From Lysobacter enzymogenes (GTDB taxonomy: Bacteria > Pseudomonadota > Gammaproteobacteria > Xanthomonadales > Xanthomonadaceae), in the NCBI RefSeq assembly GCF_017355525.1, contig NZ_CP067395.1, forward strand, positions 4,681,001 through 4,745,000: a stretch of DNA of 64,000 nucleotides, given 5' to 3'. Each line of letters starts with the position of its first letter. The stretch's first letter is position 1. Shown here piece after piece: positions 1 to 64,000 of the stretch. The position numbers and the translations under genes were made by a program. The notes below the pieces were generated by a model. It saw only the letters and a list, made by a program, of their open reading frames with translations. It was not told where the DNA came from and ran no database searches.

Positions 1-114
1 CGACTGCACGGCGTCCTCGGCGGTGGCGCGGTCGAGATAGCGGCCGAGGTAGCGCAACAACCGCTCGCGCTCGGTGACCAGCAGCGAGGTGAGGACGGCG
101 GCGTTGGAAGGCAT
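1..114 (-). CDS. ECF RNA polymerase sigma factor, FecI-like (N-terminal fragment)
   Basis: The first 38 codons of a gene running off the left edge are visible. They read from the ATG at 114-112 as MPSNAAVLTSLLVTERE followed by RLLRYLGRYLDRATAEDAVQ. The helix pattern 'LLRYL..YLDRATAEDAVQ' is typical of sigma region 2.1-2.2 of extracytoplasmic-function sigma factors of the FecI type, which drive TonB-dependent receptor genes for iron uptake. A Fur-type palindrome lies about 70 nt upstream, which supports an iron role. Only the N-terminus is present, so the group cannot be fixed. A different ECF group remains possible. Confidence 0.6.
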   Translation of the reverse strand, partial: MPSNAAVLTSLLVTERERLLRYLGRYLDRATAEDAVQS

Positions 115-184
115 CGTCTCGGCGCGCGGCCACGGGCGCGGCGCATGTGCGGGAAGGTCGGAGTCGCCGCGACTCTAGCTCAAA

Positions 185-199
185 TGATAACGATTGTCA
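185..199. promoter_or_regulatory. Fur box upstream of the sigma factor gene
   Basis: TGATAACGATTGTCA matches the Fur 7-1-7 consensus TGATAAT-N-ATTATCA at 12 of 14 defined positions. It sits in a short AT-rich island about 71 nt upstream of the sigma gene start at 114. Fur with iron would repress the gene. No forward gene starts nearby, so the leftward sigma gene is the likely target. Confidence 0.7.
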
Positions 200-287
200 T
201 TTGTGAGTGGGCGCGCCGTCGCCGTCGACGCGGCACAGGCGACGCCCGGTCGCCTGTGCCGCGCTCTGCGAGCCGCGCTTCAAGGGC

Positions 288-515
288 TCAGCCGGCCGGC
301 GGACACTGCCGGCAGATGCGGACGCATTCGAAGTACTCGGTGTGGCATTGCGAGCCGCCGCCCTGCCGCAGGCATTCGTCGCGGCCTTCGAGGCAGAACG
401 TCGTACACAGCGGATGCGACTGGCAGCCCTGCTGCGCCGACGCGGCCGGCGCGAGGGCGAGGCCGAAACCGAACGCGGCGGCGCAGACGGCGGTCAACAA
501 CGTGCGAGCGAACAT
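288..515 (-). CDS. small Cys-rich exported protein
   Basis: This 75-residue protein starts with a clear Sec signal peptide (MFARTLL, then an Ala-rich core ending APAASAQ, residues 1-28). The mature part is about 47 residues and has eight cysteines, including the pairings CTTFC and CVRICRQC. An even cysteine number in an exported mini-protein suggests disulfides in the periplasm or outside the cell. A second protein of the same style (six cysteines) lies at 20440-20643. I do not recognise a named family, and the function is unknown. It could be a metal-binding peptide, but no motif proves that. Confidence 0.6.
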   Translation of the reverse strand: MFARTLLTAVCAAAFGFGLALAPAASAQQGCQSHPLCTTFCLEGRDECLRQGGGSQCHTEYFECVRICRQCPPAG

Positions 516-687
516 GAGAAATCCCTCTCGATAAGCCCGTCATTGGGCATTCCATCCTTAGCACGCCGTCGCGCCCGCAGGCCTGTCGTCCGGGCGCCTG
601 GGTCTCGAACGCACGTTGGAATCGATCACGATATGCAAAACCGCGAGGCATCCGGCGCCGCTGCGCGCGGTCGCGGGCCGCAAGCGC

Positions 688-1014
688 TCAGGCCGCGCAG
701 CGCGGCACCGCGCTCCACGGCGTCGACAGTTCCGCTCGCACCGTCTCGCCGTGGCCGCTGAGCCAGCGCGCGACCCAGCCCGCCGCCGCCGCATCGGTAC
801 GGAACGGCCGGCTGACATGATCCTTGATCCCGAGGTGGCGGCGGATCGTGGCGACCGCGCCGTGCCCGTCGCGCGCCGGCGCGACCGTGGCCAACCAGGC
901 CTCATGATCGTCGTCGGGCACCGCGACCAGATGCGCGGGGAAGATCGAACCGGCGAAAGGCGCCTCCCAGTGGAACCCGGGCGGCAGTTCGTGCAAGGGC
1001 GATTGAGTGTCCAT
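688..1014 (-). CDS. hypothetical protein, 108 residues
   Basis: The ORF begins MDTQSPLHELPPGFHWE and has coherent composition, with Trp residues spread along it and no membrane segment or signal peptide. A stretch resembling 'FPAHLVAVPDDDHEAWLATV' and a C-terminal 'GWVARWLSG' look like a small soluble fold. No family is recognised. It has the same direction as the flanking Cys-rich gene but is 172 nt away from it, so it is probably a separate transcript. The coding call rests on ORF length, codon bias and the lack of a better ORF on the other strand. Confidence 0.5.
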   Translation of the reverse strand: MDTQSPLHELPPGFHWEAPFAGSIFPAHLVAVPDDDHEAWLATVAPARDGHGAVATIRRHLGIKDHVSRPFRTDAAAAGWVARWLSGHGETVRAELSTPWSAVPRCAA

Positions 1015-1121
1015 GGCGCGGACGCTAGAACGGCCGCGTCTCGCGAACTAAGACGCGGCGACGGGCCGTAACGCTCGGATGCGACCGCGAACGACGGCCG
1101 CGTTCGTCGAAACCGGCGGTG

Positions 1122-2042
1122 TCAGGCCGCCAGCGGCGCGAACACCAGCGCCTGATGCGCTGACGCTCCCGCGGTGACGCCGTCGGCCGCCGCCCAAGTG
1201 GCGTTGTGCATCGGCCGGGCGATGTCGCCGGCGGCGTACACGCCGGGCACCGTGGTCTGGCGGCTGTCGTCGGTGCGGATCACCGGGCCGATCGGGCCTT
1301 CGTCGATCGCGCAGCCGAGCTGTTCGGCGATATCGCTGTTGAATCGCAAGCGGCTGGCGACGAACAACGCATCAATGCCGACTTCGCGATCGTCGTTCAA
1401 ACGCAACGCGGACAGCGATTGCTCGGCGCCGAGCAGCGCCGCGATCGGCGCCGGCTCGACCGCCACGCCGCGCCGCGCCAGTTGCGCGGCGGTGTCTTCG
1501 TCGGGCGCGGGTTCGCCGTTGAGGTACAGCGTGGTCGGCCCCCAATCGGCGACCAACAGCGCCTGATGCGCGGAAAAACTCGCCGAATGCAGTACGCCCA
1601 GGCGTTGGCCGGCGAACTCGTAGCCATGGCAATACGGACAATGCAGCACGCTCTTGCCCCAACGCTCGGCCAGTCCCGGCAGCGGCGGCAGCGTGTCGTT
1701 GACGCCGAACGCCAACACCAGCTTGCGCGCGGCGAACACCGCGCCGTCGCCGGCGACGATCTCGAAGCCGCCGTCGATCGCGCGCGCGCGGGCCGCTTCG
1801 CCCGCGATCAATCGCGCCGACGGATAGCGCCGCAATTGCGCCTGCGCGGTCGCGACCAAGGTGCGCGGGTCGCTGCCGTCGCGGCTGAAAAACCCATGTG
1901 CGGCGTCGGCGAAACGGTTGCGCGGACGGCCGGCGTCGAGGATGCGCACCGAGCGGCGCGCGCGCGCCAGTTGCAGCGCCGCCGACAGGCCGGCGAAGCT
2001 GCCGCCGATCACGACGGCGTCGAGCAGCGGTTCATTGCGCAT
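1122..2042 (-). CDS. thioredoxin-reductase-like FAD-dependent oxidoreductase
   Basis: This 306-residue flavoprotein has the FAD-binding motif VIGGSFAGLSAA at residues 11-22, the redox pair CPYC (Cys135 and Cys138) followed by HGYEF, and the C-terminal FAD motif GVYAAGDIARP. This is the layout of small thioredoxin-reductase-like disulfide reductases. The usual NADPH-binding GGGDSA stretch after the CPYC motif is replaced by GVLHSASFSAHQA, so pyridine-nucleotide use is doubtful. Its start overlaps the end of the Rrf2 regulator gene by 11 nt, which implies translational coupling and a shared redox-controlled operon. The physiological substrate cannot be read from the sequence. Confidence 0.85.
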   Translation of the reverse strand: MRNEPLLDAVVIGGSFAGLSAALQLARARRSVRILDAGRPRNRFADAAHGFFSRDGSDPRTLVATAQAQLRRYPSARLIAGEAARARAIDGGFEIVAGDGAVFAARKLVLAFGVNDTLPPLPGLAERWGKSVLHCPYCHGYEFAGQRLGVLHSASFSAHQALLVADWGPTTLYLNGEPAPDEDTAAQLARRGVAVEPAPIAALLGAEQSLSALRLNDDREVGIDALFVASRLRFNSDIAEQLGCAIDEGPIGPVIRTDDSRQTTVPGVYAAGDIARPMHNATWAAADGVTAGASAHQALVFAPLAA

Positions 2043-2496
2043 GGGCGTGCTCCAGATCGATGCTGTGGCCGGCCGCGACCATGCCGGCGTGGAAGTCGGC
2101 GCTCAACGAGGCCAGGGTGACCGCGGCGAAACGTTCCAGCAGCAAGGTCTGGGCCGCGTCGAACGCGCCGTCGAGGGCGTGGTTCACCGCCTTCTCGACC
2201 AGGCAATGCGGGTTGTCGCTGCGATGGCCGAGCGCGAACAGCCCCGGCGCGCCGATCGCGCGATAGATGTCGAGCAGGGTGATGGCCTCGAGCGGGCGGG
2301 CGATGCTCCAGCCGCCGCCGTGGCCTTTTTCCGAACGCACCAGCCCGGCCTCGCGCAGGCCGGCCATGGTCCGCCGCACCACCACCGGATTGGTGCGCAT
2401 CGCCCGCGACAACACTTCGGAGGTGACCGGGTTCGGCGATTCGGCCATGTGCAGCAGGACGTGGAGGACGCCGGAGAGGGAGCTGTTGGATTTCAT
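2032..2496 (-). CDS. Rrf2-family transcriptional regulator
   Basis: From the ATG at 2496 the product has 154 residues. It begins MKSNSSLSGVLHVLLHMAE and continues with a winged helix whose recognition region reads TNPVVVRRTMAGLREAGLV and SEKGHGGGW, the hallmark of Rrf2 proteins. Only one cysteine remains in the body (NPHC), not the three-Cys cluster of IscR or NsrR, so an iron-sulfur cofactor is unlikely. Single-Cys thiol sensing is possible. Upstream TTG-initiated extension is possible but breaks the family pattern. An AACA-N5-TGTT inverted motif at 2499-2511 abuts the start codon and may be the autoregulatory operator. The downstream flavoprotein is the likely target. Confidence 0.85.
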   Translation of the reverse strand: MKSNSSLSGVLHVLLHMAESPNPVTSEVLSRAMRTNPVVVRRTMAGLREAGLVRSEKGHGGGWSIARPLEAITLLDIYRAIGAPGLFALGHRSDNPHCLVEKAVNHALDGAFDAAQTLLLERFAAVTLASLSADFHAGMVAAGHSIDLEHAHAQ

Positions 2497-2498
2497 GG

Positions 2499-2511
2499 AA
2501 CAAATAGTGTT
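2499..2511. promoter_or_regulatory. possible Rrf2 operator (AACA-N5-TGTT)
   Basis: The short inverted repeat AACAAATAGTGTT lies directly upstream of the Rrf2 start codon, in the only AT-rich stretch of this promoter. Autoregulation is common for Rrf2 proteins, but the element is short and the assignment is a guess. Confidence 0.3.
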
Positions 2512-2700
2512 ACGTGAAACGGAGCCTGTCAATCGCGTTCGCAGTCGTCCGGTTCCGTCCCGTGCATTGGGCGCCGCTGGGCGCCGGATCCATGCACTAA
2601 ACGGCGCCTCGTCGGGCAGTCGTTTCGGCGCGGGTGGGTCCTGGACGCAAAGCGCCGAGTCGTTGGAAGTGGGTTTGATGCAGCGATTGAGAATTCAAAA

Positions 2701-2756
2701 GGTGCCAGGAAGTACATGTGAATGAGTGCAGACGGGTGAACTTCCAAGCCGGCACC
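2701..2756 (+). promoter_or_regulatory. imperfect long hairpin in the leader of the giant gene
   Basis: GGTGCC (2701-2706) pairs with GGCACC (2751-2756), and inside it GGAAGT (2708-2713) pairs with ACTTCC (2740-2745). The result is a two-part stem with an internal bulge and a loop of about 26 nt. It ends about 122 nt before the start of the giant gene. It could be a structured leader or a terminator-like element. I could not match it to a known riboswitch class. Confidence 0.35.
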
Positions 2757-2780
2757 TCAGCATCTAATTCAAATAAATCA

Positions 2781-2794
2781 GCGACTTAAGTCGC
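2781..2794. promoter_or_regulatory. perfect 14-bp palindrome, possible operator
   Basis: GCGACTTAAGTCGC is its own reverse complement and sits 85 nt upstream of the giant gene, right after an AT-rich run. Perfect palindromes of this size in promoter regions often bind dimeric regulators. The cognate protein is not known. Confidence 0.4.
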
Positions 2795-2878
2795 CACCTG
2801 TCATTGGCTCTGTGACAGATTTCGCGTTCATGTCCGCGCCCCAGCCCCAGCGGCGATGGAGAGATTGGTGAATCAGGG

Positions 2879-5800
2879 GTGTCTTCCGTGTCGGGATCGA
2901 TCTTCGAGCGAATCGGGCTGTTCGGCGTTGGCGTGTGCGAGGCTTTGCTGCTCGCGTCGCTGGTGATCGCAACCGGCAATGCCGCGGCCCAGAACGCGAC
3001 CAATCGGGCCAACGTAAGACCCCCGACCGGCGTGACCAATACCGGCGCCGGCTGCACCGCCGCCGGCGGCGTGTTCGACAGCGGCACCGGCACCTGCACG
3101 GCGACCGACGACGATCCGATCTTCCGCATCAACCTCAGCAAGACCGCGGGCAGCGCGACCGGCCCGGCGGCCGACGGCAGCTACTCGGTCGGCTATACGG
3201 TCGCCGTCGCCAACGCGACCGCGGCGGCCGGCAGCTACGGGCCGATCACCGACACCCCGTCGTTCCCCGCCAATCTGCAGGTGATCAGCGCGAGCTGGAC
3301 CTGTTCCGGCGGCTGCACCGGCGGCAGCGCCACCGGCGCGGGGCCGTACCAACTCGCCGCCGCCGGTACCGCCATCGCTGCGAACGCCACCCATACCTAT
3401 TCGCTGACCGTCAAATTCCAGTACACCGACAGCACGCCCGCGCTGGCGTGCTCGGGCAACACGCCGGGTCGTGGCTTGTACAACAAGGCGGATCTGCCCG
3501 CCGGAGCGGAGAGCGACACCAGCGACAACGCCGCCTGCGCGCCGCCTCCGTCGCCGCCTGCTGCGTCGCTGGAGTTGACCAAGACGGCTGGGGCGGTCGT
3601 CGATACCGACACGCCGGCGAACGGCGCGGGCGATGTTGGCGATACGATCACCTACACGTTCGCGGTTAAGAACACCGGCAACGTGGCGCTGACCAACGTC
3701 AACGTGACCGATCCGCTGCTGCCGAGCTTGACGTGCACGGCGGTCGCGACGCTGGCGCCCGGCGCGAGCCAGACGCTGAGTTGCAGTGCCGGCAACGTCT
3801 ACGTGCTGACGCAGACCGATGTAGATAACGGCAAGGTCGATAACACCGCGACCGGCCGAGGCACGACGCCGAGCGGCGGCACCGTGACCGACGACGACAG
3901 CAAGACGGTGACCATCACCGCGGCTCCGTCGTTGGAGCTGACCAAGACGGCTGGGGCGGTCGTCGATGCCGATACTCCGGCGAACGGCGCGGGCGATGTC
4001 GGTGACACGATCACGTATAGCTTTGCGGTCAAGAACACCGGCAATGTGGCGTTGACGAACGTCAACGTGACCGACCCGCTGTTGCCGAGCCTGGCTTGTA
4101 CGGCGATCGCGACGTTGGCCCCGGGTGCGAGTCAGACGCTGACCTGCAGTGCCGGCAACGTCTACGTGCTGACGCAGACCGATGTAGATAACGGCAAGGT
4201 CGAAAACACCGCGACGGGCAAGGGCACGACGCCGAGCGGTGGCACCGTGTCGGACGACGACAGCAAGACGGTGGCGATCACCGCGGCCCCGTCGTTGGAA
4301 CTGACCAAGACCGCTGGCGCGATTGTTGATACCGACACTCCGGCCAATGGCGCCGGCGACGTCGGCGACACGATCACCTACACGTTCGCGGTAAAGAACA
4401 CCGGCAATGTGGCGTTGACGAATGTCAATGTGACCGACCCGCTGCTGCCGAGTCTGGCGTGCACGGCGATCGCGACATTGGCGCCGGGCGCGAGCCAGAT
4501 CTTGGTCTGCACGGCCGGCAACGTCTACGTGCTGACGCAGACCGATGTAGATAACGGCAAGGTCGACAACACCGCGACGGGCAAGGGTACGACGCCGAGC
4601 GGTGGCACCGTGTCGGACGACGACAGCAAGACGGTGGCGATCACCGCGGCCCCGTCGTTGGAACTGACCAAGACCGCTGGCGCGATTGTTGATACCGACA
4701 CTCCGGCCAATGGCGCCGGCGACGTCGGCGACACGATCACCTACACGTTCGCGGTAAAGAACACCGGCAATGTGGCGTTGACGAATGTCAATGTGACCGA
4801 CCCGCTGCTGCCGAGCTTGGCGTGCACGGCGATCACGACGCTGGCGCCGGGCGCGAGCCAGACGCTGAGTTGCACGGCGGGCAACGTCTACGTGCTGACA
4901 CAGACCGATGTAGATAACGGAAAGGTCGACAACACCGCGACCGGTAAGGGCACCTCGCCTAGCGGTACCCCGGTCACCGACGACGACAGCAAGACGGTGA
5001 CGATCGCCGCGGCTCCGTCGCTGGAGCTGGCCAAGACCGCTGGGGCGATTGTCGATACCGACACTCCGGCGAACGGTGCGGGCGACGTTGGCGACACGAT
5101 CACTTACACATTCGCGGTGAAGAACAGCGGCAACGTGGCGTTGACGAATGTAAACGTGACCGACCCGCTGCTGCCGAGCTTGGCGTGCACGGCGATCGCG
5201 ACGTTGGCGCCCGGTGCGAGCCAGACGCTGACCTGCAGTGCCGGCAACGTCTATACGCTGACGCAGACCGACGTGGACGCCGGAAAGATCGACAACACCG
5301 CGACCGGCAAGGGCACCACGCCTAGCGGTACTCCGGTCACCGACGACGACAGCAAGACGGTAACGATCACCGCGGCCCCGTCGTTGGAAATGACCAAGAC
5401 CGCTGGGTCGATTGTCGATACCGACACTCCGACAAACGGCGCGGGCGACATCGGCGATACGATCACTTACTCGTTCGCGGTGAAGAACACCGGTAACGTT
5501 GCGTTGACCAATGTCAATGTGACCGACCCGCTGCTGCCGAGTCTGGCGTGCACGGCGATCGCGACGTTGGCGCCGGGCGCGAGCCAGACCTTGGTCTGCA
5601 CGGCCGGTAACGTCTACGTGCTGACGCAGACCGACGTGGACGCCGGAAAGGTCGACAACACCGCGACCGGCAAGGGCACCACGCCTAGCGGTACGCCGGT
5701 CACCGACGACGACAGCAAGACGGTCACTATCGCCGCGGCTCCGTCGTTGGAACTGACCAAGACCGCTGGTTCGATTGTCGATACCGACACTCCGGCGAAC

Positions 5801-8800
5801 GGCGCGGGCGACGTTGGCGACACGATCACGTATAGCTTTGCGGTCAAGAACACCGGCAATGTGGCGTTGACGAATGTCAACGTGACCGACCCGCTGCTGC
5901 CGAGCTTGACGTGCACGGCGATCACGACGCTGGCGCCGGGTGCGAGCCAGACGCTGATCTGCACGGCGGGCAATGTCTACACGCTGACCCAAGCCGATGT
6001 GGACGCTGGCAAGGTCGATAACACCGCGACCGGCCGAGGCACCACGCCGAGCGGTACCCCGGTGACCGACGACGACAGCAAGACGGTGACGATCACCGCG
6101 GATCCGTCGCTGGAGCTGACCAAGATCGCTGGCGCGATCGTCGACACCGACACTCCGGCGAACGGCGCGGGCGATGTCGGCGATACCATCACCTATACGT
6201 TCGCGGTGAAGAACATCGGCAACGTGGCGTTGACGAATGTCAACGTGACCGACCCGCTGCTGCCGAGCTTGGCGTGCACGGCTATCGCGACGTTGGCGCC
6301 CGGCGCGAGCCAAACGCTAACTTGCAGTGCCGGCAACGTCTATACGCTGACGCAGGCCGACGTGGACAGCGGCAAAGTCGATAACACCGCGACCGGCCGT
6401 GGCACCACGCCGAGCGGTACGCCGGTGACCGACGACGACAGCAAGACGGTGACGATCACCGCGGTCCCGTCGCTGGAGCTGACCAAGACCGCCGGCGCCA
6501 TCGTCGACACCGACACGCCCGCCAACGGCGCGGGCGACATCGGCGACACGATCACCTACACATTCGCGGTGAAGAACACCGGTAATGTTGCGCTGACGAA
6601 TGTCAATGTGACTGACCCGCTGCTGCCGAGCCTGGCGTGCACGGAAATCGCGACGTTGGCCCCGGGCGCGAGTCAGACACTGACTTGCACGGCGGGCAAC
6701 GTCTACACGCTGACGCAGGCCGACGTGGACGCCGGCAAAGTCGACAACACCGCGACCGGTAAGGGCGCCACGCCGAGCGGTACCCCGGTGAGCGACGACG
6801 ACAGCAAGACGGTGACGATCACCTCGGCCCCGTCGCTGGAACTGACCAAGACCGCCGGCACCATCGTCGATACCGATACTCCGGCCAATGGCGCCGGCGA
6901 CGTCGGCGATACGATCACGTATAGCTTTGCGGTCAAGAACACCGGCAATGTGGCGTTGACGAATGTCAACGTGACCGACCCGCTGTTGCCGAGCCTAGCT
7001 TGTACGGCGATCGCGACGTTGGCGCCCGGCGCGAGCCAGACGCTGACTTGCAGTGCCGGCAACGTCTATACGCTGACGCAGGCCGACGTGGACAACGGCA
7101 AGGTCGACAACACCGCGACCGGTAAGGGCACCACGCCGAGCGGTACCCCGGTCACCGACGACGACAGCAAGACGGTGACCATCACCGCGGCCCCGTCGCT
7201 GGAGCTGACCAAGACCGCTGGCGCGATCGTCGACACCGACACTCCGGCCAATGGTGCCGGCGACGTTGGCGACACAATCTCGTATAGCTTTGCGGTCAAG
7301 AACACCGGCAATGTAGCGTTGACCAACGTCAACGTGACCGATCCGCTGCTGCCGAGCCTGACGTGCGCGGCGGTCGCGACGCTGGCACCGGGCGCGACCC
7401 AGACGCTGACCTGCAGTGCCGGCAACGTCTATGCGCTGACCCAGACCGATGTGGACGCTGGCAAGGTCGACAACACTGCGACCGGGAAGGGCACGACGCC
7501 GAGCGGTGGTACCGTGTCGGACGACGACAGCAAGACGGTGACCATCACCGCGGCTCCGTCGTTGGAGCTGACCAAGACCGCTGGCGCGATTGTTGATACC
7601 GACACTCCGGCCAATGGCGCCGGCGACGTCGGCGACACGATCACCTACACGTTCGCGGTAAAGAACACCGGCAATGTGGCGTTGACGAATGTCAATGTGA
7701 CCGACCCGCTGCTGCCGAGCTTGGCGTGCACGGCGATCACGACGCTGGCGCCGGGCGCGAGCCAGACGCTGGTCTGCAGCGCCGGCAACGTCTATACGCT
7801 GACCCAGACCGATGTGGACGCTGGCAAGGTCGACAACACTGCGACCGGCAAGGGCACGACACCGGGCGGCACCCCGGTGACCGACGACGATAGCAAGACG
7901 GTCACCATCGCCGCGGCTCCGTCGTTGGAACTGACCAAGACTGCTGGCGCGATCGTCGATACCGACACTCCGGCTAATGGTGCCGGCGACGTCGGCGACA
8001 CGATCACCTACACGTTCGCGGTAAAGAACACCGGCAATGTGGCGTTGACGAATGTCAATGTGACCGACCCGCTGCTGCCGAGCCTGGCGTGTACGCCAGT
8101 CGCGACGCTGGCGCCGGGCGCGAGCCAGACGCTGAGTTGCACGGCGGGCAACGTCTACACGCTGACCCAGGCCGACGTGAACAACGGCAAGGTCGACAAC
8201 ACCGCGACCGGCAAGGGCACCACGCCGAGCGGTACTCCGGTCACCGACGACGACAGCAAGACAGTGACAATCTCGGCTGCGCCGAACCTGGCGCTGAAGA
8301 AGGAACGCACCGGCCTGGCCGACACCGACAACAGCGGCGGCCTGAGCCTGGGCGACACCTTGACCTATACGGTCACGGCCACCAACACGGGCAACACGAC
8401 CCTGACCAACGTGGTCGTCCGCGACGACAAGATCGCGCCGGCGACGACGACCTGCGCCAGCCTGGCGCCGGGCGGCACTTGCGTGCTGACGGGTGCGTAC
8501 GTGGTCGTGCAGACCGACGTGGACGCCGGCAAGGTGCTCAACAACGCCTTGGTCACCGACCCGACGGTGTGCCCGACCGGATCGACCGATCCGAAGTGCA
8601 AGACCAGCCATGAAGATCCGATTACGGCGGCTCCATCGCTGGAGCTGACCAAGACCGCTGGCGCGATCGTCGACACCGACACTCCGGCGAACGGCGTGGG
8701 CGACGTTGGCGACACGATCACGTATAGCTTTGCGATCAAGAACGCCGGCAACGTGGCGTTGACGAATGTCAACGTGACCGACCCGCTGCTGCCGAGCCTG

Positions 8801-11800
8801 GCGTGTACGGCGGTCGCGACGCTGGCGCCGGGTGCGACCCAGACGCTGACCTGTACGGCAGGCAACGTCTACACGCTGACCCAGGCCGACGTGGACTCCG
8901 GCAAGGTCGACAACACCGCGACCGGCAAGGGCACCACGCCTAGCGGTACGCCGGTCACCGACGACGACAGCAAGACGGTCACTATCGCCGCGGCTCCGTC
9001 GTTGGAACTGACCAAGACCGCTGGTTCGATTGTCGATACCGACACTCCGGCGAACGGCGCGGGCGACGTTGGCGACACGATCACCTATAGCTTTGCGGTG
9101 AAGAACACCGGCAATGTGGCGTTGACGAATGTCAACGTGACCGACCCGCTGCTGCCGAGTCTGGCGTGCACGGCGGTCGCGACGCTGGCCCCGGGTGCGA
9201 CCCAGACCCTGGTCTGCAGTGCCGGCAACGTCTACACGCTGACCCAGGCCGATGTGGATGCCGGCAAGGTCGACAACACCGCGACCGGTAAGGGCACCAC
9301 GCCGAGCGGTACGCCGGTCACCGACGACGACAGCAAGACGGTCGCCATCGCCGCGGCTCCGTCGTTGGAACTGACCAAGACCGCTGGGGCGATTGTCGAT
9401 ACAGACACTCCGGCCAATGGTGCCGGCGACGCTGGCGACACGATCACGTATAGCTTCGCGGTCAAGAACACCGGCAATGTGGCGTTGACCAACGTCAACG
9501 TGACCGACCCGCTGCTGCCGAGCCTGGCGTGCACGGCGATCACGACGTTGGCGCCGGGCGCGAGCCAGACGCTGACCTGCACGGCGGGCAACGTCTACAC
9601 GCTGACCCAAGCCGACGTGAACAACGGCAAGGTCGACAACACCGCGACGGGCAAGGGCACGACGCCGAGCGGTACCCCGGTGAGCGACGACGACAGCAAG
9701 ACAGTGACGATCGCGGCCACACCGAACCTGGCGCTGAAGAAGGAACGCACCGGCCTGACCGACACCGACAACAGCGGCGGTTTGAGCCTGGGCGATACCT
9801 TGACCTATACGGTCACGGCCACCAACACGGGCAACACGACCTTGACCAATGTGGTCGTCCGCGACGACAAGATCGCGCCGGCGACGACGACCTGCGCCAG
9901 CCTGGCGCCGGGCGGCACTTGCGTGCTGACGGGTACGTACGTGGTCGTGCAGGCCGACGTCGACGCCGGCAAGGTGCTCAACAATGCCTTGGTCACCGAC
10001 CCGACGGTGTGTCCGACCGGCTCGACCGATCCGAAGTGCAAGACCAGCCATGAAGAGCCGATTACGGCGGTTCCATCGCTGGAACTGACCAAGACCGCTG
10101 GGGCGATTGTCGATACCGACACTCCCTCCAACGGCGCGGGCGACATCGGCGACACGATCACGTATAGCTTTGCGGTCAAGAACACCGGCAACGTGGCGTT
10201 GACGAATGTCAACGTGACCGACCCGCTGCTGCCGAGCTTGGCGTGCACAGCGATCACGACGCTGGCACCGGGCGCGAGCCAGACGCTGATCTGCAGTGCC
10301 GGCAACGTCTACGTGCTGACGCAGGCCGATGTGGACAGCGGCAAGGTCGATAACACCGCGACAAGCAAGGGCACGACGCCGAGCGGCGGCACCGTGTCCG
10401 ACGACGATAGCAAGACGGTGACGATCACCTCGGCCCCGTCGTTGGAGCTGACCAAGACCGCCGGCACCATCGTCGATACCGACACTCCGGCCAATGGCGC
10501 TGGCGATGTCGGCGACACGATCACCTATAGCTTTGCGGTGAAGAACACCGGCAACGTGGCGTTGACGAATGTCAACGTGACCGATCCGCTGCTGCCGAGC
10601 CTGACGTGCACAGCGGTCGCGACGCTGGCGCCGGGTGCGAATCAGACGCTGACCTGCAGTGCCGGCAACGTCTATACGCTGACGCAGACCGACGTGGACG
10701 CCGGCAAGGTCGACAACACCGCGACCGGTAAGGGCACCACGCCGAGCGGTACGCCGGTTACCGACGACGACAGCAAGACGGTCACCATCGCCGCGGCTCC
10801 GTCGTTGGAACTGACCAAGACCGCTGGGTCGATTGTCGATACCGACACTCCCGCCAACGGTGCCGGCGACGTCGGCTACACGATCACTTACACATTCGCG
10901 GTGAAGAACACCGGCAATGTGGCGTTGACGAACGTCAACGTGACTGACCCGCTGCTGCCTAGCCTGGCGTGTACGGCGATCGCGACGTTGGCCCCGGGTG
11001 CGAGTCAGACGCTGACCTGCAGTGCCGGCAACGTCTACGTGCTGACGCAGACCGATGTAGATAACGGCAAGGTCGACAACACCGCGACGGGCAAGGGCAC
11101 GACGCCGAGCGGTGGCACCGTGTCGGACGACGACAGCAAGACGGTGACCATCACCGCGGCTCCGTCGTTGGAGCTGACCAAGACCGCTGGCGCGATTGTT
11201 GATACCGACACTCCGGCCAATGGCGCCGGCGACGTCGGCGACACGATCACCTACACGTTCGCGGTAAAGAACACCGGCAATGTGGCGTTGACGAATGTCA
11301 ATGTGACCGACCCGCTGCTGCCGAGCTTGGCGTGCACGGCGATCACGACGCTGGCGCCGGGCGCGAGCCAGACGCTGGTCTGCAGTGCCGGCAACGTCTA
11401 CGTGCTGACGCAGACCGATGTAGATAACGGAAAGGTCGATAACACTGCGACCGGCAAGGGTACGACGCCGAGCGGTACGCCGGTCACCGACGATGACAGC
11501 AAGACTGTGATGATCACCTCGGCCCCGTCGTTGGAGCTGACCAAGACCGCCGGCACCATCGTCGATACCGACACCCCGGCGAACGGCGCGGGCGATGTCG
11601 GCGACACGATCACTTACACATTCGCGGTGAAGAACACCGGCAACGTTGCGTTGACGAATGTCAACGTGACCGACCCGCTGCTGCCGAGCCTGGCGTGTAC
11701 GGCGGTCGCGACGCTGGCGCCCGGCGTGAGCCAGGCGCTGACTTGCAGTGCCGGCAACGTCTACACGCTGACCCAGGCCGACGTGAACAATGGCAAGGTC

Positions 11801-14800
11801 GACAACACCGCGACCGGCAAGGGCACCACGCCGAGCGGCACGCCGGTCACCGACGACGACAGCAAGACAGTGACGATCGCGGCCACACCGAACCTGGCGC
11901 TGAAGAAGGAACGCACCGGCCTGACCGACACCGACAACAGCGGCGGCCTGAGCCTGGGCGACACCTTGACCTATACGGTCACGGCCACCAACACAGGCAA
12001 CACGACCCTGACCAACGTGGTCGTCCGCGACGACAAGATCGCACCGGCGACGACAACCTGCGCCAGCCTGGCGCCGGGCGGCACTTGCGTGCTGACGGGT
12101 ACGTACGTGGTCGTGCAGGCCGACGTCGACGCCGGCAAGGTGCTCAACAACGCCTTGGTCACCGACCCGACGGTGTGCCCGACCGGCTCGACCGATCCGA
12201 AGTGCAAGACCAGCCACGAGGAGCCGATCGCGCGCACGGCCGACCTGACGTCCGTCAAGTCCGTGACCGCCAACGCCGATGAGGACGGCAGCCATGGCGT
12301 GACCGTCGGCGACACTCTGACGTACTCCATCATCGTGACCAACATCGGCACCGTGCCGCTGACCCATGTGGTGGTCAGCGACAACAAGATCACGCCGAGC
12401 ACCACCACCTGCGCCACCGTCGCGCCGAGCCAGAACTGCGTGCTGACCGGCACGTACAAGGTCGCCTTGGCCGATGCCAACGCCGGCATCGTGCGCAACG
12501 CCGCGACCGTGACGGCGGAAACGCCGCCGGGCGTGCCGTCGCCGTGCGCGGCGGGCGCGACCGATCCCAAGTGCACTCCCAAGCACGACGAGCCGGTGGT
12601 CCAGGCGCCGGGTCTGAAGTCGGCGAAGACGATGGACCGCAACGCCGACGAAGACGGCGATGGCCGGGTCAGCGTCGGCGACACCTTGACGTACTCGATC
12701 ACCGCGACCAACACCGGCAACACGACCCTGATCGATGTGGTGGTGACCGACAGCAAGATCGCGCCGAACACGATCGCCTGCGCCAGCGTGGCGCCGGGCG
12801 GCACCTGCGTGCTGACCGGTACCTACAAGGTGGTGCAGGCCGATGTGGACGCCGCCGCCGTGGTCAATACCGCGACGGTGACCACCACCACGGCCAACGT
12901 GTGTCCGGCCGGTTCCACCGATGCGGCGTGCAAGCCGACCGTCACCGTGCCGATCCAGGCGCGTCCGGCCGTGGACATCCGCAAGGTCGCGACCCTGAGC
13001 GTCGACAACGGCACCCCGGGCGTGGGCAACGTCGGCGACGTCGTCAGCTACGCCGTGCGCATCACCAACACGGGCAACATCAGCTTGAACGAGATGGCCA
13101 CCCGCGACGTGTTGCAGAACTACGCGCCGACCCAGCTCAAGTGCGGCGCCGCGACGCTCGCGCCGGGCGCGGCCGTCGACTGCGAGGTCTACACCCACAC
13201 CATCACCCGCGACGAAGCCCGCGCCGCCGGCACGCTGGACAACGTCGTCACGGTGACCGCGAAGTACGGCAGCGTCGGCGGTGGCGGCCAGACCACCGGC
13301 ACCGCGACCGCGACCAGCACCGCGATCATGCGGGTCGAGCCCGATCCGAGCACCGATCTGGTGGTCAGCAAGGAAGCGCGCCCGCAACGGGTCAAGATCG
13401 GCGATCTGGTGCGTTACACCGTGACCATCAAGAACGTCGGCGACACCGATGCGATCGACGCGGTGCTGACCGATACTCCGCCGGCCGGCTTCAGCCTGGT
13501 CGACGGCAGCCTGCAGGTCGCCGACCGCGACGGCCAGGGCCGGCTCATCGGCACCTACCCGGTCGGCGTGGACGGCATCGACGTCCAGGCCGGCCAGTCG
13601 GCCACAGTGGTCTACCTGCTGCGCGTCGGCGCCGCGGTGCGGCCCGGCAGCCACGTCAACAGCGCCTACGCCGAAGACGGCGGCAAGCGTTCCAACGTCG
13701 CCACCGCGTCGGTGGAACTGGCGTCCGATCCGATGCTGGACGATTCGCTGCTGATCGGCACCGTGTTCGACGACCGCGACGAAGACCGCTGGCAGGATCC
13801 GGCCAGCCTGACCGATCTGCGCGTGCAGGGCGGCTTCGCGCCGGGCGCTTACATCGCCCACTCGACCACGGTCGACCGCGGCGACGGCGCCAAACCCGAG
13901 CCGGACGCGAGTTCGCCGATGCTGCACGGCATCGACCTGGGCAAGCTCGCCGGCCGCCAGTCGGACGCCGATCCGGTCGCCGCGCATACGGTCACGATCA
14001 GCCAGTTGCTGCGCGAGCCGAGCTTCACCGACGACTTCGCGCTGACCAACGAGCAGGGCGTCACCGTGCGCATGGACGCGGCCGGCAACACCCGGGTGGA
14101 ACGCAGCGGCGATGCCGCCAAGGGCCTCACCGGCGCCGACCCGAAGGTCGAACGCCGCGTTGCGAAGGCCGAGGGCGGCTATCGCGTCGACTACATCGTG
14201 AGCAATCGCGGCGTCGACGAACGCGGCGTCCCCGGCGTGCGCGTGGCGTCGGTGGAAGGCCTGCTGGTCGAAACCGACCAGTTCGGCCGCTACCACCTGG
14301 AAGGCGTGGCCGGCGGTCCGTGGGAGCGCGGCCGCAACTTCATCCTCAAAGTCGATCCGGCGACCTTGCCGCCGGGCAGCAAACTCACCACCGACAACCC
14401 GCTGGTGCGTCGACTGACCCCGGGCGTTCCGGTGCGCTTCGACTTCGGCGTCAAGCTGCCGCCGGGCGAGATCCCCGGGCCGAAGCAGGACGTGGAGATG
14501 CGCATCGGCGAGGTGTTCTTCGATGCCGGCAGCGCCGAGGTCAAGCCCGCTTACCTGCCGGCGGTCGAGACCATGGCCGCCAAGGTGCGCGAGTACGGCG
14601 GCGGCGAAGTGGTCATCACCGCCGACGGCGAAAGCCAGGCGCTGGCGATGGATCGCGCCCTGGCCGTGCGCAAGGCGCTGGAGTCGAAACTGACGCCGGA
14701 TCTGCTGAAAGCCCTGCAGATAAGCGTGCGCACCGACGCCCGCGATCCGGACACGATGGTGGTGGGTTTCGCCGAATGGCCCAAGCTCGGCGAAGTCCTG

Positions 14801-15088
14801 TTCGACACCGACCGGTCCACGATCAAGCCGCAGTACCTGCCGCTGATGGCGAAGATCGCCGCTGCGCTCGACGAGCTCAGAGGCTATCGCGTGACCATCG
14901 TCGGCCACACCGACAAGCGCGCTTCGGACGCCTACAACGTCGCGCTCGGCATGCGCCGCGCCCAGGCGGTGTATGAGGCGATCCTCGCCCATGCCAGCCC
15001 GGAGGTGCGCAAGACCTTGCGCGTGGATACAAGCAACGACCCGGACGCCCCCGCCGGCGAGAAAGAGCAATCAGGGGCGACACGATGA
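2879..15088 (+). CDS. giant exported DUF11-repeat protein with C-terminal OmpA domains
   Basis: The product has 4069 residues. A signal peptide (about residues 1-38, ending GNAAAQ) is followed by a divergent N-terminal domain. From residue 230 there are 21 near-identical 121-residue units, each starting SLELTKTAG and containing VGDTITYTFAVKNTGN, which is DUF11-type (Ig-like) sequence. Three copies of a 117-residue variant (NLALKKERTG...) split the array as 13, 3 and 5 units. Divergent related units follow to about residue 3615, then a beta-rich region with an FGRYHLEGV turn. Two OmpA-like segments close the protein (from about 3878 and 3972), the second with the peptidoglycan-binding pattern GHTDKR...N...RRAQAV. 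The start is a GTG, and a GTG three codons later is also possible. It is probably a long cell-wall-attached surface protein. It overlaps the next gene by 4 nt. Confidence 0.9.
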   Translation: MSSVSGSIFERIGLFGVGVCEALLLASLVIATGNAAAQNATNRANVRPPTGVTNTGAGCTAAGGVFDSGTGTCTATDDDPIFRINLSKTAGSATGPAADGSYSVGYTVAVANATAAAGSYGPITDTPSFPANLQVISASWTCSGGCTGGSATGAGPYQLAAAGTAIAANATHTYSLTVKFQYTDSTPALACSGNTPGRGLYNKADLPAGAESDTSDNAACAPPPSPPAASLELTKTAGAVVDTDTPANGAGDVGDTITYTFAVKNTGNVALTNVNVTDPLLPSLTCTAVATLAPGASQTLSCSAGNVYVLTQTDVDNGKVDNTATGRGTTPSGGTVTDDDSKTVTITAAPSLELTKTAGAVVDADTPANGAGDVGDTITYSFAVKNTGNVALTNVNVTDPLLPSLACTAIATLAPGASQTLTCSAGNVYVLTQTDVDNGKVENTATGKGTTPSGGTVSDDDSKTVAITAAPSLELTKTAGAIVDTDTPANGAGDVGDTITYTFAVKNTGNVALTNVNVTDPLLPSLACTAIATLAPGASQILVCTAGNVYVLTQTDVDNGKVDNTATGKGTTPSGGTVSDDDSKTVAITAAPSLELTKTAGAIVDTDTPANGAGDVGDTITYTFAVKNTGNVALTNVNVTDPLLPSLACTAITTLAPGASQTLSCTAGNVYVLTQTDVDNGKVDNTATGKGTSPSGTPVTDDDSKTVTIAAAPSLELAKTAGAIVDTDTPANGAGDVGDTITYTFAVKNSGNVALTNVNVTDPLLPSLACTAIATLAPGASQTLTCSAGNVYTLTQTDVDAGKIDNTATGKGTTPSGTPVTDDDSKTVTITAAPSLEMTKTAGSIVDTDTPTNGAGDIGDTITYSFAVKNTGNVALTNVNVTDPLLPSLACTAIATLAPGASQTLVCTAGNVYVLTQTDVDAGKVDNTATGKGTTPSGTPVTDDDSKTVTIAAAPSLELTKTAGSIVDTDTPANGAGDVGDTITYSFAVKNTGNVALTNVNVTDPLLPSLTCTAITTLAPGASQTLICTAGNVYTLTQADVDAGKVDNTATGRGTTPSGTPVTDDDSKTVTITADPSLELTKIAGAIVDTDTPANGAGDVGDTITYTFAVKNIGNVALTNVNVTDPLLPSLACTAIATLAPGASQTLTCSAGNVYTLTQADVDSGKVDNTATGRGTTPSGTPVTDDDSKTVTITAVPSLELTKTAGAIVDTDTPANGAGDIGDTITYTFAVKNTGNVALTNVNVTDPLLPSLACTEIATLAPGASQTLTCTAGNVYTLTQADVDAGKVDNTATGKGATPSGTPVSDDDSKTVTITSAPSLELTKTAGTIVDTDTPANGAGDVGDTITYSFAVKNTGNVALTNVNVTDPLLPSLACTAIATLAPGASQTLTCSAGNVYTLTQADVDNGKVDNTATGKGTTPSGTPVTDDDSKTVTITAAPSLELTKTAGAIVDTDTPANGAGDVGDTISYSFAVKNTGNVALTNVNVTDPLLPSLTCAAVATLAPGATQTLTCSAGNVYALTQTDVDAGKVDNTATGKGTTPSGGTVSDDDSKTVTITAAPSLELTKTAGAIVDTDTPANGAGDVGDTITYTFAVKNTGNVALTNVNVTDPLLPSLACTAITTLAPGASQTLVCSAGNVYTLTQTDVDAGKVDNTATGKGTTPGGTPVTDDDSKTVTIAAAPSLELTKTAGAIVDTDTPANGAGDVGDTITYTFAVKNTGNVALTNVNVTDPLLPSLACTPVATLAPGASQTLSCTAGNVYTLTQADVNNGKVDNTATGKGTTPSGTPVTDDDSKTVTISAAPNLALKKERTGLADTDNSGGLSLGDTLTYTVTATNTGNTTLTNVVVRDDKIAPATTTCASLAPGGTCVLTGAYVVVQTDVDAGKVLNNALVTDPTVCPTGSTDPKCKTSHEDPITAAPSLELTKTAGAIVDTDTPANGVGDVGDTITYSFAIKNAGNVALTNVNVTDPLLPSLACTAVATLAPGATQTLTCTAGNVYTLTQADVDSGKVDNTATGKGTTPSGTPVTDDDSKTVTIAAAPSLELTKTAGSIVDTDTPANGAGDVGDTITYSFAVKNTGNVALTNVNVTDPLLPSLACTAVATLAPGATQTLVCSAGNVYTLTQADVDAGKVDNTATGKGTTPSGTPVTDDDSKTVAIAAAPSLELTKTAGAIVDTDTPANGAGDAGDTITYSFAVKNTGNVALTNVNVTDPLLPSLACTAITTLAPGASQTLTCTAGNVYTLTQADVNNGKVDNTATGKGTTPSGTPVSDDDSKTVTIAATPNLALKKERTGLTDTDNSGGLSLGDTLTYTVTATNTGNTTLTNVVVRDDKIAPATTTCASLAPGGTCVLTGTYVVVQADVDAGKVLNNALVTDPTVCPTGSTDPKCKTSHEEPITAVPSLELTKTAGAIVDTDTPSNGAGDIGDTITYSFAVKNTGNVALTNVNVTDPLLPSLACTAITTLAPGASQTLICSAGNVYVLTQADVDSGKVDNTATSKGTTPSGGTVSDDDSKTVTITSAPSLELTKTAGTIVDTDTPANGAGDVGDTITYSFAVKNTGNVALTNVNVTDPLLPSLTCTAVATLAPGANQTLTCSAGNVYTLTQTDVDAGKVDNTATGKGTTPSGTPVTDDDSKTVTIAAAPSLELTKTAGSIVDTDTPANGAGDVGYTITYTFAVKNTGNVALTNVNVTDPLLPSLACTAIATLAPGASQTLTCSAGNVYVLTQTDVDNGKVDNTATGKGTTPSGGTVSDDDSKTVTITAAPSLELTKTAGAIVDTDTPANGAGDVGDTITYTFAVKNTGNVALTNVNVTDPLLPSLACTAITTLAPGASQTLVCSAGNVYVLTQTDVDNGKVDNTATGKGTTPSGTPVTDDDSKTVMITSAPSLELTKTAGTIVDTDTPANGAGDVGDTITYTFAVKNTGNVALTNVNVTDPLLPSLACTAVATLAPGVSQALTCSAGNVYTLTQADVNNGKVDNTATGKGTTPSGTPVTDDDSKTVTIAATPNLALKKERTGLTDTDNSGGLSLGDTLTYTVTATNTGNTTLTNVVVRDDKIAPATTTCASLAPGGTCVLTGTYVVVQADVDAGKVLNNALVTDPTVCPTGSTDPKCKTSHEEPIARTADLTSVKSVTANADEDGSHGVTVGDTLTYSIIVTNIGTVPLTHVVVSDNKITPSTTTCATVAPSQNCVLTGTYKVALADANAGIVRNAATVTAETPPGVPSPCAAGATDPKCTPKHDEPVVQAPGLKSAKTMDRNADEDGDGRVSVGDTLTYSITATNTGNTTLIDVVVTDSKIAPNTIACASVAPGGTCVLTGTYKVVQADVDAAAVVNTATVTTTTANVCPAGSTDAACKPTVTVPIQARPAVDIRKVATLSVDNGTPGVGNVGDVVSYAVRITNTGNISLNEMATRDVLQNYAPTQLKCGAATLAPGAAVDCEVYTHTITRDEARAAGTLDNVVTVTAKYGSVGGGGQTTGTATATSTAIMRVEPDPSTDLVVSKEARPQRVKIGDLVRYTVTIKNVGDTDAIDAVLTDTPPAGFSLVDGSLQVADRDGQGRLIGTYPVGVDGIDVQAGQSATVVYLLRVGAAVRPGSHVNSAYAEDGGKRSNVATASVELASDPMLDDSLLIGTVFDDRDEDRWQDPASLTDLRVQGGFAPGAYIAHSTTVDRGDGAKPEPDASSPMLHGIDLGKLAGRQSDADPVAAHTVTISQLLREPSFTDDFALTNEQGVTVRMDAAGNTRVERSGDAAKGLTGADPKVERRVAKAEGGYRVDYIVSNRGVDERGVPGVRVASVEGLLVETDQFGRYHLEGVAGGPWERGRNFILKVDPATLPPGSKLTTDNPLVRRLTPGVPVRFDFGVKLPPGEIPGPKQDVEMRIGEVFFDAGSAEVKPAYLPAVETMAAKVREYGGGEVVITADGESQALAMDRALAVRKALESKLTPDLLKALQISVRTDARDPDTMVVGFAEWPKLGEVLFDTDRSTIKPQYLPLMAKIAAALDELRGYRVTIVGHTDKRASDAYNVALGMRRAQAVYEAILAHASPEVRKTLRVDTSNDPDAPAGEKEQSGATR
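3566..8284 (+). repeat. array block 1: thirteen tandem 363-bp units
   Basis: Thirteen units of exactly 363 bp (121 codons) run head to tail without indels: 3566 + 13 x 363 ends at 8284. Most differences are synonymous or conservative, such as AIVDTDTP against SIVDTDTP. The block encodes residues 230-1802 of the giant protein. Confidence 0.95.
8285..8635 (+). repeat. variant DUF11 unit A1 (351 bp)
   Basis: This 117-codon unit starts NLALKKERTG and carries a conserved cysteine-containing tail (TVCPTGSTDPKCKTSHE). Near-identical copies occur at 9725 and 11891, each at the end of a block of standard units, so the array has a higher-order order. Confidence 0.9.
8636..9724 (+). repeat. array block 2: three tandem 363-bp units
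   Basis: Three standard 121-codon units lie between variant units A1 and A2, with the phase and length exactly preserved (1089 bp). Confidence 0.95.
9725..10075 (+). repeat. variant DUF11 unit A2 (351 bp)
   Basis: This is the second copy of the 117-codon variant unit. It is closer to A3 than to A1: both A2 and A3 have GLTDTD and GTYVVVQAD where A1 has GLADTD and GAYVVVQTD. Confidence 0.9.
10076..11890 (+). repeat. array block 3: five tandem 363-bp units
   Basis: Five standard units (1815 bp) lie between variant units A2 and A3. One carries GDVGYTITY in place of GDVGDTITY. The unit beginning near 11161 repeats a stretch of the block 1 unit beginning near 7555 for about 250 bp with no difference that I could see. 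Confidence 0.95.
11891..12241 (+). repeat. variant DUF11 unit A3 (351 bp)
   Basis: This is the third copy of the variant unit. It closes the recent array. Downstream units (from residue 3122) keep the DUF11 pattern, such as VGDTLTYSI and TNTGNTTL, but have diverged strongly. Confidence 0.9.
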
Positions 15089-18000
15089 AAATCAAACTGC
15101 TGGACTACACCCTGATCGGCATCCTGGCCGGACTGTCGTCGGCCGCCGGCGCGCAGCAAAAGCCTGCGGCGGCCGCCGTCGCGCCGGCGGCGCGGCAGCA
15201 GCCGGGGACCCCGGCCGCCGCGCCGCCTTCCGGCGCCGGCGCATCCGCATCCGAACCCGCGTTGCAGTGCGGCGACGACGGCTGCGAAAGCGAACAGGGC
15301 GTGCTGTTCGAACTGCGCACCCGCGGCAAGCGCCAACCCGAGACCGTCGGCACCACCGAGCGCTCGTCGTCGGAAACCTTGCAGCCCGACCGGCGCGTGA
15401 CCATCGAGGCCGAAGTGCCCCGTTCGGAATGGCGCGACAAGGCCCAGCCCGGCCGCGCCGTCGCGGTCGGCAAGTGGTCGCTGCAACTGCCCGGCGGCGG
15501 CGTGGTGTGGGCGACCGAGGATCCCAACCTCGGCCAGCCGCACATGGCGGTGTCGGCGCCGACGCTGCTCGGGTTCGACAACGGCCGCGTCGTCAAGCCG
15601 GTGCGTTTTTACGCGTACAACAACTATTCGGCGTTCATCCGGCGCAGCGAAGTGCTGCTGTACCGCGCGACCGACGCCGACCTGGTGACGCCGATCGCCC
15701 GGATCGAGTTGCCCAACGCCGCCGTCGCCGAAGCGCAATGGAACGGCGAGCTCGATCCCCAGCTGCATCTGCGCTCCGGCGACGAACTGGTCTACATCGT
15801 TCGCGCCTACGGCGAGGACGGCAGCTACGACGAGACCTATCCCAACCGCCTGCAACTGGTCACCCCGAGCGAAGCCGAGAAGGGCTCGCGGCTGCTGCGC
15901 GAGCAGGTGCAGAAGTCGCAAGGCGCAACGTTCAGCGTCGAAGAAGCCGAACAGCGCAGCCAGGTCGACCGCGTGTTCGGGCAGGACAGCCTGCGTCAGC
16001 AGAACATCGCCATCTACGGCTCGCGCATCCGCATCCAGGGGCGCAACATCCCCGAGCGCGAATCGATCAAGATCAACGGTCAGGCGCACCCGATCGACCT
16101 GGAGCGCAAGTTCGTCGCCGAATACCTGGTGCCGGTCGGCCGGCACCGCTTCGACGTCGAGGTCGCCGGCGGCCAGGGCGGGGCGCTGCACCAGACGCTC
16201 GATGTCGACGTCAGCGGCCGCTACCTGTTCGCGGTCGGCCTGGCCGACGTCACCGCTTACAAGGGCAGCACCCGCGGTTCGATCGAGACCGTCGCCAACG
16301 ACAAGCGCCTGGCCGACGACAGCCTGGTCGTGGACGGGCGGCTGGCGTTCTATCTGAAGGGCAAGTACCGCGGCAAATACCTCGTCACCGCGCAGGCCGA
16401 CACCCAGGAGCGCGAAGTCTCCGAACTGTTCAACGGCTTCTGGGACGCCGACCCGCAGGACGTGTTCCGGCGCCTGGATCCGGACCAGTACTACCCGGTC
16501 TACGGCGACGATTCCACGACCTATCGCGACGTCGACACGATGGGCCGGCTGTACCTGCGCGTGGACTGGGACAAGAACCAGGCGCTGTGGGGCAACTTCA
16601 ACACCGGCCTGACCGGTACCGAGTACGCCCAGTACAACCGTTCGCTGTACGGCGGCGCGATGAACTGGCGCAGCCGCCGCAGCACCGCGCTCGGCGAGCC
16701 GGGCAGCGAACTGCGCGTGTTCGGTTCGCAGGCGCAGACCGCGCCGGGCCATACCGAACTGCTCGGCACCAACGGCAGCCTGTACTACCTCAAGCACGGC
16801 GACCTGCTGCCGGGTTCGGACCGGCTCGCGGTGGAAGTGCGCGACCGCACCACCGGCCGGGTGCAGAGCCGGGCCGAATTGGTGCGCGGCGCGGACTACG
16901 AGATCGACGAACTGCAGGGCCGTGTGTTGCTGACCCGGCGCCTGGACCAGATCACCCGCCAGAACGTGCCGAGCCTGACCCGCGACACGCCGCTGGACGG
17001 TTTCGACCAAGTGCTGCTGGCCGACTACGAGTACGTGCCGACCGGTTTCGATCCGGACGACACCACCCTGGGTTTCCGCGGCAAGCACTGGTTCGGCGAG
17101 CATCTGGCCGTCGGCGGCACCTGGGTCGACGAGAACCGCTCCGGCGAGGACTATTCGCTCAAGGGCGCCGACGTCACCTTGCAGGCCGGTCGCGGCACCT
17201 TCCTCAAGCTCGAGAGCAGCCGCACCCAGGCCACCAGCGCGCCGATCTTCTATTCCGACAACGGCGGCCTGAGCTTTTCCGAGCTGAACTCCGGGCTGAA
17301 GGACCGCAGCGGCCGCGCGCGTTCGGCGGAAGCGCGGGTCAACTTCAAGGAACTCGGCTGGACCCAGGGCGAATGGACCGCCGGCGCGTGGTGGCGCAAG
17401 GTCGACCCGGGCTATTCGATCGCCCGCTACGACACCAGCGAGGCGGTGGAGGAGCGCGGCGCCGAGGTCTACGGCGAATTGACGCCGGCGCTGCGCGTAT
17501 TCGCCCGCTACAGCGTGGCCGAACGCGGCCGGCAGTCGCTGACCCAGGCCCAGGCCTCGGCCGAATGGCGCCTCAACGACGAAACCACGCTCAGCGCCGA
17601 AGTGCGCCGAGTGCAGGAAGACCGCGCCAACGGCCTCGACGCCAGCGGCCTGCTCGGCGCGGTGCAGTACAAGCAGCGCTTCGGCAGCCAGCTGGAGCTG
17701 TTCGGCACCGTGCAGAAGACCCTCGACGACGACGGCGGCCGCTATGCCGACAACGATTCGGTCACCGTCGGCGGCAAGTACCAGTTCGGCGAACTGTCCA
17801 GCGTCGGCGCGGAACTGACCCACGGCAACCGCGGCAACGCGGCCAAGCTCGACGCCGAGTACCGGCTGACGCCGGATCATTCGATCTACGGCGCCTACAC
17901 CTATTCCACCGACACCAGCGACTACGACCCGCTGTTCGACGACCGCCTGCGCACCGGCTGGACCCTCGGCCAGCGCTGGCGCCTGTCGAACCAGGTCAAC

Positions 18001-18876
18001 CTGTTCAACGAGAGCGTGTTCCTCAAGGCGCCGAACGAATCGGGGCTGGGCCACACCTTCGGCATGGACTTCTATCCCGGCGAGGGCTGGAACCTGGGCT
18101 TCGCCCTGACCAAGTCCACGCTCGAACGCGAGAGCGAACTCGGCAACGTGCAGCGCCGCGGCGCCAGCCTCACCGGCGGACGCAGCTCGCTCGACACCCA
18201 GTGGCAGAGCAAGCTGGAGTGGCGGCGCGACAGCGGCGCCGAGCGGCGCGAGCAATGGACCAGCACCAACCGCTTCCTGCACAAGTTCGACGACAGCTTC
18301 CGCATCGCCGGGCGGTTCAACTACTCGCAGACCAAGGACAAGCTCAACGCCCAGGCCGGCGCCAAGTTCGTCGAGGGCAACCTCGGCTTCGCCTGGCGGC
18401 CTTACGACAGCACGCGCTGGGCGTTGCTGGGCAAGTACACCTACCTCTACGACCTGTCCTCGCTGGGCCAGGTCGGGCCGAACATCGCCAGCTACGACCA
18501 GCGCACCCAGGTGCTGTCGTTCGAGGGCGTGTACAACCCGAACCAGCGCTGGGAGTTCGCCGGCAAGCTGGCGCGGCGCCAGGGCGAGGTGCGGTTCGGG
18601 CGGATGCAGGGCAAGTGGGAGGATTCGGCGACCAGCTTCGCCGCGGTGCAGGCGCGCTACCGCGTGCACGATGTCTGGCACGGCATGGCCGAATACCGCT
18701 GGCTCGACGTGCGCAACGGCGGCACCCGCACCGGCCTGACGGTCGGCGTTGATCGCGATCTGGGCAAGAACTTCCGCGTCGGCGTGGGCTACAACTTCAC
18801 CGACTTCAGCGACGACCTGACCGACTTCGATTACGACCATCGCGGCTGGTTCCTCAATATGGTCGGCAGTTACTGA
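15085..18876 (+). CDS. large outer-membrane protein, partner of the giant repeat protein
   Basis: The 1263-residue product has a signal peptide (MKIKLLDYTLIGILAG...GAQQ), an Ala/Pro-rich linker (residues 25-55), an N-terminal beta-rich domain to about residue 330, and a long C-terminal half. That half has alternating aromatic strands and turns (for example YLRVDWDKNQALWGNFNTG, YEYVPTGFDPDDTTLGFRG). It ends FLNMVGSY with a terminal aromatic, as outer-membrane barrels do. No TonB box or plug motif is evident. The start ATG overlaps the stop of the giant gene (ATGA), so the two are translationally coupled and probably form one assembly. It may anchor, export or assemble the repeat protein; the exact role is inference. 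Confidence 0.75.
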   Translation: MKIKLLDYTLIGILAGLSSAAGAQQKPAAAAVAPAARQQPGTPAAAPPSGAGASASEPALQCGDDGCESEQGVLFELRTRGKRQPETVGTTERSSSETLQPDRRVTIEAEVPRSEWRDKAQPGRAVAVGKWSLQLPGGGVVWATEDPNLGQPHMAVSAPTLLGFDNGRVVKPVRFYAYNNYSAFIRRSEVLLYRATDADLVTPIARIELPNAAVAEAQWNGELDPQLHLRSGDELVYIVRAYGEDGSYDETYPNRLQLVTPSEAEKGSRLLREQVQKSQGATFSVEEAEQRSQVDRVFGQDSLRQQNIAIYGSRIRIQGRNIPERESIKINGQAHPIDLERKFVAEYLVPVGRHRFDVEVAGGQGGALHQTLDVDVSGRYLFAVGLADVTAYKGSTRGSIETVANDKRLADDSLVVDGRLAFYLKGKYRGKYLVTAQADTQEREVSELFNGFWDADPQDVFRRLDPDQYYPVYGDDSTTYRDVDTMGRLYLRVDWDKNQALWGNFNTGLTGTEYAQYNRSLYGGAMNWRSRRSTALGEPGSELRVFGSQAQTAPGHTELLGTNGSLYYLKHGDLLPGSDRLAVEVRDRTTGRVQSRAELVRGADYEIDELQGRVLLTRRLDQITRQNVPSLTRDTPLDGFDQVLLADYEYVPTGFDPDDTTLGFRGKHWFGEHLAVGGTWVDENRSGEDYSLKGADVTLQAGRGTFLKLESSRTQATSAPIFYSDNGGLSFSELNSGLKDRSGRARSAEARVNFKELGWTQGEWTAGAWWRKVDPGYSIARYDTSEAVEERGAEVYGELTPALRVFARYSVAERGRQSLTQAQASAEWRLNDETTLSAEVRRVQEDRANGLDASGLLGAVQYKQRFGSQLELFGTVQKTLDDDGGRYADNDSVTVGGKYQFGELSSVGAELTHGNRGNAAKLDAEYRLTPDHSIYGAYTYSTDTSDYDPLFDDRLRTGWTLGQRWRLSNQVNLFNESVFLKAPNESGLGHTFGMDFYPGEGWNLGFALTKSTLERESELGNVQRRGASLTGGRSSLDTQWQSKLEWRRDSGAERREQWTSTNRFLHKFDDSFRIAGRFNYSQTKDKLNAQAGAKFVEGNLGFAWRPYDSTRWALLGKYTYLYDLSSLGQVGPNIASYDQRTQVLSFEGVYNPNQRWEFAGKLARRQGEVRFGRMQGKWEDSATSFAAVQARYRVHDVWHGMAEYRWLDVRNGGTRTGLTVGVDRDLGKNFRVGVGYNFTDFSDDLTDFDYDHRGWFLNMVGSY

Positions 18877-18902
18877 GTCGGCAGGCGGAAGGGAAACGGG
18901 AA

Positions 18903-18935
18903 CGGGCCCGCCGACGCGCAGCGTCGGCGGGCCCG
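18903..18935 (+). terminator. strong hairpin terminator after the surface operon
   Basis: A 14-bp perfect GC-rich stem (18903-18916 with 18922-18935) closes a 5-nt loop, 26 nt after the barrel gene stop. It is followed by GTTCGTTT. It is the natural end of the two-gene operon. Confidence 0.75.
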
Positions 18936-19070
18936 GTTCGTTTGCGACCACGCCGGCCGTCGCCGCGCTTGTGTAAGCTCGCAACGAGCGCCTGCATCGC
19001 AGACGGCGATTGCCTGCCCCGCGCGCCCGCTCGCGCCGCGCCCGCCCCCCACTCCGAACCGGACCTTCCC

Positions 19071-20234
19071 ATGCCTTTGGACTGGCGTACCCGACTCGCC
19101 CACCCCGACGCCTCCGCGCCCGCCGGCTTCCGTTCCCTGGCCACCCCCGTGTACCGCGGCTCGACCACCCTGTTCGACAGCGCCGCCCACGTGCACGACC
19201 ACTGGGACCGGCGCGAGACGCCGTACACCTACGGCCTGTACGGCACCCCGACCACGCTGGAACTGGCCGCGCGCATCGCCGAACTCGAAGGCGGCGGCCA
19301 CTGCTTCATCGCCCCGGGCGGGCAGGCGGCGATCAGCCTGGTCAACATCGCCGTGCTCAAGGCCGGCGGCCACGTGCTGATCCCGGACTGCATCTACGGC
19401 CCGCACCGCGAGTTCGCCGACCGCTGGCTCAGCCGCTGGAACATCCGCGCCGAGTACTACGACCCGCTGGCCGGCGCCGGCATCGCCGCGCAACTGCGGC
19501 CGGAAACCCAGCTGGTGTGGTGCGAAAGCCCGGGCTCGGCGACGATGGAAGTGCAGGACGTTCCCGCCATCGCCGCCGCCGCCCACGCCGCGGGCGTGCC
19601 GGTCGCGCTCGACAACACTTATGCGGCCGGCGTGTTGTTCGACGCGTTCGGCCACGGCGCCGACATCGCCGTGCAGGCGCTGACCAAGTACATCGGCGGC
19701 CACAGCGACCTGCTGCTCGGCTCGGTCACCGTGCGCGACGAAGCGCTGTACCAGGCCATCGGCGACGCCCACCAACTGCTAGGCATGGGCGCCTCGCCCG
19801 ACGACTGCAGCCTGGCCTTGCGCGGCCTGCAGACGCTCGGCGTGCGCCTGGATCATCTGCAGCGCAGCACGCTGGAGGTCGCGCAGTGGCTGCAAACGCA
19901 GCCGCGGGTCGCGCGGGTGCGCCATCCGGCGCTGCCCGGCAGCCCCGGGCACGAGATCTGGAAGCGCGATTTCACCGGCTCGGCCAGCGTGTTCTCGGTC
20001 GAGTTCGATCCCGCGCTGACGCAGGACGCGTTGGTCGCCTTCATCGACCGGCTGCGCCTGTTCAAGATCGGCTACAGCTGGGGCGGCACCACCAGCCTGG
20101 TCGTGCCGCAGTTCTCGCTGCACCGCGACCTGCCGCGCGCCGGCCGCAACCTGGTGCGCTTCAACATCGGGCTGGAACGCAGCGAAGACCTGATCGACGA
20201 CCTGCGCGTTTCGCTGGCGCAGCTGCCGGCCTGA
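19071..20234 (+). CDS. metC: cystathionine beta-lyase (Cys/Met metabolism PLP enzyme)
   Basis: This 387-residue PLP enzyme belongs to the Cys/Met metabolism family. It shows YTYGLYGTPTTLELAARIAELEGG (substrate and phosphate binding region, quoted in part), CESPGSATMEVQD, DNTYAAG, and the PLP-lysine region ALTKYIGGHSDLLLG. The likely reaction is cleavage of cystathionine to homocysteine, pyruvate and ammonia in methionine synthesis. A related gamma-lyase activity cannot be excluded. The ATG at 19071 is preferred because the upstream extension is Arg/Pro-rich and unlike the family. It stands alone between two hairpins, so it is monocistronic. Confidence 0.88.
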   Translation: MPLDWRTRLAHPDASAPAGFRSLATPVYRGSTTLFDSAAHVHDHWDRRETPYTYGLYGTPTTLELAARIAELEGGGHCFIAPGGQAAISLVNIAVLKAGGHVLIPDCIYGPHREFADRWLSRWNIRAEYYDPLAGAGIAAQLRPETQLVWCESPGSATMEVQDVPAIAAAAHAAGVPVALDNTYAAGVLFDAFGHGADIAVQALTKYIGGHSDLLLGSVTVRDEALYQAIGDAHQLLGMGASPDDCSLALRGLQTLGVRLDHLQRSTLEVAQWLQTQPRVARVRHPALPGSPGHEIWKRDFTGSASVFSVEFDPALTQDALVAFIDRLRLFKIGYSWGGTTSLVVPQFSLHRDLPRAGRNLVRFNIGLERSEDLIDDLRVSLAQLPA

Positions 20235-20242
20235 TGCCGGCG

Positions 20243-20276
20243 CCGGCGTTCGCGCCCTTGTGGGCGCCGACGCCGG
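20243..20276 (+). terminator. hairpin after metC
   Basis: The outer stem CCGGCGT/ACGCCGG and inner stem GCGCCC/GGGCGC around a TTGT loop form a two-part hairpin 8 nt after the metC stop. There is no U-tract, so termination strength is uncertain. Confidence 0.5.
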
Positions 20277-20439
20277 CGGGCTGCGGAAACGGGGATCCGC
20301 GCACAGTCCGGATGTCGACCGCGCCGCAATGGGGGCCATGTTGCGGCGCGCGGCGGCGCCTACCATCGGAGCGGCGCATCGTCTGCGCAGCCGCAGCGGT
20401 GCGCGCAACCCAGCCATCGACACACCGAAGGAGAGGACG

Positions 20440-20643
20440 ATGAAGATGCAAGGAAGGACGCTTGCGGCGATCGCCGCGTTCGTTTTCGGCGCCACCGCCA
20501 CGCTCGGCGCGAGCGCCGCGGGCGGCGCCTGCGAGGAATGCTGGAGCGACTACTACCGCTGCAAGAACACGCCGGAGTACTGCGACGGCCGCTTGAACGA
20601 ATGCCTGCTGCGAGGCGACGGCAAATATCCCTGCCCGTTGTGA
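20440..20643 (+). CDS. small Cys-rich exported protein
   Basis: The ATG at 20440 has a good ribosome site (AAGGAGAGG, 20428-20436). The 67-residue product has a Sec signal peptide (MKMQGRTLAAIAAFVFG...ASAAG). The mature part is about 40 residues with six cysteines (CEEC, YRC, EYC, NEC, PCP). It resembles the protein at 288-515 in size, export signal and cysteine density, though cysteine spacing differs. The family and function are not recognised. Periplasmic disulfide-bonded or metal-binding roles are both possible. Confidence 0.65.
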   Translation: MKMQGRTLAAIAAFVFGATATLGASAAGGACEECWSDYYRCKNTPEYCDGRLNECLLRGDGKYPCPL

Positions 20644-20974
20644 CCGGCGCCGGCGCGAGCCGGGCGATGTTCCGCGACGGCCGCCGGTTTCGGCGGCCGT
20701 CGCGCATGCGCGCAGCGCTCCGCCGCATCCGCGGCGCATGCGCGATCCGCTCCGCCAGATCGTTGGCCGGCGGCGATGCGGGTCGAAGCGCTGAACACCT
20801 CAGACGGACGCATCAGCGCATGGAATGCATATCCATTGCATGTCGAATGAATACGTCGTGCTCGCATAATGCATCACGTCATGTCCAGGCCGCCTGGTCC
20901 TTGCCTTCGTCCCGGAAAAAGCGGCTATGGTGTGCGTTTAGTCAGCCTCGTACGTCCCGCTTCCGGAGCGATCG
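20644..20974. other. 331-bp gap upstream of the ribbon-helix-helix gene
   Basis: No credible gene lies here; the ORFs present are Arg-rich artefacts. The right half is relatively AT-rich and contains three (A/T)TGCAT words (20825, 20836, 20869), two of which form ATGCA-N7-TGCAT at 20825-20841. A possible promoter is TTGCCT (20901) with CTATGG (20925) at 18-bp spacing. These could serve the small DNA-binding protein that follows. Confidence 0.4.
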
Positions 20975-21187
20975 ATGAAGAACCAACGCATGACCCTGAG
21001 CCTGGACGCCGGCGAAATGTCCGAGCTCGAACAGATGGCCAGGCGCGGCAACTCCAACAAGACCGAAGTGATCCGGCGCGCCCTGCGCATCTACATGCTG
21101 ATGGAACAGATGCGCGCGGACGGCAAGGAGCTGCACGTGCAGGATCAGCCCGGCTCGCGCCAGCTCGAACGCTTGGTGTTCGTCTGA
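20975..21187 (+). CDS. ribbon-helix-helix (CopG/Arc-like) DNA-binding protein
   Basis: The 70-residue protein begins MKNQRMTLSLDAGEMSELEQMA, giving the N-terminal beta strand (RMTLSL) and two helices of a ribbon-helix-helix fold. It continues SNKTEVIRRALRIYMLM, the conserved second helix region. Such proteins act as dimers on short palindromic operators. A C-terminal tail (DGKELHVQDQPGSRQLERLVFV) resembles that seen in RHH proteins encoded as solitary regulators. No toxin gene follows, so an antitoxin role is not supported. The TGCAT words upstream could be an autoregulatory site. Confidence 0.75.
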   Translation: MKNQRMTLSLDAGEMSELEQMARRGNSNKTEVIRRALRIYMLMEQMRADGKELHVQDQPGSRQLERLVFV

Positions 21188-21269
21188 CCGCGGCGGCCGG
21201 CGTTCGCCGAGCGCGGCGACCGGTCGCGGCAACGCCGCCGCGCCTTAACCGATCCGCGCCGCGCCGATA

Positions 21270-21283
21270 TTGATCCGAATCAA
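21270..21283. promoter_or_regulatory. FNR-type box upstream of the two-component genes
   Basis: TTGATCCGAATCAA fits the FNR/Anr consensus TTGAT-N4-ATCAA perfectly. It lies 115 nt upstream of the response regulator start and in no coding region. It is one of four such boxes between 21270 and 27334. Confidence 0.75.
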
Positions 21284-21397
21284 GTTCCGCGCGTTCCGCA
21301 GCGCAGCGCCGCAGCGCGCCACGCCGCGCTATTGCCGCTGGGCACGAATCGCTCCATGCTGCGCGCACTACGGCCCGTCCGCCTGCGAGTGAGCGCG

Positions 21398-22135
21398 ATG
21401 TCCTCCAAATCCAGCGACGCCGTCCCGGCCGCGCAGCCGCGGCTGCTGCTGGTCGACGACGACGCCGACATCCTCGCGCTGTTGGCGCGCTACCTCGGCG
21501 CCAACGGCTGCAAGACCGCGGCCGCCGCCAGCGCGGCGCAGGCGCGCGCGGCGGTGGCCTTGGGCGGCATCGATCTGGTCCTGCTCGACCTGGGCCTGCC
21601 CGACGAAGACGGCCTGTCGCTGCTGCGCCATCTGCAAACCCAATGGCGCGGCCCGGTGATCGTGGTCAGCGGCCGCGGCGACGCGGTCGACCGCGTGGTC
21701 GGCCTGGAACTGGGCGCCGACGATTACCTGGCCAAACCCTTCGATCTGCGCGAACTGCTGGCGCGGGTGCGCTCGGTGCTGCGGCGCGCGTCCGCGCCGG
21801 CGCTGGCGCCGGCAGGCGAGAGCCTCGCGTTCGAGGGCTTCCGCCTGGAGCTGTCCGCGCGCCGGCTGACCGACGCGGCCGGCGCCGAAATCGCCTTGAC
21901 TACCGGCGAATTCCAGCTGCTGCGCGCGTTGTTGCAGCGGCCGCAGCAAGTGCTCAGCCGCGACGAGCTGATGAACGCGCTGCACGGCCGCGAGGCCGGG
22001 CCGTACGACCGCACCATCGATGTCGCGGTCGGCCGCCTGCGGCGCAAGCTCGAATCCGATCCGTCCGCGCCGAGCCTGATCAAGGCCGTGCGCGGCGCCG
22101 GCTATCTGTTCGCCGCCGCGGTCAGCGCGACATGA
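21398..22135 (+). CDS. OmpR/PhoB-family response regulator
   Basis: This 245-residue regulator has a receiver domain (residues about 15-125) with the acidic pair DDD at 20-22 and the phospho-acceptor Asp64 in LVLLDLGLPDEDG. A winged-helix domain (about 140-240) contains DRTIDVAVGRLRRKLE and AVRGAGYLF, typical of OmpR-type DNA binding. The ATG at 21398 was chosen because it places the receiver domain at the normal distance. The stop overlaps the kinase start (ATGA), so the pair is translationally coupled. The FNR box upstream suggests low-oxygen induction. Target genes are unknown, but phased GTAAC repeats at 25087-25111 are a candidate site. Confidence 0.92.
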   Translation: MSSKSSDAVPAAQPRLLLVDDDADILALLARYLGANGCKTAAAASAAQARAAVALGGIDLVLLDLGLPDEDGLSLLRHLQTQWRGPVIVVSGRGDAVDRVVGLELGADDYLAKPFDLRELLARVRSVLRRASAPALAPAGESLAFEGFRLELSARRLTDAAGAEIALTTGEFQLLRALLQRPQQVLSRDELMNALHGREAGPYDRTIDVAVGRLRRKLESDPSAPSLIKAVRGAGYLFAAAVSAT

Positions 22136-24135
22136 GCGCCGACGCCTCCTTCGACGGCCTGTTCGAAGCGGTGCCCGACGCGCTGCTGCTGGTCGACGGC
22201 GACGGCCGCATCGTCCAGGCCAACGCCCAGGCCGAGCGCCTGTTCGGCTATGCGCCGGGTGAGTTGCTGGGCAAGGACGTGGAGGCGCTGATCCCGTCCG
22301 CCGCGCGCGAGCGCCATCGCGGCTATCGCCAGCACTACATGGCGCGTCCGCACGTGCGGCCGATGGGCGTGAGCGGGCAGAGCCTGATCGGCCTGCGCCC
22401 GGACGGCACCCAGTTTCCGGTGGAAATCGCGCTGAGCCCGATCGGCGGCGCGCACGGGCCGCGCTATCTGGCTTCGGTGCGCGACATCTCCGAAACCCAG
22501 CGCGCGCGCCAGGCGCTGGTGCGCGCGCGCTACGACGCGCTGGCCGCGCGCATCGGCCAGCTCGCGCTGGAAGCGCAGGACGAGTCGGGCGTGGTCGATG
22601 CCTTGCCGCGCTTGCTCGCCGATGCGCTCGACATTCCGGCGGTGGCGGTGCTGTTCGTGTCCGGCGACAGCCAGAGCGTCGAGATCCGCGCCAGCGTCGG
22701 CCTCGACGACGATGCCGCGGCGCCGGCGCTGGACGAAGCCGCGCTGCTGGCCGACGTCGGCGCCGGCGAAACCCGGGTGGTCGACGATTTCGCCGCCGCC
22801 GCTTCGCGTTTTCCGTTGCGCGCCGCCGCCGGCAGCGGCGTGCTGGTGCCGCTGTTCGACCGCGGCCGGCCGATGGGCGCGCTGCTGGCGCGCGCGCCGC
22901 GGCCGCGCCATTTCGATCACGACGCGCTGCACTTGTTGCGGTCGGTCGCGCACCTGGCCGCCGCGTTCGTGCAGCGCCGCCGCACCGAGGAGCAACTGGC
23001 GCATTCGCAGCGGCTGGACGCGATCGGCCAGCTCACCGGCGGCATCGCCCACGACTTCAACAATCTGCTGACGGTGATGTCCGGCAGCCTGCAATTGCTG
23101 GAACTGGAATGCGCCGACACGCCCGAGGCCGGCGAGCTGATCGCCAGCGCCTTGCGCTCGGCCGGCCGCGGCGCCGAGCTCACCGGCAAGCTGCTCGCGT
23201 TCGCGCGCCGCCAGCGGCTGAGCCCGCGCGCGGTCGACGTGCCGGCGCTGCTGCGCGATGTCGAAAGCATGCTCAAGCGCACCCTCGGCGACAGCGTGCA
23301 CCTGCACGTGGAATGCGTCGCGCCGCTGGCGGCGGCGTATGCCGACCCGAGCCAGCTGGAGGCGGCGCTGCTGAACCTCGCGCTCAACGCGCGCGATGCG
23401 ATGCCGCGCGGCGGCGAGATCGCGATCGAAGCCCGCGCGCACGAAGCCGCCGCGCGCCCTGGCGGCGACGACGACGGCGAACTGGCGGCCGGCGATTACC
23501 TGCGCATCCTGGTCGCCGACACCGGCCGCGGCATGGCCCCGGAGACGCTGGCGCGGGCGATGGAACCGTTCTTCACCACCAAGGAAGCCGGGCGCGGCAG
23601 CGGCCTGGGCCTGAGCATGGTCTACGGCTTCGCCAAACAGAGCGGCGGCGACCTGCGCATCGACAGCGCGTTGGGCTACGGCACCCGGGTGGAACTGTTC
23701 CTGCCGGCCGCGCGCGCGCCCGCGGCCGCGCCGGCGCCGCCGGGCGGCGCGCACGCGCCGGGCCGCGGCGAGACCGTGCTGGTGGTCGAGGACGACGCGG
23801 CGGTGCGGGCGATCGCGCTGGCGTTCCTGCGCGCCTCGGGCTATCGCGCCGCCGCGGTGGCCAGCGCCGGCGAAGCCCTGCGCTATCTGGCCGGCGACGG
23901 CGAAGCGGCGGCGATGTTCAGCGACGTCATGCTCGGCGAGGGCATGAACGGCAAGGACCTGGCGGCCGCGGCGCGGCGTTTGCGGCCGGGCCTGCCGGTG
24001 GTGCTGACCTCGGGTTACGAGACCGAAACCGCGAACGCCGGCGAAGCGTTCGACTTGCTGCGCAAGCCGTACCGGCGCGAGCAGGTGGCCGCGGCGATCG
24101 CGCGCGCGATCGGGCCGCGGCGCGAGGGCGGCTGA
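22132..24135 (+). CDS. hybrid sensor histidine kinase (PAS-GAF-HisKA-HATPase-REC)
   Basis: The product has 667 residues and no membrane segments, so it is a cytoplasmic sensor. A PAS domain (about 8-125) is followed by a GAF-like domain (about 140-285). The phospho-acceptor His307 lies in LTGGIAHDFNNLL. The ATPase domain has LNLALNARDAM, DTGRGM and GSGLGLSMVYGF, and a C-terminal receiver (about 545-665) carries Asp598. A His in the PAS domain (His62, in ERHRGY) aligns roughly with the FixL heme ligand region, but the same motif is common in ordinary PAS domains, so heme binding is speculative. It is coupled to the response regulator and sits in a redox-themed block. The terminal receiver may shape phosphate flow to the regulator. 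Confidence 0.9.
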   Translation: MSADASFDGLFEAVPDALLLVDGDGRIVQANAQAERLFGYAPGELLGKDVEALIPSAARERHRGYRQHYMARPHVRPMGVSGQSLIGLRPDGTQFPVEIALSPIGGAHGPRYLASVRDISETQRARQALVRARYDALAARIGQLALEAQDESGVVDALPRLLADALDIPAVAVLFVSGDSQSVEIRASVGLDDDAAAPALDEAALLADVGAGETRVVDDFAAAASRFPLRAAAGSGVLVPLFDRGRPMGALLARAPRPRHFDHDALHLLRSVAHLAAAFVQRRRTEEQLAHSQRLDAIGQLTGGIAHDFNNLLTVMSGSLQLLELECADTPEAGELIASALRSAGRGAELTGKLLAFARRQRLSPRAVDVPALLRDVESMLKRTLGDSVHLHVECVAPLAAAYADPSQLEAALLNLALNARDAMPRGGEIAIEARAHEAAARPGGDDDGELAAGDYLRILVADTGRGMAPETLARAMEPFFTTKEAGRGSGLGLSMVYGFAKQSGGDLRIDSALGYGTRVELFLPAARAPAAAPAPPGGAHAPGRGETVLVVEDDAAVRAIALAFLRASGYRAAAVASAGEALRYLAGDGEAAAMFSDVMLGEGMNGKDLAAAARRLRPGLPVVLTSGYETETANAGEAFDLLRKPYRREQVAAAIARAIGPRREGG

Positions 24136-24223
24136 TGCATGCCGCTACGAAGGCGCGTGATTGTGGGGCGGCCTTCAGTCCGACGCCTTCGGCTCCGGCG
24201 CGACTCGGCCGCATTGCGATCTG

Positions 24224-24250
24224 ATCGAAAAGCGTTGGGGCTGAAGCCCC
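24224..24250 (-). terminator. possible terminator of the Crp/Fnr gene
   Basis: On the minus strand the hairpin GGGGCT-TC-AGCCCC is followed by AACGCTTTTCG, 32 nt after the regulator stop. The stem is short (6 bp) and the U-run weak. It also sits between two converging genes. Confidence 0.4.
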
Positions 24251-24281
24251 TGCAGAAAACCGAACCCACGGTCCTGTCGCG

Positions 24282-25013
24282 TCAGTGCACCCGGCCGCCG
24301 ACAGCGAGCAACTCGCTGAGCGCGGCGCGGTCGCGCAGAACGATTTCGCGGCCCGCCACTTCGATCAGCCCGCGTGCTTGCAGGCGCGACAACGAGCGCG
24401 TCACCGTTTCCAACGTCAGCGACAGGAAATTGCCGAGTTCGGCGCGGGTCATGCGCAACTGCAGGCGTTCGCCGCTGAAGCCGAGCGCGTGCAGGCGCGC
24501 GGCCAGGTCGAACAGGAAGGTCACCACGCGCTGGTCGGCGCCGAGCGTGCCCAGCGCCAGCATCCAGGTCCAGTCGCGGCGGATCTCGCCCGCGAGCAAC
24601 GCGGTGATGCGCTCCTGGAACTGCGGCAGCTCGTGGCGCAAGCGCGCGAACGGCACTTCCCACAGCTCGCCGGTGTCCAGCGCGACCGCGTCGCAGGCGT
24701 AGGCGCTCATGTCCAGCGCGTCCAGGCCGAGCAGGTCGCCGCGCAGGCGGAAGCCGGTGATCTTCTCGCGTCCGTCTTCGCTGACCAGCGCGGTCTTGAA
24801 GCAGCCGGCGTGGACCAGATACAGCGCCGTGCGCGGCTGCCCGGCGCGGAACACATGCTGCTTGGCGCGCACCCGCCGGCGTTGCAGCGGCCAGCCGCGG
24901 CGCAGCAGCTCGCGTTGCAGCCACGACTCCAGGCCGTCGTCTCCGGCTTGCGCCGCGTCGGCGCAGGCGGCAGCGGAGTCGGGTTCGGCATAAGCGGCGT
25001 GTTCGAGCAACAT
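24282..25013 (-). CDS. Crp/Fnr-family regulator without iron-sulfur cysteines
   Basis: This 243-residue protein has a cyclic-nucleotide-type beta-roll (about 50-125) and a C-terminal winged helix. The recognition helix reads LSLTLETVTRSLSRLQ, with Glu202, Thr205 and Arg206 in the places of FNR Glu209, Ser212 and Arg213; this predicts TTGAT-type sites. Cysteines occur only at 17, 71 and 107. The N-terminal FNR cluster Cys set and the Cys122 equivalent (here Trp in LWEVPF) are missing, so it should not hold the oxygen-sensing 4Fe-4S cluster. It may be of the Dnr/FixK type, sensing another signal or controlled by its level. FNR boxes surround it, which makes it the obvious local reader. The start is the ATG at 25013. 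Confidence 0.85.
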   Translation of the reverse strand: MLLEHAAYAEPDSAAACADAAQAGDDGLESWLQRELLRRGWPLQRRRVRAKQHVFRAGQPRTALYLVHAGCFKTALVSEDGREKITGFRLRGDLLGLDALDMSAYACDAVALDTGELWEVPFARLRHELPQFQERITALLAGEIRRDWTWMLALGTLGADQRVVTFLFDLAARLHALGFSGERLQLRMTRAELGNFLSLTLETVTRSLSRLQARGLIEVAGREIVLRDRAALSELLAVGGRVH

Positions 25014-25086
25014 GGCGGCGGTTCCGGTTCGGCGTTTTGGCTGGGCACAGGCTAGACGCGCGGCTGCGCGCGCCGATTCGGCGGCG

Positions 25087-25111
25087 GTAACCAGCGGTAA
25101 CGGTTTGTAAC
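25087..25111. promoter_or_regulatory. three GTAAC direct repeats at 10-bp spacing
   Basis: GTAAC occurs at 25087, 25097 and 25107, exactly one helical turn apart, 74-98 nt upstream of the Crp/Fnr start. Direct repeats with 10-11 bp phase are the usual site form for OmpR-type regulators, and one is encoded nearby. The link is inference. Confidence 0.4.
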
Positions 25112-25145
25112 GCGCCCGCGGCGCCGCCGATGCGCGCGCACGGAC

Positions 25146-25159
25146 TTGATCCCGATCAA
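25146..25159. promoter_or_regulatory. FNR-type box upstream of the NrdJ-like gene
   Basis: TTGATCCCGATCAA is a perfect TTGAT-N4-ATCAA box. If centred at -41.5, transcription toward the right would start near 25194, 33 nt before the proposed GTG start at 25227, with a weak -10 (CAAAGT, 25181). It could also act on the divergent Crp/Fnr gene. Confidence 0.75.
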
Positions 25160-25226
25160 GAAAGCCGCGCGCCGCGCGGGCAAAGTGGAACGCCTGCGGG
25201 TGCGGCCCGCGTCCGCCGGAAGCCCC

Positions 25227-26090
25227 GTGACCCGCCTGACCCGATTCACCGATGCGCATGCCGTCGACCTGTGGGACCGGCGCTTCCGCTGGCGCAGCGG
25301 CGAGCGCCTGCGCGACCGCACGGTCGACGCGACCTGGCAGCGGGTCGCCGCGGCGCTCGGCGGCGGCGGCGGCGACGCCGGCTATTGGCGCAGCCGTTAT
25401 GCCGCCGCGTTCGGCGCCTGGCAGATCCTGCCCGACCCGCGCCTGCTGCGCCGCGCCGGCACCGAGCGCGCGGTGCCGCCGCTGCGCGCGCCGCGCGCGG
25501 CGCTCAACGCCGGCGCGTTCGTGCTCGAACCCGGCGGCGCGCGCGCGCGTTTCGATTTCGAACGGTTCGCCGCGGTCGCGGCGCTGGCGGTGCGCCTGCT
25601 CGACGACGCGGCCGAAGCGTTCGGCGCGGACGCCACGGCGCCGTTGCGCCTGGAAGTGGGCCTGATCGGGCTCGCCGACGCGTTCGCGCTGATGGGCGTG
25701 GATTATCTCGGCGAACGCGCGCCGCCGCTGGCGCAGTCGGTCGCGCGGTCGTTGGCCCTGGGCGCCCTGCAAGGCGCGGCGCGCCTGGCACGCGAGCGCG
25801 GCGAGCGCGGCGACGGCGCGCCGCTGGCGCGGCTGTGGGCCTCGCGCGAGGCGCCGGCGGTGTTGCTGGATGCGGCTGCGAACAACCGCCGCCATGCGCG
25901 CCTGACCCGGTTGCGGCCGCAGCCGTCGCTGGCGCGGTTGGCGAACGGCGCCAGCGACGGGATCGAGCCGGCGTGCGCGCGGGTCGGCGCGGGCGAGGGC
26001 GCCACGACGCACGCCTTGCGTACGGCGCGGGCCGCCATCGCCGCAGCGATGCAGCCGTGGATCGACGCGCCGCTGCGAACGCGGCCGTAG
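25227..26090 (+). CDS. shortened class II ribonucleotide reductase-like protein
   Basis: The 287-residue product shows several landmarks of B12-dependent (class II) ribonucleotide reductase large chains in the right order. These are an N-terminal segment (AVDLWDRRFRWRSGERLRD, then GYWRSRYAAAFGAWQILP), a middle FDFERFAAVAALAVRLLDD, then VGLIGLADAFALMGVDY and NNRRHARLTRLRP with ANGASDGIEPAC. Full enzymes have 700 residues or more. Here the catalytic core, with its radical and redox cysteines, is missing between residues about 80 and 95, so it cannot be an active reductase of the normal kind. The GTG at 25227 has a GGAAG site 4 nt before it; upstream codons overlap the FNR box. It could be a decaying gene or a repurposed regulator-like relic. 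Confidence 0.65.
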   Translation: MTRLTRFTDAHAVDLWDRRFRWRSGERLRDRTVDATWQRVAAALGGGGGDAGYWRSRYAAAFGAWQILPDPRLLRRAGTERAVPPLRAPRAALNAGAFVLEPGGARARFDFERFAAVAALAVRLLDDAAEAFGADATAPLRLEVGLIGLADAFALMGVDYLGERAPPLAQSVARSLALGALQGAARLARERGERGDGAPLARLWASREAPAVLLDAAANNRRHARLTRLRPQPSLARLANGASDGIEPACARVGAGEGATTHALRTARAAIAAAMQPWIDAPLRTRP

Positions 26091-26104
26091 CGGCGGTCGC
26101 CCCC

Positions 26105-26239
26105 TGTAGGAGCGGCGCGAGCCGCGACCGCGAAACCGCGACTACGACGAAACCGACGCGATCCCGCGTCTGCTCAACGGCGAGCCGCGGCTCGCGCCGT
26201 AAGCGCGGTTTCGCGGTCGCGGCTCGCGCCGCTCCTACA
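26105..26239. repeat. REP-like element with 36-bp perfect inverted arms
   Basis: The left arm (26105-26140) begins TGTAGGAGCGGCGCGAGC and the right arm (26204-26239) is its exact reverse complement over 36 bp, with a 63-nt centre. C5 and G5 runs flank the arms. A single-arm relative occurs at 33674-33697. It lies between converging genes and may also end transcription. Elements of this sequence are common intergenic repeats in Xanthomonadaceae. Confidence 0.85.
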
Positions 26240-26261
26240 AGGGGGAGCAGGCGTAGCGTCC

Positions 26262-27098
26262 TCAGTGCCCGAAGAACACCGGCAACTGCGCCGATTGCAG
26301 CAACTCCCGGGTGACGCCGCCGAGCACCCATTCGCGCAGCCGCGAATGCCCGTAACCGCCGGCGACCAGCAACTGCACGCCGCTGCGTTCGGCGTAGTCC
26401 AGCAGCGCGACGGCGACGTCGCGGTCGCCGCCGCGCAGGCTGACCAGATCGGTCGGAATGCTGTGGCGGACCAGGTGCGCGACCATGCGCCGTGCCGAAT
26501 CCAGCGCCGGATCGTCGTCGCCCTGACCGATCACCACCAGTTCCACCAGCCCGGCTTCGGCCAGCAGCGGCAGCGCGTCGTGCACCGCGCGGGTGGTCTG
26601 GCGCGTGGGCTGCCAGGCGATCATCGCGCGCCGCAGCGGCAGGGTCGGGCCACTGTTCGGCGGCACCACCAGCAGCGGCCGGCCGGATTCGAGCAGCAGC
26701 GCGGTGAACCACGCATGCAGCGCGGCGACGCCGTGGGCGCGGCCGCCGATGCCGGCGAGCACGCAGACATCGGCGTCGAAGGCTTCGCGCGCGACCGTAT
26801 GCGGCGCATCGGCGTACAGCGCTTCGACCACGCGCGCGTCCCAACTCACGGTTTCGTCGTCGAGGCGGTTCTTCAAGTCGGCCAGGCGCTGCTGCCCGTG
26901 CTCGCGCAATTCCTCGTAGACCGCACCGCAGGTCGGATCCGGAACCAGATCCCAGGCGTGGCCGATCGGCACCGGCAGATCGACGCTTTCCAGCACCGCC
27001 AGACGCGCGCTGTGGCGCGCGGCCAGCTTCACCGCCAGACGCAGCGCATCGGCATCGCCGGCGTCGCCGGTCATCGCAATCATCAGGTCCTTGTACAT
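26262..27098 (-). CDS. universal stress protein, tandem UspA domains
   Basis: The 278-residue protein begins MYKDLMIAMTGDAGDADALRLAVKLA and has two UspA-like halves. The second half shows the ATP-binding pattern VAGGYGHSRLREWVLGGVTRELL, close to the G-x2-G-x9-G(S/T) motif. The first half lacks a clear ATP motif. Such tandem proteins are induced under low oxygen or respiratory stress in other proteobacteria. The ATG at 27098 has a GGAGA ribosome site 8 nt upstream. An FNR-type box 64 nt upstream of the start supports anaerobic-type control. It is divergent from the cytochrome bd operon. Confidence 0.88.
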   Translation of the reverse strand: MYKDLMIAMTGDAGDADALRLAVKLAARHSARLAVLESVDLPVPIGHAWDLVPDPTCGAVYEELREHGQQRLADLKNRLDDETVSWDARVVEALYADAPHTVAREAFDADVCVLAGIGGRAHGVAALHAWFTALLLESGRPLLVVPPNSGPTLPLRRAMIAWQPTRQTTRAVHDALPLLAEAGLVELVVIGQGDDDPALDSARRMVAHLVRHSIPTDLVSLRGGDRDVAVALLDYAERSGVQLLVAGGYGHSRLREWVLGGVTRELLQSAQLPVFFGH

Positions 27099-27161
27099 CG
27101 GCGTTCTCCGCGGCCGCGGCCGGCCCTTGCCCGCAGTACAGCCGGCTGCGCGCGCGAGGGA

Positions 27162-27175
27162 TTGACCCGGATCAA
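27162..27175. promoter_or_regulatory. FNR-type box for the universal stress gene
   Basis: TTGACCCGGATCAA fits TTGA(T/C)-N4-ATCAA with one change. For the leftward gene, a start point 41.5 nt from its centre (about 27127) would place a -10 at TGTACT (minus strand, 27140-27135), matching 4 of 6 consensus bases. Confidence 0.65.
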
Positions 27176-27320
27176 GCCGCGGCGGTGACCGGCAGCAGCG
27201 TTCGCCGCGCGCGGGCGGCATCGGAGGCGGGCGGAGCGGTCGCCGTGCATGGCGACGCGGGTCGTGGCGCCGGCCAAAGCGACCGCCGCGCGCATGGCGG
27301 CGGCCGGATCGGTGGGCGGC

Positions 27321-27334
27321 TTGACCTGGATCAA
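27321..27334. promoter_or_regulatory. FNR-type box for the cytochrome bd operon
   Basis: TTGACCTGGATCAA fits TTGA(T/C)-N4-ATCAA with one change. With the box centre at -41.5, the start point falls near 27369 and a -10 of TGCAAT (27357-27362) lies in the expected place. This is the layout of a class II FNR-activated promoter, 20 nt before cydP. Confidence 0.7.
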
Positions 27335-27388
27335 CACGCCGCCGGCCCTGTTGGCTTGCAATGCTCGCAGATTCCCCGGGAGCCGGCC

Positions 27389-27598
27389 GTGAAAACTCCG
27401 CCAGCGCAGCTCGATGAACGCGGCCTCCGCGGCGCCGCCAGGCCGCGCTGGAGCGCGGCGCTGCTGCGCCGCATCGCGCTGACTATCGCCGCCAAGCTGG
27501 CGTTGCTGACCGCGCTGTATCTGCTGTTCTTCTCGCCCTCGCACCGCCCGCCGGTCGACGCCGGCGCGGTCGACCGGCTCCTCCTGCACTCAAGGTGA
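27389..27598 (+). CDS. cydP: cytochrome bd small subunit CydP-like
   Basis: From the GTG at 27389 (GGAG at 27378) the product has 69 residues with one membrane helix (IALTIAAKLALLTALYLLFF) after an Arg-rich cytoplasmic segment. A short single-helix protein directly before cydA matches the putative small subunit CydP found with many proteobacterial bd oxidases. It ends 4 nt before cydA. Longer upstream ORF starts would read through the promoter and FNR box and are rejected. The assignment rests on position and topology. Confidence 0.65.
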   Translation: MKTPPAQLDERGLRGAARPRWSAALLRRIALTIAAKLALLTALYLLFFSPSHRPPVDAGAVDRLLLHSR

Positions 27599-27602
27599 TC
27601 CC

Positions 27603-29165
27603 ATGCCGGACCTGTACGTCGTCGATCTGTCGCGCCTGCAATTCGCGCTGACTGCGCTCTACCACTTCCTGTTCGTGCCGTTGACCATCGGCCTGGCGCT
27701 GATCCTGGCGATCATGGAAAGCGTCTACGTGATGAGCGGGCGCGTCATCTGGAAACAGATGACCCGGTTCTGGGGCGTGCTGTTCGGCATCAACTTCGCC
27801 ATGGGCGTGGCGACCGGCATCACCATGGAATTCCAGTTCGGCACCAACTGGGCCTATTACTCGCACTACGTCGGCGACATCTTCGGCGCGCCGCTGGCGA
27901 TCGAAGGGCTGATGGCGTTCTTCCTGGAGAGCACCTTCGTCGGCTTGTTCTTCTTCGGCTGGGACCGGCTCAGCAAGCTGCAGCACCTCACTGTGACCTG
28001 GCTGACCGCGCTCGGCGCGAACCTGTCGGCGCTGTGGATCCTGATCGCCAACGGCTGGATGCAGAACCCGGTCGGCGCCGAATTCAACTTCCACACCATG
28101 CGCATGGAGATCACCGACTTCGCCGCGGTGGTGTTCAACCCGGTCGCGCAGGCCAAGTTCGTCCACACCGTCAGCGCCGGCTACGTCACCGGCGCGATGT
28201 TCGTGCTGTCGATCAGCGCCTGGTACCTGCTGCGCGGGCGCAACGTCGAGATCGCCAAGCGTTCGATGGTGGTGGCGGCGAGCTTCGGTCTCGCCTCGGC
28301 GCTGTCGGTGGCGGTGCTCGGCGACGAGAGCGGCTACACCGCCTCGGAAAACCAGAAGATGAAGGTCGCCGCGATCGAAGCCGAGTGGCGCACCCATCCG
28401 GCGCCGGCCGCGTTCACCCTGTTCGGCCTGCCGAACATGCAAACGCGCGAGACCGAATACGCCGTGCGCATTCCCTGGGCGATGGGCCTGATCGCCACGC
28501 GTTCGCTCGACAAGGAGGTGCCCGGCATCCACGACCTGGTCGAGGAGAATCGCGAACGCATCCGCCGCGGCATCGTCGCCTATCAGGCGCTGCGCGAACT
28601 GCGCGCCGACCGCGACAACCCCGACAAGCAAGCTGCGTTCCTGGCCGTGCGCGAGGACCTGGGCTTCGGCCTGCTGACCTTGCGCTACACCCTGGATCCG
28701 GCCACCGCCAGCGAAGCGGTCATCGACCGCGCCGCGTGGAGCACGGTGCCGAACGTGCCGGTGCTGTTCTGGTCGTTCCGGATCATGGTCGGCTTGGGCT
28801 TCTTCTTCATCGTCCTGTTCGCCGCGGCGTTCTATCTGGCCGCGCGCAACCAGCTGGAAAAACGCTGGTTCCTGCGGCTGGCGCTGTGCAGCCTGCCGCT
28901 GCCGTGGGTCGCGGCGGAACTGGGCTGGATCGTCGCCGAATACGGCCGCCAGCCCTGGGCCATCGACGGCGTGCTGCCGACCTTCCTCGGCGTGTCGGCG
29001 ACCAATTCGACGCAAGTGATCGTTAGCCTGATCGGCTTCGTCGTGCTCTACACCGGGCTGGCCGTGGTCGACGCGGTGCTGATGCTGCGCGCGATCCGCT
29101 CCGGGCCCGACCGGCTGAAGTTCTGGCCCGCCACCCGCCAAGCCCACGCCGCGCACACCGTCTGA
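27603..29165 (+). CDS. cydA: cytochrome bd ubiquinol oxidase subunit I
   Basis: This 520-residue membrane protein carries the hemes b558, b595 and d. His21 (in TALYHFLFVPLTIG) corresponds to the N-terminal heme ligand and GRQPW near the C-terminus is the family signature. The quinol (Q) loop is long (from PNMQTRETEYAVRIP to about LRYTLDP) and resembles the E. coli type rather than the short-loop CioA type. The enzyme oxidises ubiquinol and reduces oxygen with high affinity in the inner membrane. It is part of cydP-cydA-cydB-cydX-ybgE with gaps of 10 nt or less. The FNR box upstream predicts induction at low oxygen. Confidence 0.97.
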   Translation: MPDLYVVDLSRLQFALTALYHFLFVPLTIGLALILAIMESVYVMSGRVIWKQMTRFWGVLFGINFAMGVATGITMEFQFGTNWAYYSHYVGDIFGAPLAIEGLMAFFLESTFVGLFFFGWDRLSKLQHLTVTWLTALGANLSALWILIANGWMQNPVGAEFNFHTMRMEITDFAAVVFNPVAQAKFVHTVSAGYVTGAMFVLSISAWYLLRGRNVEIAKRSMVVAASFGLASALSVAVLGDESGYTASENQKMKVAAIEAEWRTHPAPAAFTLFGLPNMQTRETEYAVRIPWAMGLIATRSLDKEVPGIHDLVEENRERIRRGIVAYQALRELRADRDNPDKQAAFLAVREDLGFGLLTLRYTLDPATASEAVIDRAAWSTVPNVPVLFWSFRIMVGLGFFFIVLFAAAFYLAARNQLEKRWFLRLALCSLPLPWVAAELGWIVAEYGRQPWAIDGVLPTFLGVSATNSTQVIVSLIGFVVLYTGLAVVDAVLMLRAIRSGPDRLKFWPATRQAHAAHTV

Positions 29166-29174
29166 GGCCCCGTC

Positions 29175-30308
29175 ATGATCGATTACGAACTGTTGCGCGA
29201 ACTGTGGTGGCTGTTGCTCGGTGTGTTGCTGATCGGCTTCGCCGTCACCGACGGCTACGACCTGGGCCTGGGCGCGATCCTGCGCCTGATCGGCCGCGAC
29301 GATGTCGAGCGGCGCATGGCGCTGGAAGCGATCGAGCCGAACTGGGAAGGCAACCAGGTCTGGTTCATCCTCGGCGGCGGCGCGGTGTTCGCGGCCTGGC
29401 CGCTGCTGTACGCGGCCTCGTTCTCGGCGTTCTACTTCGCCATGTTCCTGCTGCTGGTGGCGCTGATCCTGCGTCCGGTCGGCTTCGCGTTCCGCAACCG
29501 CCTGCCGCATGCGCGCTGGCGCGGCGCCTGGGACTGGGCGCTGACCATCGCCGGCGCGGTGCCGTCGCTGGTGTTCGGCGTGGCCTTCGGCAATCTGTTC
29601 CTCGGCGTGCCGTTCCACTTCACCGACGAACTGCTGCCGGTGTTCGACGGCAGCTTCCTCGGCCTGTTCCATCCGTTCGCGCTGCTGGCCGGCGCGGTCA
29701 GCCTGTCGATGCTGGTCATGCACGGCGCCAGCTATGCCGCGATGCGGGTCGAGGACCCGGTCGGCGCGCGCGCGCGGCGCATCGCCCGCATCGCCGCGTT
29801 GGCGGCCGCGGCTGCGTTCGCCGCGGGCGGCGTGTGGCTGCGCACGCTGCCGGGTTCGGCCATCGTAGGCGCCTGGAGCACTGGCGCGCCGTCGGATCCG
29901 CTGGCCAAGCAGGCGATCGCGGTCGACGGCGGCTGGTTGGCGAACTATGCCCTGCAGCCGTGGCTGATCGCGCTGCCGGCGCTGGCGTTCGCGGCCTTGC
30001 TGGCGGTGGCGCTGCTGGGTTCGCGCAAGTGGAGCTTCATCGCCAGCGGCACGGCGGTGGCCTGCATCATCCTCACCGCGGGCGCGTCGCTGTTTCCGTT
30101 CCTGCTGCCCTCGGCCACCGATCCCGCGCACGGCCTGACCGTGTGGGACGCCTCGTCGAGCCAGCGCACGCTGGGCATCATGCTGGTCGCCGCGGCGATC
30201 TTCCTGCCGCTGATCCTGGCCTACAGCGCGTGGGCGTTCCGGGTCATGCGCGGCACCGTCACCCGCGCCCACGTGCAGGCGCAGGGCGAACACGAAGGAG
30301 GTTACTGA
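29175..30308 (+). CDS. cydB: cytochrome bd ubiquinol oxidase subunit II
   Basis: The 377-residue protein has about eight to nine membrane helices and begins MIDYELLRELWWLLLGVLLIG with the conserved FAVTDGYDLGLG stretch. WEGNQVWFILGGGA follows, as in CydB proteins. It pairs with CydA to form the bd oxidase core in the inner membrane. It starts 9 nt after cydA and its stop overlaps the cydX start by one base (TGATG), so translation is coupled. Length is normal for the family. Confidence 0.97.
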   Translation: MIDYELLRELWWLLLGVLLIGFAVTDGYDLGLGAILRLIGRDDVERRMALEAIEPNWEGNQVWFILGGGAVFAAWPLLYAASFSAFYFAMFLLLVALILRPVGFAFRNRLPHARWRGAWDWALTIAGAVPSLVFGVAFGNLFLGVPFHFTDELLPVFDGSFLGLFHPFALLAGAVSLSMLVMHGASYAAMRVEDPVGARARRIARIAALAAAAAFAAGGVWLRTLPGSAIVGAWSTGAPSDPLAKQAIAVDGGWLANYALQPWLIALPALAFAALLAVALLGSRKWSFIASGTAVACIILTAGASLFPFLLPSATDPAHGLTVWDASSSQRTLGIMLVAAAIFLPLILAYSAWAFRVMRGTVTRAHVQAQGEHEGGY

Positions 30309-30433
30309 TGTGGTACTTCGCCTGGATCCTGGGGCTGGCGCTGGCGTGCAGCTTCGGCGTGCTCAACGCTATGTGGTTCGAGATGCGCGAGGACGAAGAA
30401 CAAGCGCGCGGCGAAGCGCAGCGGGGACGCTGA
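30308..30433 (+). CDS. cydX: cytochrome bd accessory subunit CydX
   Basis: This 41-residue peptide begins MWYFAWILGLALACSFGVLNAMWFE and has one membrane helix followed by a charged tail (REDEEQARGEAQRGR). The MWYF.WILG.. start and position after cydB are diagnostic for CydX, which stabilises the bd oxidase hemes. It overlaps cydB and the next gene by one base each (TGATG on both sides). Confidence 0.93.
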   Translation: MWYFAWILGLALACSFGVLNAMWFEMREDEEQARGEAQRGR

Positions 30434-30714
30434 TGGACGCGGCAGCGTCCGGCGGCTGGGCGCGCGCGCTGTCGCTGCTGCTGGCGGCGGCGCTGTCGCT
30501 GGCCTTGCTGTTGCTGCCGGCGATGCGCGGCGCCGGGCTGAGCCCCGGCGCGCACGGCCTGTTGACGCCGCTGGTGATGGCGATCTGCGCCGGCTTCGTC
30601 CACGGCGTCGGCTTCCGACCGCGCCGCGGCTGGGCGCGGGCGCTGCTGCATCCGCTGTTGTTGTGGCCGCTGATGCTGGGATTGGCGGCGCTGTGGACGC
30701 GCAGCCTGCTGTGA
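30433..30714 (+). CDS. ybgE: cyd operon protein YbgE
   Basis: The 93-residue protein has three predicted membrane helices and the segment AICAGFVHGVGFRPRR, which matches the conserved CAG-hydrophobic-HGVGFRP signature of YbgE. It is the last gene of the bd oxidase operon and starts inside the cydX stop codon. Its function is not defined in the family; co-occurrence with cydAB points to oxidase assembly or stability. It converges on the LysE gene with a 16-nt gap and no room for a long terminator. Confidence 0.85.
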   Translation: MDAAASGGWARALSLLLAAALSLALLLLPAMRGAGLSPGAHGLLTPLVMAICAGFVHGVGFRPRRGWARALLHPLLLWPLMLGLAALWTRSLL

Positions 30715-30730
30715 CCGCCGCGGCCGGCGC

Positions 30731-31354
30731 TCAGCGCTGCGCGGTGGCGAGCTTGACGGCGAGCCCGGCGAACACGGTCGCAGCGACGCGGTTCATCCAG
30801 CGCTGCGCGCGTTCGGAACGGACCAGATGCCGGCCGATCGCGCCCGCGCTCAGCGCGAGCGCGCCGAACACCAACGCGGTGGCGACGATGAAGGTCGCGC
30901 CCAGCGCCAGCATCTGCAAGGTCACCGGGCCGGCCTGCTGGTCGACGAACTGCGGCAGGAAGGCGAGGAAGAAGATCGACACCTTGGGGTTGGCGACGTT
31001 CATGACGATGCCGCGCAGGTACAGCTTGCCGGCGCCGCCGCGCGCGCCTTCGCCGTCCCCGACCCGCATCGCCGGCGCGCGCAGCGACTGCCAGGCCAGA
31101 TACAGCAGATAGGCAGCGCCGGCGTACTTGAGCAGCTCGTAGGCCACGCGCGAGCGTTCGAACAGCGCGGCGACGCCCAGCGCCACTGCGGCGGTATGGA
31201 CCAGTAGGCCGGTGCACAACCCCAGCACCACCCACAGGCCAGCGCGCTTGCCGCGCAGCGCGGACTGGGTCAGCACGAACACGTTGTCCGGGCCCGGCAC
31301 GACGGCGAGGAACAGCGCGGTGGCGAAGAAAGCGGTGAGGGTCTGCGGGTCCAC
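30731..31354 (-). CDS. LysE/RhtB-family amino acid exporter
   Basis: The 207-residue protein has six predicted membrane helices and begins MDPQTLTAFFATALFLAVVPGPDNVFVLTQSALRG (quoted in part), with the family-typical VPGPDN motif and the later NVANPKVSIFFLAFLPQFV. Members export amino acids such as lysine, homoserine or threonine across the inner membrane. The substrate cannot be read from the sequence. It is a single gene convergent with the cyd operon. Confidence 0.9.
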   Translation of the reverse strand: MDPQTLTAFFATALFLAVVPGPDNVFVLTQSALRGKRAGLWVVLGLCTGLLVHTAAVALGVAALFERSRVAYELLKYAGAAYLLYLAWQSLRAPAMRVGDGEGARGGAGKLYLRGIVMNVANPKVSIFFLAFLPQFVDQQAGPVTLQMLALGATFIVATALVFGALALSAGAIGRHLVRSERAQRWMNRVAATVFAGLAVKLATAQR

Positions 31355-31433
31355 GATGGGCTCCGGTGCGGGGATAGCCCATTGGAGGCGAGCGCGCCGC
31401 CGCGCGCAAGCGGCGCCTCGCCGCCGTACCGGT

Positions 31434-32237
31434 TCAGACCATGACCCGCCCGCCGGCCACGTCGAGCACCGTGCCGGTGATCCAGGCCGAGGCGTCGCTG
31501 AGCAGGAACAGCGAGGCCATCGCCACGTCGGCCGGTTCGCCGAGGCGGCCGAGCGGGAACGCCGCCAGCATCTGCGCCTGCCGTTGCGGCGGCAGGTTCG
31601 CGCGGGTGCGTTCGGTCAGCACCGCCGACGGCGACAGGCAGTTGGCGCGCAGGCCGCGCGGCCCGAGTTCGTGGGCGAGCTGTCGGGTCAGCGCGATCAC
31701 CCCGGCCTTGGCCGCGGCGTAACCCGCCGGTGCGCCGGCGACGACGCGCGCGCCGGCCGAGGCCATCGTCAACAGCGCGCCGCTGCCGCGCGCGAGCATG
31801 CCGGGCAGAAAACACTTCACCGTGAAAAACGTCGCGGTGAGGTTGTGGTCGAGGCTGGAGCGCCACTCGCGTTCGTCGATCTCGTGCACCGGCATCGGCC
31901 GGCCGCTGCCGCCGCCGGCGAAGGCGAGGACGAAATCGGGCGCGCCGAACCGCGCCAGCACGGCGTCGCGCATCGCTTCGACCTGGGCCAGTTCGGCGCA
32001 GTCGGCGGCGAAGGTATCGGCCTCGCCGCCGGCCTCGCGCAGCGCCGCGGCGCTCGCCGCGAGCGCGTCCGGGTCGCGGCCGTTGAGCGCCACGCGCACG
32101 CCGTTGCGCGCCAGCGCCAGCGCGGTGGCGGCGCCGAGCCCGCGCGAGCCGCCGGTGACCAATGCGGTCTTGCCGCGCAGATCGGCGAAGGCGGGAATCG
32201 CGGCGGACGGCGCGGGATGCTCAGACGCGGCATTCAT
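31434..32237 (-). CDS. short-chain dehydrogenase/reductase
   Basis: The 267-residue protein has the nucleotide motif TGGSRGLGAATALALA (residues about 29-44) and the catalytic YAAAK preceded by MASAGAR (Tyr, Lys, Ser). RLGEPADVA and SSAWITG-like C-terminal patterns are typical of classical SDRs (here SDASAWITGTVLDVAGG). The usual NNAG is replaced by AFAGGG. It probably reduces a carbonyl or oxidises an alcohol with NAD(P); the substrate is unknown. It overlaps the VOC gene upstream by 17 nt, indicating an operon under a shared promoter divergent from a LysR gene. Confidence 0.88.
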   Translation of the reverse strand: MNAASEHPAPSAAIPAFADLRGKTALVTGGSRGLGAATALALARNGVRVALNGRDPDALAASAAALREAGGEADTFAADCAELAQVEAMRDAVLARFGAPDFVLAFAGGGSGRPMPVHEIDEREWRSSLDHNLTATFFTVKCFLPGMLARGSGALLTMASAGARVVAGAPAGYAAAKAGVIALTRQLAHELGPRGLRANCLSPSAVLTERTRANLPPQRQAQMLAAFPLGRLGEPADVAMASLFLLSDASAWITGTVLDVAGGRVMV

Positions 32238-32598
32238 GGGTGCGCACTTCCAGGTTGTGGCGGTCGGGATCGAAGAAGTACAGCGACTCGGCCACGCCCA
32301 TCGCGCCGGCCTGCGGCCCGCTGCGTCCGTCGCGCTGGAACGGCCCGGCGCCGTAAGCGATGCGTTGCGCGAACAGGCGCTCGCGCACGCGCTCGAACCC
32401 GCTGCGATCCAGGCGGAAGGCGAGATGGACGCTGTCGCGCGGCGGCTCCTGCAGCAAAGCCAGGGTGGTGCCGGCATCGACCCGCAGCACCCGCAACACC
32501 GCGCCGGCGTGCTCGTCGTGCAGGCCGAGGATGTCGCGATAGAAGCGCGCCGATGCTTCGGCGTCGGCGACGCGCAGAATCATGTGGTCCAGGTGCAT
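32221..32598 (-). CDS. VOC-family (glyoxalase/dioxygenase) protein
   Basis: The 125-residue protein begins MHLDHMILRVADAEASARFYRDILG, the first VOC beta-alpha-beta unit with a metal-ligand His, and ends YFFDPDRHNLEVRTHE with the second unit and its Glu/His ligands. It resembles single-domain glyoxalase/bleomycin-resistance-type proteins. The reaction is unknown. It is the first gene of the VOC-SDR pair and is read away from the LysR regulator, which may control it. Confidence 0.88.
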   Translation of the reverse strand: MHLDHMILRVADAEASARFYRDILGLHDEHAGAVLRVLRVDAGTTLALLQEPPRDSVHLAFRLDRSGFERVRERLFAQRIAYGAGPFQRDGRSGPQAGAMGVAESLYFFDPDRHNLEVRTHECRV

Positions 32599-32760
32599 CG
32601 CAACGCTCCGGAGGGGGACGGCGAGGGCGGGATGCGGCGGCGCGACGCTTGTTGCGCGGCCGGCGCGGATGGCAGTCTAGGCGCCGCCGCGGCCGCGGCC
32701 CACCGACGCGCGGGCATGGCCGCCATTCGCGAACGCATCGCGCAAACCGGAACGACGACG

Positions 32761-33678
32761 ATGGATTGGGACGACCTCAAGATCGCCTTGGCGATCGCGC
32801 GCCACGGCAGCCTCAGCGCGGCGGCGCGCGCGCTCGGCAGCACCCAGCCCACGGTCGGCCGGCGCCTGGACGCGCTCGAGCAGGGCCTGGGCGCGAAACT
32901 GTTCGAACGCGAAGCCGGCGGCATGCGCGCCAACGCGCTCGGCCGCAGCCTGCTGGAAGGCCTGGAGCAGATGGACGCCGGCGCGCTGGCGGTGCAGCGG
33001 CGCATCGCCGCGCGCGATACCGGGCTCGACGGCGCGTTGACGGTGACCAGCCTGGATTGGCTCGGCGACGAAGTGGTCGCGCCGATGCTGGCGCGCTTCG
33101 GCGCCTTGCATCCGGGCGTGGATCTGGAACTGGTCAACGACGTGCGGGTGTTCAATCTGGCCCGGCGCGAAGCCGATCTGGCGTTCCGCTTCGGCCCGTT
33201 CGCGCAGGAGAATCTGATCGAGCGCCGGATCGGCGAAGTCGCTTACGCGTTGTACGCGAGCCAGGCCTATCTCGACCGCCACGGCCGGCCCGATCCGGCC
33301 GACGGCTGCGACGGCCACGCCCTGGTGCTGATGGATCGCGCCGCCGGCGCGGTCGCGCACGAAGCCTGGCTGCCGCCGCTGGCGCCGCGCGCGCGGGTGG
33401 CGCTGCGCGCCAACGGCCTGCGCGCGCATCTGTCCGCGGTGCGCGAAGGCGCGGCGATGGCGGTGCTGCCGTGCTGGCTCGGCGAACGCGAGCCGGACCT
33501 GCGGCGCCTGGATCTGGCCCCGCAGCCGGTGGTGCGCGCGGTGCGGGTCGGCTTCCATTCGGACATGCGGCAAACCCCGCGCCTGCGCGCGCTGGTGGAT
33601 TTCGCCGTCGCCGAATTCGAACGCGAGGCCGACCGCCTGTGCCCACCCGCCCTGCGTCCGCAGACGCGCCCCCTGTAG
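32761..33678 (+). CDS. LysR-family transcriptional regulator
   Basis: The 305-residue protein begins MDWDDLKIALAIARHGSLSAAARALGSTQPTVGRRLDALEQ (in part), a standard LysR winged helix, followed by an effector-binding domain. It is divergent from the VOC-SDR genes, whose start is 163 nt away. Regulation of that pair is likely. The stop codon TAG lies inside a copy of the TGTAGGAGCGGC intergenic repeat, so the C-terminal end (RPQTRPL) may have been set by repeat insertion. Confidence 0.9.
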   Translation: MDWDDLKIALAIARHGSLSAAARALGSTQPTVGRRLDALEQGLGAKLFEREAGGMRANALGRSLLEGLEQMDAGALAVQRRIAARDTGLDGALTVTSLDWLGDEVVAPMLARFGALHPGVDLELVNDVRVFNLARREADLAFRFGPFAQENLIERRIGEVAYALYASQAYLDRHGRPDPADGCDGHALVLMDRAAGAVAHEAWLPPLAPRARVALRANGLRAHLSAVREGAAMAVLPCWLGEREPDLRRLDLAPQPVVRAVRVGFHSDMRQTPRLRALVDFAVAEFEREADRLCPPALRPQTRPL

Positions 33679-33697
33679 GAGCGGCGCAAGCCGCGAC
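33674..33697 (+). repeat. single-arm copy of the TGTAGGAGCGGC repeat
   Basis: This stretch matches the first 24 nt of the left arm at 26105 with one difference (CGCAAGCC for CGCGAGCC). It has no opposite arm nearby. It supplies the stop codon of the LysR gene. Confidence 0.7.
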
Positions 33698-33877
33698 AAC
33701 GCACCTGCGGTGCCACCGCGAGCACACAACGAAAACGAGGCGTTAACGTAATCTCGACCACGCTGAAGCGCGCCTGCACGCGCCTGCGCATCGTCACCGC
33801 GAAACAACTTCGCCTGCGCGAGGATCGATCCACGAGCTCGGGTTCCCCGATGCGCCACATGCCGCAGGAGGTTTCGC

Positions 33878-34042
33878 ATGCTGCACTATGCCGTCGTATT
33901 CTTCGTCATCGCCCTGATCGCCGCCGTGCTGGGCTTCACCGGCATCGCCGGCGCCGCCAGCAACATCGCCTGGATCCTGTTCGTGGTGTTCGTGGTGCTG
34001 GCGGTGATCTCGTTGCTGCGCGGCCGCCGTCCGGTGGCGTAA
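33878..34042 (+). CDS. DUF1328-family small membrane protein (YtjA-like)
   Basis: The product has 54 residues. It starts at ATG 33878 behind a strong AGGAGG site (33866-33871, 6-nt spacing). It begins [19 protein letters not shown], with a second hydrophobic segment [17 protein letters not shown] and a GRRPVA tail. The pattern of two helices, FTGIAG between them and a short basic end matches DUF1328/YtjA proteins, inner-membrane peptides linked to stress responses in other bacteria. It stands alone, and a UUCG hairpin follows. Confidence 0.88.
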
Positions 34043-34100
34043 ACCGCAGCGTAAGCCGGGCATTCGCCCTTCGCGGCGCGCCGCTCAAGCGCCGCATGCA

Positions 34101-34124
34101 GCCGGGCCGGTTCGCCGGCCCGGC
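34101..34124 (+). terminator. hairpin with TTCG tetraloop
   Basis: A perfect 10-bp stem (GCCGGGCCGG with its complement) closes a TTCG tetraloop and is followed by TTCGTTTTG. It lies between the DUF1328 gene and a converging gene and can end both transcripts. Confidence 0.75.
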
Positions 34125-34139
34125 TTCGTTTTGCGGCGC

Positions 34140-34625
34140 TCAGCCGCGCAGTCCCATCGCGGCGCACGCCAAGGCCGCCAACGAACTCAGGCTGCGCACG
34201 TGGTTCCAGCGCATCCAACGCGAGAGATAGCCGGCCCAACGCGCCGCGGCGTCGGCGCCGTCCGTATCGACCCGGGCCAAAGCATCGTTCATCGGCACAT
34301 TGCGCACGACGGTGACGGCGAAAGTCCCGGCGCAGTACAGCAGGCTCGCCGCCGCCGCCCATAGCGCCGGCCGCAACGGCCACGCCGCGAACGCCAGTGC
34401 GGCGGTCAACAGCGACAGCGGCGCAAGGCCCACGAATACCGGCAGAAACAGGCGGTTCAGCACGACCCGGTTGATCGCCTGCATCGCCGCGACCGCCTGC
34501 GCCGGCGGTCGCTGCGCCAGCGCGTCCATCACGCAGATCGAGAACGCGTAGAAGAAGCCGGCCATCAGGCCGAGCAGCAGGGTCTCGACGAAGGCCAGGG
34601 CGTGCACCACGGCGGCGAGGTCCAT
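34140..34625 (-). CDS. DUF1772 (anthrone oxygenase-like) membrane protein
   Basis: The 161-residue protein has four predicted membrane helices and family-typical stretches: GLMAGFFYAFSICVMDAL, AAMQAINRVVLNRLFLPVF and FAVTVVRNVPMNDALA. These fit the DUF1772/anthrone oxygenase-like family of membrane proteins, most of unknown role. A conserved Asn in RNVPMND is present. It is a single gene between the DUF1328 gene and a LysR gene. Confidence 0.85.
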   Translation of the reverse strand: MDLAAVVHALAFVETLLLGLMAGFFYAFSICVMDALAQRPPAQAVAAMQAINRVVLNRLFLPVFVGLAPLSLLTAALAFAAWPLRPALWAAAASLLYCAGTFAVTVVRNVPMNDALARVDTDGADAAARWAGYLSRWMRWNHVRSLSSLAALACAAMGLRG

Positions 34626-34719
34626 GACGCGCTCCGCAAACGCCGCGACGGCGCGGCGCGGGCGATGGTAGCGCCGCGCTCGGCGCCGCCGGCTACCGTC
34701 CGGCGGGCGATGACAAAGC

Positions 34720-35664
34720 TCAGCGGCGCGTCGTCTTGGGTCTCGCGCGCGTGGCCGGCGCCAAGGCCGCGCGGAAGTGCGGGGCCTGGGCGCGCAGGTA
34801 CGTCCACAGCCGTTCGGCCACCGGCCCGTGCGCGCGGTCGGCGCGGCGCGCGGCGACCACGCGCTCGCTGCGCCCCGGCAGGTAGCGGCCGGCGATCGAC
34901 AGCAGCCGCCCGTCGCGCAATTCCTCCTCGACCAGAAACCCCGGCATATGGCCCCAGGCCAGGCCGTGCGCGATCAGATCCTTCTTCATCAACTGATCGG
35001 CCACCGTGCATTGCGGCGCGCCGTCGATGGTGAAGTAGTCCACCGGCGGCGAATGCCGCGCGCTGTCGCGCATGACGCATTGGGTGAGGCCGCGCAACTG
35101 GTCGGGGCGAATCGTGCGGTCGATGGGGAAGGGCAGGAAGCCGGGCGCGACCACCGGCACCATCGTCGCTTCGCCGAGCGCGATCGCGTCCACGCGCGCG
35201 TCGCCGGCGTCGATGCGGTGCACGATCAGGTCGGCGCTGCCGTCGAGCAAACGCTCGCGCGGCCCGCTGACCGATTCGAAGTGCAGGTGCAGGCGCGTAT
35301 TCGAACACTGCGCGAAGAAGCGGCCGAGCACCGCCAGCGCCTGCGGGCGCGGGCACAGGTCGCCGAGCACGATATGCAGCTCGCTTTCCTCGCCCATCGC
35401 GAGGTGCTCGGCATGCGCGCGCAGTTGTTGCAGTTCGCCGAGCAGGCCTTGCGCGCGGCGCTGGAACGAGCGTCCGGCCGCGGTCGGCGCGACCCGGTAG
35501 CCGCTGCGGTCGAGCAGTTCCAGGCCGAGCTGGCGTTCCAGCCGCGCGACCGCGGCGAACACCGCCGGGTGCGAACGGTGCAGCGCCGCCGCGGCGGCCT
35601 GGAAGCCGCCGGCCCGGACCACCGCGTCGAAGCATTGCAGGTCGTGCAGGGTGAATCCGGACAT
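34720..35664 (-). CDS. LysR-family transcriptional regulator
   Basis: The 314-residue protein begins MSGFTLHDLQCFDAVVRAGGFQAAAAALHRSHPAVFAAVARLERQLG (in part), a LysR helix-turn-helix, with an effector domain containing DLIVHRIDAGD and a Lys/Arg-rich C-terminal end. It is divergent from the enol-lactonase-like hydrolase gene, with an inverted repeat (35677-35700) between them. Control of that hydrolase and of itself is likely. The effector is unknown. Confidence 0.9.
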   Translation of the reverse strand: MSGFTLHDLQCFDAVVRAGGFQAAAAALHRSHPAVFAAVARLERQLGLELLDRSGYRVAPTAAGRSFQRRAQGLLGELQQLRAHAEHLAMGEESELHIVLGDLCPRPQALAVLGRFFAQCSNTRLHLHFESVSGPRERLLDGSADLIVHRIDAGDARVDAIALGEATMVPVVAPGFLPFPIDRTIRPDQLRGLTQCVMRDSARHSPPVDYFTIDGAPQCTVADQLMKKDLIAHGLAWGHMPGFLVEEELRDGRLLSIAGRYLPGRSERVVAARRADRAHGPVAERLWTYLRAQAPHFRAALAPATRARPKTTRR

Positions 35665-35676
35665 GTCCGCTTTATC

Positions 35677-35700
35677 TACAAGGATATTGCGATCTTTGTA
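35677..35700. promoter_or_regulatory. LysR-type operator between divergent genes
   Basis: TACAAGGAT and ATCTTTGTA form a 9-bp inverted repeat with one mismatch around a 6-nt centre, in an AT-rich island 13 nt upstream of the LysR start. It contains T-N11-A spacing, as LysR sites do. It lies 99 nt before the hydrolase start. Confidence 0.6.
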
Positions 35701-35798
35701 ATATCAATCCGGGCGCCCGGCAACCAGGATGCACGGCATGCGGCGGCATCGTCCCGCGATGCCCGAGCCGCGATACCGATCTTTCCAGGAGTCCGTCC

Positions 35799-36608
35799 GT
35801 GTCCACTTCCGCCAGCGTTTCCTCGCACATCCTCACCGGCGACGGCGTCCGCATCGCCTACCGCTTCGACGGCGATCCCGGCCTGCCGGTGCTGCTGCTG
35901 TCGAACTCGATCGCCACCGACCTGCATATGTGGGACGCGCAGATCCCGGCGTTGAGCCGGCGCTTTCGCGTGCTGCGCTACGACGCGCGCGGCCACGGCG
36001 CGTCCGATGCGCCGGCCGGCGCCTATTCGCTCGACCGGCTCGGCCGCGACGTGCTGGAACTGCTCGACGCGCTGCGCCTGGACAGGGTGCACTTCCTCGG
36101 CCTGTCGCTCGGCGGCTTCGTCGGCCAGTGGCTGGCGGTGCGCGCGCCCGAGCGCATCGACCGGCTGGTGCTGAGCAACACCTCGGCCCATCTCGGCCCG
36201 GCGGCGGTATTCGACGAGCGCATCCGCGAGGCCGAGGCGGCGACCGACATGCGCGCCATCGCCGAGCAGTTTCTGCGCAACTGGTTTCCCGAGGCGATGC
36301 TGGAAGCGCGCGACCCGCGGGTGGAACCGTTCCGCAGCGCGCTGCTGAAGCAAAGCGCGACCGGCCTGGCCGGCAGCTTCGCCGCGGTGCGCGACGCGGA
36401 CCTGCGCCGCACGCTCGGCCTGATCGCCGCGCCGACCTTGGTCATCGCCGGCGAGTTCGATCCGGTGGCCTTGCCCGAACACGGCCGCGCCATCGCCGCG
36501 GTGGTGCCCTGCGCGCGCCTGATTACGCTGCCGGTGGTGCATATGGCCAACGTAGAAAGCGCCGATGCGTTCGAGCAGGCCGTAGTCGATTTCCTGACCG
36601 CGGCTTGA
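35799..36608 (+). CDS. pcaD: alpha/beta hydrolase, 3-oxoadipate enol-lactonase-like
   Basis: The 269-residue protein has the nucleophile elbow GLSLGG, RYDARGHGASDAPAG upstream, an acid in AGEFDPVALPEHG and the catalytic His in PVVHMANVE, the arrangement of PcaD-type lactonases. PcaD hydrolyses 3-oxoadipate enol-lactone in aromatic degradation. No other pca genes are in the window, so a different small ester or lactone is possible. The GTG start is preceded by CCAGGAG. The divergent LysR gene is its likely regulator. Confidence 0.75.
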   Translation: MSTSASVSSHILTGDGVRIAYRFDGDPGLPVLLLSNSIATDLHMWDAQIPALSRRFRVLRYDARGHGASDAPAGAYSLDRLGRDVLELLDALRLDRVHFLGLSLGGFVGQWLAVRAPERIDRLVLSNTSAHLGPAAVFDERIREAEAATDMRAIAEQFLRNWFPEAMLEARDPRVEPFRSALLKQSATGLAGSFAAVRDADLRRTLGLIAAPTLVIAGEFDPVALPEHGRAIAAVVPCARLITLPVVHMANVESADAFEQAVVDFLTAA

Positions 36609-36691
36609 ACCTCGGTTTGCGCGACCGCCGGCGCGGTCGCGTCGCCGGCTTTGGAGTATCGTCGGTCGGTCCTTCCGCCCGCAGCGCGCTC

Positions 36692-36946
36692 ATGACCGAC
36701 CAACGCGAACGCCGCAAGGCCGATGCCAGACTGGTAAGCCCGGTGGGTCTGCGCGCCGGCCTCAACCGCGCTCAGCTCGACGCCTTGGCGACGCTGGAAC
36801 AACTCGGCTGGGAGCTGCGTTTCGTGCGCCGGCCGATGTTCCTGGATCCGATCCCGGTGGTGTTCCAGCGCGACGGCGAGCGTTTCGTGGTGGTCGAGGC
36901 CGACGGCTCGTTGAACGAGAATCCGGGCTTCCGCATCCGCCGCTGA
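36692..36946 (+). CDS. conserved hypothetical protein, 84 residues
   Basis: The protein begins MTDQRERRKADARLVSPVGLRAGLNRAQLDALATLEQLGWELRFVRR (in part) and ends in a beta-like segment (PIPVVFQRDGERFVVVEADGS). The layout is a basic N-terminus, one helix and a small beta sheet. No family name is recognised. It has coherent codon bias and an internal structure suggestive of a real soluble protein. It follows the hydrolase gene by 83 nt and may be cotranscribed. Confidence 0.6.
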   Translation: MTDQRERRKADARLVSPVGLRAGLNRAQLDALATLEQLGWELRFVRRPMFLDPIPVVFQRDGERFVVVEADGSLNENPGFRIRR

Positions 36947-37146
36947 GCGCGGCGCTGAACGCCGGCCCAGCGCCGCGGCGCGCTTACGCAAAAGATACCC
37001 GCGCTTCGCGCGCGGCTTACGATTGAAATTCTTTAATCCTTCCGCCAGCACCACGACAGCCCGGCGGACTGAGGATCACAGGCACGCGTCCGGCAGCCGC
37101 GATCGTCGCTGACATCCCGTCAGCCTCCTCAGAAGGAGTCCGAAGC

Positions 37147-37620
37147 ATGTTCGCCTTGTCCTGTCATCGTCCGTCCCATCGCCGTCGCCTCGCCGCCGCG
37201 GCGCTGGCGCTCGTCTTGCCGGTTGCGGCCCTGTCCGCGAATGCGTTCGAACGCCACGGCGGCGCGTTCGAGCCGCAGCGCGCGCCGCACGGCTACCAGC
37301 GCATGGAGCCGCCGCGCGGCGTCGAGCTGCGCCCGCACCAGTTCGACCGCGGCTACTTCGCCCACAACTTCCAGGCCCGGCGCGGCTACCGCATCGGCCC
37401 CTGGCGCGCGCCGCCGGGCTTCGTCTACCGGCGCTGGAGCTACGGCGAATTCCTGCCGCGCGCGTACTGGGGGCCGGAGTTCGTGCTCGCCGATTTCTGG
37501 CTGTTCGGCCTGGACATCCCGCCGGTCGGCTACGAATGGGTGCGCTACGGGCCCGACGCGCTGCTGATCGATCTGCGCAGCGGCGAAGTGGTGCAGACCG
37601 TGTACGACAACTTCCTGTGA
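37147..37620 (+). CDS. RcnB-like periplasmic protein
   Basis: The 157-residue protein has a signal peptide (about residues 1-33, ending LSANAF) and a C-terminal domain with YRRWSYGEFLPRAYWG, FWLFGLDIPPVGYEWVRYG and DALLIDLRSGEVVQTVYDNF. This Trp/Tyr/Pro-rich pattern is that of the RcnB family, periplasmic proteins tied to nickel/cobalt homeostasis in E. coli. A His/Arg-rich linker (residues 36-75) precedes it. Metal role here is inferred only. The ATG has AGAAGGAG just upstream. Confidence 0.8.
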   Translation: MFALSCHRPSHRRRLAAAALALVLPVAALSANAFERHGGAFEPQRAPHGYQRMEPPRGVELRPHQFDRGYFAHNFQARRGYRIGPWRAPPGFVYRRWSYGEFLPRAYWGPEFVLADFWLFGLDIPPVGYEWVRYGPDALLIDLRSGEVVQTVYDNFL

Positions 37621-37699
37621 GCGCGCGCCGGAGCCGCGGCTCCGGCGCGGCCGCCTCGCGATCCCTCCCTGTCCGATTTCCCGCAACGGAGCCGCTCCG

Positions 37700-37984
37700 A
37701 TGAATCCCCGTCTCGCTGTGTTCGCGGCGGTCGCCGCATTCGCGTTGTCCGTCCTGCCGGCGTTCGCCGCCCCGCCCAAACCGGCGCCGCAACCCGCTGC
37801 CTTGCCGAGCTACGAATCGCTCGACAGCAACGGCGACGGCGTGGTGACCTTGCCCGAGGTGACGGTGCGCGCGCCGGAACTGGCCAAGCGCATCGTCCAT
37901 TGCGATGCCGACCGCGACCGCCGGCTCAGCCGCGAGGAATACGCGGCCTGCAAACCGGCGCCGCCGCCGCCGCACGCCGGCTGA
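37700..37984 (+). CDS. exported EF-hand protein
   Basis: The 94-residue protein has a signal peptide (MNPRLAVFAAVAAFALSV...AFA) and a Pro-rich linker. Two EF-hand-like loops follow: DSNGDGVVTLPE (canonical) and DADRDRRLSREE (second). Calcium binding in the periplasm is likely. The C-terminus is Pro-rich. It follows the RcnB-like gene by 79 nt and could be cotranscribed. Confidence 0.82.
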   Translation: MNPRLAVFAAVAAFALSVLPAFAAPPKPAPQPAALPSYESLDSNGDGVVTLPEVTVRAPELAKRIVHCDADRDRRLSREEYAACKPAPPPPHAG

Positions 37985-38159
37985 GCCGGCGCGCTGCGCA
38001 CCGGCGCACCGTTCGCCGCCGCGCGCGGACGCTTGCATGCGCGATGCATGTTTTCGCCGTATTCCTGCGGCCGCGGCGCGGTGGTAGCCTGCCGGCTCGG
38101 CGCGTAGCTGCGCCGGTTATCGGCAGGCCCGCGCAGCGGCGGGCATTCGGGAGTCGCGC

Positions 38160-39416
38160 ATCAAAGTCCTCGTCCTCGGCAGCGGCGTGATCGGAACCAC
38201 CGCGGCCTATTACCTCGCCAAGGCCGGCCATCAAGTCGACGTGATCGATCGCCGCGGCGCGCCGGCGATGGAGACCAGTTACGCCAACGCCGGCGAAGTC
38301 TCGCCGGGTTACTCGGCGCCGTGGGCGGGGCCGGGCGTGCCGTTGAAGGCGATCAAATGGCTGGCGATGCGGCACCGCCCGCTGGTGATCCGGCCCGGCC
38401 TGGATCCGGCGCTGTGGCGCTGGTGCCTGGCGATGCTGCGCAACTGCACCCAGGCGCGTTACCGCATCAACAAGGGGCGGATGGTGCGGCTGGCCGAGTA
38501 CAGCCGCGACTGTCTGCGCGAACTGCGCGAGGCGACCGGCATCGAGTACGACGCGCGCCAGCGCGGCACGCTGCAATTGTTCCGCAGCCAGCATCAGCTC
38601 GACGACACCGGCAAGGACATCGAGATCCTGCGCGAGTCCGGCGTGGAGTATCAGCTGCTCGACCGCGACGGCTGCGTCGGGCACGAGCCGGCGCTGGCGC
38701 GGGTGCGCGACAAGTTCGCCGGCGGTCTGCGCCTGCCCGGCGACGAGACCGGCGATTGCTTCAAGTTCAGCCAGAATCTCGCGCAGATGGCGCAGGCGCT
38801 CGGCGCGCGTTTCCATTTCGGCGTCGAACTCGCCGGTTTGGAGGCGCAAGGCGGGCAGTGGCGGCGCGCGCGCACCAATGCCGGGACGTTCGAGGCCGAT
38901 GCTTGCCTGCTTGCCTTGGGCAGCTATTCGCCGCGCTGGCTGGCGCCGCTGGGACTGCGCATCCCGGTGTATCCGGTGAAGGGTTATTCGCTGACCTTGC
39001 CGATCGTCGATGCGGCCCGCGCGCCGGAGTCGACGGTGATGGACGAGACCCACAAGGTCGCGCTGACCCGGCTCGGCGACCGCATCCGCGTCGGCGGCAC
39101 CGCCGAGCTGGCGGGCTACGACCTGCGTCTGCACGATGCGCGGCGACGCACGCTCGAGCATGTGGTCGGCGATCTGTTCCCCGGCGGCGGCGACGCCGCG
39201 CGCGCCGAGTTCTGGTGCGGCCTGCGGCCGATGACGCCGGACGGCACGCCGCTGCTCGGCGCCACCGCGGTGCGCGGCCTGTATCTGGCGACCGGGCACG
39301 GCACCTTGGGCTGGACGATGGCGGCGGGCACCGGCCGGGTGCTGGCCGATCTGATCGACGGGCGTACGCCGCAGATCGATATGGAAGGCTTGGGGACCGA
39401 GCGCTACGCGCGCTGA
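38160..39416 (+). CDS. dadA: D-amino acid dehydrogenase without a canonical start codon
   Basis: The 418-residue FAD enzyme matches DadA: the N-terminal dinucleotide motif [40 protein letters not shown], and the C-terminal [19 protein letters not shown] (in part). It oxidises D-amino acids, mainly D-alanine, and passes electrons to the respiratory chain. No ATG, GTG or TTG lies in frame between the stop at 38085 and the GTG at 38187, which falls inside the FAD motif. The normal DadA start aligns with ATC at 38160, six nt after GGGAG. So it starts at ATC, or the gene carries a start-codon mutation or sequencing error. Starting at 38187 would remove the FAD-binding strand. Confidence 0.8.
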
Positions 39417-39484
39417 GGCGCGCGCGGCCGGGCTCGGAGGCGTCGCGGAGAAGTCGTGGCCGCGCGGTCGCGCAACCCACCTGT

Positions 39485-39516
39485 CGTCATGCCCGCGAAG
39501 GCGGGCATCCAGGGCT
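39485..39516 (+). repeat. REP-like palindromic element, copy 1
   Basis: The 32-bp unit contains the self-complementary core TGCCCGCGAAGGCGGGCA and ends CCAGGGCT. A direct copy at 39568-39599 lies 83 bp away inside a longer similar segment (about 65 bp). Confidence 0.85.
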
Positions 39517-39567
39517 TCACCGCGACGCTTCCTCCCGCTCGGCGGTCGCATTGCGCAACCCACCTAC

Positions 39568-39599
39568 CGTCATGCCCGCGAAGGCGGGCATCCAGGGCT
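39568..39599 (+). repeat. REP-like palindromic element, copy 2
   Basis: It is identical to copy 1 over 32 bp, and flanking similarity (GCGCAACCCACC before, ACACCGCGACG after) shows a segmental duplication. Confidence 0.85.
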
Positions 39600-39711
39600 A
39601 CACCGCGACGATTCTTCCCGCCGGTCATTCCGGCGTACGCCGCAACCCATTCGATTTTTGCCTGCATCCGCGAAGGCGAAATACAAAGACATCGCAACAG
39701 CGTCGCAATGA

Positions 39712-39743
39712 AGCCCTGGATGCCCGCCTTCGCGGGCATGACG
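39712..39743 (-). repeat. REP-like palindromic element, inverted copy
   Basis: This is the exact reverse complement of copies 1 and 2, so RNA from the region could fold between 39568 and 39743 into a long stem. Confidence 0.85.
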
Positions 39744-39820
39744 GCAAGCAGGTTGCGCGGCGAAACTCCCGGCCGTCGTTGCGGCGACCGGCGCAGTCCA
39801 CGCGCCGTCGCGCTACGCGC

Positions 39821-40612
39821 TCACTTCAACATCGGCCCCAACTTGCTCCAGACATGATCGCGCAGCTTCGGCTGCGCCGCCGCGGTCGGATGCAGATTGT
39901 CGTTCTGGAAATTGTTGCGGTCGGCCGCCACGGGTTCGAGCAGGAACGGCAGCAGCTGGGTCGAATACTTCTGCGCCAGCTCGCGGTAGTTGCGCTCGAA
40001 ACCCTCGGTGTACTCGCGGCCGAGGTTCGGCGGCATGCGCATGCCGATCAGCAGCACCTGCGCCTTGGCCGCCTGCGCGGCCTGGATCATGCGTTCCAGG
40101 TTGGCCCGGCTCTGCGCCAGCGGCAGGCCGCGCAGGCCGTCGTTGGCGCCCAGTTCGATCGCCACCACCGCGGGCCGGTTGCGCTGCAGCTCGCCGGCGA
40201 TGCGCGCGGCGCCGCCGGCGGTGGTCTCGCCGCTGATGCTGGCGTTGACCACGCCCCAGCCCGGTTTGGTCTGGGCGATGCGCTGCGCGGTCAGCGCGAC
40301 CCAGCCCTGCGGCGCGGCCAGGCCGTAGCCGGCCGACAGCGAGTCGCCCATGAACAGCACCGTGCGCTGGGCCTTGGCCGCGGGCGCGGCGGCGGGCGCC
40401 GGCTTGGCCGCGGGCGCGGGCTGCGCCGCTAGCGGCGCGGCGGCGGCGAGCAGGGCCGCTGCCAGCAGCGCGCCCGCCAGCAGCGGGCGGGCCAGCAGTG
40501 GGCGAGCCAGAAGCGGGACGGCGGCCGGTCGGACCGGACTTATGGCCCATTGAAGCCGGCGCCCCGGCCCCGCATATGGTTGTTTCGCACGGCGCGAACT
40601 CTTAAAGATCAT
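39821..40612 (-). CDS. tesA: GDSL esterase / acyl-CoA thioesterase I family (TesA)
   Basis: The 263-residue protein has an N-terminal hydrophobic export segment (about residues 30-62, with LLARPLLARPLL repeats), an Ala/Pro linker and a SGNH domain. That domain shows block I VLFMGDSLSAGYG (catalytic Ser), block III ELGANDGLRG and block V DNLHPTAAAQ (catalytic His). It matches TesA/arylesterase proteins of the periplasm with thioesterase, lysophospholipase and esterase activity. It is divergent from ybbA-ybbP, the same order as in E. coli. Only 47 nt separate the starts. Confidence 0.9.
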   Translation of the reverse strand: MIFKSSRRAKQPYAGPGRRLQWAISPVRPAAVPLLARPLLARPLLAGALLAAALLAAAAPLAAQPAPAAKPAPAAAPAAKAQRTVLFMGDSLSAGYGLAAPQGWVALTAQRIAQTKPGWGVVNASISGETTAGGAARIAGELQRNRPAVVAIELGANDGLRGLPLAQSRANLERMIQAAQAAKAQVLLIGMRMPPNLGREYTEGFERNYRELAQKYSTQLLPFLLEPVAADRNNFQNDNLHPTAAAQPKLRDHVWSKLGPMLK

Positions 40613-40659
40613 TTAATAACGTCTCCCGAAGATGCGGCGAGGCAAGCAGAAGGACGATC

Positions 40660-41430
40660 ATGGCAGTTTCCGACCTGAGCGCAGCGATCATGGCCGACGA
40701 TATCGGCGAAAACGATGAACGAGCGCAGACCGACCGCAACGGCGCCGCGGCGCCCGCGCGTCCGATCACCCTCGACGTGCGCGACCTCGGCAAGCGGGTG
40801 ACGCTGCCGTCGGGCGAACTCACCATCCTCGATGGGGTCGGTTTCGCGATCGCCAAGGGCGACACGGTCGCGATCGTCGGCGCGTCGGGCTCCGGCAAGA
40901 GCACGCTGCTGTCGCTGCTGGCCGGGCTGGATTCGCCCAGCGCCGGCACGGTGACGCTCGACGGCGAAACCATTTCCGCGCTCGATGAGGACGGCCGCGC
41001 GCGCGTGCGCGGCGAGAAGGTCGGCTTCGTGTTCCAGAGCTTCCAACTGCTGCCGTCGCTGACCGCGCTGGAGAACGTGATGCTGCCGCTGGAACTGCGC
41101 GGCGACCGCGACGCGCAGGCGCCGGCGCGCGCGATCCTCGACAAGGTCGGCCTCGGCCAGCGCCTGGACCATTACCCGCGTCAGCTGTCCGGCGGCGAGC
41201 AGCAGCGCGTGGCGCTGGCGCGCGCGTTCGTGACCCGGCCGTCGCTGCTGTTCGCCGACGAGCCGACCGGCAATCTCGACACCCACACCGGGCAGGCGAT
41301 CATCGAACTGTTGTTCCAGCTCAATGCCGATGCGGGCACGACCTTGATCCTGGTGACCCACGACGATCACCTCGCCGAACGTTGCCACCGCCGCATCCGC
41401 CTGGACAGCGGCCGACTGGTGCGCAGCTGA
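40660..41430 (+). CDS. ybbA: ABC transporter ATP-binding protein (YbbA)
   Basis: The 256-residue protein has Walker A GASGSGKST, the signature LSGGEQQRVALARA, Walker B LLFADEPTGNLD and the switch His in VTHDDH. It belongs to the LolD/MacB/YbbA group. An N-terminal extension of about 35 residues is Glu/Asp/Ala-rich. It pairs with the permease that follows after one nt. In the E. coli pair the role is not settled; export of esters or lipids is inferred from the tesA link. Confidence 0.92.
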   Translation: MAVSDLSAAIMADDIGENDERAQTDRNGAAAPARPITLDVRDLGKRVTLPSGELTILDGVGFAIAKGDTVAIVGASGSGKSTLLSLLAGLDSPSAGTVTLDGETISALDEDGRARVRGEKVGFVFQSFQLLPSLTALENVMLPLELRGDRDAQAPARAILDKVGLGQRLDHYPRQLSGGEQQRVALARAFVTRPSLLFADEPTGNLDTHTGQAIIELLFQLNADAGTTLILVTHDDHLAERCHRRIRLDSGRLVRS

Positions 41431-41431
41431 G

Positions 41432-43936
41432 ATGGGCCGCACGATCGCGATGGCGTGGCGGCAGCTGCGCCGCGACCTGAAAGCCGGCGATGTGCGCATC
41501 CTGCTGGCCGCGCTGGTGCTGGCGGTGCTGGCGGTGACCGCGGTCGGCTTCGTCACCGACCGCGCCGAACGCGCGCTGGCGATCGAGGCCAATCGCCTGC
41601 TCGGCGGCGACGCCGTGGTTCGCGCCGACCAGCCGATCGCCGGCAAGTTGCGCGAAGCCGCCAACGCGCCGGAACTTCGCCGCGCCGAAGCCACCGAACT
41701 GCAAACCATGATCCGGGTCGGCGAGCGCCTGCAGCTCGGCGACCTGCGCGCGCTCGGCGCGGGCTTCCCGCTGCGCGGCGCGTTCCGCATCGCCGAGCGC
41801 GCCGGCGGCGCCGAGCGCGACGCGCCCGGCGTGCCCGCGCCGGGTACGGTGTGGATGAGCCAGGCCGGCGCCGACACCCTCGGCGCGAAGATCGGCCAGG
41901 AGATCGCCCTCGGCGACGCGCGCCTGCGCCTGGCCGCGCTGGTGACGCAGGAACCCGACGCGTCGCTGGATTACTTCAACATCGCGCCGAAGGTGTTCCT
42001 CAACCTCGCCGACCTGGCGGGCACCGGTTTGATCCAGCCCGGCAGCCGCATCCGCTATCGCCTGGTCGTGGCCGGCCCGGCCGCGGCGGTGGAGCGCTTC
42101 GTCGCCGCGGCCAAGCCCGCGCTCGGCCGCGGCCAGCGCCTGGAAACCATCGCCGACGCGCGCCCGGAAGTACGCTCCGCGCTCGACCGCGCCGGCCGCT
42201 TCCTCGGCCTCGCCGCGCTGGTGTCGGTGGTGCTGGCGGCGGTCGCGGTGGCGATGGCCGCGCGCCGCCACAGCGAGCGCCATCTGTCCGGCACCGCGGT
42301 GATGCGCTGCCTCGGCGCCAGCCAGCGCACCCTGGTCGGCATCCATGTCGGCGAGATGGTGCTGCTGGGCCTGCTCGCCAGCGCGATCGGCGTGGCGCTC
42401 GCGTTCGCCCTGCAATGGGCGATCGGCGGTTGGCTGGAGCAATCGCTGAAGATGTCGATTCCGCCGGCCGGATGGCTGCCGGCGCTGCAAGGTTTCGGCG
42501 TCGGCCTGGTCGTGCTGCTCGCGTTCGGCGCGCCGCCGGTGCTGGCGCTGCGCCGGGTGCCGGCGCTGCGCGTGCTGCGCCGCGACCTCGACGCCAGCGA
42601 ACCCAGCGCTTGGCTGGTCGCGATCGCCGGGCTCGGCGGGCTGGCCGCCTTGCTGTGGTGGAAAGCCGGTTCGCTGATGCTCGGCGCGTACATGCTGGTC
42701 GGCATCCTGCTGACCTTCGCGGTGCTGGCCTTGCTCGCGCTGGGCCTGATCGTGCTGGTGCGGCGCCTGCGCTCGCGCCTGCGCGGCGCGCTGCGCTACG
42801 GGCTGGCCAACGTCAGCCGGCGCGCCGGAGCCAGCATCGCCCAGGTGTCGGCGCTGGGTTTGGGCCTGATGGCGCTGCTGCTGCTCACCTTCGTGCGCAC
42901 CGATCTGCTCGACCGTTGGCAACTGGCCTTGGCGGCCGACGCGCCGAACCGCTTCATCATCAACGTGCAGCAGGACCAGATGGCCGATGTGCGCCGCTTC
43001 ATCGGCGAACAGGGCATCGGCGCGCCGACCTTGTTCCCGATGATTCGCGCGCGGCTGGTCAGCCACAACGGCCAGCCGGTCACCGGCGACAGCTACGCCG
43101 CGCGTGGCGACCGCGCCAAGCAGCTGGCCGAGCGCGAGTTCAATCTGTCGGTGAGCGATGCGCTGCGCGACGACAACAAGATCGTCGACGGCAAGTTCTG
43201 GGCGCCGCACAAGCTGGCGCAGCCGGAGGTGTCGGTCGAGGAAGGCTTCGCCGAAACCCTGGGCTGGAAGGTCGGCGACCGGATCGGTTTCGACATCGCC
43301 GGGCAGCCGTATCAGGCGAAAATCACCAGCCTGCGCAAGGTCGATTGGGAAAGCTTCAAGCCGAACTTCTTCGTGATCGGCTCGCCCGGCTCGATGGACG
43401 GCTACGCGGCCAGCTACATCACCGCGATCAGCGTGCCGGCGGCCAATACGCGCTTCACTTCGCAATTGGTCGAGCGGTTCCCGAACCTGTCGGTGATCGA
43501 CGTCGAGCAGGTGCTCAAGCAGGTGCGCAGCACCGCCGACCAGGTCTCGACCGTGGTCGAGGTGGTGTTCTACTTCTCGCTGTTCGCCGGCGTGCTGGTG
43601 TTGATGGCGGCGGTCAGCGCGAGCCAGGACGAGCGCCTGCTCGAAGGCGGGGTGATGCGCGTGCTCGGCGGCAGCCGCTGGCAGCTGCGGCTGGCGCAGG
43701 CTTCGGAGTTCGCGGCGATCGGGCTATTGTCGGGGTTGGTCGCGGCGATCGCGGCCTCGGTGCTGGCCGGCGTGGTCGCGGTGCAGGTGTTCGATCTGCC
43801 GTGGTCGTTCGACTGGCGCATGGCCGCGGCCGGCGGCGCGGCGGGCATGCTCGCGGCGTTGGCGGCGGGGATGTTCGCGACGCGGCGGGTGTTGGATGCG
43901 CCGCCTTCGGTGACGTTGCGCGAACTGCAGAACTGA
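41432..43936 (+). CDS. ybbP: ABC transporter permease (YbbP-like, FtsX domains)
   Basis: The 834-residue inner-membrane protein begins MGRTIAMAWRQLRRDLKAGDVRILLAAL (in part), with membrane helices near the N-terminus, around 235-400 and 440-490, and at the C-terminus. A large periplasmic domain lies between helices, and two FtsX-type regions are present (for example RFLGLAALVSVVLAAVAVAMAARRH and SLFAGVLVLMAAVSASQDER, in part). It is the permease partner of YbbA, one nt downstream. Length is normal for the family. Substrate unknown. Confidence 0.9.
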   Translation: MGRTIAMAWRQLRRDLKAGDVRILLAALVLAVLAVTAVGFVTDRAERALAIEANRLLGGDAVVRADQPIAGKLREAANAPELRRAEATELQTMIRVGERLQLGDLRALGAGFPLRGAFRIAERAGGAERDAPGVPAPGTVWMSQAGADTLGAKIGQEIALGDARLRLAALVTQEPDASLDYFNIAPKVFLNLADLAGTGLIQPGSRIRYRLVVAGPAAAVERFVAAAKPALGRGQRLETIADARPEVRSALDRAGRFLGLAALVSVVLAAVAVAMAARRHSERHLSGTAVMRCLGASQRTLVGIHVGEMVLLGLLASAIGVALAFALQWAIGGWLEQSLKMSIPPAGWLPALQGFGVGLVVLLAFGAPPVLALRRVPALRVLRRDLDASEPSAWLVAIAGLGGLAALLWWKAGSLMLGAYMLVGILLTFAVLALLALGLIVLVRRLRSRLRGALRYGLANVSRRAGASIAQVSALGLGLMALLLLTFVRTDLLDRWQLALAADAPNRFIINVQQDQMADVRRFIGEQGIGAPTLFPMIRARLVSHNGQPVTGDSYAARGDRAKQLAEREFNLSVSDALRDDNKIVDGKFWAPHKLAQPEVSVEEGFAETLGWKVGDRIGFDIAGQPYQAKITSLRKVDWESFKPNFFVIGSPGSMDGYAASYITAISVPAANTRFTSQLVERFPNLSVIDVEQVLKQVRSTADQVSTVVEVVFYFSLFAGVLVLMAAVSASQDERLLEGGVMRVLGGSRWQLRLAQASEFAAIGLLSGLVAAIAASVLAGVVAVQVFDLPWSFDWRMAAAGGAAGMLAALAAGMFATRRVLDAPPSVTLRELQN

Positions 43937-43944
43937 GGCCGCGT

Positions 43945-44140
43945 TGCCCTCATCCGCCCCTTCGGGGCACCTTCTCCCGCTAGCGGGAGAAGGGACAGCG
44001 AGCGACGCTTGCGCTTTGAAGCCCCTCTCCCGCTTGCGGGGTGAGGGGCCGCGCTTGCGAGCCACTGGCTCGCGCGGCGCCGAACGCCCGAACGCCATGC
44101 GTTCGGGCCGGGGTGGGGTTGGGGTGAGGGCCGCCGCTAA
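43945..44140. repeat. CCCTCATCCGCCCC-type intergenic repeat
   Basis: The gap between ybbP and the next gene carries several complementary words. CTTCTCCCGC-TA-GCGGGAGAAG gives a 10-bp perfect stem, and a second copy reads CCCTCTCCCGC with GCGGGGTGAGGG. The tail GGGGTGGGGTTGGGGTGAGGG resembles repeats seen in Xanthomonadaceae intergenic regions. It has hairpin potential and may end transcription of both converging units. Confidence 0.65.
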
Positions 44141-44394
44141 ACGCTCAACTGCGGCTCCGCCTCGAACCTGCGCGCATACCCGCGCTCCTCGGCCACGCGT
44201 TCGATTTCGCCGTCGGCCAGTTCCGGCGCCGCATACACCGCATACGCGATCTCGCCTTCGCGCAATCCCACGTGATGCAGCCGATAACGCGCAGTGCCGC
44301 TGCCGGTGTTCGGCGGATAGTGGCGCGGCGGCGCGCCGCCTTCCAGATCGAGTTCGCTGTTGTCGACAGTGCCGCCGACGAAGAGGGCTCGCAT
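44137..44394 (-). CDS. hypothetical protein, 85 residues
   Basis: From ATG 44394 (AGGAG nine nt upstream) the product begins MRALFVGGTVDNSELDLEGG and contains YRLHHVGLREGEIAYAVYA and a Glu-rich C-terminal helix. An upstream ATG at 44427 is in frame but lacks such a site. No family is recognised; it looks like a small soluble beta-alpha protein. It is followed by a repeat and stands between converging genes. Confidence 0.6.
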   Translation of the reverse strand: MRALFVGGTVDNSELDLEGGAPPRHYPPNTGSGTARYRLHHVGLREGEIAYAVYAAPELADGEIERVAEERGYARRFEAEPQLSV

Positions 44395-44494
44395 CGCGAA
44401 ACGCTCCTGTGATGGACCAGGTTTCATCCTCGCGGCGCGCGCGTTGGCTGCGGATGAAGCGGATGTTGCCGCGATGCGAAACGGCCGGCCCGGA

Positions 44495-45301
44495 TCATTC
44501 GCCCGGCGAGAGATGCCCGGAGAACACCCGATGCTTCGGATGCAAGCGCAGCCACGCGGTCTGCGCGAGCAGCAATACGCCGATGCCGGCCGCGGTCCAC
44601 GCCGCCACCGTCGCGCCCGGCAGGGCCGATGCGGATTGTTTCGCGTACACCCCGGCCAAACCCCACAGCGCCGCCAATACGAATCCGGCGCTGCCGCGCA
44701 GGCGCGCGTTCAACGCCAGCAACACCAGCGCCGCGGCCGCGAACAGGCCCAGGCTCCAGTCCAGCATCGCCTGGGTCGGCAGCAGCCGGTAGGCCACGAT
44801 CACCTGCGCGGTGTTCAGGAACGCCGCCAGCGCCAGCCAGCCGGCGTGCAGCGACAGCGCGAACGTGGCCCAGCCGCGCTGGCCCGGCAGCGGCGTGGGG
44901 TCGCGCGCCAGCGCCACGGCGGCCCAGGCCAGGCAGGCCAAGGCCAGCCAGATCGTCGCCAGCGCCAGCCAGAACCACTGCTGCGAGAACAGCGGCATCC
45001 ACAACGCGGTCAGGGTGAAGCCGGCCGCGGCCGCGGGACGCACCCGCTGCAAGGTGTCGTCCTCGCGCCGGCGCGACCCCAGTTGCCACACGGCGAAGGC
45101 CAGATCGAGCAGGAAAATCAGGCCCCAGATCGCGAAGGCGTAGCCGGCGGCGACCAGCAAAGTGGGGTAGCGGTCGGAGATTTCGCCGTTGTCGGGGCCG
45201 AAATAGCCTTGCTGCGAAAACCAGGCCACCGCCGGCATCAGTGCGGCCGCGATCAGCACGGGCAGGCGCACGGGCGCTCCTTGCGTCGATTGCGATGCCA
45301 C
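44495..45301 (-). CDS. multi-pass membrane protein, TspO/MBR-like
   Basis: The 268-residue protein has about seven hydrophobic helices and Trp-rich stretches (FAIWGLIFLLDLAFAVWQLG, LWMPLFSQQWFWLALATIWLAL). The pattern YAFAIWGLIFLL resembles the tryptophan-rich sensory (TspO/MBR-related) family, which is often longer in this group of bacteria. Ligand and role are not clear. It starts shortly before the divergent rsmC gene. Confidence 0.6.
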   Translation of the reverse strand: MASQSTQGAPVRLPVLIAAALMPAVAWFSQQGYFGPDNGEISDRYPTLLVAAGYAFAIWGLIFLLDLAFAVWQLGSRRREDDTLQRVRPAAAAGFTLTALWMPLFSQQWFWLALATIWLALACLAWAAVALARDPTPLPGQRGWATFALSLHAGWLALAAFLNTAQVIVAYRLLPTQAMLDWSLGLFAAAALVLLALNARLRGSAGFVLAALWGLAGVYAKQSASALPGATVAAWTAAGIGVLLLAQTAWLRLHPKHRVFSGHLSPGE

Positions 45302-45367
45302 ACCCTAACCCGCGCCCGCGTAAAATCGGCGCGATGAACCTTTCCGCCCTTCCGGCTAGTGCCCGCC

Positions 45368-46420
45368 ATGCGCGTTGACCGATCCGACGACGCGCTCGAG
45401 ACCCTGTTCCAACCCATCGCCGACGGCGTGTTGGCCTGGCCCGGCGAGGCCTTGTTCCTGCGCGCGCGCGACGGCCTCGGCCTGCGCCAGGCGCCGCGGC
45501 CGGGGCTGGTGTGCGAGCAGGACTTCAAGCCCGCCGCCGACGCGCTGGAGCGCGGCGGCCTGGACGTGGTCGATCTGGAAGCGCTGGATCCGCAGCGCCG
45601 TTTCCCGCTGGTGCTGGTGCTGCCGCCGCGCCAGCGCGAGGAGGCGCGCGCGCTGTTCGCCCAGGCCGTGGCGCGCTGCGCGCCGGGCGGGCGGGTGCTG
45701 GCCTGCCTGCGCAACGACGAAGGCGCGCGTTCGGGCGAAGACGACCTGGCCAAGCTCGCCGGCAAGGTCGGTCACCTGTCCAAGCGCAAATGCCGCGCGT
45801 TCTGGACCGCGCCGCTGCAAGGCCCGGCCGACCCCGCGCTGGCGCGCGCCTGGGCCGCGCTGGACGCGCCGCGCGAGATCCTCGGCGGCCGTTTCCGCAG
45901 CCGCCCCGGCGTGTTCGCCTGGGACCGCATCGACCCGGCCTCGGCCCTGCTCGCCGCGCACCTGCCGGCCGATCTGTCCGGCCGCGCCGCCGACCTCGGC
46001 GCCGGTTACGGCTATCTCGCCGCCGAACTGCTGGCGCGCTGCCCGCGCATCGCCGCGCTCGACCTGTACGAAGCCCAGGCGCGCGCGGTCGCGCTGGCCC
46101 GCCACAACCTCGACGGCGCGCGGGTGCCGGTGGAAAGCTTCTGGCACGACGTCACCGCCGGACTGCCGCGCCGCTACGACGTCATCGTCAGCAACCCGCC
46201 GTTCCACGCCCAGGGCCGCGAGGAGCGCCCCGACATCGGCCGCCGCTTCATCGAAGTGGCGGCGCAGTCGCTCGAGCGCGGCGGCCGTTTCTGGATGGTC
46301 GCCAACCGCCACCTGCCGTACGAACACGCGCTCGGCGAACACTTCGGCGAAGTCCGCACCGTCGCCCAGGACGGCGGCTTCAAGGTGGTCGAAGCGCGCG
46401 GCGCGCGGGGCCGGGCATGA
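45368..46420 (+). CDS. rsmC: rRNA guanine-N2 methyltransferase (RsmC-like)
   Basis: The 350-residue protein has a degenerate N-terminal Rossmann-like half and a C-terminal methyltransferase half with the SAM motif AADLGAGYGYLAAELLA and the base-methylation motif IVSNPPFH. This double-domain layout matches RsmC, which methylates G1207 of 16S rRNA in E. coli. A GTG at 45359 is in frame, but the ATG at 45368 looks better. Its stop overlaps the rsuA start (ATGA), so it is coupled to another 16S rRNA modification gene. Confidence 0.82.
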   Translation: MRVDRSDDALETLFQPIADGVLAWPGEALFLRARDGLGLRQAPRPGLVCEQDFKPAADALERGGLDVVDLEALDPQRRFPLVLVLPPRQREEARALFAQAVARCAPGGRVLACLRNDEGARSGEDDLAKLAGKVGHLSKRKCRAFWTAPLQGPADPALARAWAALDAPREILGGRFRSRPGVFAWDRIDPASALLAAHLPADLSGRAADLGAGYGYLAAELLARCPRIAALDLYEAQARAVALARHNLDGARVPVESFWHDVTAGLPRRYDVIVSNPPFHAQGREERPDIGRRFIEVAAQSLERGGRFWMVANRHLPYEHALGEHFGEVRTVAQDGGFKVVEARGARGRA

Positions 46421-47118
46421 AGCTGGTCAAGCTGATCGCCAATCTCGGCTACGGCAGCCGCAAGGACGCCGCGGCGATGTTCCGCCAGGGCCGCGTCACC
46501 GATGCCGACGGCGAAGTGCTGTACGCCGACGATCAGGTCGATCACGCTGCGATCCGCATCGACGGCGAACCGCTCGACCCGCCGGCCGGCCTCGCGCTGA
46601 TGCTGCACAAGCCGGTCGGCTACACCTGTTCGACCAAGGACCCCGGCCGCGTCGTCTACGACCTGCTGCCGCCGCGGTTCCGCCTGCGCTCGCCGTTGCT
46701 GTCGCCGGTCGGCCGGCTCGACCGCGACACCAGCGGCCTGCTGCTGATGACCGACGACGGCGCCTTGCTGCACCGGATCGTTTCGCCGAAAGCCAAGCTC
46801 GGCAAGGTCTATGAAGCTACCCTGGCCTCGGACCTGCGCGGCGACGAGGCGGCGGTGTTCGCCAGCGGCGAGCTGATGCTGGAAGCGGAAAAAACCCCGC
46901 TGGCGCCGGCCGCGATGGAAACGCTGGCGCCGCGGCAGGCGCGGCTGACCCTTACCGAAGGCCGCTACCACCAGGTGCGGCGGATGTTCGCCGCGGTCGG
47001 CAACCACGTCGACGCGCTGCACCGCGCGCGCATCGGCGGCCTGTCGCTGCAAGACCTGCCGAGCGGGCAATGGCGCACGCTCGATTCCACCGATCTCGAG
47101 ACTCTGTTCCGTGGCTGA
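46417..47118 (+). CDS. rsuA: 16S rRNA pseudouridine synthase RsuA
   Basis: The 233-residue protein begins MKLVKLIANLGYGSRKDAAAMFRQGRV (in part), a small S4-like RNA-binding domain. It has the catalytic motif GRLDRDTSGLLLMTDDG with the active Asp, and a C-terminal YHQVRRMFAAVGNHVDALHR. It fits RsuA, which makes pseudouridine 516 of 16S rRNA. It overlaps rsmC by 4 nt and the HAD gene by 8 nt. Confidence 0.88.
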   Translation: MKLVKLIANLGYGSRKDAAAMFRQGRVTDADGEVLYADDQVDHAAIRIDGEPLDPPAGLALMLHKPVGYTCSTKDPGRVVYDLLPPRFRLRSPLLSPVGRLDRDTSGLLLMTDDGALLHRIVSPKAKLGKVYEATLASDLRGDEAAVFASGELMLEAEKTPLAPAAMETLAPRQARLTLTEGRYHQVRRMFAAVGNHVDALHRARIGGLSLQDLPSGQWRTLDSTDLETLFRG

Positions 47119-47812
47119 CACCGCCGTAGCTTTGGATTTCGTCCCCGACGCCGTGTTGTTCGACATGGACGGGCTGATGCTCGACAGCGAGCAGGCGATG
47201 CTGGAAACCTGGCGCGAGGCGGCGATCGCCGAAAACCTCGCGGCCGAAGACGCGGTGTGGCTGGCGATGGTCGGCATGCACGACCGCGCCAGCCTCGCTC
47301 ACCTCAGCGGCCACTTCGGCGACGACGCCGCGGTCCGTTTGCGCGACACCAGCTACCGCCTCTACGACGCGCGCGTCGCCGCCGGCCTGCCGCGCAAGAG
47401 CGGTTTGCTGGAATTGCTCGACCTGCTCGAAGCGCACGGCGTGCCCAAGGCCGTCGCGACCTCGACCCAGCGCCCGCGCGCGCTGGCCAAGCTGGCCGCG
47501 AGTGGGCTGATCGGCCGCTTCGACGCCATCGTCGCCGGCAGCGACGTCGAACATCCCAAGCCGGCGCCGGACATCTACCTGCTGGCCGCGCGCGAACTCG
47601 GCGTCGACGTGCGCCGCTGCGTGGTGCTGGAGGATTCCGAACCCGGCGTGCGCGCGGCGCTGGCGGCCGGGGCGACGCCGATCCAGGTGCCGGACCTGGT
47701 CGCGCCGGGCGCGGAGCTGCGCGCGTTCGGCCATCGCATCGTGGCGTCGCTGGAGCAGGCGCGCGGGTTGTTGGAGCGGGTGCTGGCGCGCGGCGCGGCG
47801 CAGGCCGGTTGA
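47111..47812 (+). CDS. HAD-family hydrolase (phosphatase/phosphomutase-like)
   Basis: The 233-residue protein has HAD motif I LFDMDGLMLDSE, motif II ATSTQRP, and motif III/IV HPKPAPDIYLLAA and VLEDSEPGVRAA. It fits the beta-phosphoglucomutase/phosphoglycolate-phosphatase group, acting on small phosphorylated metabolites. The GTG start overlaps rsuA by 8 nt, so it is the last gene of the rsmC-rsuA operon. The exact substrate is unknown. Confidence 0.88.
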   Translation: MADTAVALDFVPDAVLFDMDGLMLDSEQAMLETWREAAIAENLAAEDAVWLAMVGMHDRASLAHLSGHFGDDAAVRLRDTSYRLYDARVAAGLPRKSGLLELLDLLEAHGVPKAVATSTQRPRALAKLAASGLIGRFDAIVAGSDVEHPKPAPDIYLLAARELGVDVRRCVVLEDSEPGVRAALAAGATPIQVPDLVAPGAELRAFGHRIVASLEQARGLLERVLARGAAQAG

Positions 47813-47831
47813 GCCTGCGCCGTGGGTGCGT

Positions 47832-48389
47832 TCAGCCGCTGAAATTCCAGTCCGACAGCTTGCGCCAACCGTCGGCGCCGAGCTTCTCCAGCGTCGCCAG
47901 ATTGCGTTCGACGATCGCGTCGGGGTCCGGAAACGCCGCCACCGCGCGCTCCACGCTGCTTTCGCGCAGCAGGTGCAGGGTGGGGTAGGGCGAGCGATTG
48001 GTGCAGTTGCCGACGTCGTCTTCCGCGGTGCCGGCGAACTGGTACTGCGGATGGAAGCTGGCGATCTGGATTTCGCCCTCCAGGTCCAGCAGCGCCACCG
48101 CTTCGTCGGCGAGGTCGAGGAAGTCGTTGAATTCGAGAAAATCGTTCAACGCCTGCGGATGGATCAGCAAGGTGGTGTCGATCTTGTCGGCGTCGGTCTG
48201 CTCCAGCAGCACCAGTTCCGACGACAGTTCTTCCAGCAACTGCTCCGGCGTGCTCGCGTAGCTGAGCACGAAGCGTACCTGGCCCTTGGCCAGCACCGCC
48301 TTGGCGAACGGGCACAGGTTCAGCCCGATCACCGCGCGCTCCAGCCAGCGGCGGGTTTCGGCGACAGGGTCGGGTCCGTACTCGTTCAC
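47832..48389 (-). CDS. DUF1415-family protein
   Basis: The 185-residue protein begins MNEYGPDPVAETRRWLERAVIGLNLCPFAKAV (in part). It contains SPYPTLHLLRE and HPQALNDFLEFNDFLD, stretches typical of DUF1415. The conserved LNLCPFA Cys is present. Function is unknown in the family. It converges on the HAD gene and is followed by yajQ in the same direction (22-nt gap), so the two may be cotranscribed. Confidence 0.88.
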   Translation of the reverse strand: MNEYGPDPVAETRRWLERAVIGLNLCPFAKAVLAKGQVRFVLSYASTPEQLLEELSSELVLLEQTDADKIDTTLLIHPQALNDFLEFNDFLDLADEAVALLDLEGEIQIASFHPQYQFAGTAEDDVGNCTNRSPYPTLHLLRESSVERAVAAFPDPDAIVERNLATLEKLGADGWRKLSDWNFSG

Positions 48390-48411
48390 GGCAGCGGCCT
48401 GGCTCAGGTAA

Positions 48412-48894
48412 TCAGTCGCGGAAGTTGTCGTACTGCAACGGACGCTCGAAATCGCCGGCGCGCAGCAGCGCGATCGCGGCCTGCAAGTCGTCGCGCTTCT
48501 TGCCGGTCACGCGCAGCTTGTCGCCGTTGATCTGGGTCTCGACCTTGAGCTTGGCGTCCTTGATCGCCGCGGCGATCTTCTTGGCCAGCTTCTGCTCGAT
48601 GCCCTGCTGCACGGTGATCTTCTGCCGCGCGCCGGCCAAGTTGGTCTCGATGTCGCCGAACTCCAGGCAGCGCGCGTCGATCTGCCGCGCCGACAGGCGT
48701 TGGCGCAGGATCTGGGTCATCTGCTCGAGCTGGAACTCGCTCGGCGCCGACTGGCTGATCTGCTTGTCGTCGAGCACGAACTTGGCGTCCACGCCCTTGA
48801 AATCGAAGCGGGTCGACAGCTCGCGGTTGGCCTGGTCGACCGCGTTGGTGAGTTCGTGGGTATCGACTTCGGAAACCACGTCGAAAGAAGGCAT
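48412..48894 (-). CDS. yajQ: YajQ-family nucleotide-binding protein
   Basis: The 160-residue protein begins MPSFDVVSEVDTHELTNAVDQANRE (in part) and contains FDFKG and the second repeat KKIAAAIKDAKLKVETQINGD (in part), standard for YajQ. In Xanthomonas a YajQ protein binds cyclic di-GMP and acts with a LysR regulator; that is known of the family and not shown here. The family-typical start at 48894 was chosen over the upstream in-frame codons. Confidence 0.93.
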   Translation of the reverse strand: MPSFDVVSEVDTHELTNAVDQANRELSTRFDFKGVDAKFVLDDKQISQSAPSEFQLEQMTQILRQRLSARQIDARCLEFGDIETNLAGARQKITVQQGIEQKLAKKIAAAIKDAKLKVETQINGDKLRVTGKKRDDLQAAIALLRAGDFERPLQYDNFRD

Positions 48895-49170
48895 GGCGCA
48901 CTCGCACAGTGGGGGGAAACGCCGCACAGGGTAGCGCAAGCGCGGCGGCGATACGCAGTGTTGCAGCCGCGGGCGGCCCGGGATTGACGCCGGCGCGACG
49001 CGGCGCGCCTAGAATGGACCTCCCAGCGTCCGCCGCCTGCCGCCGCGCCCACGACCGCGGTGCGCAGGCCGATCAGGCCCTTCATGCCGCGCCAGCCGAT
49101 CGGGCCGGCGCGGGCCGATCCGCCGATCAGGCCGCCGCTGCGTCCCGTCCACGCCACCTGGAATCCCCCC

Positions 49171-50226
49171 ATGCTCAAGACCGCAGCCTACGCCGCGCAG
49201 AACGCGCATTCGTCCCTGGCCCCGTTCTCGATCGACCGCCGCGAACCCGGCCCGGACGACGTTCTGATCGACATCCTGTATTGCGGCGTTTGCCACTCCG
49301 ACATCCATCAGGCCCGCGACGAATGGGGCGGCTCGATCTTCCCGATGGTGCCGGGCCACGAAATCGTCGGCCGGGTCGCCCAGGTCGGCGCCAACGTCAA
49401 GACCTTCAAGGCCGGCGACGCCGTCGGCGTCGGCTGCTTCGTCGACTCCTGCCGCGAATGCGCGCAGTGCAAGGCCGGCGAGGAGCAGTACTGCGACCAG
49501 GGCATGACCGGCACCTACAACTCGACCGAACGCGGCAACGGCGCGCCGACCTACGGCGGCTACTCGACCCGCATCACCGTCGACCAGGCCTATGTGCTGC
49601 GCATTCCCGAGTCGATCCCGCTCGACCGCGCCGCGCCGCTGCTGTGCGCCGGCATCACCACCTATTCGCCGCTGCGCCATTACGGCGTCAAGGCCGGCGA
49701 CGAACTGGCCGTGGTCGGCCTCGGCGGCCTCGGCCACATGGCGGTCAAGCTGGCGGTGGCGATGGGCGCGCGGGTGACGGTGCTGAGCACGTCCGAATCC
49801 AAGCGCGAGGCCGCGCTGGCGCTCGGCGCGCACGCCTTCGCCGCGACCCGCGAGAAGGAAACCTTCAAGCGCCTGGCGCGCAGCTTCGACTTCATCATCG
49901 ACACGGTCTCGGGCGAGCACGACTACAACGCCTACCTGAGCCTGCTCAAGGTCGACGGCACGATGGTGCTGCTGGGCGTGCCGGAAAAGCCCGCGGCGGT
50001 CGCCGCCGGTTCGCTGATCATGCAGCGGCGCAAGCTCGGCGGTTCGCTGATCGGCGGCATCCGCGAGACCCAGGAAATGCTCGACTTCTGCGCCGAGCAC
50101 GGGGTCGCGTCGGACATCGAGCTGATCGGGATCGAGTCGATCAACGAGGCTTACGAGCGGATGCTCAAGGGCGATGTGCGCTATCGGTTCGTGATCGATA
50201 TCGCCAGCCTCGACAAGATGGTCTGA
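49171..50226 (+). CDS. zinc-dependent alcohol dehydrogenase (cinnamyl-type, YahK-like)
   Basis: The 351-residue protein has the catalytic zinc motif CGVCHSDIH and GHEIVGRV, the structural zinc cysteines in SCRECAQCKAGEEQYC, and the NAD(P) motif VVGLGGLGHMAVKLA. It belongs to the cinnamyl-alcohol-dehydrogenase-type NADP-dependent aldehyde reductases such as YahK. A broad aldehyde substrate range is likely. The ATG at 49171 was chosen because upstream residues are Pro/Arg-rich. It is a single gene divergent from yajQ. Confidence 0.92.
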   Translation: MLKTAAYAAQNAHSSLAPFSIDRREPGPDDVLIDILYCGVCHSDIHQARDEWGGSIFPMVPGHEIVGRVAQVGANVKTFKAGDAVGVGCFVDSCRECAQCKAGEEQYCDQGMTGTYNSTERGNGAPTYGGYSTRITVDQAYVLRIPESIPLDRAAPLLCAGITTYSPLRHYGVKAGDELAVVGLGGLGHMAVKLAVAMGARVTVLSTSESKREAALALGAHAFAATREKETFKRLARSFDFIIDTVSGEHDYNAYLSLLKVDGTMVLLGVPEKPAAVAAGSLIMQRRKLGGSLIGGIRETQEMLDFCAEHGVASDIELIGIESINEAYERMLKGDVRYRFVIDIASLDKMV

Positions 50227-50345
50227 GCGTAGCTGTTCGCAGGCCCCTGGCGTTTTCGCGGAAGCGGGGACGCCAGGGGCTCGCCGCGGTTGTACGCTGA
50301 AGTCTCTGGATTCCCGCTTTCGCGGGAATGACGGTTGGGACAGGA

Positions 50346-50479
50346 ACTTCGAATTCCCATTGCCGTCATTTCCGCGAACACGGGAATCCAGGGCTCCGCC
50401 GCTAGGAGAGATTCGAGACGCCTCTCCCAGCCGCCATTCCCGCGGACGCGGGAATCCAGGGCTCCATCGTGGGAGAGGG
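50346..50479 (+). repeat. tandem REP-composite unit 1 (134 bp)
   Basis: The unit runs from ACTTCGAATTCCC to the next occurrence of the same word at 50480. It contains two palindromic modules, each ending GGGAATCCAGGGCTCC, joined by CTAGGAGAGATTCGAGACGC. Confidence 0.85.
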
Positions 50480-50601
50480 ACTTCGAATTCCCGTTGTCGT
50501 CATTTCAGCGAACACGGGAATCCAGGGCTCCGACGCTAGGAGAGATTCGAGACGCCTCTCCCAGCCGTCATTCCCGCGGACGCGGGAATCCAGGGCTCCA
50601 T
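50480..50601 (+). repeat. tandem REP-composite unit 2 (partial)
   Basis: This second unit repeats unit 1 with few substitutions and stops after the second module, about 12 bp short of a full period. Confidence 0.85.
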
Positions 50602-50675
50602 CGCGATTCGCCCCTGAAGTCTGCGCATCGCAACCTGCACAGCGAGCGGCACCCGCGGGCCGCTAGACTGCCCGC

Positions 50676-51239
50676 ATGCCGCTGCTGCTCATCCCGCTCG
50701 CCGTACTGGCCCTCGCCCTGCTGTGGGCGCTGCTGATCCCGATCGGCCTGATCCAGCGTTACCGCTACGGCAAGGCGCGGCGGCGTGCGCTGGGCTGGGC
50801 GGTGAGCCTCGGCGCGGCGCTGTCGCTGCTGTCGCTGCTGCTGTTCTTCGCCGGCGCCTGGGTGTCGGGCCACTGGGTCGTCGATGCGCCGCTGTACGCC
50901 GGCGCCGGCTTGCTCATCGGTCTGCCGCTGGGCGCGCTCGGTCTGGCCGCGACCCGCTTCGAAGACGAGCCCAAAGGCCTGTACTACACCCCGAGCCGCT
51001 GGTTCGCGCTCGGACTGACCGCGCTGATCGCCGCGCGCCTGGGCTACGGACTGTGGCAGGGACTGCACGTCTGGAGCGTGCAGGCGCACGGCAGTTGGCT
51101 GCCGCAACAGGGCGGGTTATTCGCGGTCGGCGGCCTGCTGCTGGGTTACTACGTGGTCTACACCCTCGGCGTGCGCCGGCGCCTGCGGCGTCACCGCCGG
51201 CTGCGCGAACGCGCGGCGCAATCTGCTGACATCGGCTGA
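50676..51239 (+). CDS. integral membrane protein, function unknown
   Basis: The 187-residue protein has about five hydrophobic helices (near residues 2-25, 38-62, 70-92, 105-125, 143-168) and a basic C-terminal tail (RRRLRRHRRLRERAAQ). The stretch LYYTPSRWFALGLTALIAARLGYGLW recalls DUF1453-like membrane proteins, but the match is weak. No operon partner is near. It follows a repeat cluster. Confidence 0.6.
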   Translation: MPLLLIPLAVLALALLWALLIPIGLIQRYRYGKARRRALGWAVSLGAALSLLSLLLFFAGAWVSGHWVVDAPLYAGAGLLIGLPLGALGLAATRFEDEPKGLYYTPSRWFALGLTALIAARLGYGLWQGLHVWSVQAHGSWLPQQGGLFAVGGLLLGYYVVYTLGVRRRLRRHRRLRERAAQSADIG

Positions 51240-51395
51240 CAGCAGCCCGATGACGCGCAGCGGCGGCCGGGTCATGATGCCGGTCCCCGATGCCGCGACC
51301 GCCATGATTACGTCGTTCTCCCACGTTTACGCCGTCCGCCCGCGCGCCCTGCGCGGCGCGCGCGCCGGCGCGGTCGCCCGCACCGGAGCGGCGCC

Positions 51396-52280
51396 GTGAC
51401 CGCCGCGCACCCGCACGCGCGCCGCGCGGCCTTCACCATGCTCGCCGCGGTGTTGATGTTCTCGCTGATGGACGCGCTGCTGAAGCTGCTGTCCGAGCAC
51501 TACCCGCCGTTCCAGGTGGCGGCCCTGCGCGGCGCCTCGTCGCTGCCGTTCGTGCTCGGCTGGGCCTTCGCCAGCGGCGGCGGGCCCAGCCTGCTGCGCG
51601 TGCGCTGGCCGCTGCACCTGCTGCGCGGCGCGCTCGGCATCGGGATGATGGCGTCGTTCGTCTACGGCGTGAACCGGCTGCCGCTGTCGACCACCTACTC
51701 GGTATTCTTCATCGCCCCGTTGCTGATCACCGCGCTGTCGGGACCGTTTCTGGGCGAACAGGTCGGGCCGCGGCGCTGGGTCGCGATCGGCATCGGCCTG
51801 CTCGGCGTGCTGGTGCTGCTGCGGCCGACCGGCGAGGGCATGTTGAGCCTGGCCGCGCTGGCCGTGCTCGCCGCCGCGCTCGGCTACGCGGTCACCGCGA
51901 TCACCGTGCGCGTCATCGCGCGCACCGACACCACCCAGGCGATGATGGTCTGGCTGATGGTGCTGATGACCCTCGGCGCCGGCGCGCTGGCGTGGCCGGG
52001 CTGGGTGCCGCTGCGCGGCGAACACGTCTGGCTGATCCTCGGCCTCGGCGTGGCCGGTTCGCTCGGCCAGTACGCGGTCACCGAGGCCTTCCGGCTCGGC
52101 GAGGCTTCGCTGATCGCGCCGCTGGAATACACCGCGCTGATCTGGGGCGTGCTGCTCGACCTGGCCCTGTGGGGCGTGCTGCCCGACTCGGTCACCTGGG
52201 CCGGCGCGGCGATCATCGTCGCCAGCGGCCTGTACCTGCTGCGCCGCGAGCGGGTGCACGTCGAAGCTGAACATCCCTAG
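51396..52280 (+). CDS. DMT-superfamily transporter (EamA type)
   Basis: The 294-residue protein has ten predicted helices in two EamA halves. The first starts AAFTMLAAVLMFSLMDALLKLL, and the second has LGVAGSLGQYAVTEAFRLGEAS followed by PLEYTALIWGVLLDLALWG, typical of RhaT/EamA carriers. It probably exports or imports a small metabolite. The substrate is not known. The GTG start is preceded by CGGAGCG. It is a single gene. Confidence 0.88.
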   Translation: MTAAHPHARRAAFTMLAAVLMFSLMDALLKLLSEHYPPFQVAALRGASSLPFVLGWAFASGGGPSLLRVRWPLHLLRGALGIGMMASFVYGVNRLPLSTTYSVFFIAPLLITALSGPFLGEQVGPRRWVAIGIGLLGVLVLLRPTGEGMLSLAALAVLAAALGYAVTAITVRVIARTDTTQAMMVWLMVLMTLGAGALAWPGWVPLRGEHVWLILGLGVAGSLGQYAVTEAFRLGEASLIAPLEYTALIWGVLLDLALWGVLPDSVTWAGAAIIVASGLYLLRRERVHVEAEHP

Positions 52281-52496
52281 CGCAGCGCCTTCGACAAAAG
52301 GCGATTAGCGGGGCCGACTACGCGCAGCGTCCCCGCCCGAACACCCTCGTCTGAACTTCTTTGGAAGTCTTAGGATTTCCTTAGCTGAATTCCCTTAGCG
52401 GAATCCTGCGTTTCTCGCCGCAGCGCGCCATGACGGCCGCCGCGACCGGCGTTAATGTCGAGACGCAGTTCGCAGTTTTCGCCAGGGGAGCCCGCC

Positions 52497-53297
52497 ATGA
52501 CCGCACTCGTCCACGCCCCGGGGGCCCCGTGCTGGTTCGAACTGGCGACCGACGACCAGCCGGCGATCGAGGCCTTCTACCGCGATCTGTTCGGCTGGAC
52601 GCTGGAGCGCACGCCGATGCCCGACGGCAGCCTCTACACCATCTTCCAGCTCGACGGCCGCGACGTCGCCGGCACCTACACCCTGGTGCCGGGCATGGCC
52701 GGCGGCGCCGACGGCATCAGCGCGCCGCACTGGGGCGTGTACTTCCGCACCGACGACTGCGACAAGGCCGCCGCGCGCGCGGTCGCGCTCGGCGGGCGCA
52801 TGATCGCCGCGCCGTTCGAACTGATGGAGCACGTGCGCATGGCGGTGTGCGCGGATCCCGAAGGCGTGGTGTTCTCGCTGGCGCAGCAGCGCGCCCATCC
52901 CGGCGCCGACGCGCTCGGCGTCGACAACGCGGTGTGCTGGGCGGAGCTGGCGACCCGCGACATCGACCGCGCCGAACGCTATTACCAGCAATTGTTCGGC
53001 TGGCGCCTGCGCGGCCATCCCAGCGCGCGCAACGGCTACCGCGTGTTCGCCGACGGCGAGCGCCTGCTCGGCGGCCTGTTGCAGATGCGGCCGGAATGGC
53101 GGCACTTGCCGCCGCACTGGTCGATCTATCTGCAGGTCTCGGACGTGGAAGCCTGCGTGCAGCGCGCGCTGGACCTCGGCGGGCGGCTGGAGTCGGCGCC
53201 GTTCGAGGCCAACAGCGGCGTGCGCATCGCGCGTCTGGTCGATCCGCGCGGCGCGGCGTTCTACGTGATCCAGTTCCGCGGCGACGGGCCGGCCTGA
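52497..53297 (+). CDS. two-domain VOC-family protein
   Basis: The 266-residue protein has two VOC domains. The first starts CWFELATDDQPAIEAFYRDLFGW, and the second starts CWAELATRDIDRAERYYQQLFGW. Each has a closing PxG element, LVPGMAGG and FEANSGVRIARLVDPRGAAFYVIQF (in part). Such proteins are glyoxalase/extradiol-dioxygenase relatives with unclear function. The ATG at 52497 has GGGGAG seven nt before it. Promoter-like AT-rich sequence with three CTTAG words lies at 52369-52399. Confidence 0.85.
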   Translation: MTALVHAPGAPCWFELATDDQPAIEAFYRDLFGWTLERTPMPDGSLYTIFQLDGRDVAGTYTLVPGMAGGADGISAPHWGVYFRTDDCDKAAARAVALGGRMIAAPFELMEHVRMAVCADPEGVVFSLAQQRAHPGADALGVDNAVCWAELATRDIDRAERYYQQLFGWRLRGHPSARNGYRVFADGERLLGGLLQMRPEWRHLPPHWSIYLQVSDVEACVQRALDLGGRLESAPFEANSGVRIARLVDPRGAAFYVIQFRGDGPA

Positions 53298-53312
53298 GCG
53301 AACCATGCGCGC

Positions 53313-53342
53313 AAAAAAGAACGGGCTCCCGAAGGAGCCCGT
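53313..53342 (-). terminator. intrinsic terminator for the leftward OmpW gene
   Basis: Read on the minus strand, a 9-bp stem (ACGGGCTCC with GGAGCCCGT) with a TTCG loop is followed by TTCTTTTTTGC. It is a textbook rho-independent terminator, 141 nt past the OmpW stop. Confidence 0.8.
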
Positions 53343-53344
53343 CC

Positions 53345-53460
53345 GGTACTGCGCTTGCGTACTGCGTTGACGCTACAACGTACTGCGGCGACTGCCGTCG
53401 ATCACTACGGCGCATCGCTTGCTGCCACTGCGGTGTTGCGTACTGCGGTACTGCTACTGC
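53345..53460. repeat. ACTGC-rich low-complexity tract
   Basis: ACTGC, mostly as GTACTGCG, occurs about eight times in 115 bp at irregular spacing, between the OmpW stop and its terminator. A few copies (GTACTGC, CAGTAC) also occur near 55631-55692. It has no coding character. Confidence 0.6.
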
Positions 53461-53482
53461 GCGGTTGCGCGGCTTCCGGCTA

Positions 53483-54115
53483 TCAGAAGCGCGCGCCGAT
53501 GCCGACGCCGACGGTGACCGGGTTCAGCTCGGCCTCGCCGACCTTCAGGCCGTTGAGCTTCACGTCCGACTTGCTGCCCTGCATGTAGCGCACGTCGGCG
53601 CGGGCGAACCAGGTCGGGTTGATGTTGAGGTCGACGCCGGCGGTGGCGATGCCGCCCTTGGCGTTGTCCACGCCCAGGCGCTGGCCGTTCTCGAGCTTCT
53701 CGCCGCTGTAGTTGGCCTGGTAGTAGCCCAGGCCCACGAACGGACGCACGATGCTGTCGGCGTTGCGGAAGTGGTACTGGCCGCTCAGCGCGACGGGCTG
53801 CGAATCGACGCTGCCGAGCTTGCCGGCGCTGGAGTTGATGCGGTGGCCGAACTTGTCGGCCGAACCCCACAACTCGACGGCGAAGTTGTCGTTGATGAAG
53901 TAGCTGGCGCTGAGGGTCGGAGCGCCGTCGCCGTCCAGATTGGCGCGGGTGCCGGCGATCTGCGGATTCTTGGTCGGCTGGGTCAGGGCGTAGCCGCCGA
54001 CGATGGCGAAGCGCTTGCCGCTGGCGCTGTCGGTGGACGCATCCTGAGCGAAGGCGGCCGGGGCGAAGGCCAGGGCGCCGAGCATGGCAAGGGTCAAGTG
54101 ACGGAAGCGGATCAT
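53483..54115 (-). CDS. ompW: OmpW-family outer-membrane protein
   Basis: The 210-residue protein has a signal peptide (MIRFRHLTLAMLGALAFAPAAFA) and an eight-strand barrel pattern. It shows SASYFINDNFAVELWG, VRPFVGLGYYQANY, GGIATAGVDLNINPTWFARADVRYM (in part) and the C-terminal GVGIGARF with terminal Phe. This is the OmpW family, small porins for hydrophobic compounds and linked to stress. The ATG at 54115 has AGGAG nine nt upstream. A terminator follows. Confidence 0.88.
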   Translation of the reverse strand: MIRFRHLTLAMLGALAFAPAAFAQDASTDSASGKRFAIVGGYALTQPTKNPQIAGTRANLDGDGAPTLSASYFINDNFAVELWGSADKFGHRINSSAGKLGSVDSQPVALSGQYHFRNADSIVRPFVGLGYYQANYSGEKLENGQRLGVDNAKGGIATAGVDLNINPTWFARADVRYMQGSKSDVKLNGLKVGEAELNPVTVGVGIGARF

Positions 54116-54789
54116 GGAGTGGACTCCTGTGTTGTTGTGTGTGTTGCGTAGTGCCTTGGGGGAGGCGGGGCGCAAGTTAGCAACGCATGCATGAATCGAA
54201 CTTGCTGCGCGGATGCGCGTGAAGGAACTTTTCACGTCGCGAGCGTGCTAGAGGCCTGTTTTCAAGGCAAAAATGAACGAAATGAACGGATGCGCAGCGA
54301 TGCGGAATGCATCGACCGGTGCGCGAAGCGAACGCGCGGAGCGGCGCCGCCGATGCGCGGCGAAACCCTTGCGCAGCAAGCGAATGCCTTTAAAAAGCCG
54401 ATTTCGCGCTGCATGGCCAAAACATGAACGTCGCGCGCGGCGGCTCGCGCAGGCGATGCGCGACGGCGCGCGAATGCGCACGCGCGCTGGCGCGAACCCG
54501 CGGCGATTGTTTGAACGGATCGGAAACGCGGCGTTTTCGGGCGCGTGCGGCGCATTGCCGCAGCGCCGGTTCGTCACTGTATTCGCGCTCGTCGAGCGCG
54601 CATGCGGGCGAACGTTCGTCGAGCGGCGCCACGCGTTTCGCCTTGTCCGACGCCTGCCCAGGCGCCAGGATCGGCACGGTCAACCGCCATGACGAAGGTC
54701 ATGCCGCCGAAAGGCACGCGCCGCAGCCGTCGCGGCGCAGGCACGCTGCGCCCATCCCGCCGTTCCACTCCACCGTCCAGGACACGACG
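54116..54789. other. 674-bp intergenic region, no gene seen
   Basis: Between the divergent OmpW and DUF2884-like genes there is no ORF with convincing coding character; the open frames are Arg/Cys-rich. An inverted repeat CGTGAA-N7-TTCACG (54218-54236) lies 103 nt upstream of the OmpW start and could be an operator. Base composition is uneven, with CGCGCG runs and a lower-GC part near 54250-54420. Confidence 0.5.
54218..54236. promoter_or_regulatory. inverted repeat upstream of ompW
   Basis: CGTGAA and TTCACG flank 7 nt in an otherwise low-structure region. No regulator is assigned. Confidence 0.35.
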
Positions 54790-55569
54790 ATGCCGTCTCT
54801 CACGCTTTTCCGCCTAGCCGCGGCCATCGCCACCCTCGTCGCCTGCGGCGCCGCCGGCGCCGAGGTCAGGATCGACGGACGTTGCGAGATCGACAGCCCG
54901 TACCAGCTGACCCTCAACGAGCGCAGCCTGATCCTGACCCGCCAGGACGGCGAGCCCAAGGCCTTGGTGATGCGCCAGGGCCGCTTGTTCGTCGACGACC
55001 GCTGGGTCGAACTCGGCGCGCAGGACTCGCAGCGGCTGGCCGAATTCGAACGCGGCACCCGCGCGGCCATGCCCGAGACCCAGGCCATCGCCCGCGAGGC
55101 GGCCGACATCGCCCTGGTCGCGCTCGGCGAAGTCGCGGCCAAGCTCGGCAACCACCCCGACCGCACCCAGGCCAAGGTCGCGCAGGCGCGCAAGCAGCTC
55201 GACGCCAGCCTGCGCGACGCGATCGGCCCGACCCGCTTCAGCGGCAAGCGGCTCGGCGACGGCATCGGCAAGGCGGTCGGCGAAGCGGTGCCGCTGGTGA
55301 TCGGCGACGTCGGCGGCGCGGTCAGCGCTGCGCTCAGCGGCGACGTCAAGCGCTTCGAACAACTCGACAACCTCGACGCCCAGATCGAAGCCGCGGTGCA
55401 GCCGCGCGCCGACGCGCTGGAACGCCGCGGCGAGCGCCTGTGCCAGCGCATGCTCGATCTCGACGCGCTGGAGAACGCACTGTCCTACCGCTTCGACGGG
55501 CGCGCGCTGGACCTGCTCAAGGTCGAGCTCAAGCCCAAGGACGACACGCCGGGCGCAGGCAAGCGCTGA
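54790..55569 (+). CDS. exported DUF2884 (YggN-like) protein
   Basis: The 259-residue protein has a signal peptide (MPSLTLFRLAAAIATLVACGAAGA). The mature part starts VRIDGRCEIDSPYQLTLNERSLILTR (in part) and has an alpha-helical half with VALGEVAAKLGNH. A central Gly/Ala-rich segment and the C-terminal coil AALERR..LCQRMLDLDALENAL (in part) follow. The pattern of a short beta domain then helices recalls DUF2884/YggN periplasmic proteins, whose function is unknown. It starts with ATG at 54790. Confidence 0.6.
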   Translation: MPSLTLFRLAAAIATLVACGAAGAEVRIDGRCEIDSPYQLTLNERSLILTRQDGEPKALVMRQGRLFVDDRWVELGAQDSQRLAEFERGTRAAMPETQAIAREAADIALVALGEVAAKLGNHPDRTQAKVAQARKQLDASLRDAIGPTRFSGKRLGDGIGKAVGEAVPLVIGDVGGAVSAALSGDVKRFEQLDNLDAQIEAAVQPRADALERRGERLCQRMLDLDALENALSYRFDGRALDLLKVELKPKDDTPGAGKR

Positions 55570-55773
55570 GCCGGCGGCGGCGGCGGCCGCTGCGGCCGGC
55601 AAATCCATGCGCGGCCAAGGCCGCGGCGCTCAGTACTGGGGCGTACGCAGTCGCCGCCGGCGCAGCGGCTGTGCCGCGTAGGCCTTTAGTACTGCACCGG
55701 CGGCAACGCGGTTGGCGCAACCGCCCGCACAAGACACAATAGGGTTTTCGCGCATTTGCGGAGCCCCACGAAC

Positions 55774-57180
55774 ATGGCTGATCTGAAGGAAGCACGCGTC
55801 CCCGACATCGGCGACTACGACGGCGTGCCCGTCATCGAACTGTTGGTCGCGGTCGGCGACACGGTGACCCAGGACCAGGGCCTGGTCACGCTGGAGTCGG
55901 ACAAGGCCACGATGGAAGTGCCCGCGCCGTTCGCCGGCATCGTGCGCGAGCTCAAGGTCAAGATCGGCGACGAACTGGCCGAAGGCAGCGTGGTGGCCTT
56001 GATCGAACCAACCGAAGGGGAAGAAAAGCAGGCGCCCGCGCCGGCCCCCGAAGCGGCCAAACCCGCCGCCCCCGCCAAGGCCGAAGCCCCGGCCCCCGCC
56101 AAGAGCGAACCGGCTCCGGCCGCGAAGGCCGAGGCGCCCAAGCCCGAAGCCCCGGCCCCGCTCGCCGGCGCCGCCGCCGGCACCGATCCCGAAGCGCTGC
56201 CGCCGCGGACCCCGCCGGTGGCCTTCACCGCCGAAGAACTGATGCCCGACAAGGTGCCCTACGCCAGTCCGGCGGTGCGCCTGTTCGCGCGCGAGCTCGG
56301 CGTCGACCTGCTGCGCGTCAGCGGCAGCGCGCGCGGCGGCCGGATCAGCAAGGAAGACGTGCAGTCCTTCGTCAAGGGCGTCATGCAGGGCGGCGGCGGC
56401 GCGCCGGCCGCGGCCGGCGCCGCGCCGGCGCTCGGCGGCGGCCTCAACCTGCTGCCGTGGCCGAAGGTCGACTTCAGCAAGTTCGGCGAAACCGAAACCA
56501 AGCCGCTGACCCGGATCCAGAAGCTCTCCGGCGCCAACCTCGCGCGCAACTGGGCGATGATCCCGCACGTCACCCAGCACGACGACGCCGACATCACCGA
56601 CCTGGAAGCGCTGCGCGTCGCGCTCAACAAGGAAAACGAGAAGGCCGGCATCAAGCTGACCATGCTCGCGTTCCTGATGAAGGCTTCGGTCAACGCGCTG
56701 CAGAAGTTCCCGAACTTCAACGCTTCGCTCGACGCCAGCGGCGAGAACCTCACGCTGAAGAAGTACTTCCACATCGGCTTCGCCGCCGACACCCCGAACG
56801 GCCTGGTCGTGCCGGTGGTGCGCGACGTCGACAAGAAGGGCGTGCTGCAGATCGCCCGCGAAACCGGCGAACTCGCGGCCAAGGCGCGCGACGGCAAGCT
56901 CGGCCCGGCCGACATGAGCGGCGGCTGCTTCTCGATCAGCTCGCTCGGCGGCATCGGCGGCACCGCGTTCACTCCGATCGTCAACGCGCCGGAAGTCGCG
57001 ATCCTGGGCGTGTCCAAGTCGGCGACCAAGCCGGTCTGGGACGGCAAGCAGTTCGCGCCGCGCCTGATCCTGCCGTTGTCGCTGTCCTACGACCACCGCG
57101 TCATCGACGGCGCGGCCGCGGCGCGTTTCACCGCGTATCTGGCGCAGTTGCTCGCCGATATGCGCCGCTCGCTGCTGTAA
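55774..57180 (+). CDS. aceF: pyruvate dehydrogenase complex E2, dihydrolipoyl acetyltransferase
   Basis: The 468-residue protein has one lipoyl domain (residues 4-80, lipoyl Lys44 in ESDKATMEVP) and an Ala/Pro/Glu linker. A subunit-binding domain follows (ASPAVRLFARELGVDL), then a catalytic acyltransferase core with SYDHRVIDGAAAARF (active His and Asp). It transfers the acetyl group to coenzyme A in the pyruvate dehydrogenase complex. The E1 gene is not in the window. The E3 gene lies 930 nt downstream with one small gene between. Confidence 0.95.
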   Translation: MADLKEARVPDIGDYDGVPVIELLVAVGDTVTQDQGLVTLESDKATMEVPAPFAGIVRELKVKIGDELAEGSVVALIEPTEGEEKQAPAPAPEAAKPAAPAKAEAPAPAKSEPAPAAKAEAPKPEAPAPLAGAAAGTDPEALPPRTPPVAFTAEELMPDKVPYASPAVRLFARELGVDLLRVSGSARGGRISKEDVQSFVKGVMQGGGGAPAAAGAAPALGGGLNLLPWPKVDFSKFGETETKPLTRIQKLSGANLARNWAMIPHVTQHDDADITDLEALRVALNKENEKAGIKLTMLAFLMKASVNALQKFPNFNASLDASGENLTLKKYFHIGFAADTPNGLVVPVVRDVDKKGVLQIARETGELAAKARDGKLGPADMSGGCFSISSLGGIGGTAFTPIVNAPEVAILGVSKSATKPVWDGKQFAPRLILPLSLSYDHRVIDGAAAARFTAYLAQLLADMRRSLL

Positions 57181-57279
57181 CGGCCGGGGCGGCCGCCGCG
57201 CGCGGCCGTCCGGCGCGCCGCATCGCGCGGCCGCCGCCCGGTTCGCTTTCGCCGTCCGCCACCAGGAATTCTCTTGCCG

Positions 57280-57963
57280 ATGAGCCGTCACCCGCGTTCC
57301 GCCCGCGTCTCCCACCGTTTGGCCTGGCTCGGTCTGGCCGCCGTCCTGGCCGCGCCGCTGGCGCAGGCCGCCGACGGCTGCGTCGCGCCGCTCGGCCGCG
57401 GCTGGCCGCCGGCGACGGAAAACCACGGCTCGGCCGTGGAACAACTGCTGGCCGGCAAGGCCGAGCCGCGCCTGAGCCTGACCGTGCTGCCGACCCGCGC
57501 CACCGAGAACGGCCTGCTGCTGATCCCGGGCGCCGGCGCCGATGCCGACTGGACCCTGCGCCATGCCGTGCCCAATGAGCGTGTGCAGGTGTGGAGCCGC
57601 TCGCGCGGCGGCGGCGCGCTGGAACTGCGCGTCGATCAGGAAATCGACAGCGAAGACGCGCCGATGCCGGCCGCGCTGGCGCAGCGCCTGGTCGCGGCCT
57701 GGAAGCGCGCGCTGGAGCAGGCGGTGCCGGCCGACAAGCCGGCCGAGTACCGCGACGCCGACCAGTTGCTGTTCGTGGTCGACGGCGTGCGCGTCAGCGG
57801 CGCGCGCCCGGACTGCGGCGTCGGCGAAACCCTGATGGAGCAGGCCACGCTGCTGACCGAAGCGGCCGGCGCCAGCGCCAACAAGCGCGAGCGCCGCTGG
57901 CGCGACTTGAACGAGTCGCTCGACGAGCTCGACAAGCAACTGCAGGCCCCGCCCGCACCCTGA
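57280..57963 (+). CDS. hypothetical exported protein between E2 and E3 genes
   Basis: The 227-residue protein has a signal peptide (MSRHPRSARVSHRLAWLGLAAVLAAPLAQA, quoted in two parts: RLAWLGLAAVLAAPLAQAA). The mature part has two cysteines (GCVAPLG and DCGVGE) and a C-terminal coiled stretch (RWRDLNESLDELDKQLQ). Nothing in it suggests a dehydrogenase role. A TTG at 57274 lies at better distance from AGGA (57263) than the ATG and may be the real start. No family is recognised. Confidence 0.6.
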   Translation: MSRHPRSARVSHRLAWLGLAAVLAAPLAQAADGCVAPLGRGWPPATENHGSAVEQLLAGKAEPRLSLTVLPTRATENGLLLIPGAGADADWTLRHAVPNERVQVWSRSRGGGALELRVDQEIDSEDAPMPAALAQRLVAAWKRALEQAVPADKPAEYRDADQLLFVVDGVRVSGARPDCGVGETLMEQATLLTEAAGASANKRERRWRDLNESLDELDKQLQAPPAP

Positions 57964-58110
57964 TCGAGCCGGCGCGCGCGGCGAGTTCGCGCGCATCGGC
58001 GGTTTTCCGGCGTCCGCCGCGGCGGACGCCACGCATGGCCCGGCCGTGCGCCCCCACCGCGCGCGCCCCACGCGCGCGCCAGCGAAGCTTTTCAAGAGGA
58101 TTGCCGCGTC

Positions 58111-59925
<1,815 letters not shown>

Positions 59926-59936
59926 GCGGCGCGACC

Positions 59937-60007
59937 GAGCCTTCGGCTCCGGCGCTTGCGCTGCGGATCGTCGCGATCCGCAGCGCAAGCGCTGGATTCG
60001 AAGGCTC
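59937..60007. terminator. long hairpin between lpdA and the barrel gene
   Basis: A perfect 19-bp inner stem (59952-59970 with 59974-59992, 3-nt loop) and a 9-bp outer stem (GAGCCTTCG, 59937-59945, with CGAAGGCTC, 59999-60007) are joined by small internal loops. It lies 12 nt after the lpdA stop between converging genes, and TTTCGCTTT follows. It should end both transcripts. Confidence 0.75.
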
Positions 60008-60054
60008 TTTCGCTTTCCGGCCGCTCCAGGCGCGGGCGCCTGGAGCGCGTTCGG

Positions 60055-60861
60055 TCAGAACGAGAAGGTCACGCCGGCCATCGGCCCCTTGAAGCGCTGG
60101 TCCAGGCCGACGTCGACGTTGTTGCGGCTGCGCTTGGCGTCGATCTTGAACCAGTCGTAGCCGACGAACACGCCGACGTTCTCGGTGAAGCGGTACTCGG
60201 CCAGCGCGTTGGCGCGGCTGATGTCGCCCTTGTAGTCGCCGAAATCGCCCCAGTCGGCGTCCAGGTACTGGCCCTGCACGACGAAGCGCCAATGCTCGTT
60301 CGGCGACAGGGTCAGGCGGCTGCCGACGACCGGCGCATAACCGTCTTCGCTGCGGCCGTTGCTGTATTCGGCGGTGCCGGCCTGCGCGCGCAGCTTGCCT
60401 TCGATCTTGGCGTACTCCACGCCGATCTGCAGGCCCCAGCTGACCGTGTCGGTTTCCACCACCGCGTAGTCGTACATCGCGCTGGCCAGTTCGAACTTGG
60501 TCTTGGCGCGGGCGAAGCTGCCGGCGGGAATGGTGGTGTCGTCGAACGACACGTCCTGCGACAGGCGCGCGGTCTTGCTCTTGTCGTAGCCCCAATAGTT
60601 GAACAGCAGGCGATGACGGTCGCCGAACTTGAACAGGCCTTCCAGGCGCGGCACGGTTTCCTTGCTGCCGAAATCGTAGTCCTGGCTGAACTCGTAGGGA
60701 TTGCCGCGGAACGTGGTGCCGGCGCTGAAGGTGCCGCTGGTGTCGACCGACATGGCGCCCAGGCGGATGGTGAAGCGGTCGTCCTCGGCGTGCGCGGGCA
60801 GGGCGTACGCGGCGCTGGCGGCGACCAACGCCAGCGTCAACAGCGAAATTCTGTTCGTCAC
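60055..60861 (-). CDS. outer-membrane beta-barrel protein
   Basis: The 268-residue protein has a signal peptide (MTNRISLLTLALVAASAAYALPAHA) and alternating beta strands with aromatic girdles, such as RLEGLFKFGDRHRLLFNYWGY, WGLQIGVEYAKI and NVGVFVGYDWFKIDA. It ends GVTFSF with a terminal Phe. It is predicted as a small barrel of about 10-12 strands; its transport or receptor role is unknown. The start is GTG with ACGGAGTG nine nt upstream. A matching inverted word (GATCACTCC/GGAGTGATC) in the leader could mask the ribosome site. Confidence 0.8.
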   Translation of the reverse strand: MTNRISLLTLALVAASAAYALPAHAEDDRFTIRLGAMSVDTSGTFSAGTTFRGNPYEFSQDYDFGSKETVPRLEGLFKFGDRHRLLFNYWGYDKSKTARLSQDVSFDDTTIPAGSFARAKTKFELASAMYDYAVVETDTVSWGLQIGVEYAKIEGKLRAQAGTAEYSNGRSEDGYAPVVGSRLTLSPNEHWRFVVQGQYLDADWGDFGDYKGDISRANALAEYRFTENVGVFVGYDWFKIDAKRSRNNVDVGLDQRFKGPMAGVTFSF

Positions 60862-60863
60862 AA

Positions 60864-60944
60864 GATCACTCCGTATGCAGGGGGAAATGCAGCACGTTCA
60901 TGTACTGGTGCGTGCATGAATGCCGTCGTTCAGGTGGAGTGATC
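60864..60944. promoter_or_regulatory. 9-bp inverted repeat covering the barrel gene ribosome site
   Basis: GATCACTCC (60864-60872) and GGAGTGATC (60936-60944) are exact complements 63 nt apart. In the leftward mRNA the second one reads as the ribosome-binding GGAG before the GTG start, so pairing with the upstream partner would hide it. Confidence 0.4.
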
Positions 60945-61016
60945 GTGAAAAAAACCGCGATGACCGATCAGGCAAAGCCGTAAGTGGCGAAGTGTGATGG
61001 CGGTCGCTCAAAAGGC

Positions 61017-61045
61017 GAAGCCCCGGCGGGTCGTGCCGGGGCTTC
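61017..61045 (-). terminator. hairpin after the DUF2061 gene
   Basis: An 11-bp perfect stem (GAAGCCCCGGC with its complement) around a 7-nt loop is followed, on the minus strand, by GCCTTTTG. It lies 110 nt past the DUF2061 stop and fits a terminator for it. Confidence 0.65.
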
Positions 61046-61154
61046 GGGGTGCCCGCCGCTGCTTTGCCATTGACGAGGAGAGAGTGGCGGCGGGCGTTCG
61101 CAGATACTGACCGGTGTGCTGCGCAAAGGTTCCGCAGTTCGTCAAAGAATTCGA

Positions 61155-61373
61155 TCAAGTCGCCAGATGGACGTCGTCGCGGCTCGCCGCGGCCGCGGCG
61201 CGGCGGCGTTCGATGCGCTTCCACACCTTCTCGTGCAGATGGAACGCCACCGTGTTGCAGGCCGGCTCGACCAGGGCCAGCGCGCCGCCGACCCACACGC
61301 TGCCGGTCATCAGATAGCCGACCAGGAAGGCGACGGTGAAGTGGACGCCGGCGAAGCTGAGGGTCTTTTCCAT
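61155..61373 (-). CDS. DUF2061 membrane protein
   Basis: The 72-residue protein begins MEKTLSFAGVHFTVAFLVGYLMTGS and continues ALALVEPACNTVAFHLHEKVWKRIE. The two helices and the VEP...N...LHE.VW pattern match the DUF2061 family of small inner-membrane proteins of unknown role. It is a single gene with a Fur box 16 nt before its start codon, so it is probably iron-repressed. Confidence 0.85.
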   Translation of the reverse strand: MEKTLSFAGVHFTVAFLVGYLMTGSVWVGGALALVEPACNTVAFHLHEKVWKRIERRRAAAAASRDDVHLAT

Positions 61374-61388
61374 GAGGTGGGCCTCAAA

Positions 61389-61403
61389 TGAGAATGATTC
61401 TCA
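61389..61403. promoter_or_regulatory. Fur box for the DUF2061 gene
   Basis: TGAGAATGATTCTCA is a perfect 7-1-7 palindrome and matches TGATAAT-N-ATTATCA at 12 of 14 positions. It lies 16 nt upstream of the DUF2061 start, where Fur would block transcription or initiation. Confidence 0.75.
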
Positions 61404-61695
61404 ACATACGCCTTTGCGGGCCAAATGCAAATCGAACGATGCGACCGTTTTCATAGTTTCGGTCTATCATGACCGGCGTCGGATCGCCCGGGCTTACCTC
61501 CCAGGTAATTCAACGCAGTAGCGCTTGGCCGCATAGTCGGCGCCGTGAACGCGCAGACTTCCGCCGCCGCCGCCGCGCAACACCTCGCCTATGGCAAGGC
61601 CGTGACTGCCGCCGGTTGCCGCAAAGTCGCCCTCGTTCTATACTTTTGCGGCTCTACCGGGCGCTTTGCGCCAACCCCAGACCGACGAGACCCGC
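61404..61695. other. leader and promoter region of the ATP synthase operon
   Basis: The stretch between the Fur box and atpI has no convincing gene; a 178-residue open frame starting at 61545 overlaps the promoter and atpI and lacks family features. A second AT-rich part (61437-61470, GTTTTCATAGTTTCGG...TATCAT) may hold another promoter. The main candidate promoter is annotated separately. Confidence 0.5.
61616..61644 (+). promoter_or_regulatory. sigma-70-type promoter of the atp operon
   Basis: TTGCCG (61616-61621, 4 of 6) and TATACT (61639-61644, 5 of 6) are separated by exactly 17 bp. Transcription would start near 61651, 45 nt before the atpI GTG. Confidence 0.6.
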
Positions 61696-62064
61696 GTGCA
61701 CGATCCATTGTCCGCAGGCCGCCGGCTGGCGTCGCGCGCGATTGCTTGGCAAGCCGGCGCGACGGCGCTGGTCGCGCTGGCCTTCCTCTCCCTCGGCGCC
61801 TCATCCGCGTTGGCGGCTGCGGTCGGCGGTGGCGCGGTGGTGGCCGGCAATCTCGCGGCCTCCAGGATGGCGTTGGGGGGCGGCGTGCAACCGGCCGGGT
61901 CGGCGATCGGGCGGTTGCTGCTCGGAGTCATATTCAAGTGGGTGGCGGTATTGGCGGTGCTCGGCCTGGGAATGGCCGTGTGGCGCTTGCCTCCCCTTCC
62001 AATGCTGGTGGGTCTGTCGGCGGCGACGCTGGCGTTCGTACTGGCCAATCTTTTGAAACGATAG
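61696..62064 (+). CDS. atpI: ATP synthase protein I
   Basis: The 122-residue protein has four hydrophobic helices and begins MHDPLSAGRRLASRAIAWQAGATALVALAFL (in part). AtpI proteins help c-ring assembly and are encoded first in many atp operons; position and topology fit. The GTG at 61696 was chosen over TTG 61666 because it places the Arg-rich start at the family position. It ends immediately before atpB. Confidence 0.8.
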   Translation: MHDPLSAGRRLASRAIAWQAGATALVALAFLSLGASSALAAAVGGGAVVAGNLAASRMALGGGVQPAGSAIGRLLLGVIFKWVAVLAVLGLGMAVWRLPPLPMLVGLSAATLAFVLANLLKR

Positions 62065-62904
<840 letters not shown>

Positions 62905-62952
62905 CCCGAGTTCCACCTTTAAGTTCTTTGCGCGTTTCACCCTTTCCTTTAG

Positions 62953-63285
<333 letters not shown>

Positions 63286-63297
63286 GTTGCTCGAAAC

Positions 63298-63323
63298 GAG
63301 CCGTCCGCGCGAGCGGGCGGCTC
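63298..63323 (+). promoter_or_regulatory. intercistronic stem-loop between atpE and atpF
   Basis: GAGCCGTCCGC and GCGGGCGGCTC pair over 11 bp in RNA (one G-U pair) around a GCGA (GNRA) tetraloop. There is no U-tract. Such hairpins after atpE often stabilise the c-subunit message so that it is made in excess. Confidence 0.6.
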
Positions 63324-63363
63324 TCCCGGGCGTCAGCGCCCGCAGCGTCCCATCGGAGCTGTC

Positions 63364-63834
63364 ATGAATATCAACATGACCTTCTTCGGCCAGATGATCA
63401 CGTTCGCGATCCTCATCTGGTTCACGATGAAGTTCATTTGGCCGCCCCTGAACAAGGCGATCGAAGAACGGCAACAAAAGATTGCCCAGGGCCTGGCGAA
63501 TGCCGAAGGCGCTGAGGTGCTCATCCAGCAGGCGCGCGCGCAGGCCGATGAGATCGTGCGCGAAGCCCGCGTCAAGGCCAACGAAGTGGTCGAGCAGGCG
63601 CATTCGCGCGCCAATCAGATCGTCGACCAGGCCAAGACCGACGCGATGGTGGAAGCCACGCGCCTGAAGGCGCTGGCCGATGCCGAAATCGCCGCCGCTG
63701 CCGACCGCGCCCGCGAGGATCTGCGCAAGCAGGTGTCCGCGCTGGCCGTGACCGGCGCCGAGAAGCTGCTCAAGCGCGAAATCGACGCCAACGCCCACAA
63801 GGCGCTGCTCGACGAGCTGGCCGCGGAAATCTGA
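63364..63834 (+). CDS. atpF: ATP synthase F0 subunit b
   Basis: The 156-residue protein begins [29 protein letters not shown] (in part), one membrane helix, followed by a long charged helix ([17 protein letters not shown] and on) that forms the peripheral stalk. Length is normal. It lies 17 nt before atpH. Confidence 0.96.
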
Positions 63835-63851
63835 CCGGAACGCCCCACGCG

Positions 63852-64000
63852 ATGAGCCAGAACCTCACCCTCGCCCGTCCGTACGCCCGCGCCGCGTTTG
63901 CGCTGGCGCGCGAAGCCGGCCGCGCCGCCGAATGGTCGCAAGCGCTCGCCTTCTCGGCGCGCGTCGCCGCCGATCCGCAGGCGCAGTCGCTGCTCGGCCA
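63852..64000 (+). CDS. atpH: ATP synthase F1 subunit delta (start only)
   Basis: The visible 49 codons start [21 protein letters not shown], the standard delta N-terminus (ARPYARAAF). It joins the F1 head to the b stalk. The gene continues beyond the window. Start codon ATG 63852. Confidence 0.95.

Follow-up and report, generated by a model that had tools for sequence, protein, structure and literature searches.

What purpose does a shortened ribonucleotide reductase (RNR) serve once its catalytic centre is gone, and why does it stand behind a promoter of the low-oxygen type? The question is raised by a 287-residue frame in a Lysobacter genome, which we analysed within a stretch of 64,000 nucleotides (the window) that is part of a complete 5.95-Mb genome (G000). 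An earlier note, made from the letters of the sequence, had read the frame as a clean relative of class II RNR (NrdJ) with a ribosome site and a perfect FNR box, and had proposed a kept, altered role rather than decay. The closest named relatives of the gene are in Lysobacter, and the three named Lysobacter records that give a label in full call the product 'hypothetical protein'.

The frame opens with GTG, contains no frameshift or internal stop, and has GGAAG a few bases 5' of the start. A longer start in the list of open reading frames, TTG at 25146, is unlikely; it falls within the FNR-type box. The gene and its surroundings comprise the following features.

21270–21283, no strand: second perfect FNR-type box, ahead of the two-component operon (pattern scan)
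21398–22135, plus strand: OmpR-type response regulator (Response_reg, Trans_reg_C; ATG start chosen, the list of reading frames having TTG at 21332)
22132–24135, plus strand: hybrid histidine kinase, PAS-GAF-HisKA-HATPase-receiver (domain matches), co-inherited with the short gene
24282–25013, minus strand: divergent FNR-like regulator of 243 aa lacking the FNR N-terminal cysteine set (cNMP_binding, HTH_Crp_2)
25146–25159, no strand: perfect FNR/FixK-type box TTGATCCCGATCAA in the short-gene promoter (shuffling and conservation)
25181–25186, plus strand: −10-like hexamer CAAAGT, 21 nt past the box at class II activator spacing; as a TATAAT match weak alone (3/6)
25227–26090, plus strand: short NrdJ-derived protein, 287 aa, non-catalytic (RNR barrel-domain match, 49-member family, confident model aligning to NrdJ, catalytic residues absent)
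26262–27098, minus strand: universal stress protein, convergent neighbour (Usp)
27162–27175, no strand: degenerate FNR-type box TTGACCCGGATCAA, some 64 bp ahead of the universal stress gene
27321–27334, no strand: degenerate FNR-type box TTGACCTGGATCAA, ahead of cydA
27603–30308, plus strand: cydA and cydB, cytochrome bd oxidase subunits I and II (profile matches)

An inverted repeat with 50-nt arms, 92% complementary, lies between the convergent short and stress genes (26100–26149 and 26195–26244). It looks REP-type, and its core recurs a third time, with two mismatches, at 33674–33698. In relatives the islands are wider, and inspection of their sequence by eye points to genes for phosphoketolase, acetate kinase, alcohol dehydrogenase and GNAT.

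Descent from class II RNR and loss of the catalytic parts

We used profile searches, alignment and fold comparison to assess the relationship to RNR. Residues 92–252 match Pfam PF02867 (Ribonuc_red_lgC) with 32.2 bits against a curated gathering cut-off of 23.9, and 47 of the 49 family members match it at E ≤ 0.001. The N-terminal all-alpha RNR domain, PF00317 (Ribonuc_red_lgN), is matched at E ≤ 0.001 by 24 of the 49, the window's member not being among them. The top NCBIfam model is PRK06948/NF005401, a 604-position family named 'ribonucleotide reductase-like protein' (46.4 bits, E 2.3e-12, well below its cut-off of 906 bits); its eight nearest full-length hits, when translated, are full-length chains with the NxCxE motif. 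NrdJ_Z is matched with E 1.1e-10, far under its cut-off, and the protein thus appears to score against both models as a partial relative would. A sequence search of the PDB returned nothing beyond weak RNR hits (best 0.016), so the claim of RNR descent stands on profiles, alignment and fold. In a fold search based on AlphaFold the rows shown are all RNR, though other folds may match as well, with a confident model alignable to NrdJ and with class II NrdJ of Thermotoga maritima (1XJ*/3O0*) as the closest structural match; the models are built on an RNR-family alignment, and this likeness is therefore no independent evidence. With Ribonuc_red_lgC above its cut-off and an alignment to NrdJ from both ends, the class II relationship that had been proposed is confirmed; the refuting outcome named in the earlier note, a profile search with no RNR hit, did not occur.

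Landmarks were counted in 31 short and 40 full-length rows aligned together. The N-terminal block of the short chain aligns up to AGT (residue 79) and the alignment resumes near residue 88; the distance from the AGT landmark to the second redox position is 8 residues in the window's protein and 225 in the full-length reference L065, so that about 217 residues are missing. The radical cysteine of NxCxE falls in the gap together with its N and E in all 31 short rows and is present in 40/40 full-length rows, and the motif was found in none of the 39 distinct short proteins in which it was sought. The first redox cysteine is also in the gap in 31/31 short rows (present in 37/40 full-length rows), and the second redox position holds cysteine in 0/31 against 40/40. 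The PTGTIS motif, which has a phosphate-binding role, is rewritten, with G→P in 28/31 and S→A in 31/31 short rows, and SKT, like the C-terminal cysteine, is lost or altered. The central catalytic loss claimed earlier is thus real, but the loss is wider than the centre: the stretch from the SGIEP block to QPWID is shorter, the C-terminal segment beyond QPxxD is absent, and the Lysobacter short forms show additional C-terminal loss.

Judged from these residues, catalysis as an RNR is excluded for the short protein, and the replacement of PTGTIS together with the loss of the catalytic region speaks against ordinary substrate binding. The specificity site (helices A and B, loops 1 and 2) is expected to lie within the missing stretch. 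Near-invariant tryptophans are specific to the short family (W22 and W65 in 31/31, W278 in 94%), full NrdJ having mostly Y or F there, and they may plug the exposed core. A single ancestral in-frame loss would account for the absence of the barrel's initial, catalytic half and of the finger loop, with the helical domain at the N terminus and the other half-barrel left in place. The last strands would have gone later in part of the family, Lysobacter included.

The short forms constitute a family of their own. A protein search returned 49 homologues of 193–361 aa among candidates limited to 0.55–1.75 of the query length, a range in which full NrdJ could not show up. A genome scan unrestricted in length gave 80 loci, of which L008–L030 (23) are short and L031–L087 are longer NrdJ forms except for the contig-edge fragment L083; L024, L025 and L028 are placed only as Proteobacteria. 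Over all loci, and with a recognisable N-terminal anchor required, there are 39 distinct short proteins, all of them intact open frames and thus free of the scattered frameshifts that decay would leave. A tree built from the columns shared by 71 rows (a quick search with no bootstrap, a long stem and midpoint rooting only) places the short rows on one side of a single branch with SH-aLRT 100. Two long NrdJ-like frames, L035 and L071, have no NxCxE match in the frame taken; they may reflect frameshifts or be inactive forms of another kind.

Distribution, selection and promoter

The short gene is present in 25 of 395 family genomes and in 12 of the 299 genomes of an order sample. It occurs in 11 of 20 genomes of the window's genus and is absent from the other 9, and is therefore dispensable. 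In an even draw of 398 phylum genomes, 49 match at E ≤ 1e-20; the only short forms are in G000 and G631, both within the order, and the other listed matches are open frames of at least 577 aa. A mobile origin was rejected: plasmid and phage collections gave zero matches (E 1e-5), PADLOC none, and PHROGs only RNR models.

The frame is under purifying selection. A dN/dS test of the kind proposed earlier (Nei–Gojobori, nine species pairs) gave 0.215–0.424, well below 1, though above the two-component neighbours: the same test gave 0.125–0.220 for the histidine kinase, 0.126–0.264 for the response regulator, 0.069–0.488 for the universal stress protein and 0.069–0.232 for CydA, and the short gene exceeds kinase, response regulator and cydA in most pairs. 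Selection on it is thus looser than on the two-component genes.

The perfect box at 25146–25159 is as the earlier note had described it; the window holds two instances of the pattern, against 0 in 100 shuffles. Across 38 loci (L142, without anchor, and ten duplicates dropped; the near-identical L018 and L023 both kept), a TTGAT-N4-ATCAA box with at most two mismatches lies 107–131 nt ahead of the WD codon in 34: nine with no mismatch, 14 with one and 11 with two. Random 400-bp windows from the same loci reach this level in 17.6%. The box of L026 has three mismatches, and at L021, L024 and L025, which have no box, the place directly upstream is taken by a universal stress gene. The best TATAAT-like hexamer falls 20–23 nt past the box in 27 of 32 loci (L023, L115, L159 and the three boxless loci excluded), despite divergence of the surrounding sequence. 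An FNR/FixK-type promoter, with box and class II −10 spacing, is therefore conserved across genera and families.

Boxes elsewhere are less uniform. Those upstream of the response regulator vary among relatives, and only some loci have a good one (at most one mismatch). The order's nearest full-length NrdJ genes have boxes with one or two mismatches at three of four loci (L150, L151 and L152; not L153), which fits inherited control, and no close box was found at far full-length NrdJ promoters (23 loci scanned, ten without anchor). A coding-looking tandem array at 3560–11878 (period 363 bp, 23 copies, 82% matches) bears a TTGAC-N4-GTCAA palindrome in most of its units (18 hits), so box scans of the window need care.

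The candidate for reading these boxes is the divergent regulator. It scores 150.6 bits against the Fnr model, whose cut-off is 228, and has 0–2 cysteines before the effector domain in 27/27 sequences. Oxygen-sensing FNR has three N-terminal cysteines at its iron–sulphur site. The regulator's recognition helix reads ETV-x-R, which is presumably linked to TTGAT sites. At E ≤ 1e-20, no second gene like the regulator was found in any genome of the genus, and none at all in the nine members that lack the short gene; the genus's sole FNR-like regulator may thus be one without the usual cysteines.

Co-inheritance with the kinase and the regulator

We compared 30 of the 33 short-form genomes (25 from the family sample and eight more from the order sample; G241, G430 and G454, 82–86% complete, left out) with 11 chosen genomes that lack the gene. 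Orthologues of the kinase (at least 590 bits) and of the regulator (at least 178 bits) occur in 30/30 genomes with the short gene and in 1/11 without it (G822), in a set of related genomes whose counts are not independent events. In the window's genus, kinase and regulator are found in exactly the 11 genomes that bear the short gene. The order sample has the kinase in 38 genomes, including all 12 with the short gene; the remaining 26 show that the short gene is not a required part of the two-component system, which works without it. No NrdJ was found near the kinase at the 20 loci read from the kinase-without-short-gene set, one of which (L199) is the second kinase locus of a short-gene genome.

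The regulator is not adjacent to the short gene in three of the 30 genomes, lying 3 kb off in G343 and G528 and about 26 kb off in G667. The three genes (regulator, kinase and short gene) are also co-oriented in G343 and G528 rather than divergent. G384 has two short copies (L161 and L162), each beside its own FNR-like regulator, and the kinase adjoins only one. In G822 a full-length 633-aa NrdJ (L150) lies in the same island type, about 5 kb from the kinase operon and with FNR-like boxes near its start; it is possibly a glimpse of the ancestral state.

A full nrdJ elsewhere in the genome, for which the earlier note had suggested looking, is general. An NrdJ of 720–750 aa is present in all 41 genomes, 30/30 with the short gene and 11/11 without, and so carries no co-inheritance signal. 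The complete genome of the window has only three PF02867 places, two of them full length, and appears to retain NrdA and a 754-aa NrdJ.

Possible roles and comparison with known systems

The short protein is best explained as a selected, non-catalytic descendant of NrdJ that is switched on by an FNR/FixK-type low-oxygen system and acts by binding a partner; we give this reading a probability of about 0.65. Low oxygen or a related respiratory signal would act through the PAS/GAF kinase system and the cysteine-poor FNR/FixK-like regulator to turn on the short gene, with the bd oxidase and the stress proteins switched on together with it. The protein would then work by binding rather than chemistry, most likely attaching to another protein by the surface that the lost half-barrel has exposed. 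Candidate partners would be, first, the neighbouring FNR-like regulator and, second, the cell's own RNR; the regulator is ranked first because the two genes form a tight pair, duplicated together in G384. In its most specific form, which we think improbable as it stands, the half-barrel pseudoenzyme would be a sensing or antagonist partner of the regulator, and a module derived from DNA-precursor synthesis would thereby inform the low-oxygen switch of nucleotide, cobamide or redox state.

The second candidate partner leads to an unlikely alternative, namely that the protein modulates the cell's RNR (class I NrdA or the 754-aa NrdJ) and tunes dNTP synthesis in oxygen shortage. Its RNR ancestry and the presence of both enzymes in its genome, as of the 720–750-aa NrdJ in every short-gene genome, agree with this, but the compared genomes that lack the short gene have that NrdJ as well, which leaves no specific link. 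Moreover, helices A and B, which pair RNR subunits, are expected to belong to the missing half.

The protein could also be a ligand sensor, with a kept or gained pocket for a cobamide, a nucleotide or a heme-like ligand, that reports to the adjacent regulator. The pairing with a regulator that lacks FNR's own sensing cysteines is compatible with such a role, as are the conserved polar residues of the short family (D17, R21, R23, R39, N94, N240 and D280). However, the motifs for catalysis and phosphate binding have disappeared or been rewritten, and most of the conserved residues are common to full NrdJ and may be structural, which makes a sensor distinctly improbable.

Decay of the short gene is unlikely. 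A slowly decaying relic, still transcribed and functionless, would account for the patchy presence, for a dN/dS above that of kinase, response regulator and cydA in most pairs, and for the further C-terminal loss in Lysobacter; 39 distinct intact copies with many alignment-wide invariant residues, a dN/dS well under 1 and a conserved promoter make it very improbable. The altered but kept role proposed in the earlier note is thus upheld by selection, intact relatives, the conserved box and promoter spacing and co-inheritance with two regulators, the faster evolution than the two-component neighbours being the mixed part of the picture. Split NrdJ enzymes exist in pseudomonads, but the notion that the missing middle is likewise supplied in trans has next to no chance, because the genome has only three PF02867 places, two of them full length, and the substrate-side PTGTIS is rewritten too.

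Among known systems, class II adenosylcobalamin-dependent NrdJ (that of T. maritima and the proteobacterial chains of about 600–640 aa, such as L065 and L097) shares common descent with the short family along the whole remaining chain. The short family differs in lacking the roughly 217 central residues (catalytic and redox) and the C-terminal redox tail, and in its rewritten PTGTIS. Class O RNRs are described as a distinct class of minimal RNRs averaging 412 aa (PMC9531940). They have reduced size in common with the short family, which lacks the catalytic motif. Inactive RNR homologues of herpesviruses, among them BORF2, have protein-binding roles. They are a parallel in manner of working, in that the fold of an RNR large subunit no longer catalyses and serves protein binding instead, but they are viral and much longer, have no half-barrel and do not share the regulation. 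Such inactive large-subunit homologues include UL45 and vIRA/M45 (PMC5469499, PMC12845177); in searches of open-licence PMC papers, catalytically dead RNR relatives were found only in herpesviruses, and no bacterial RNR-derived inactive protein was found. If half of the RNR barrel is gone and fold, selection and low-oxygen promoter are kept, the short family would show that an essential fold can be co-opted for a non-catalytic cellular job, and it is a natural experiment on how far part of the RNR barrel can fold on its own.

The island itself resembles FixLJ–FixK, the ANR/FNR regulons and the Burkholderia lxa locus, which likewise join a two-component system and an FNR-family regulator to a bd oxidase and several universal stress proteins; its response regulator is OmpR-type, and no short RNR is seen in those systems in the available part of the source (PMC9104464). 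The short protein is a formerly unnamed member of this FNR/FixK-type low-oxygen island, where an RNR-derived enzyme remnant under a low-oxygen-type switch suggests an old enzyme put to a new job.
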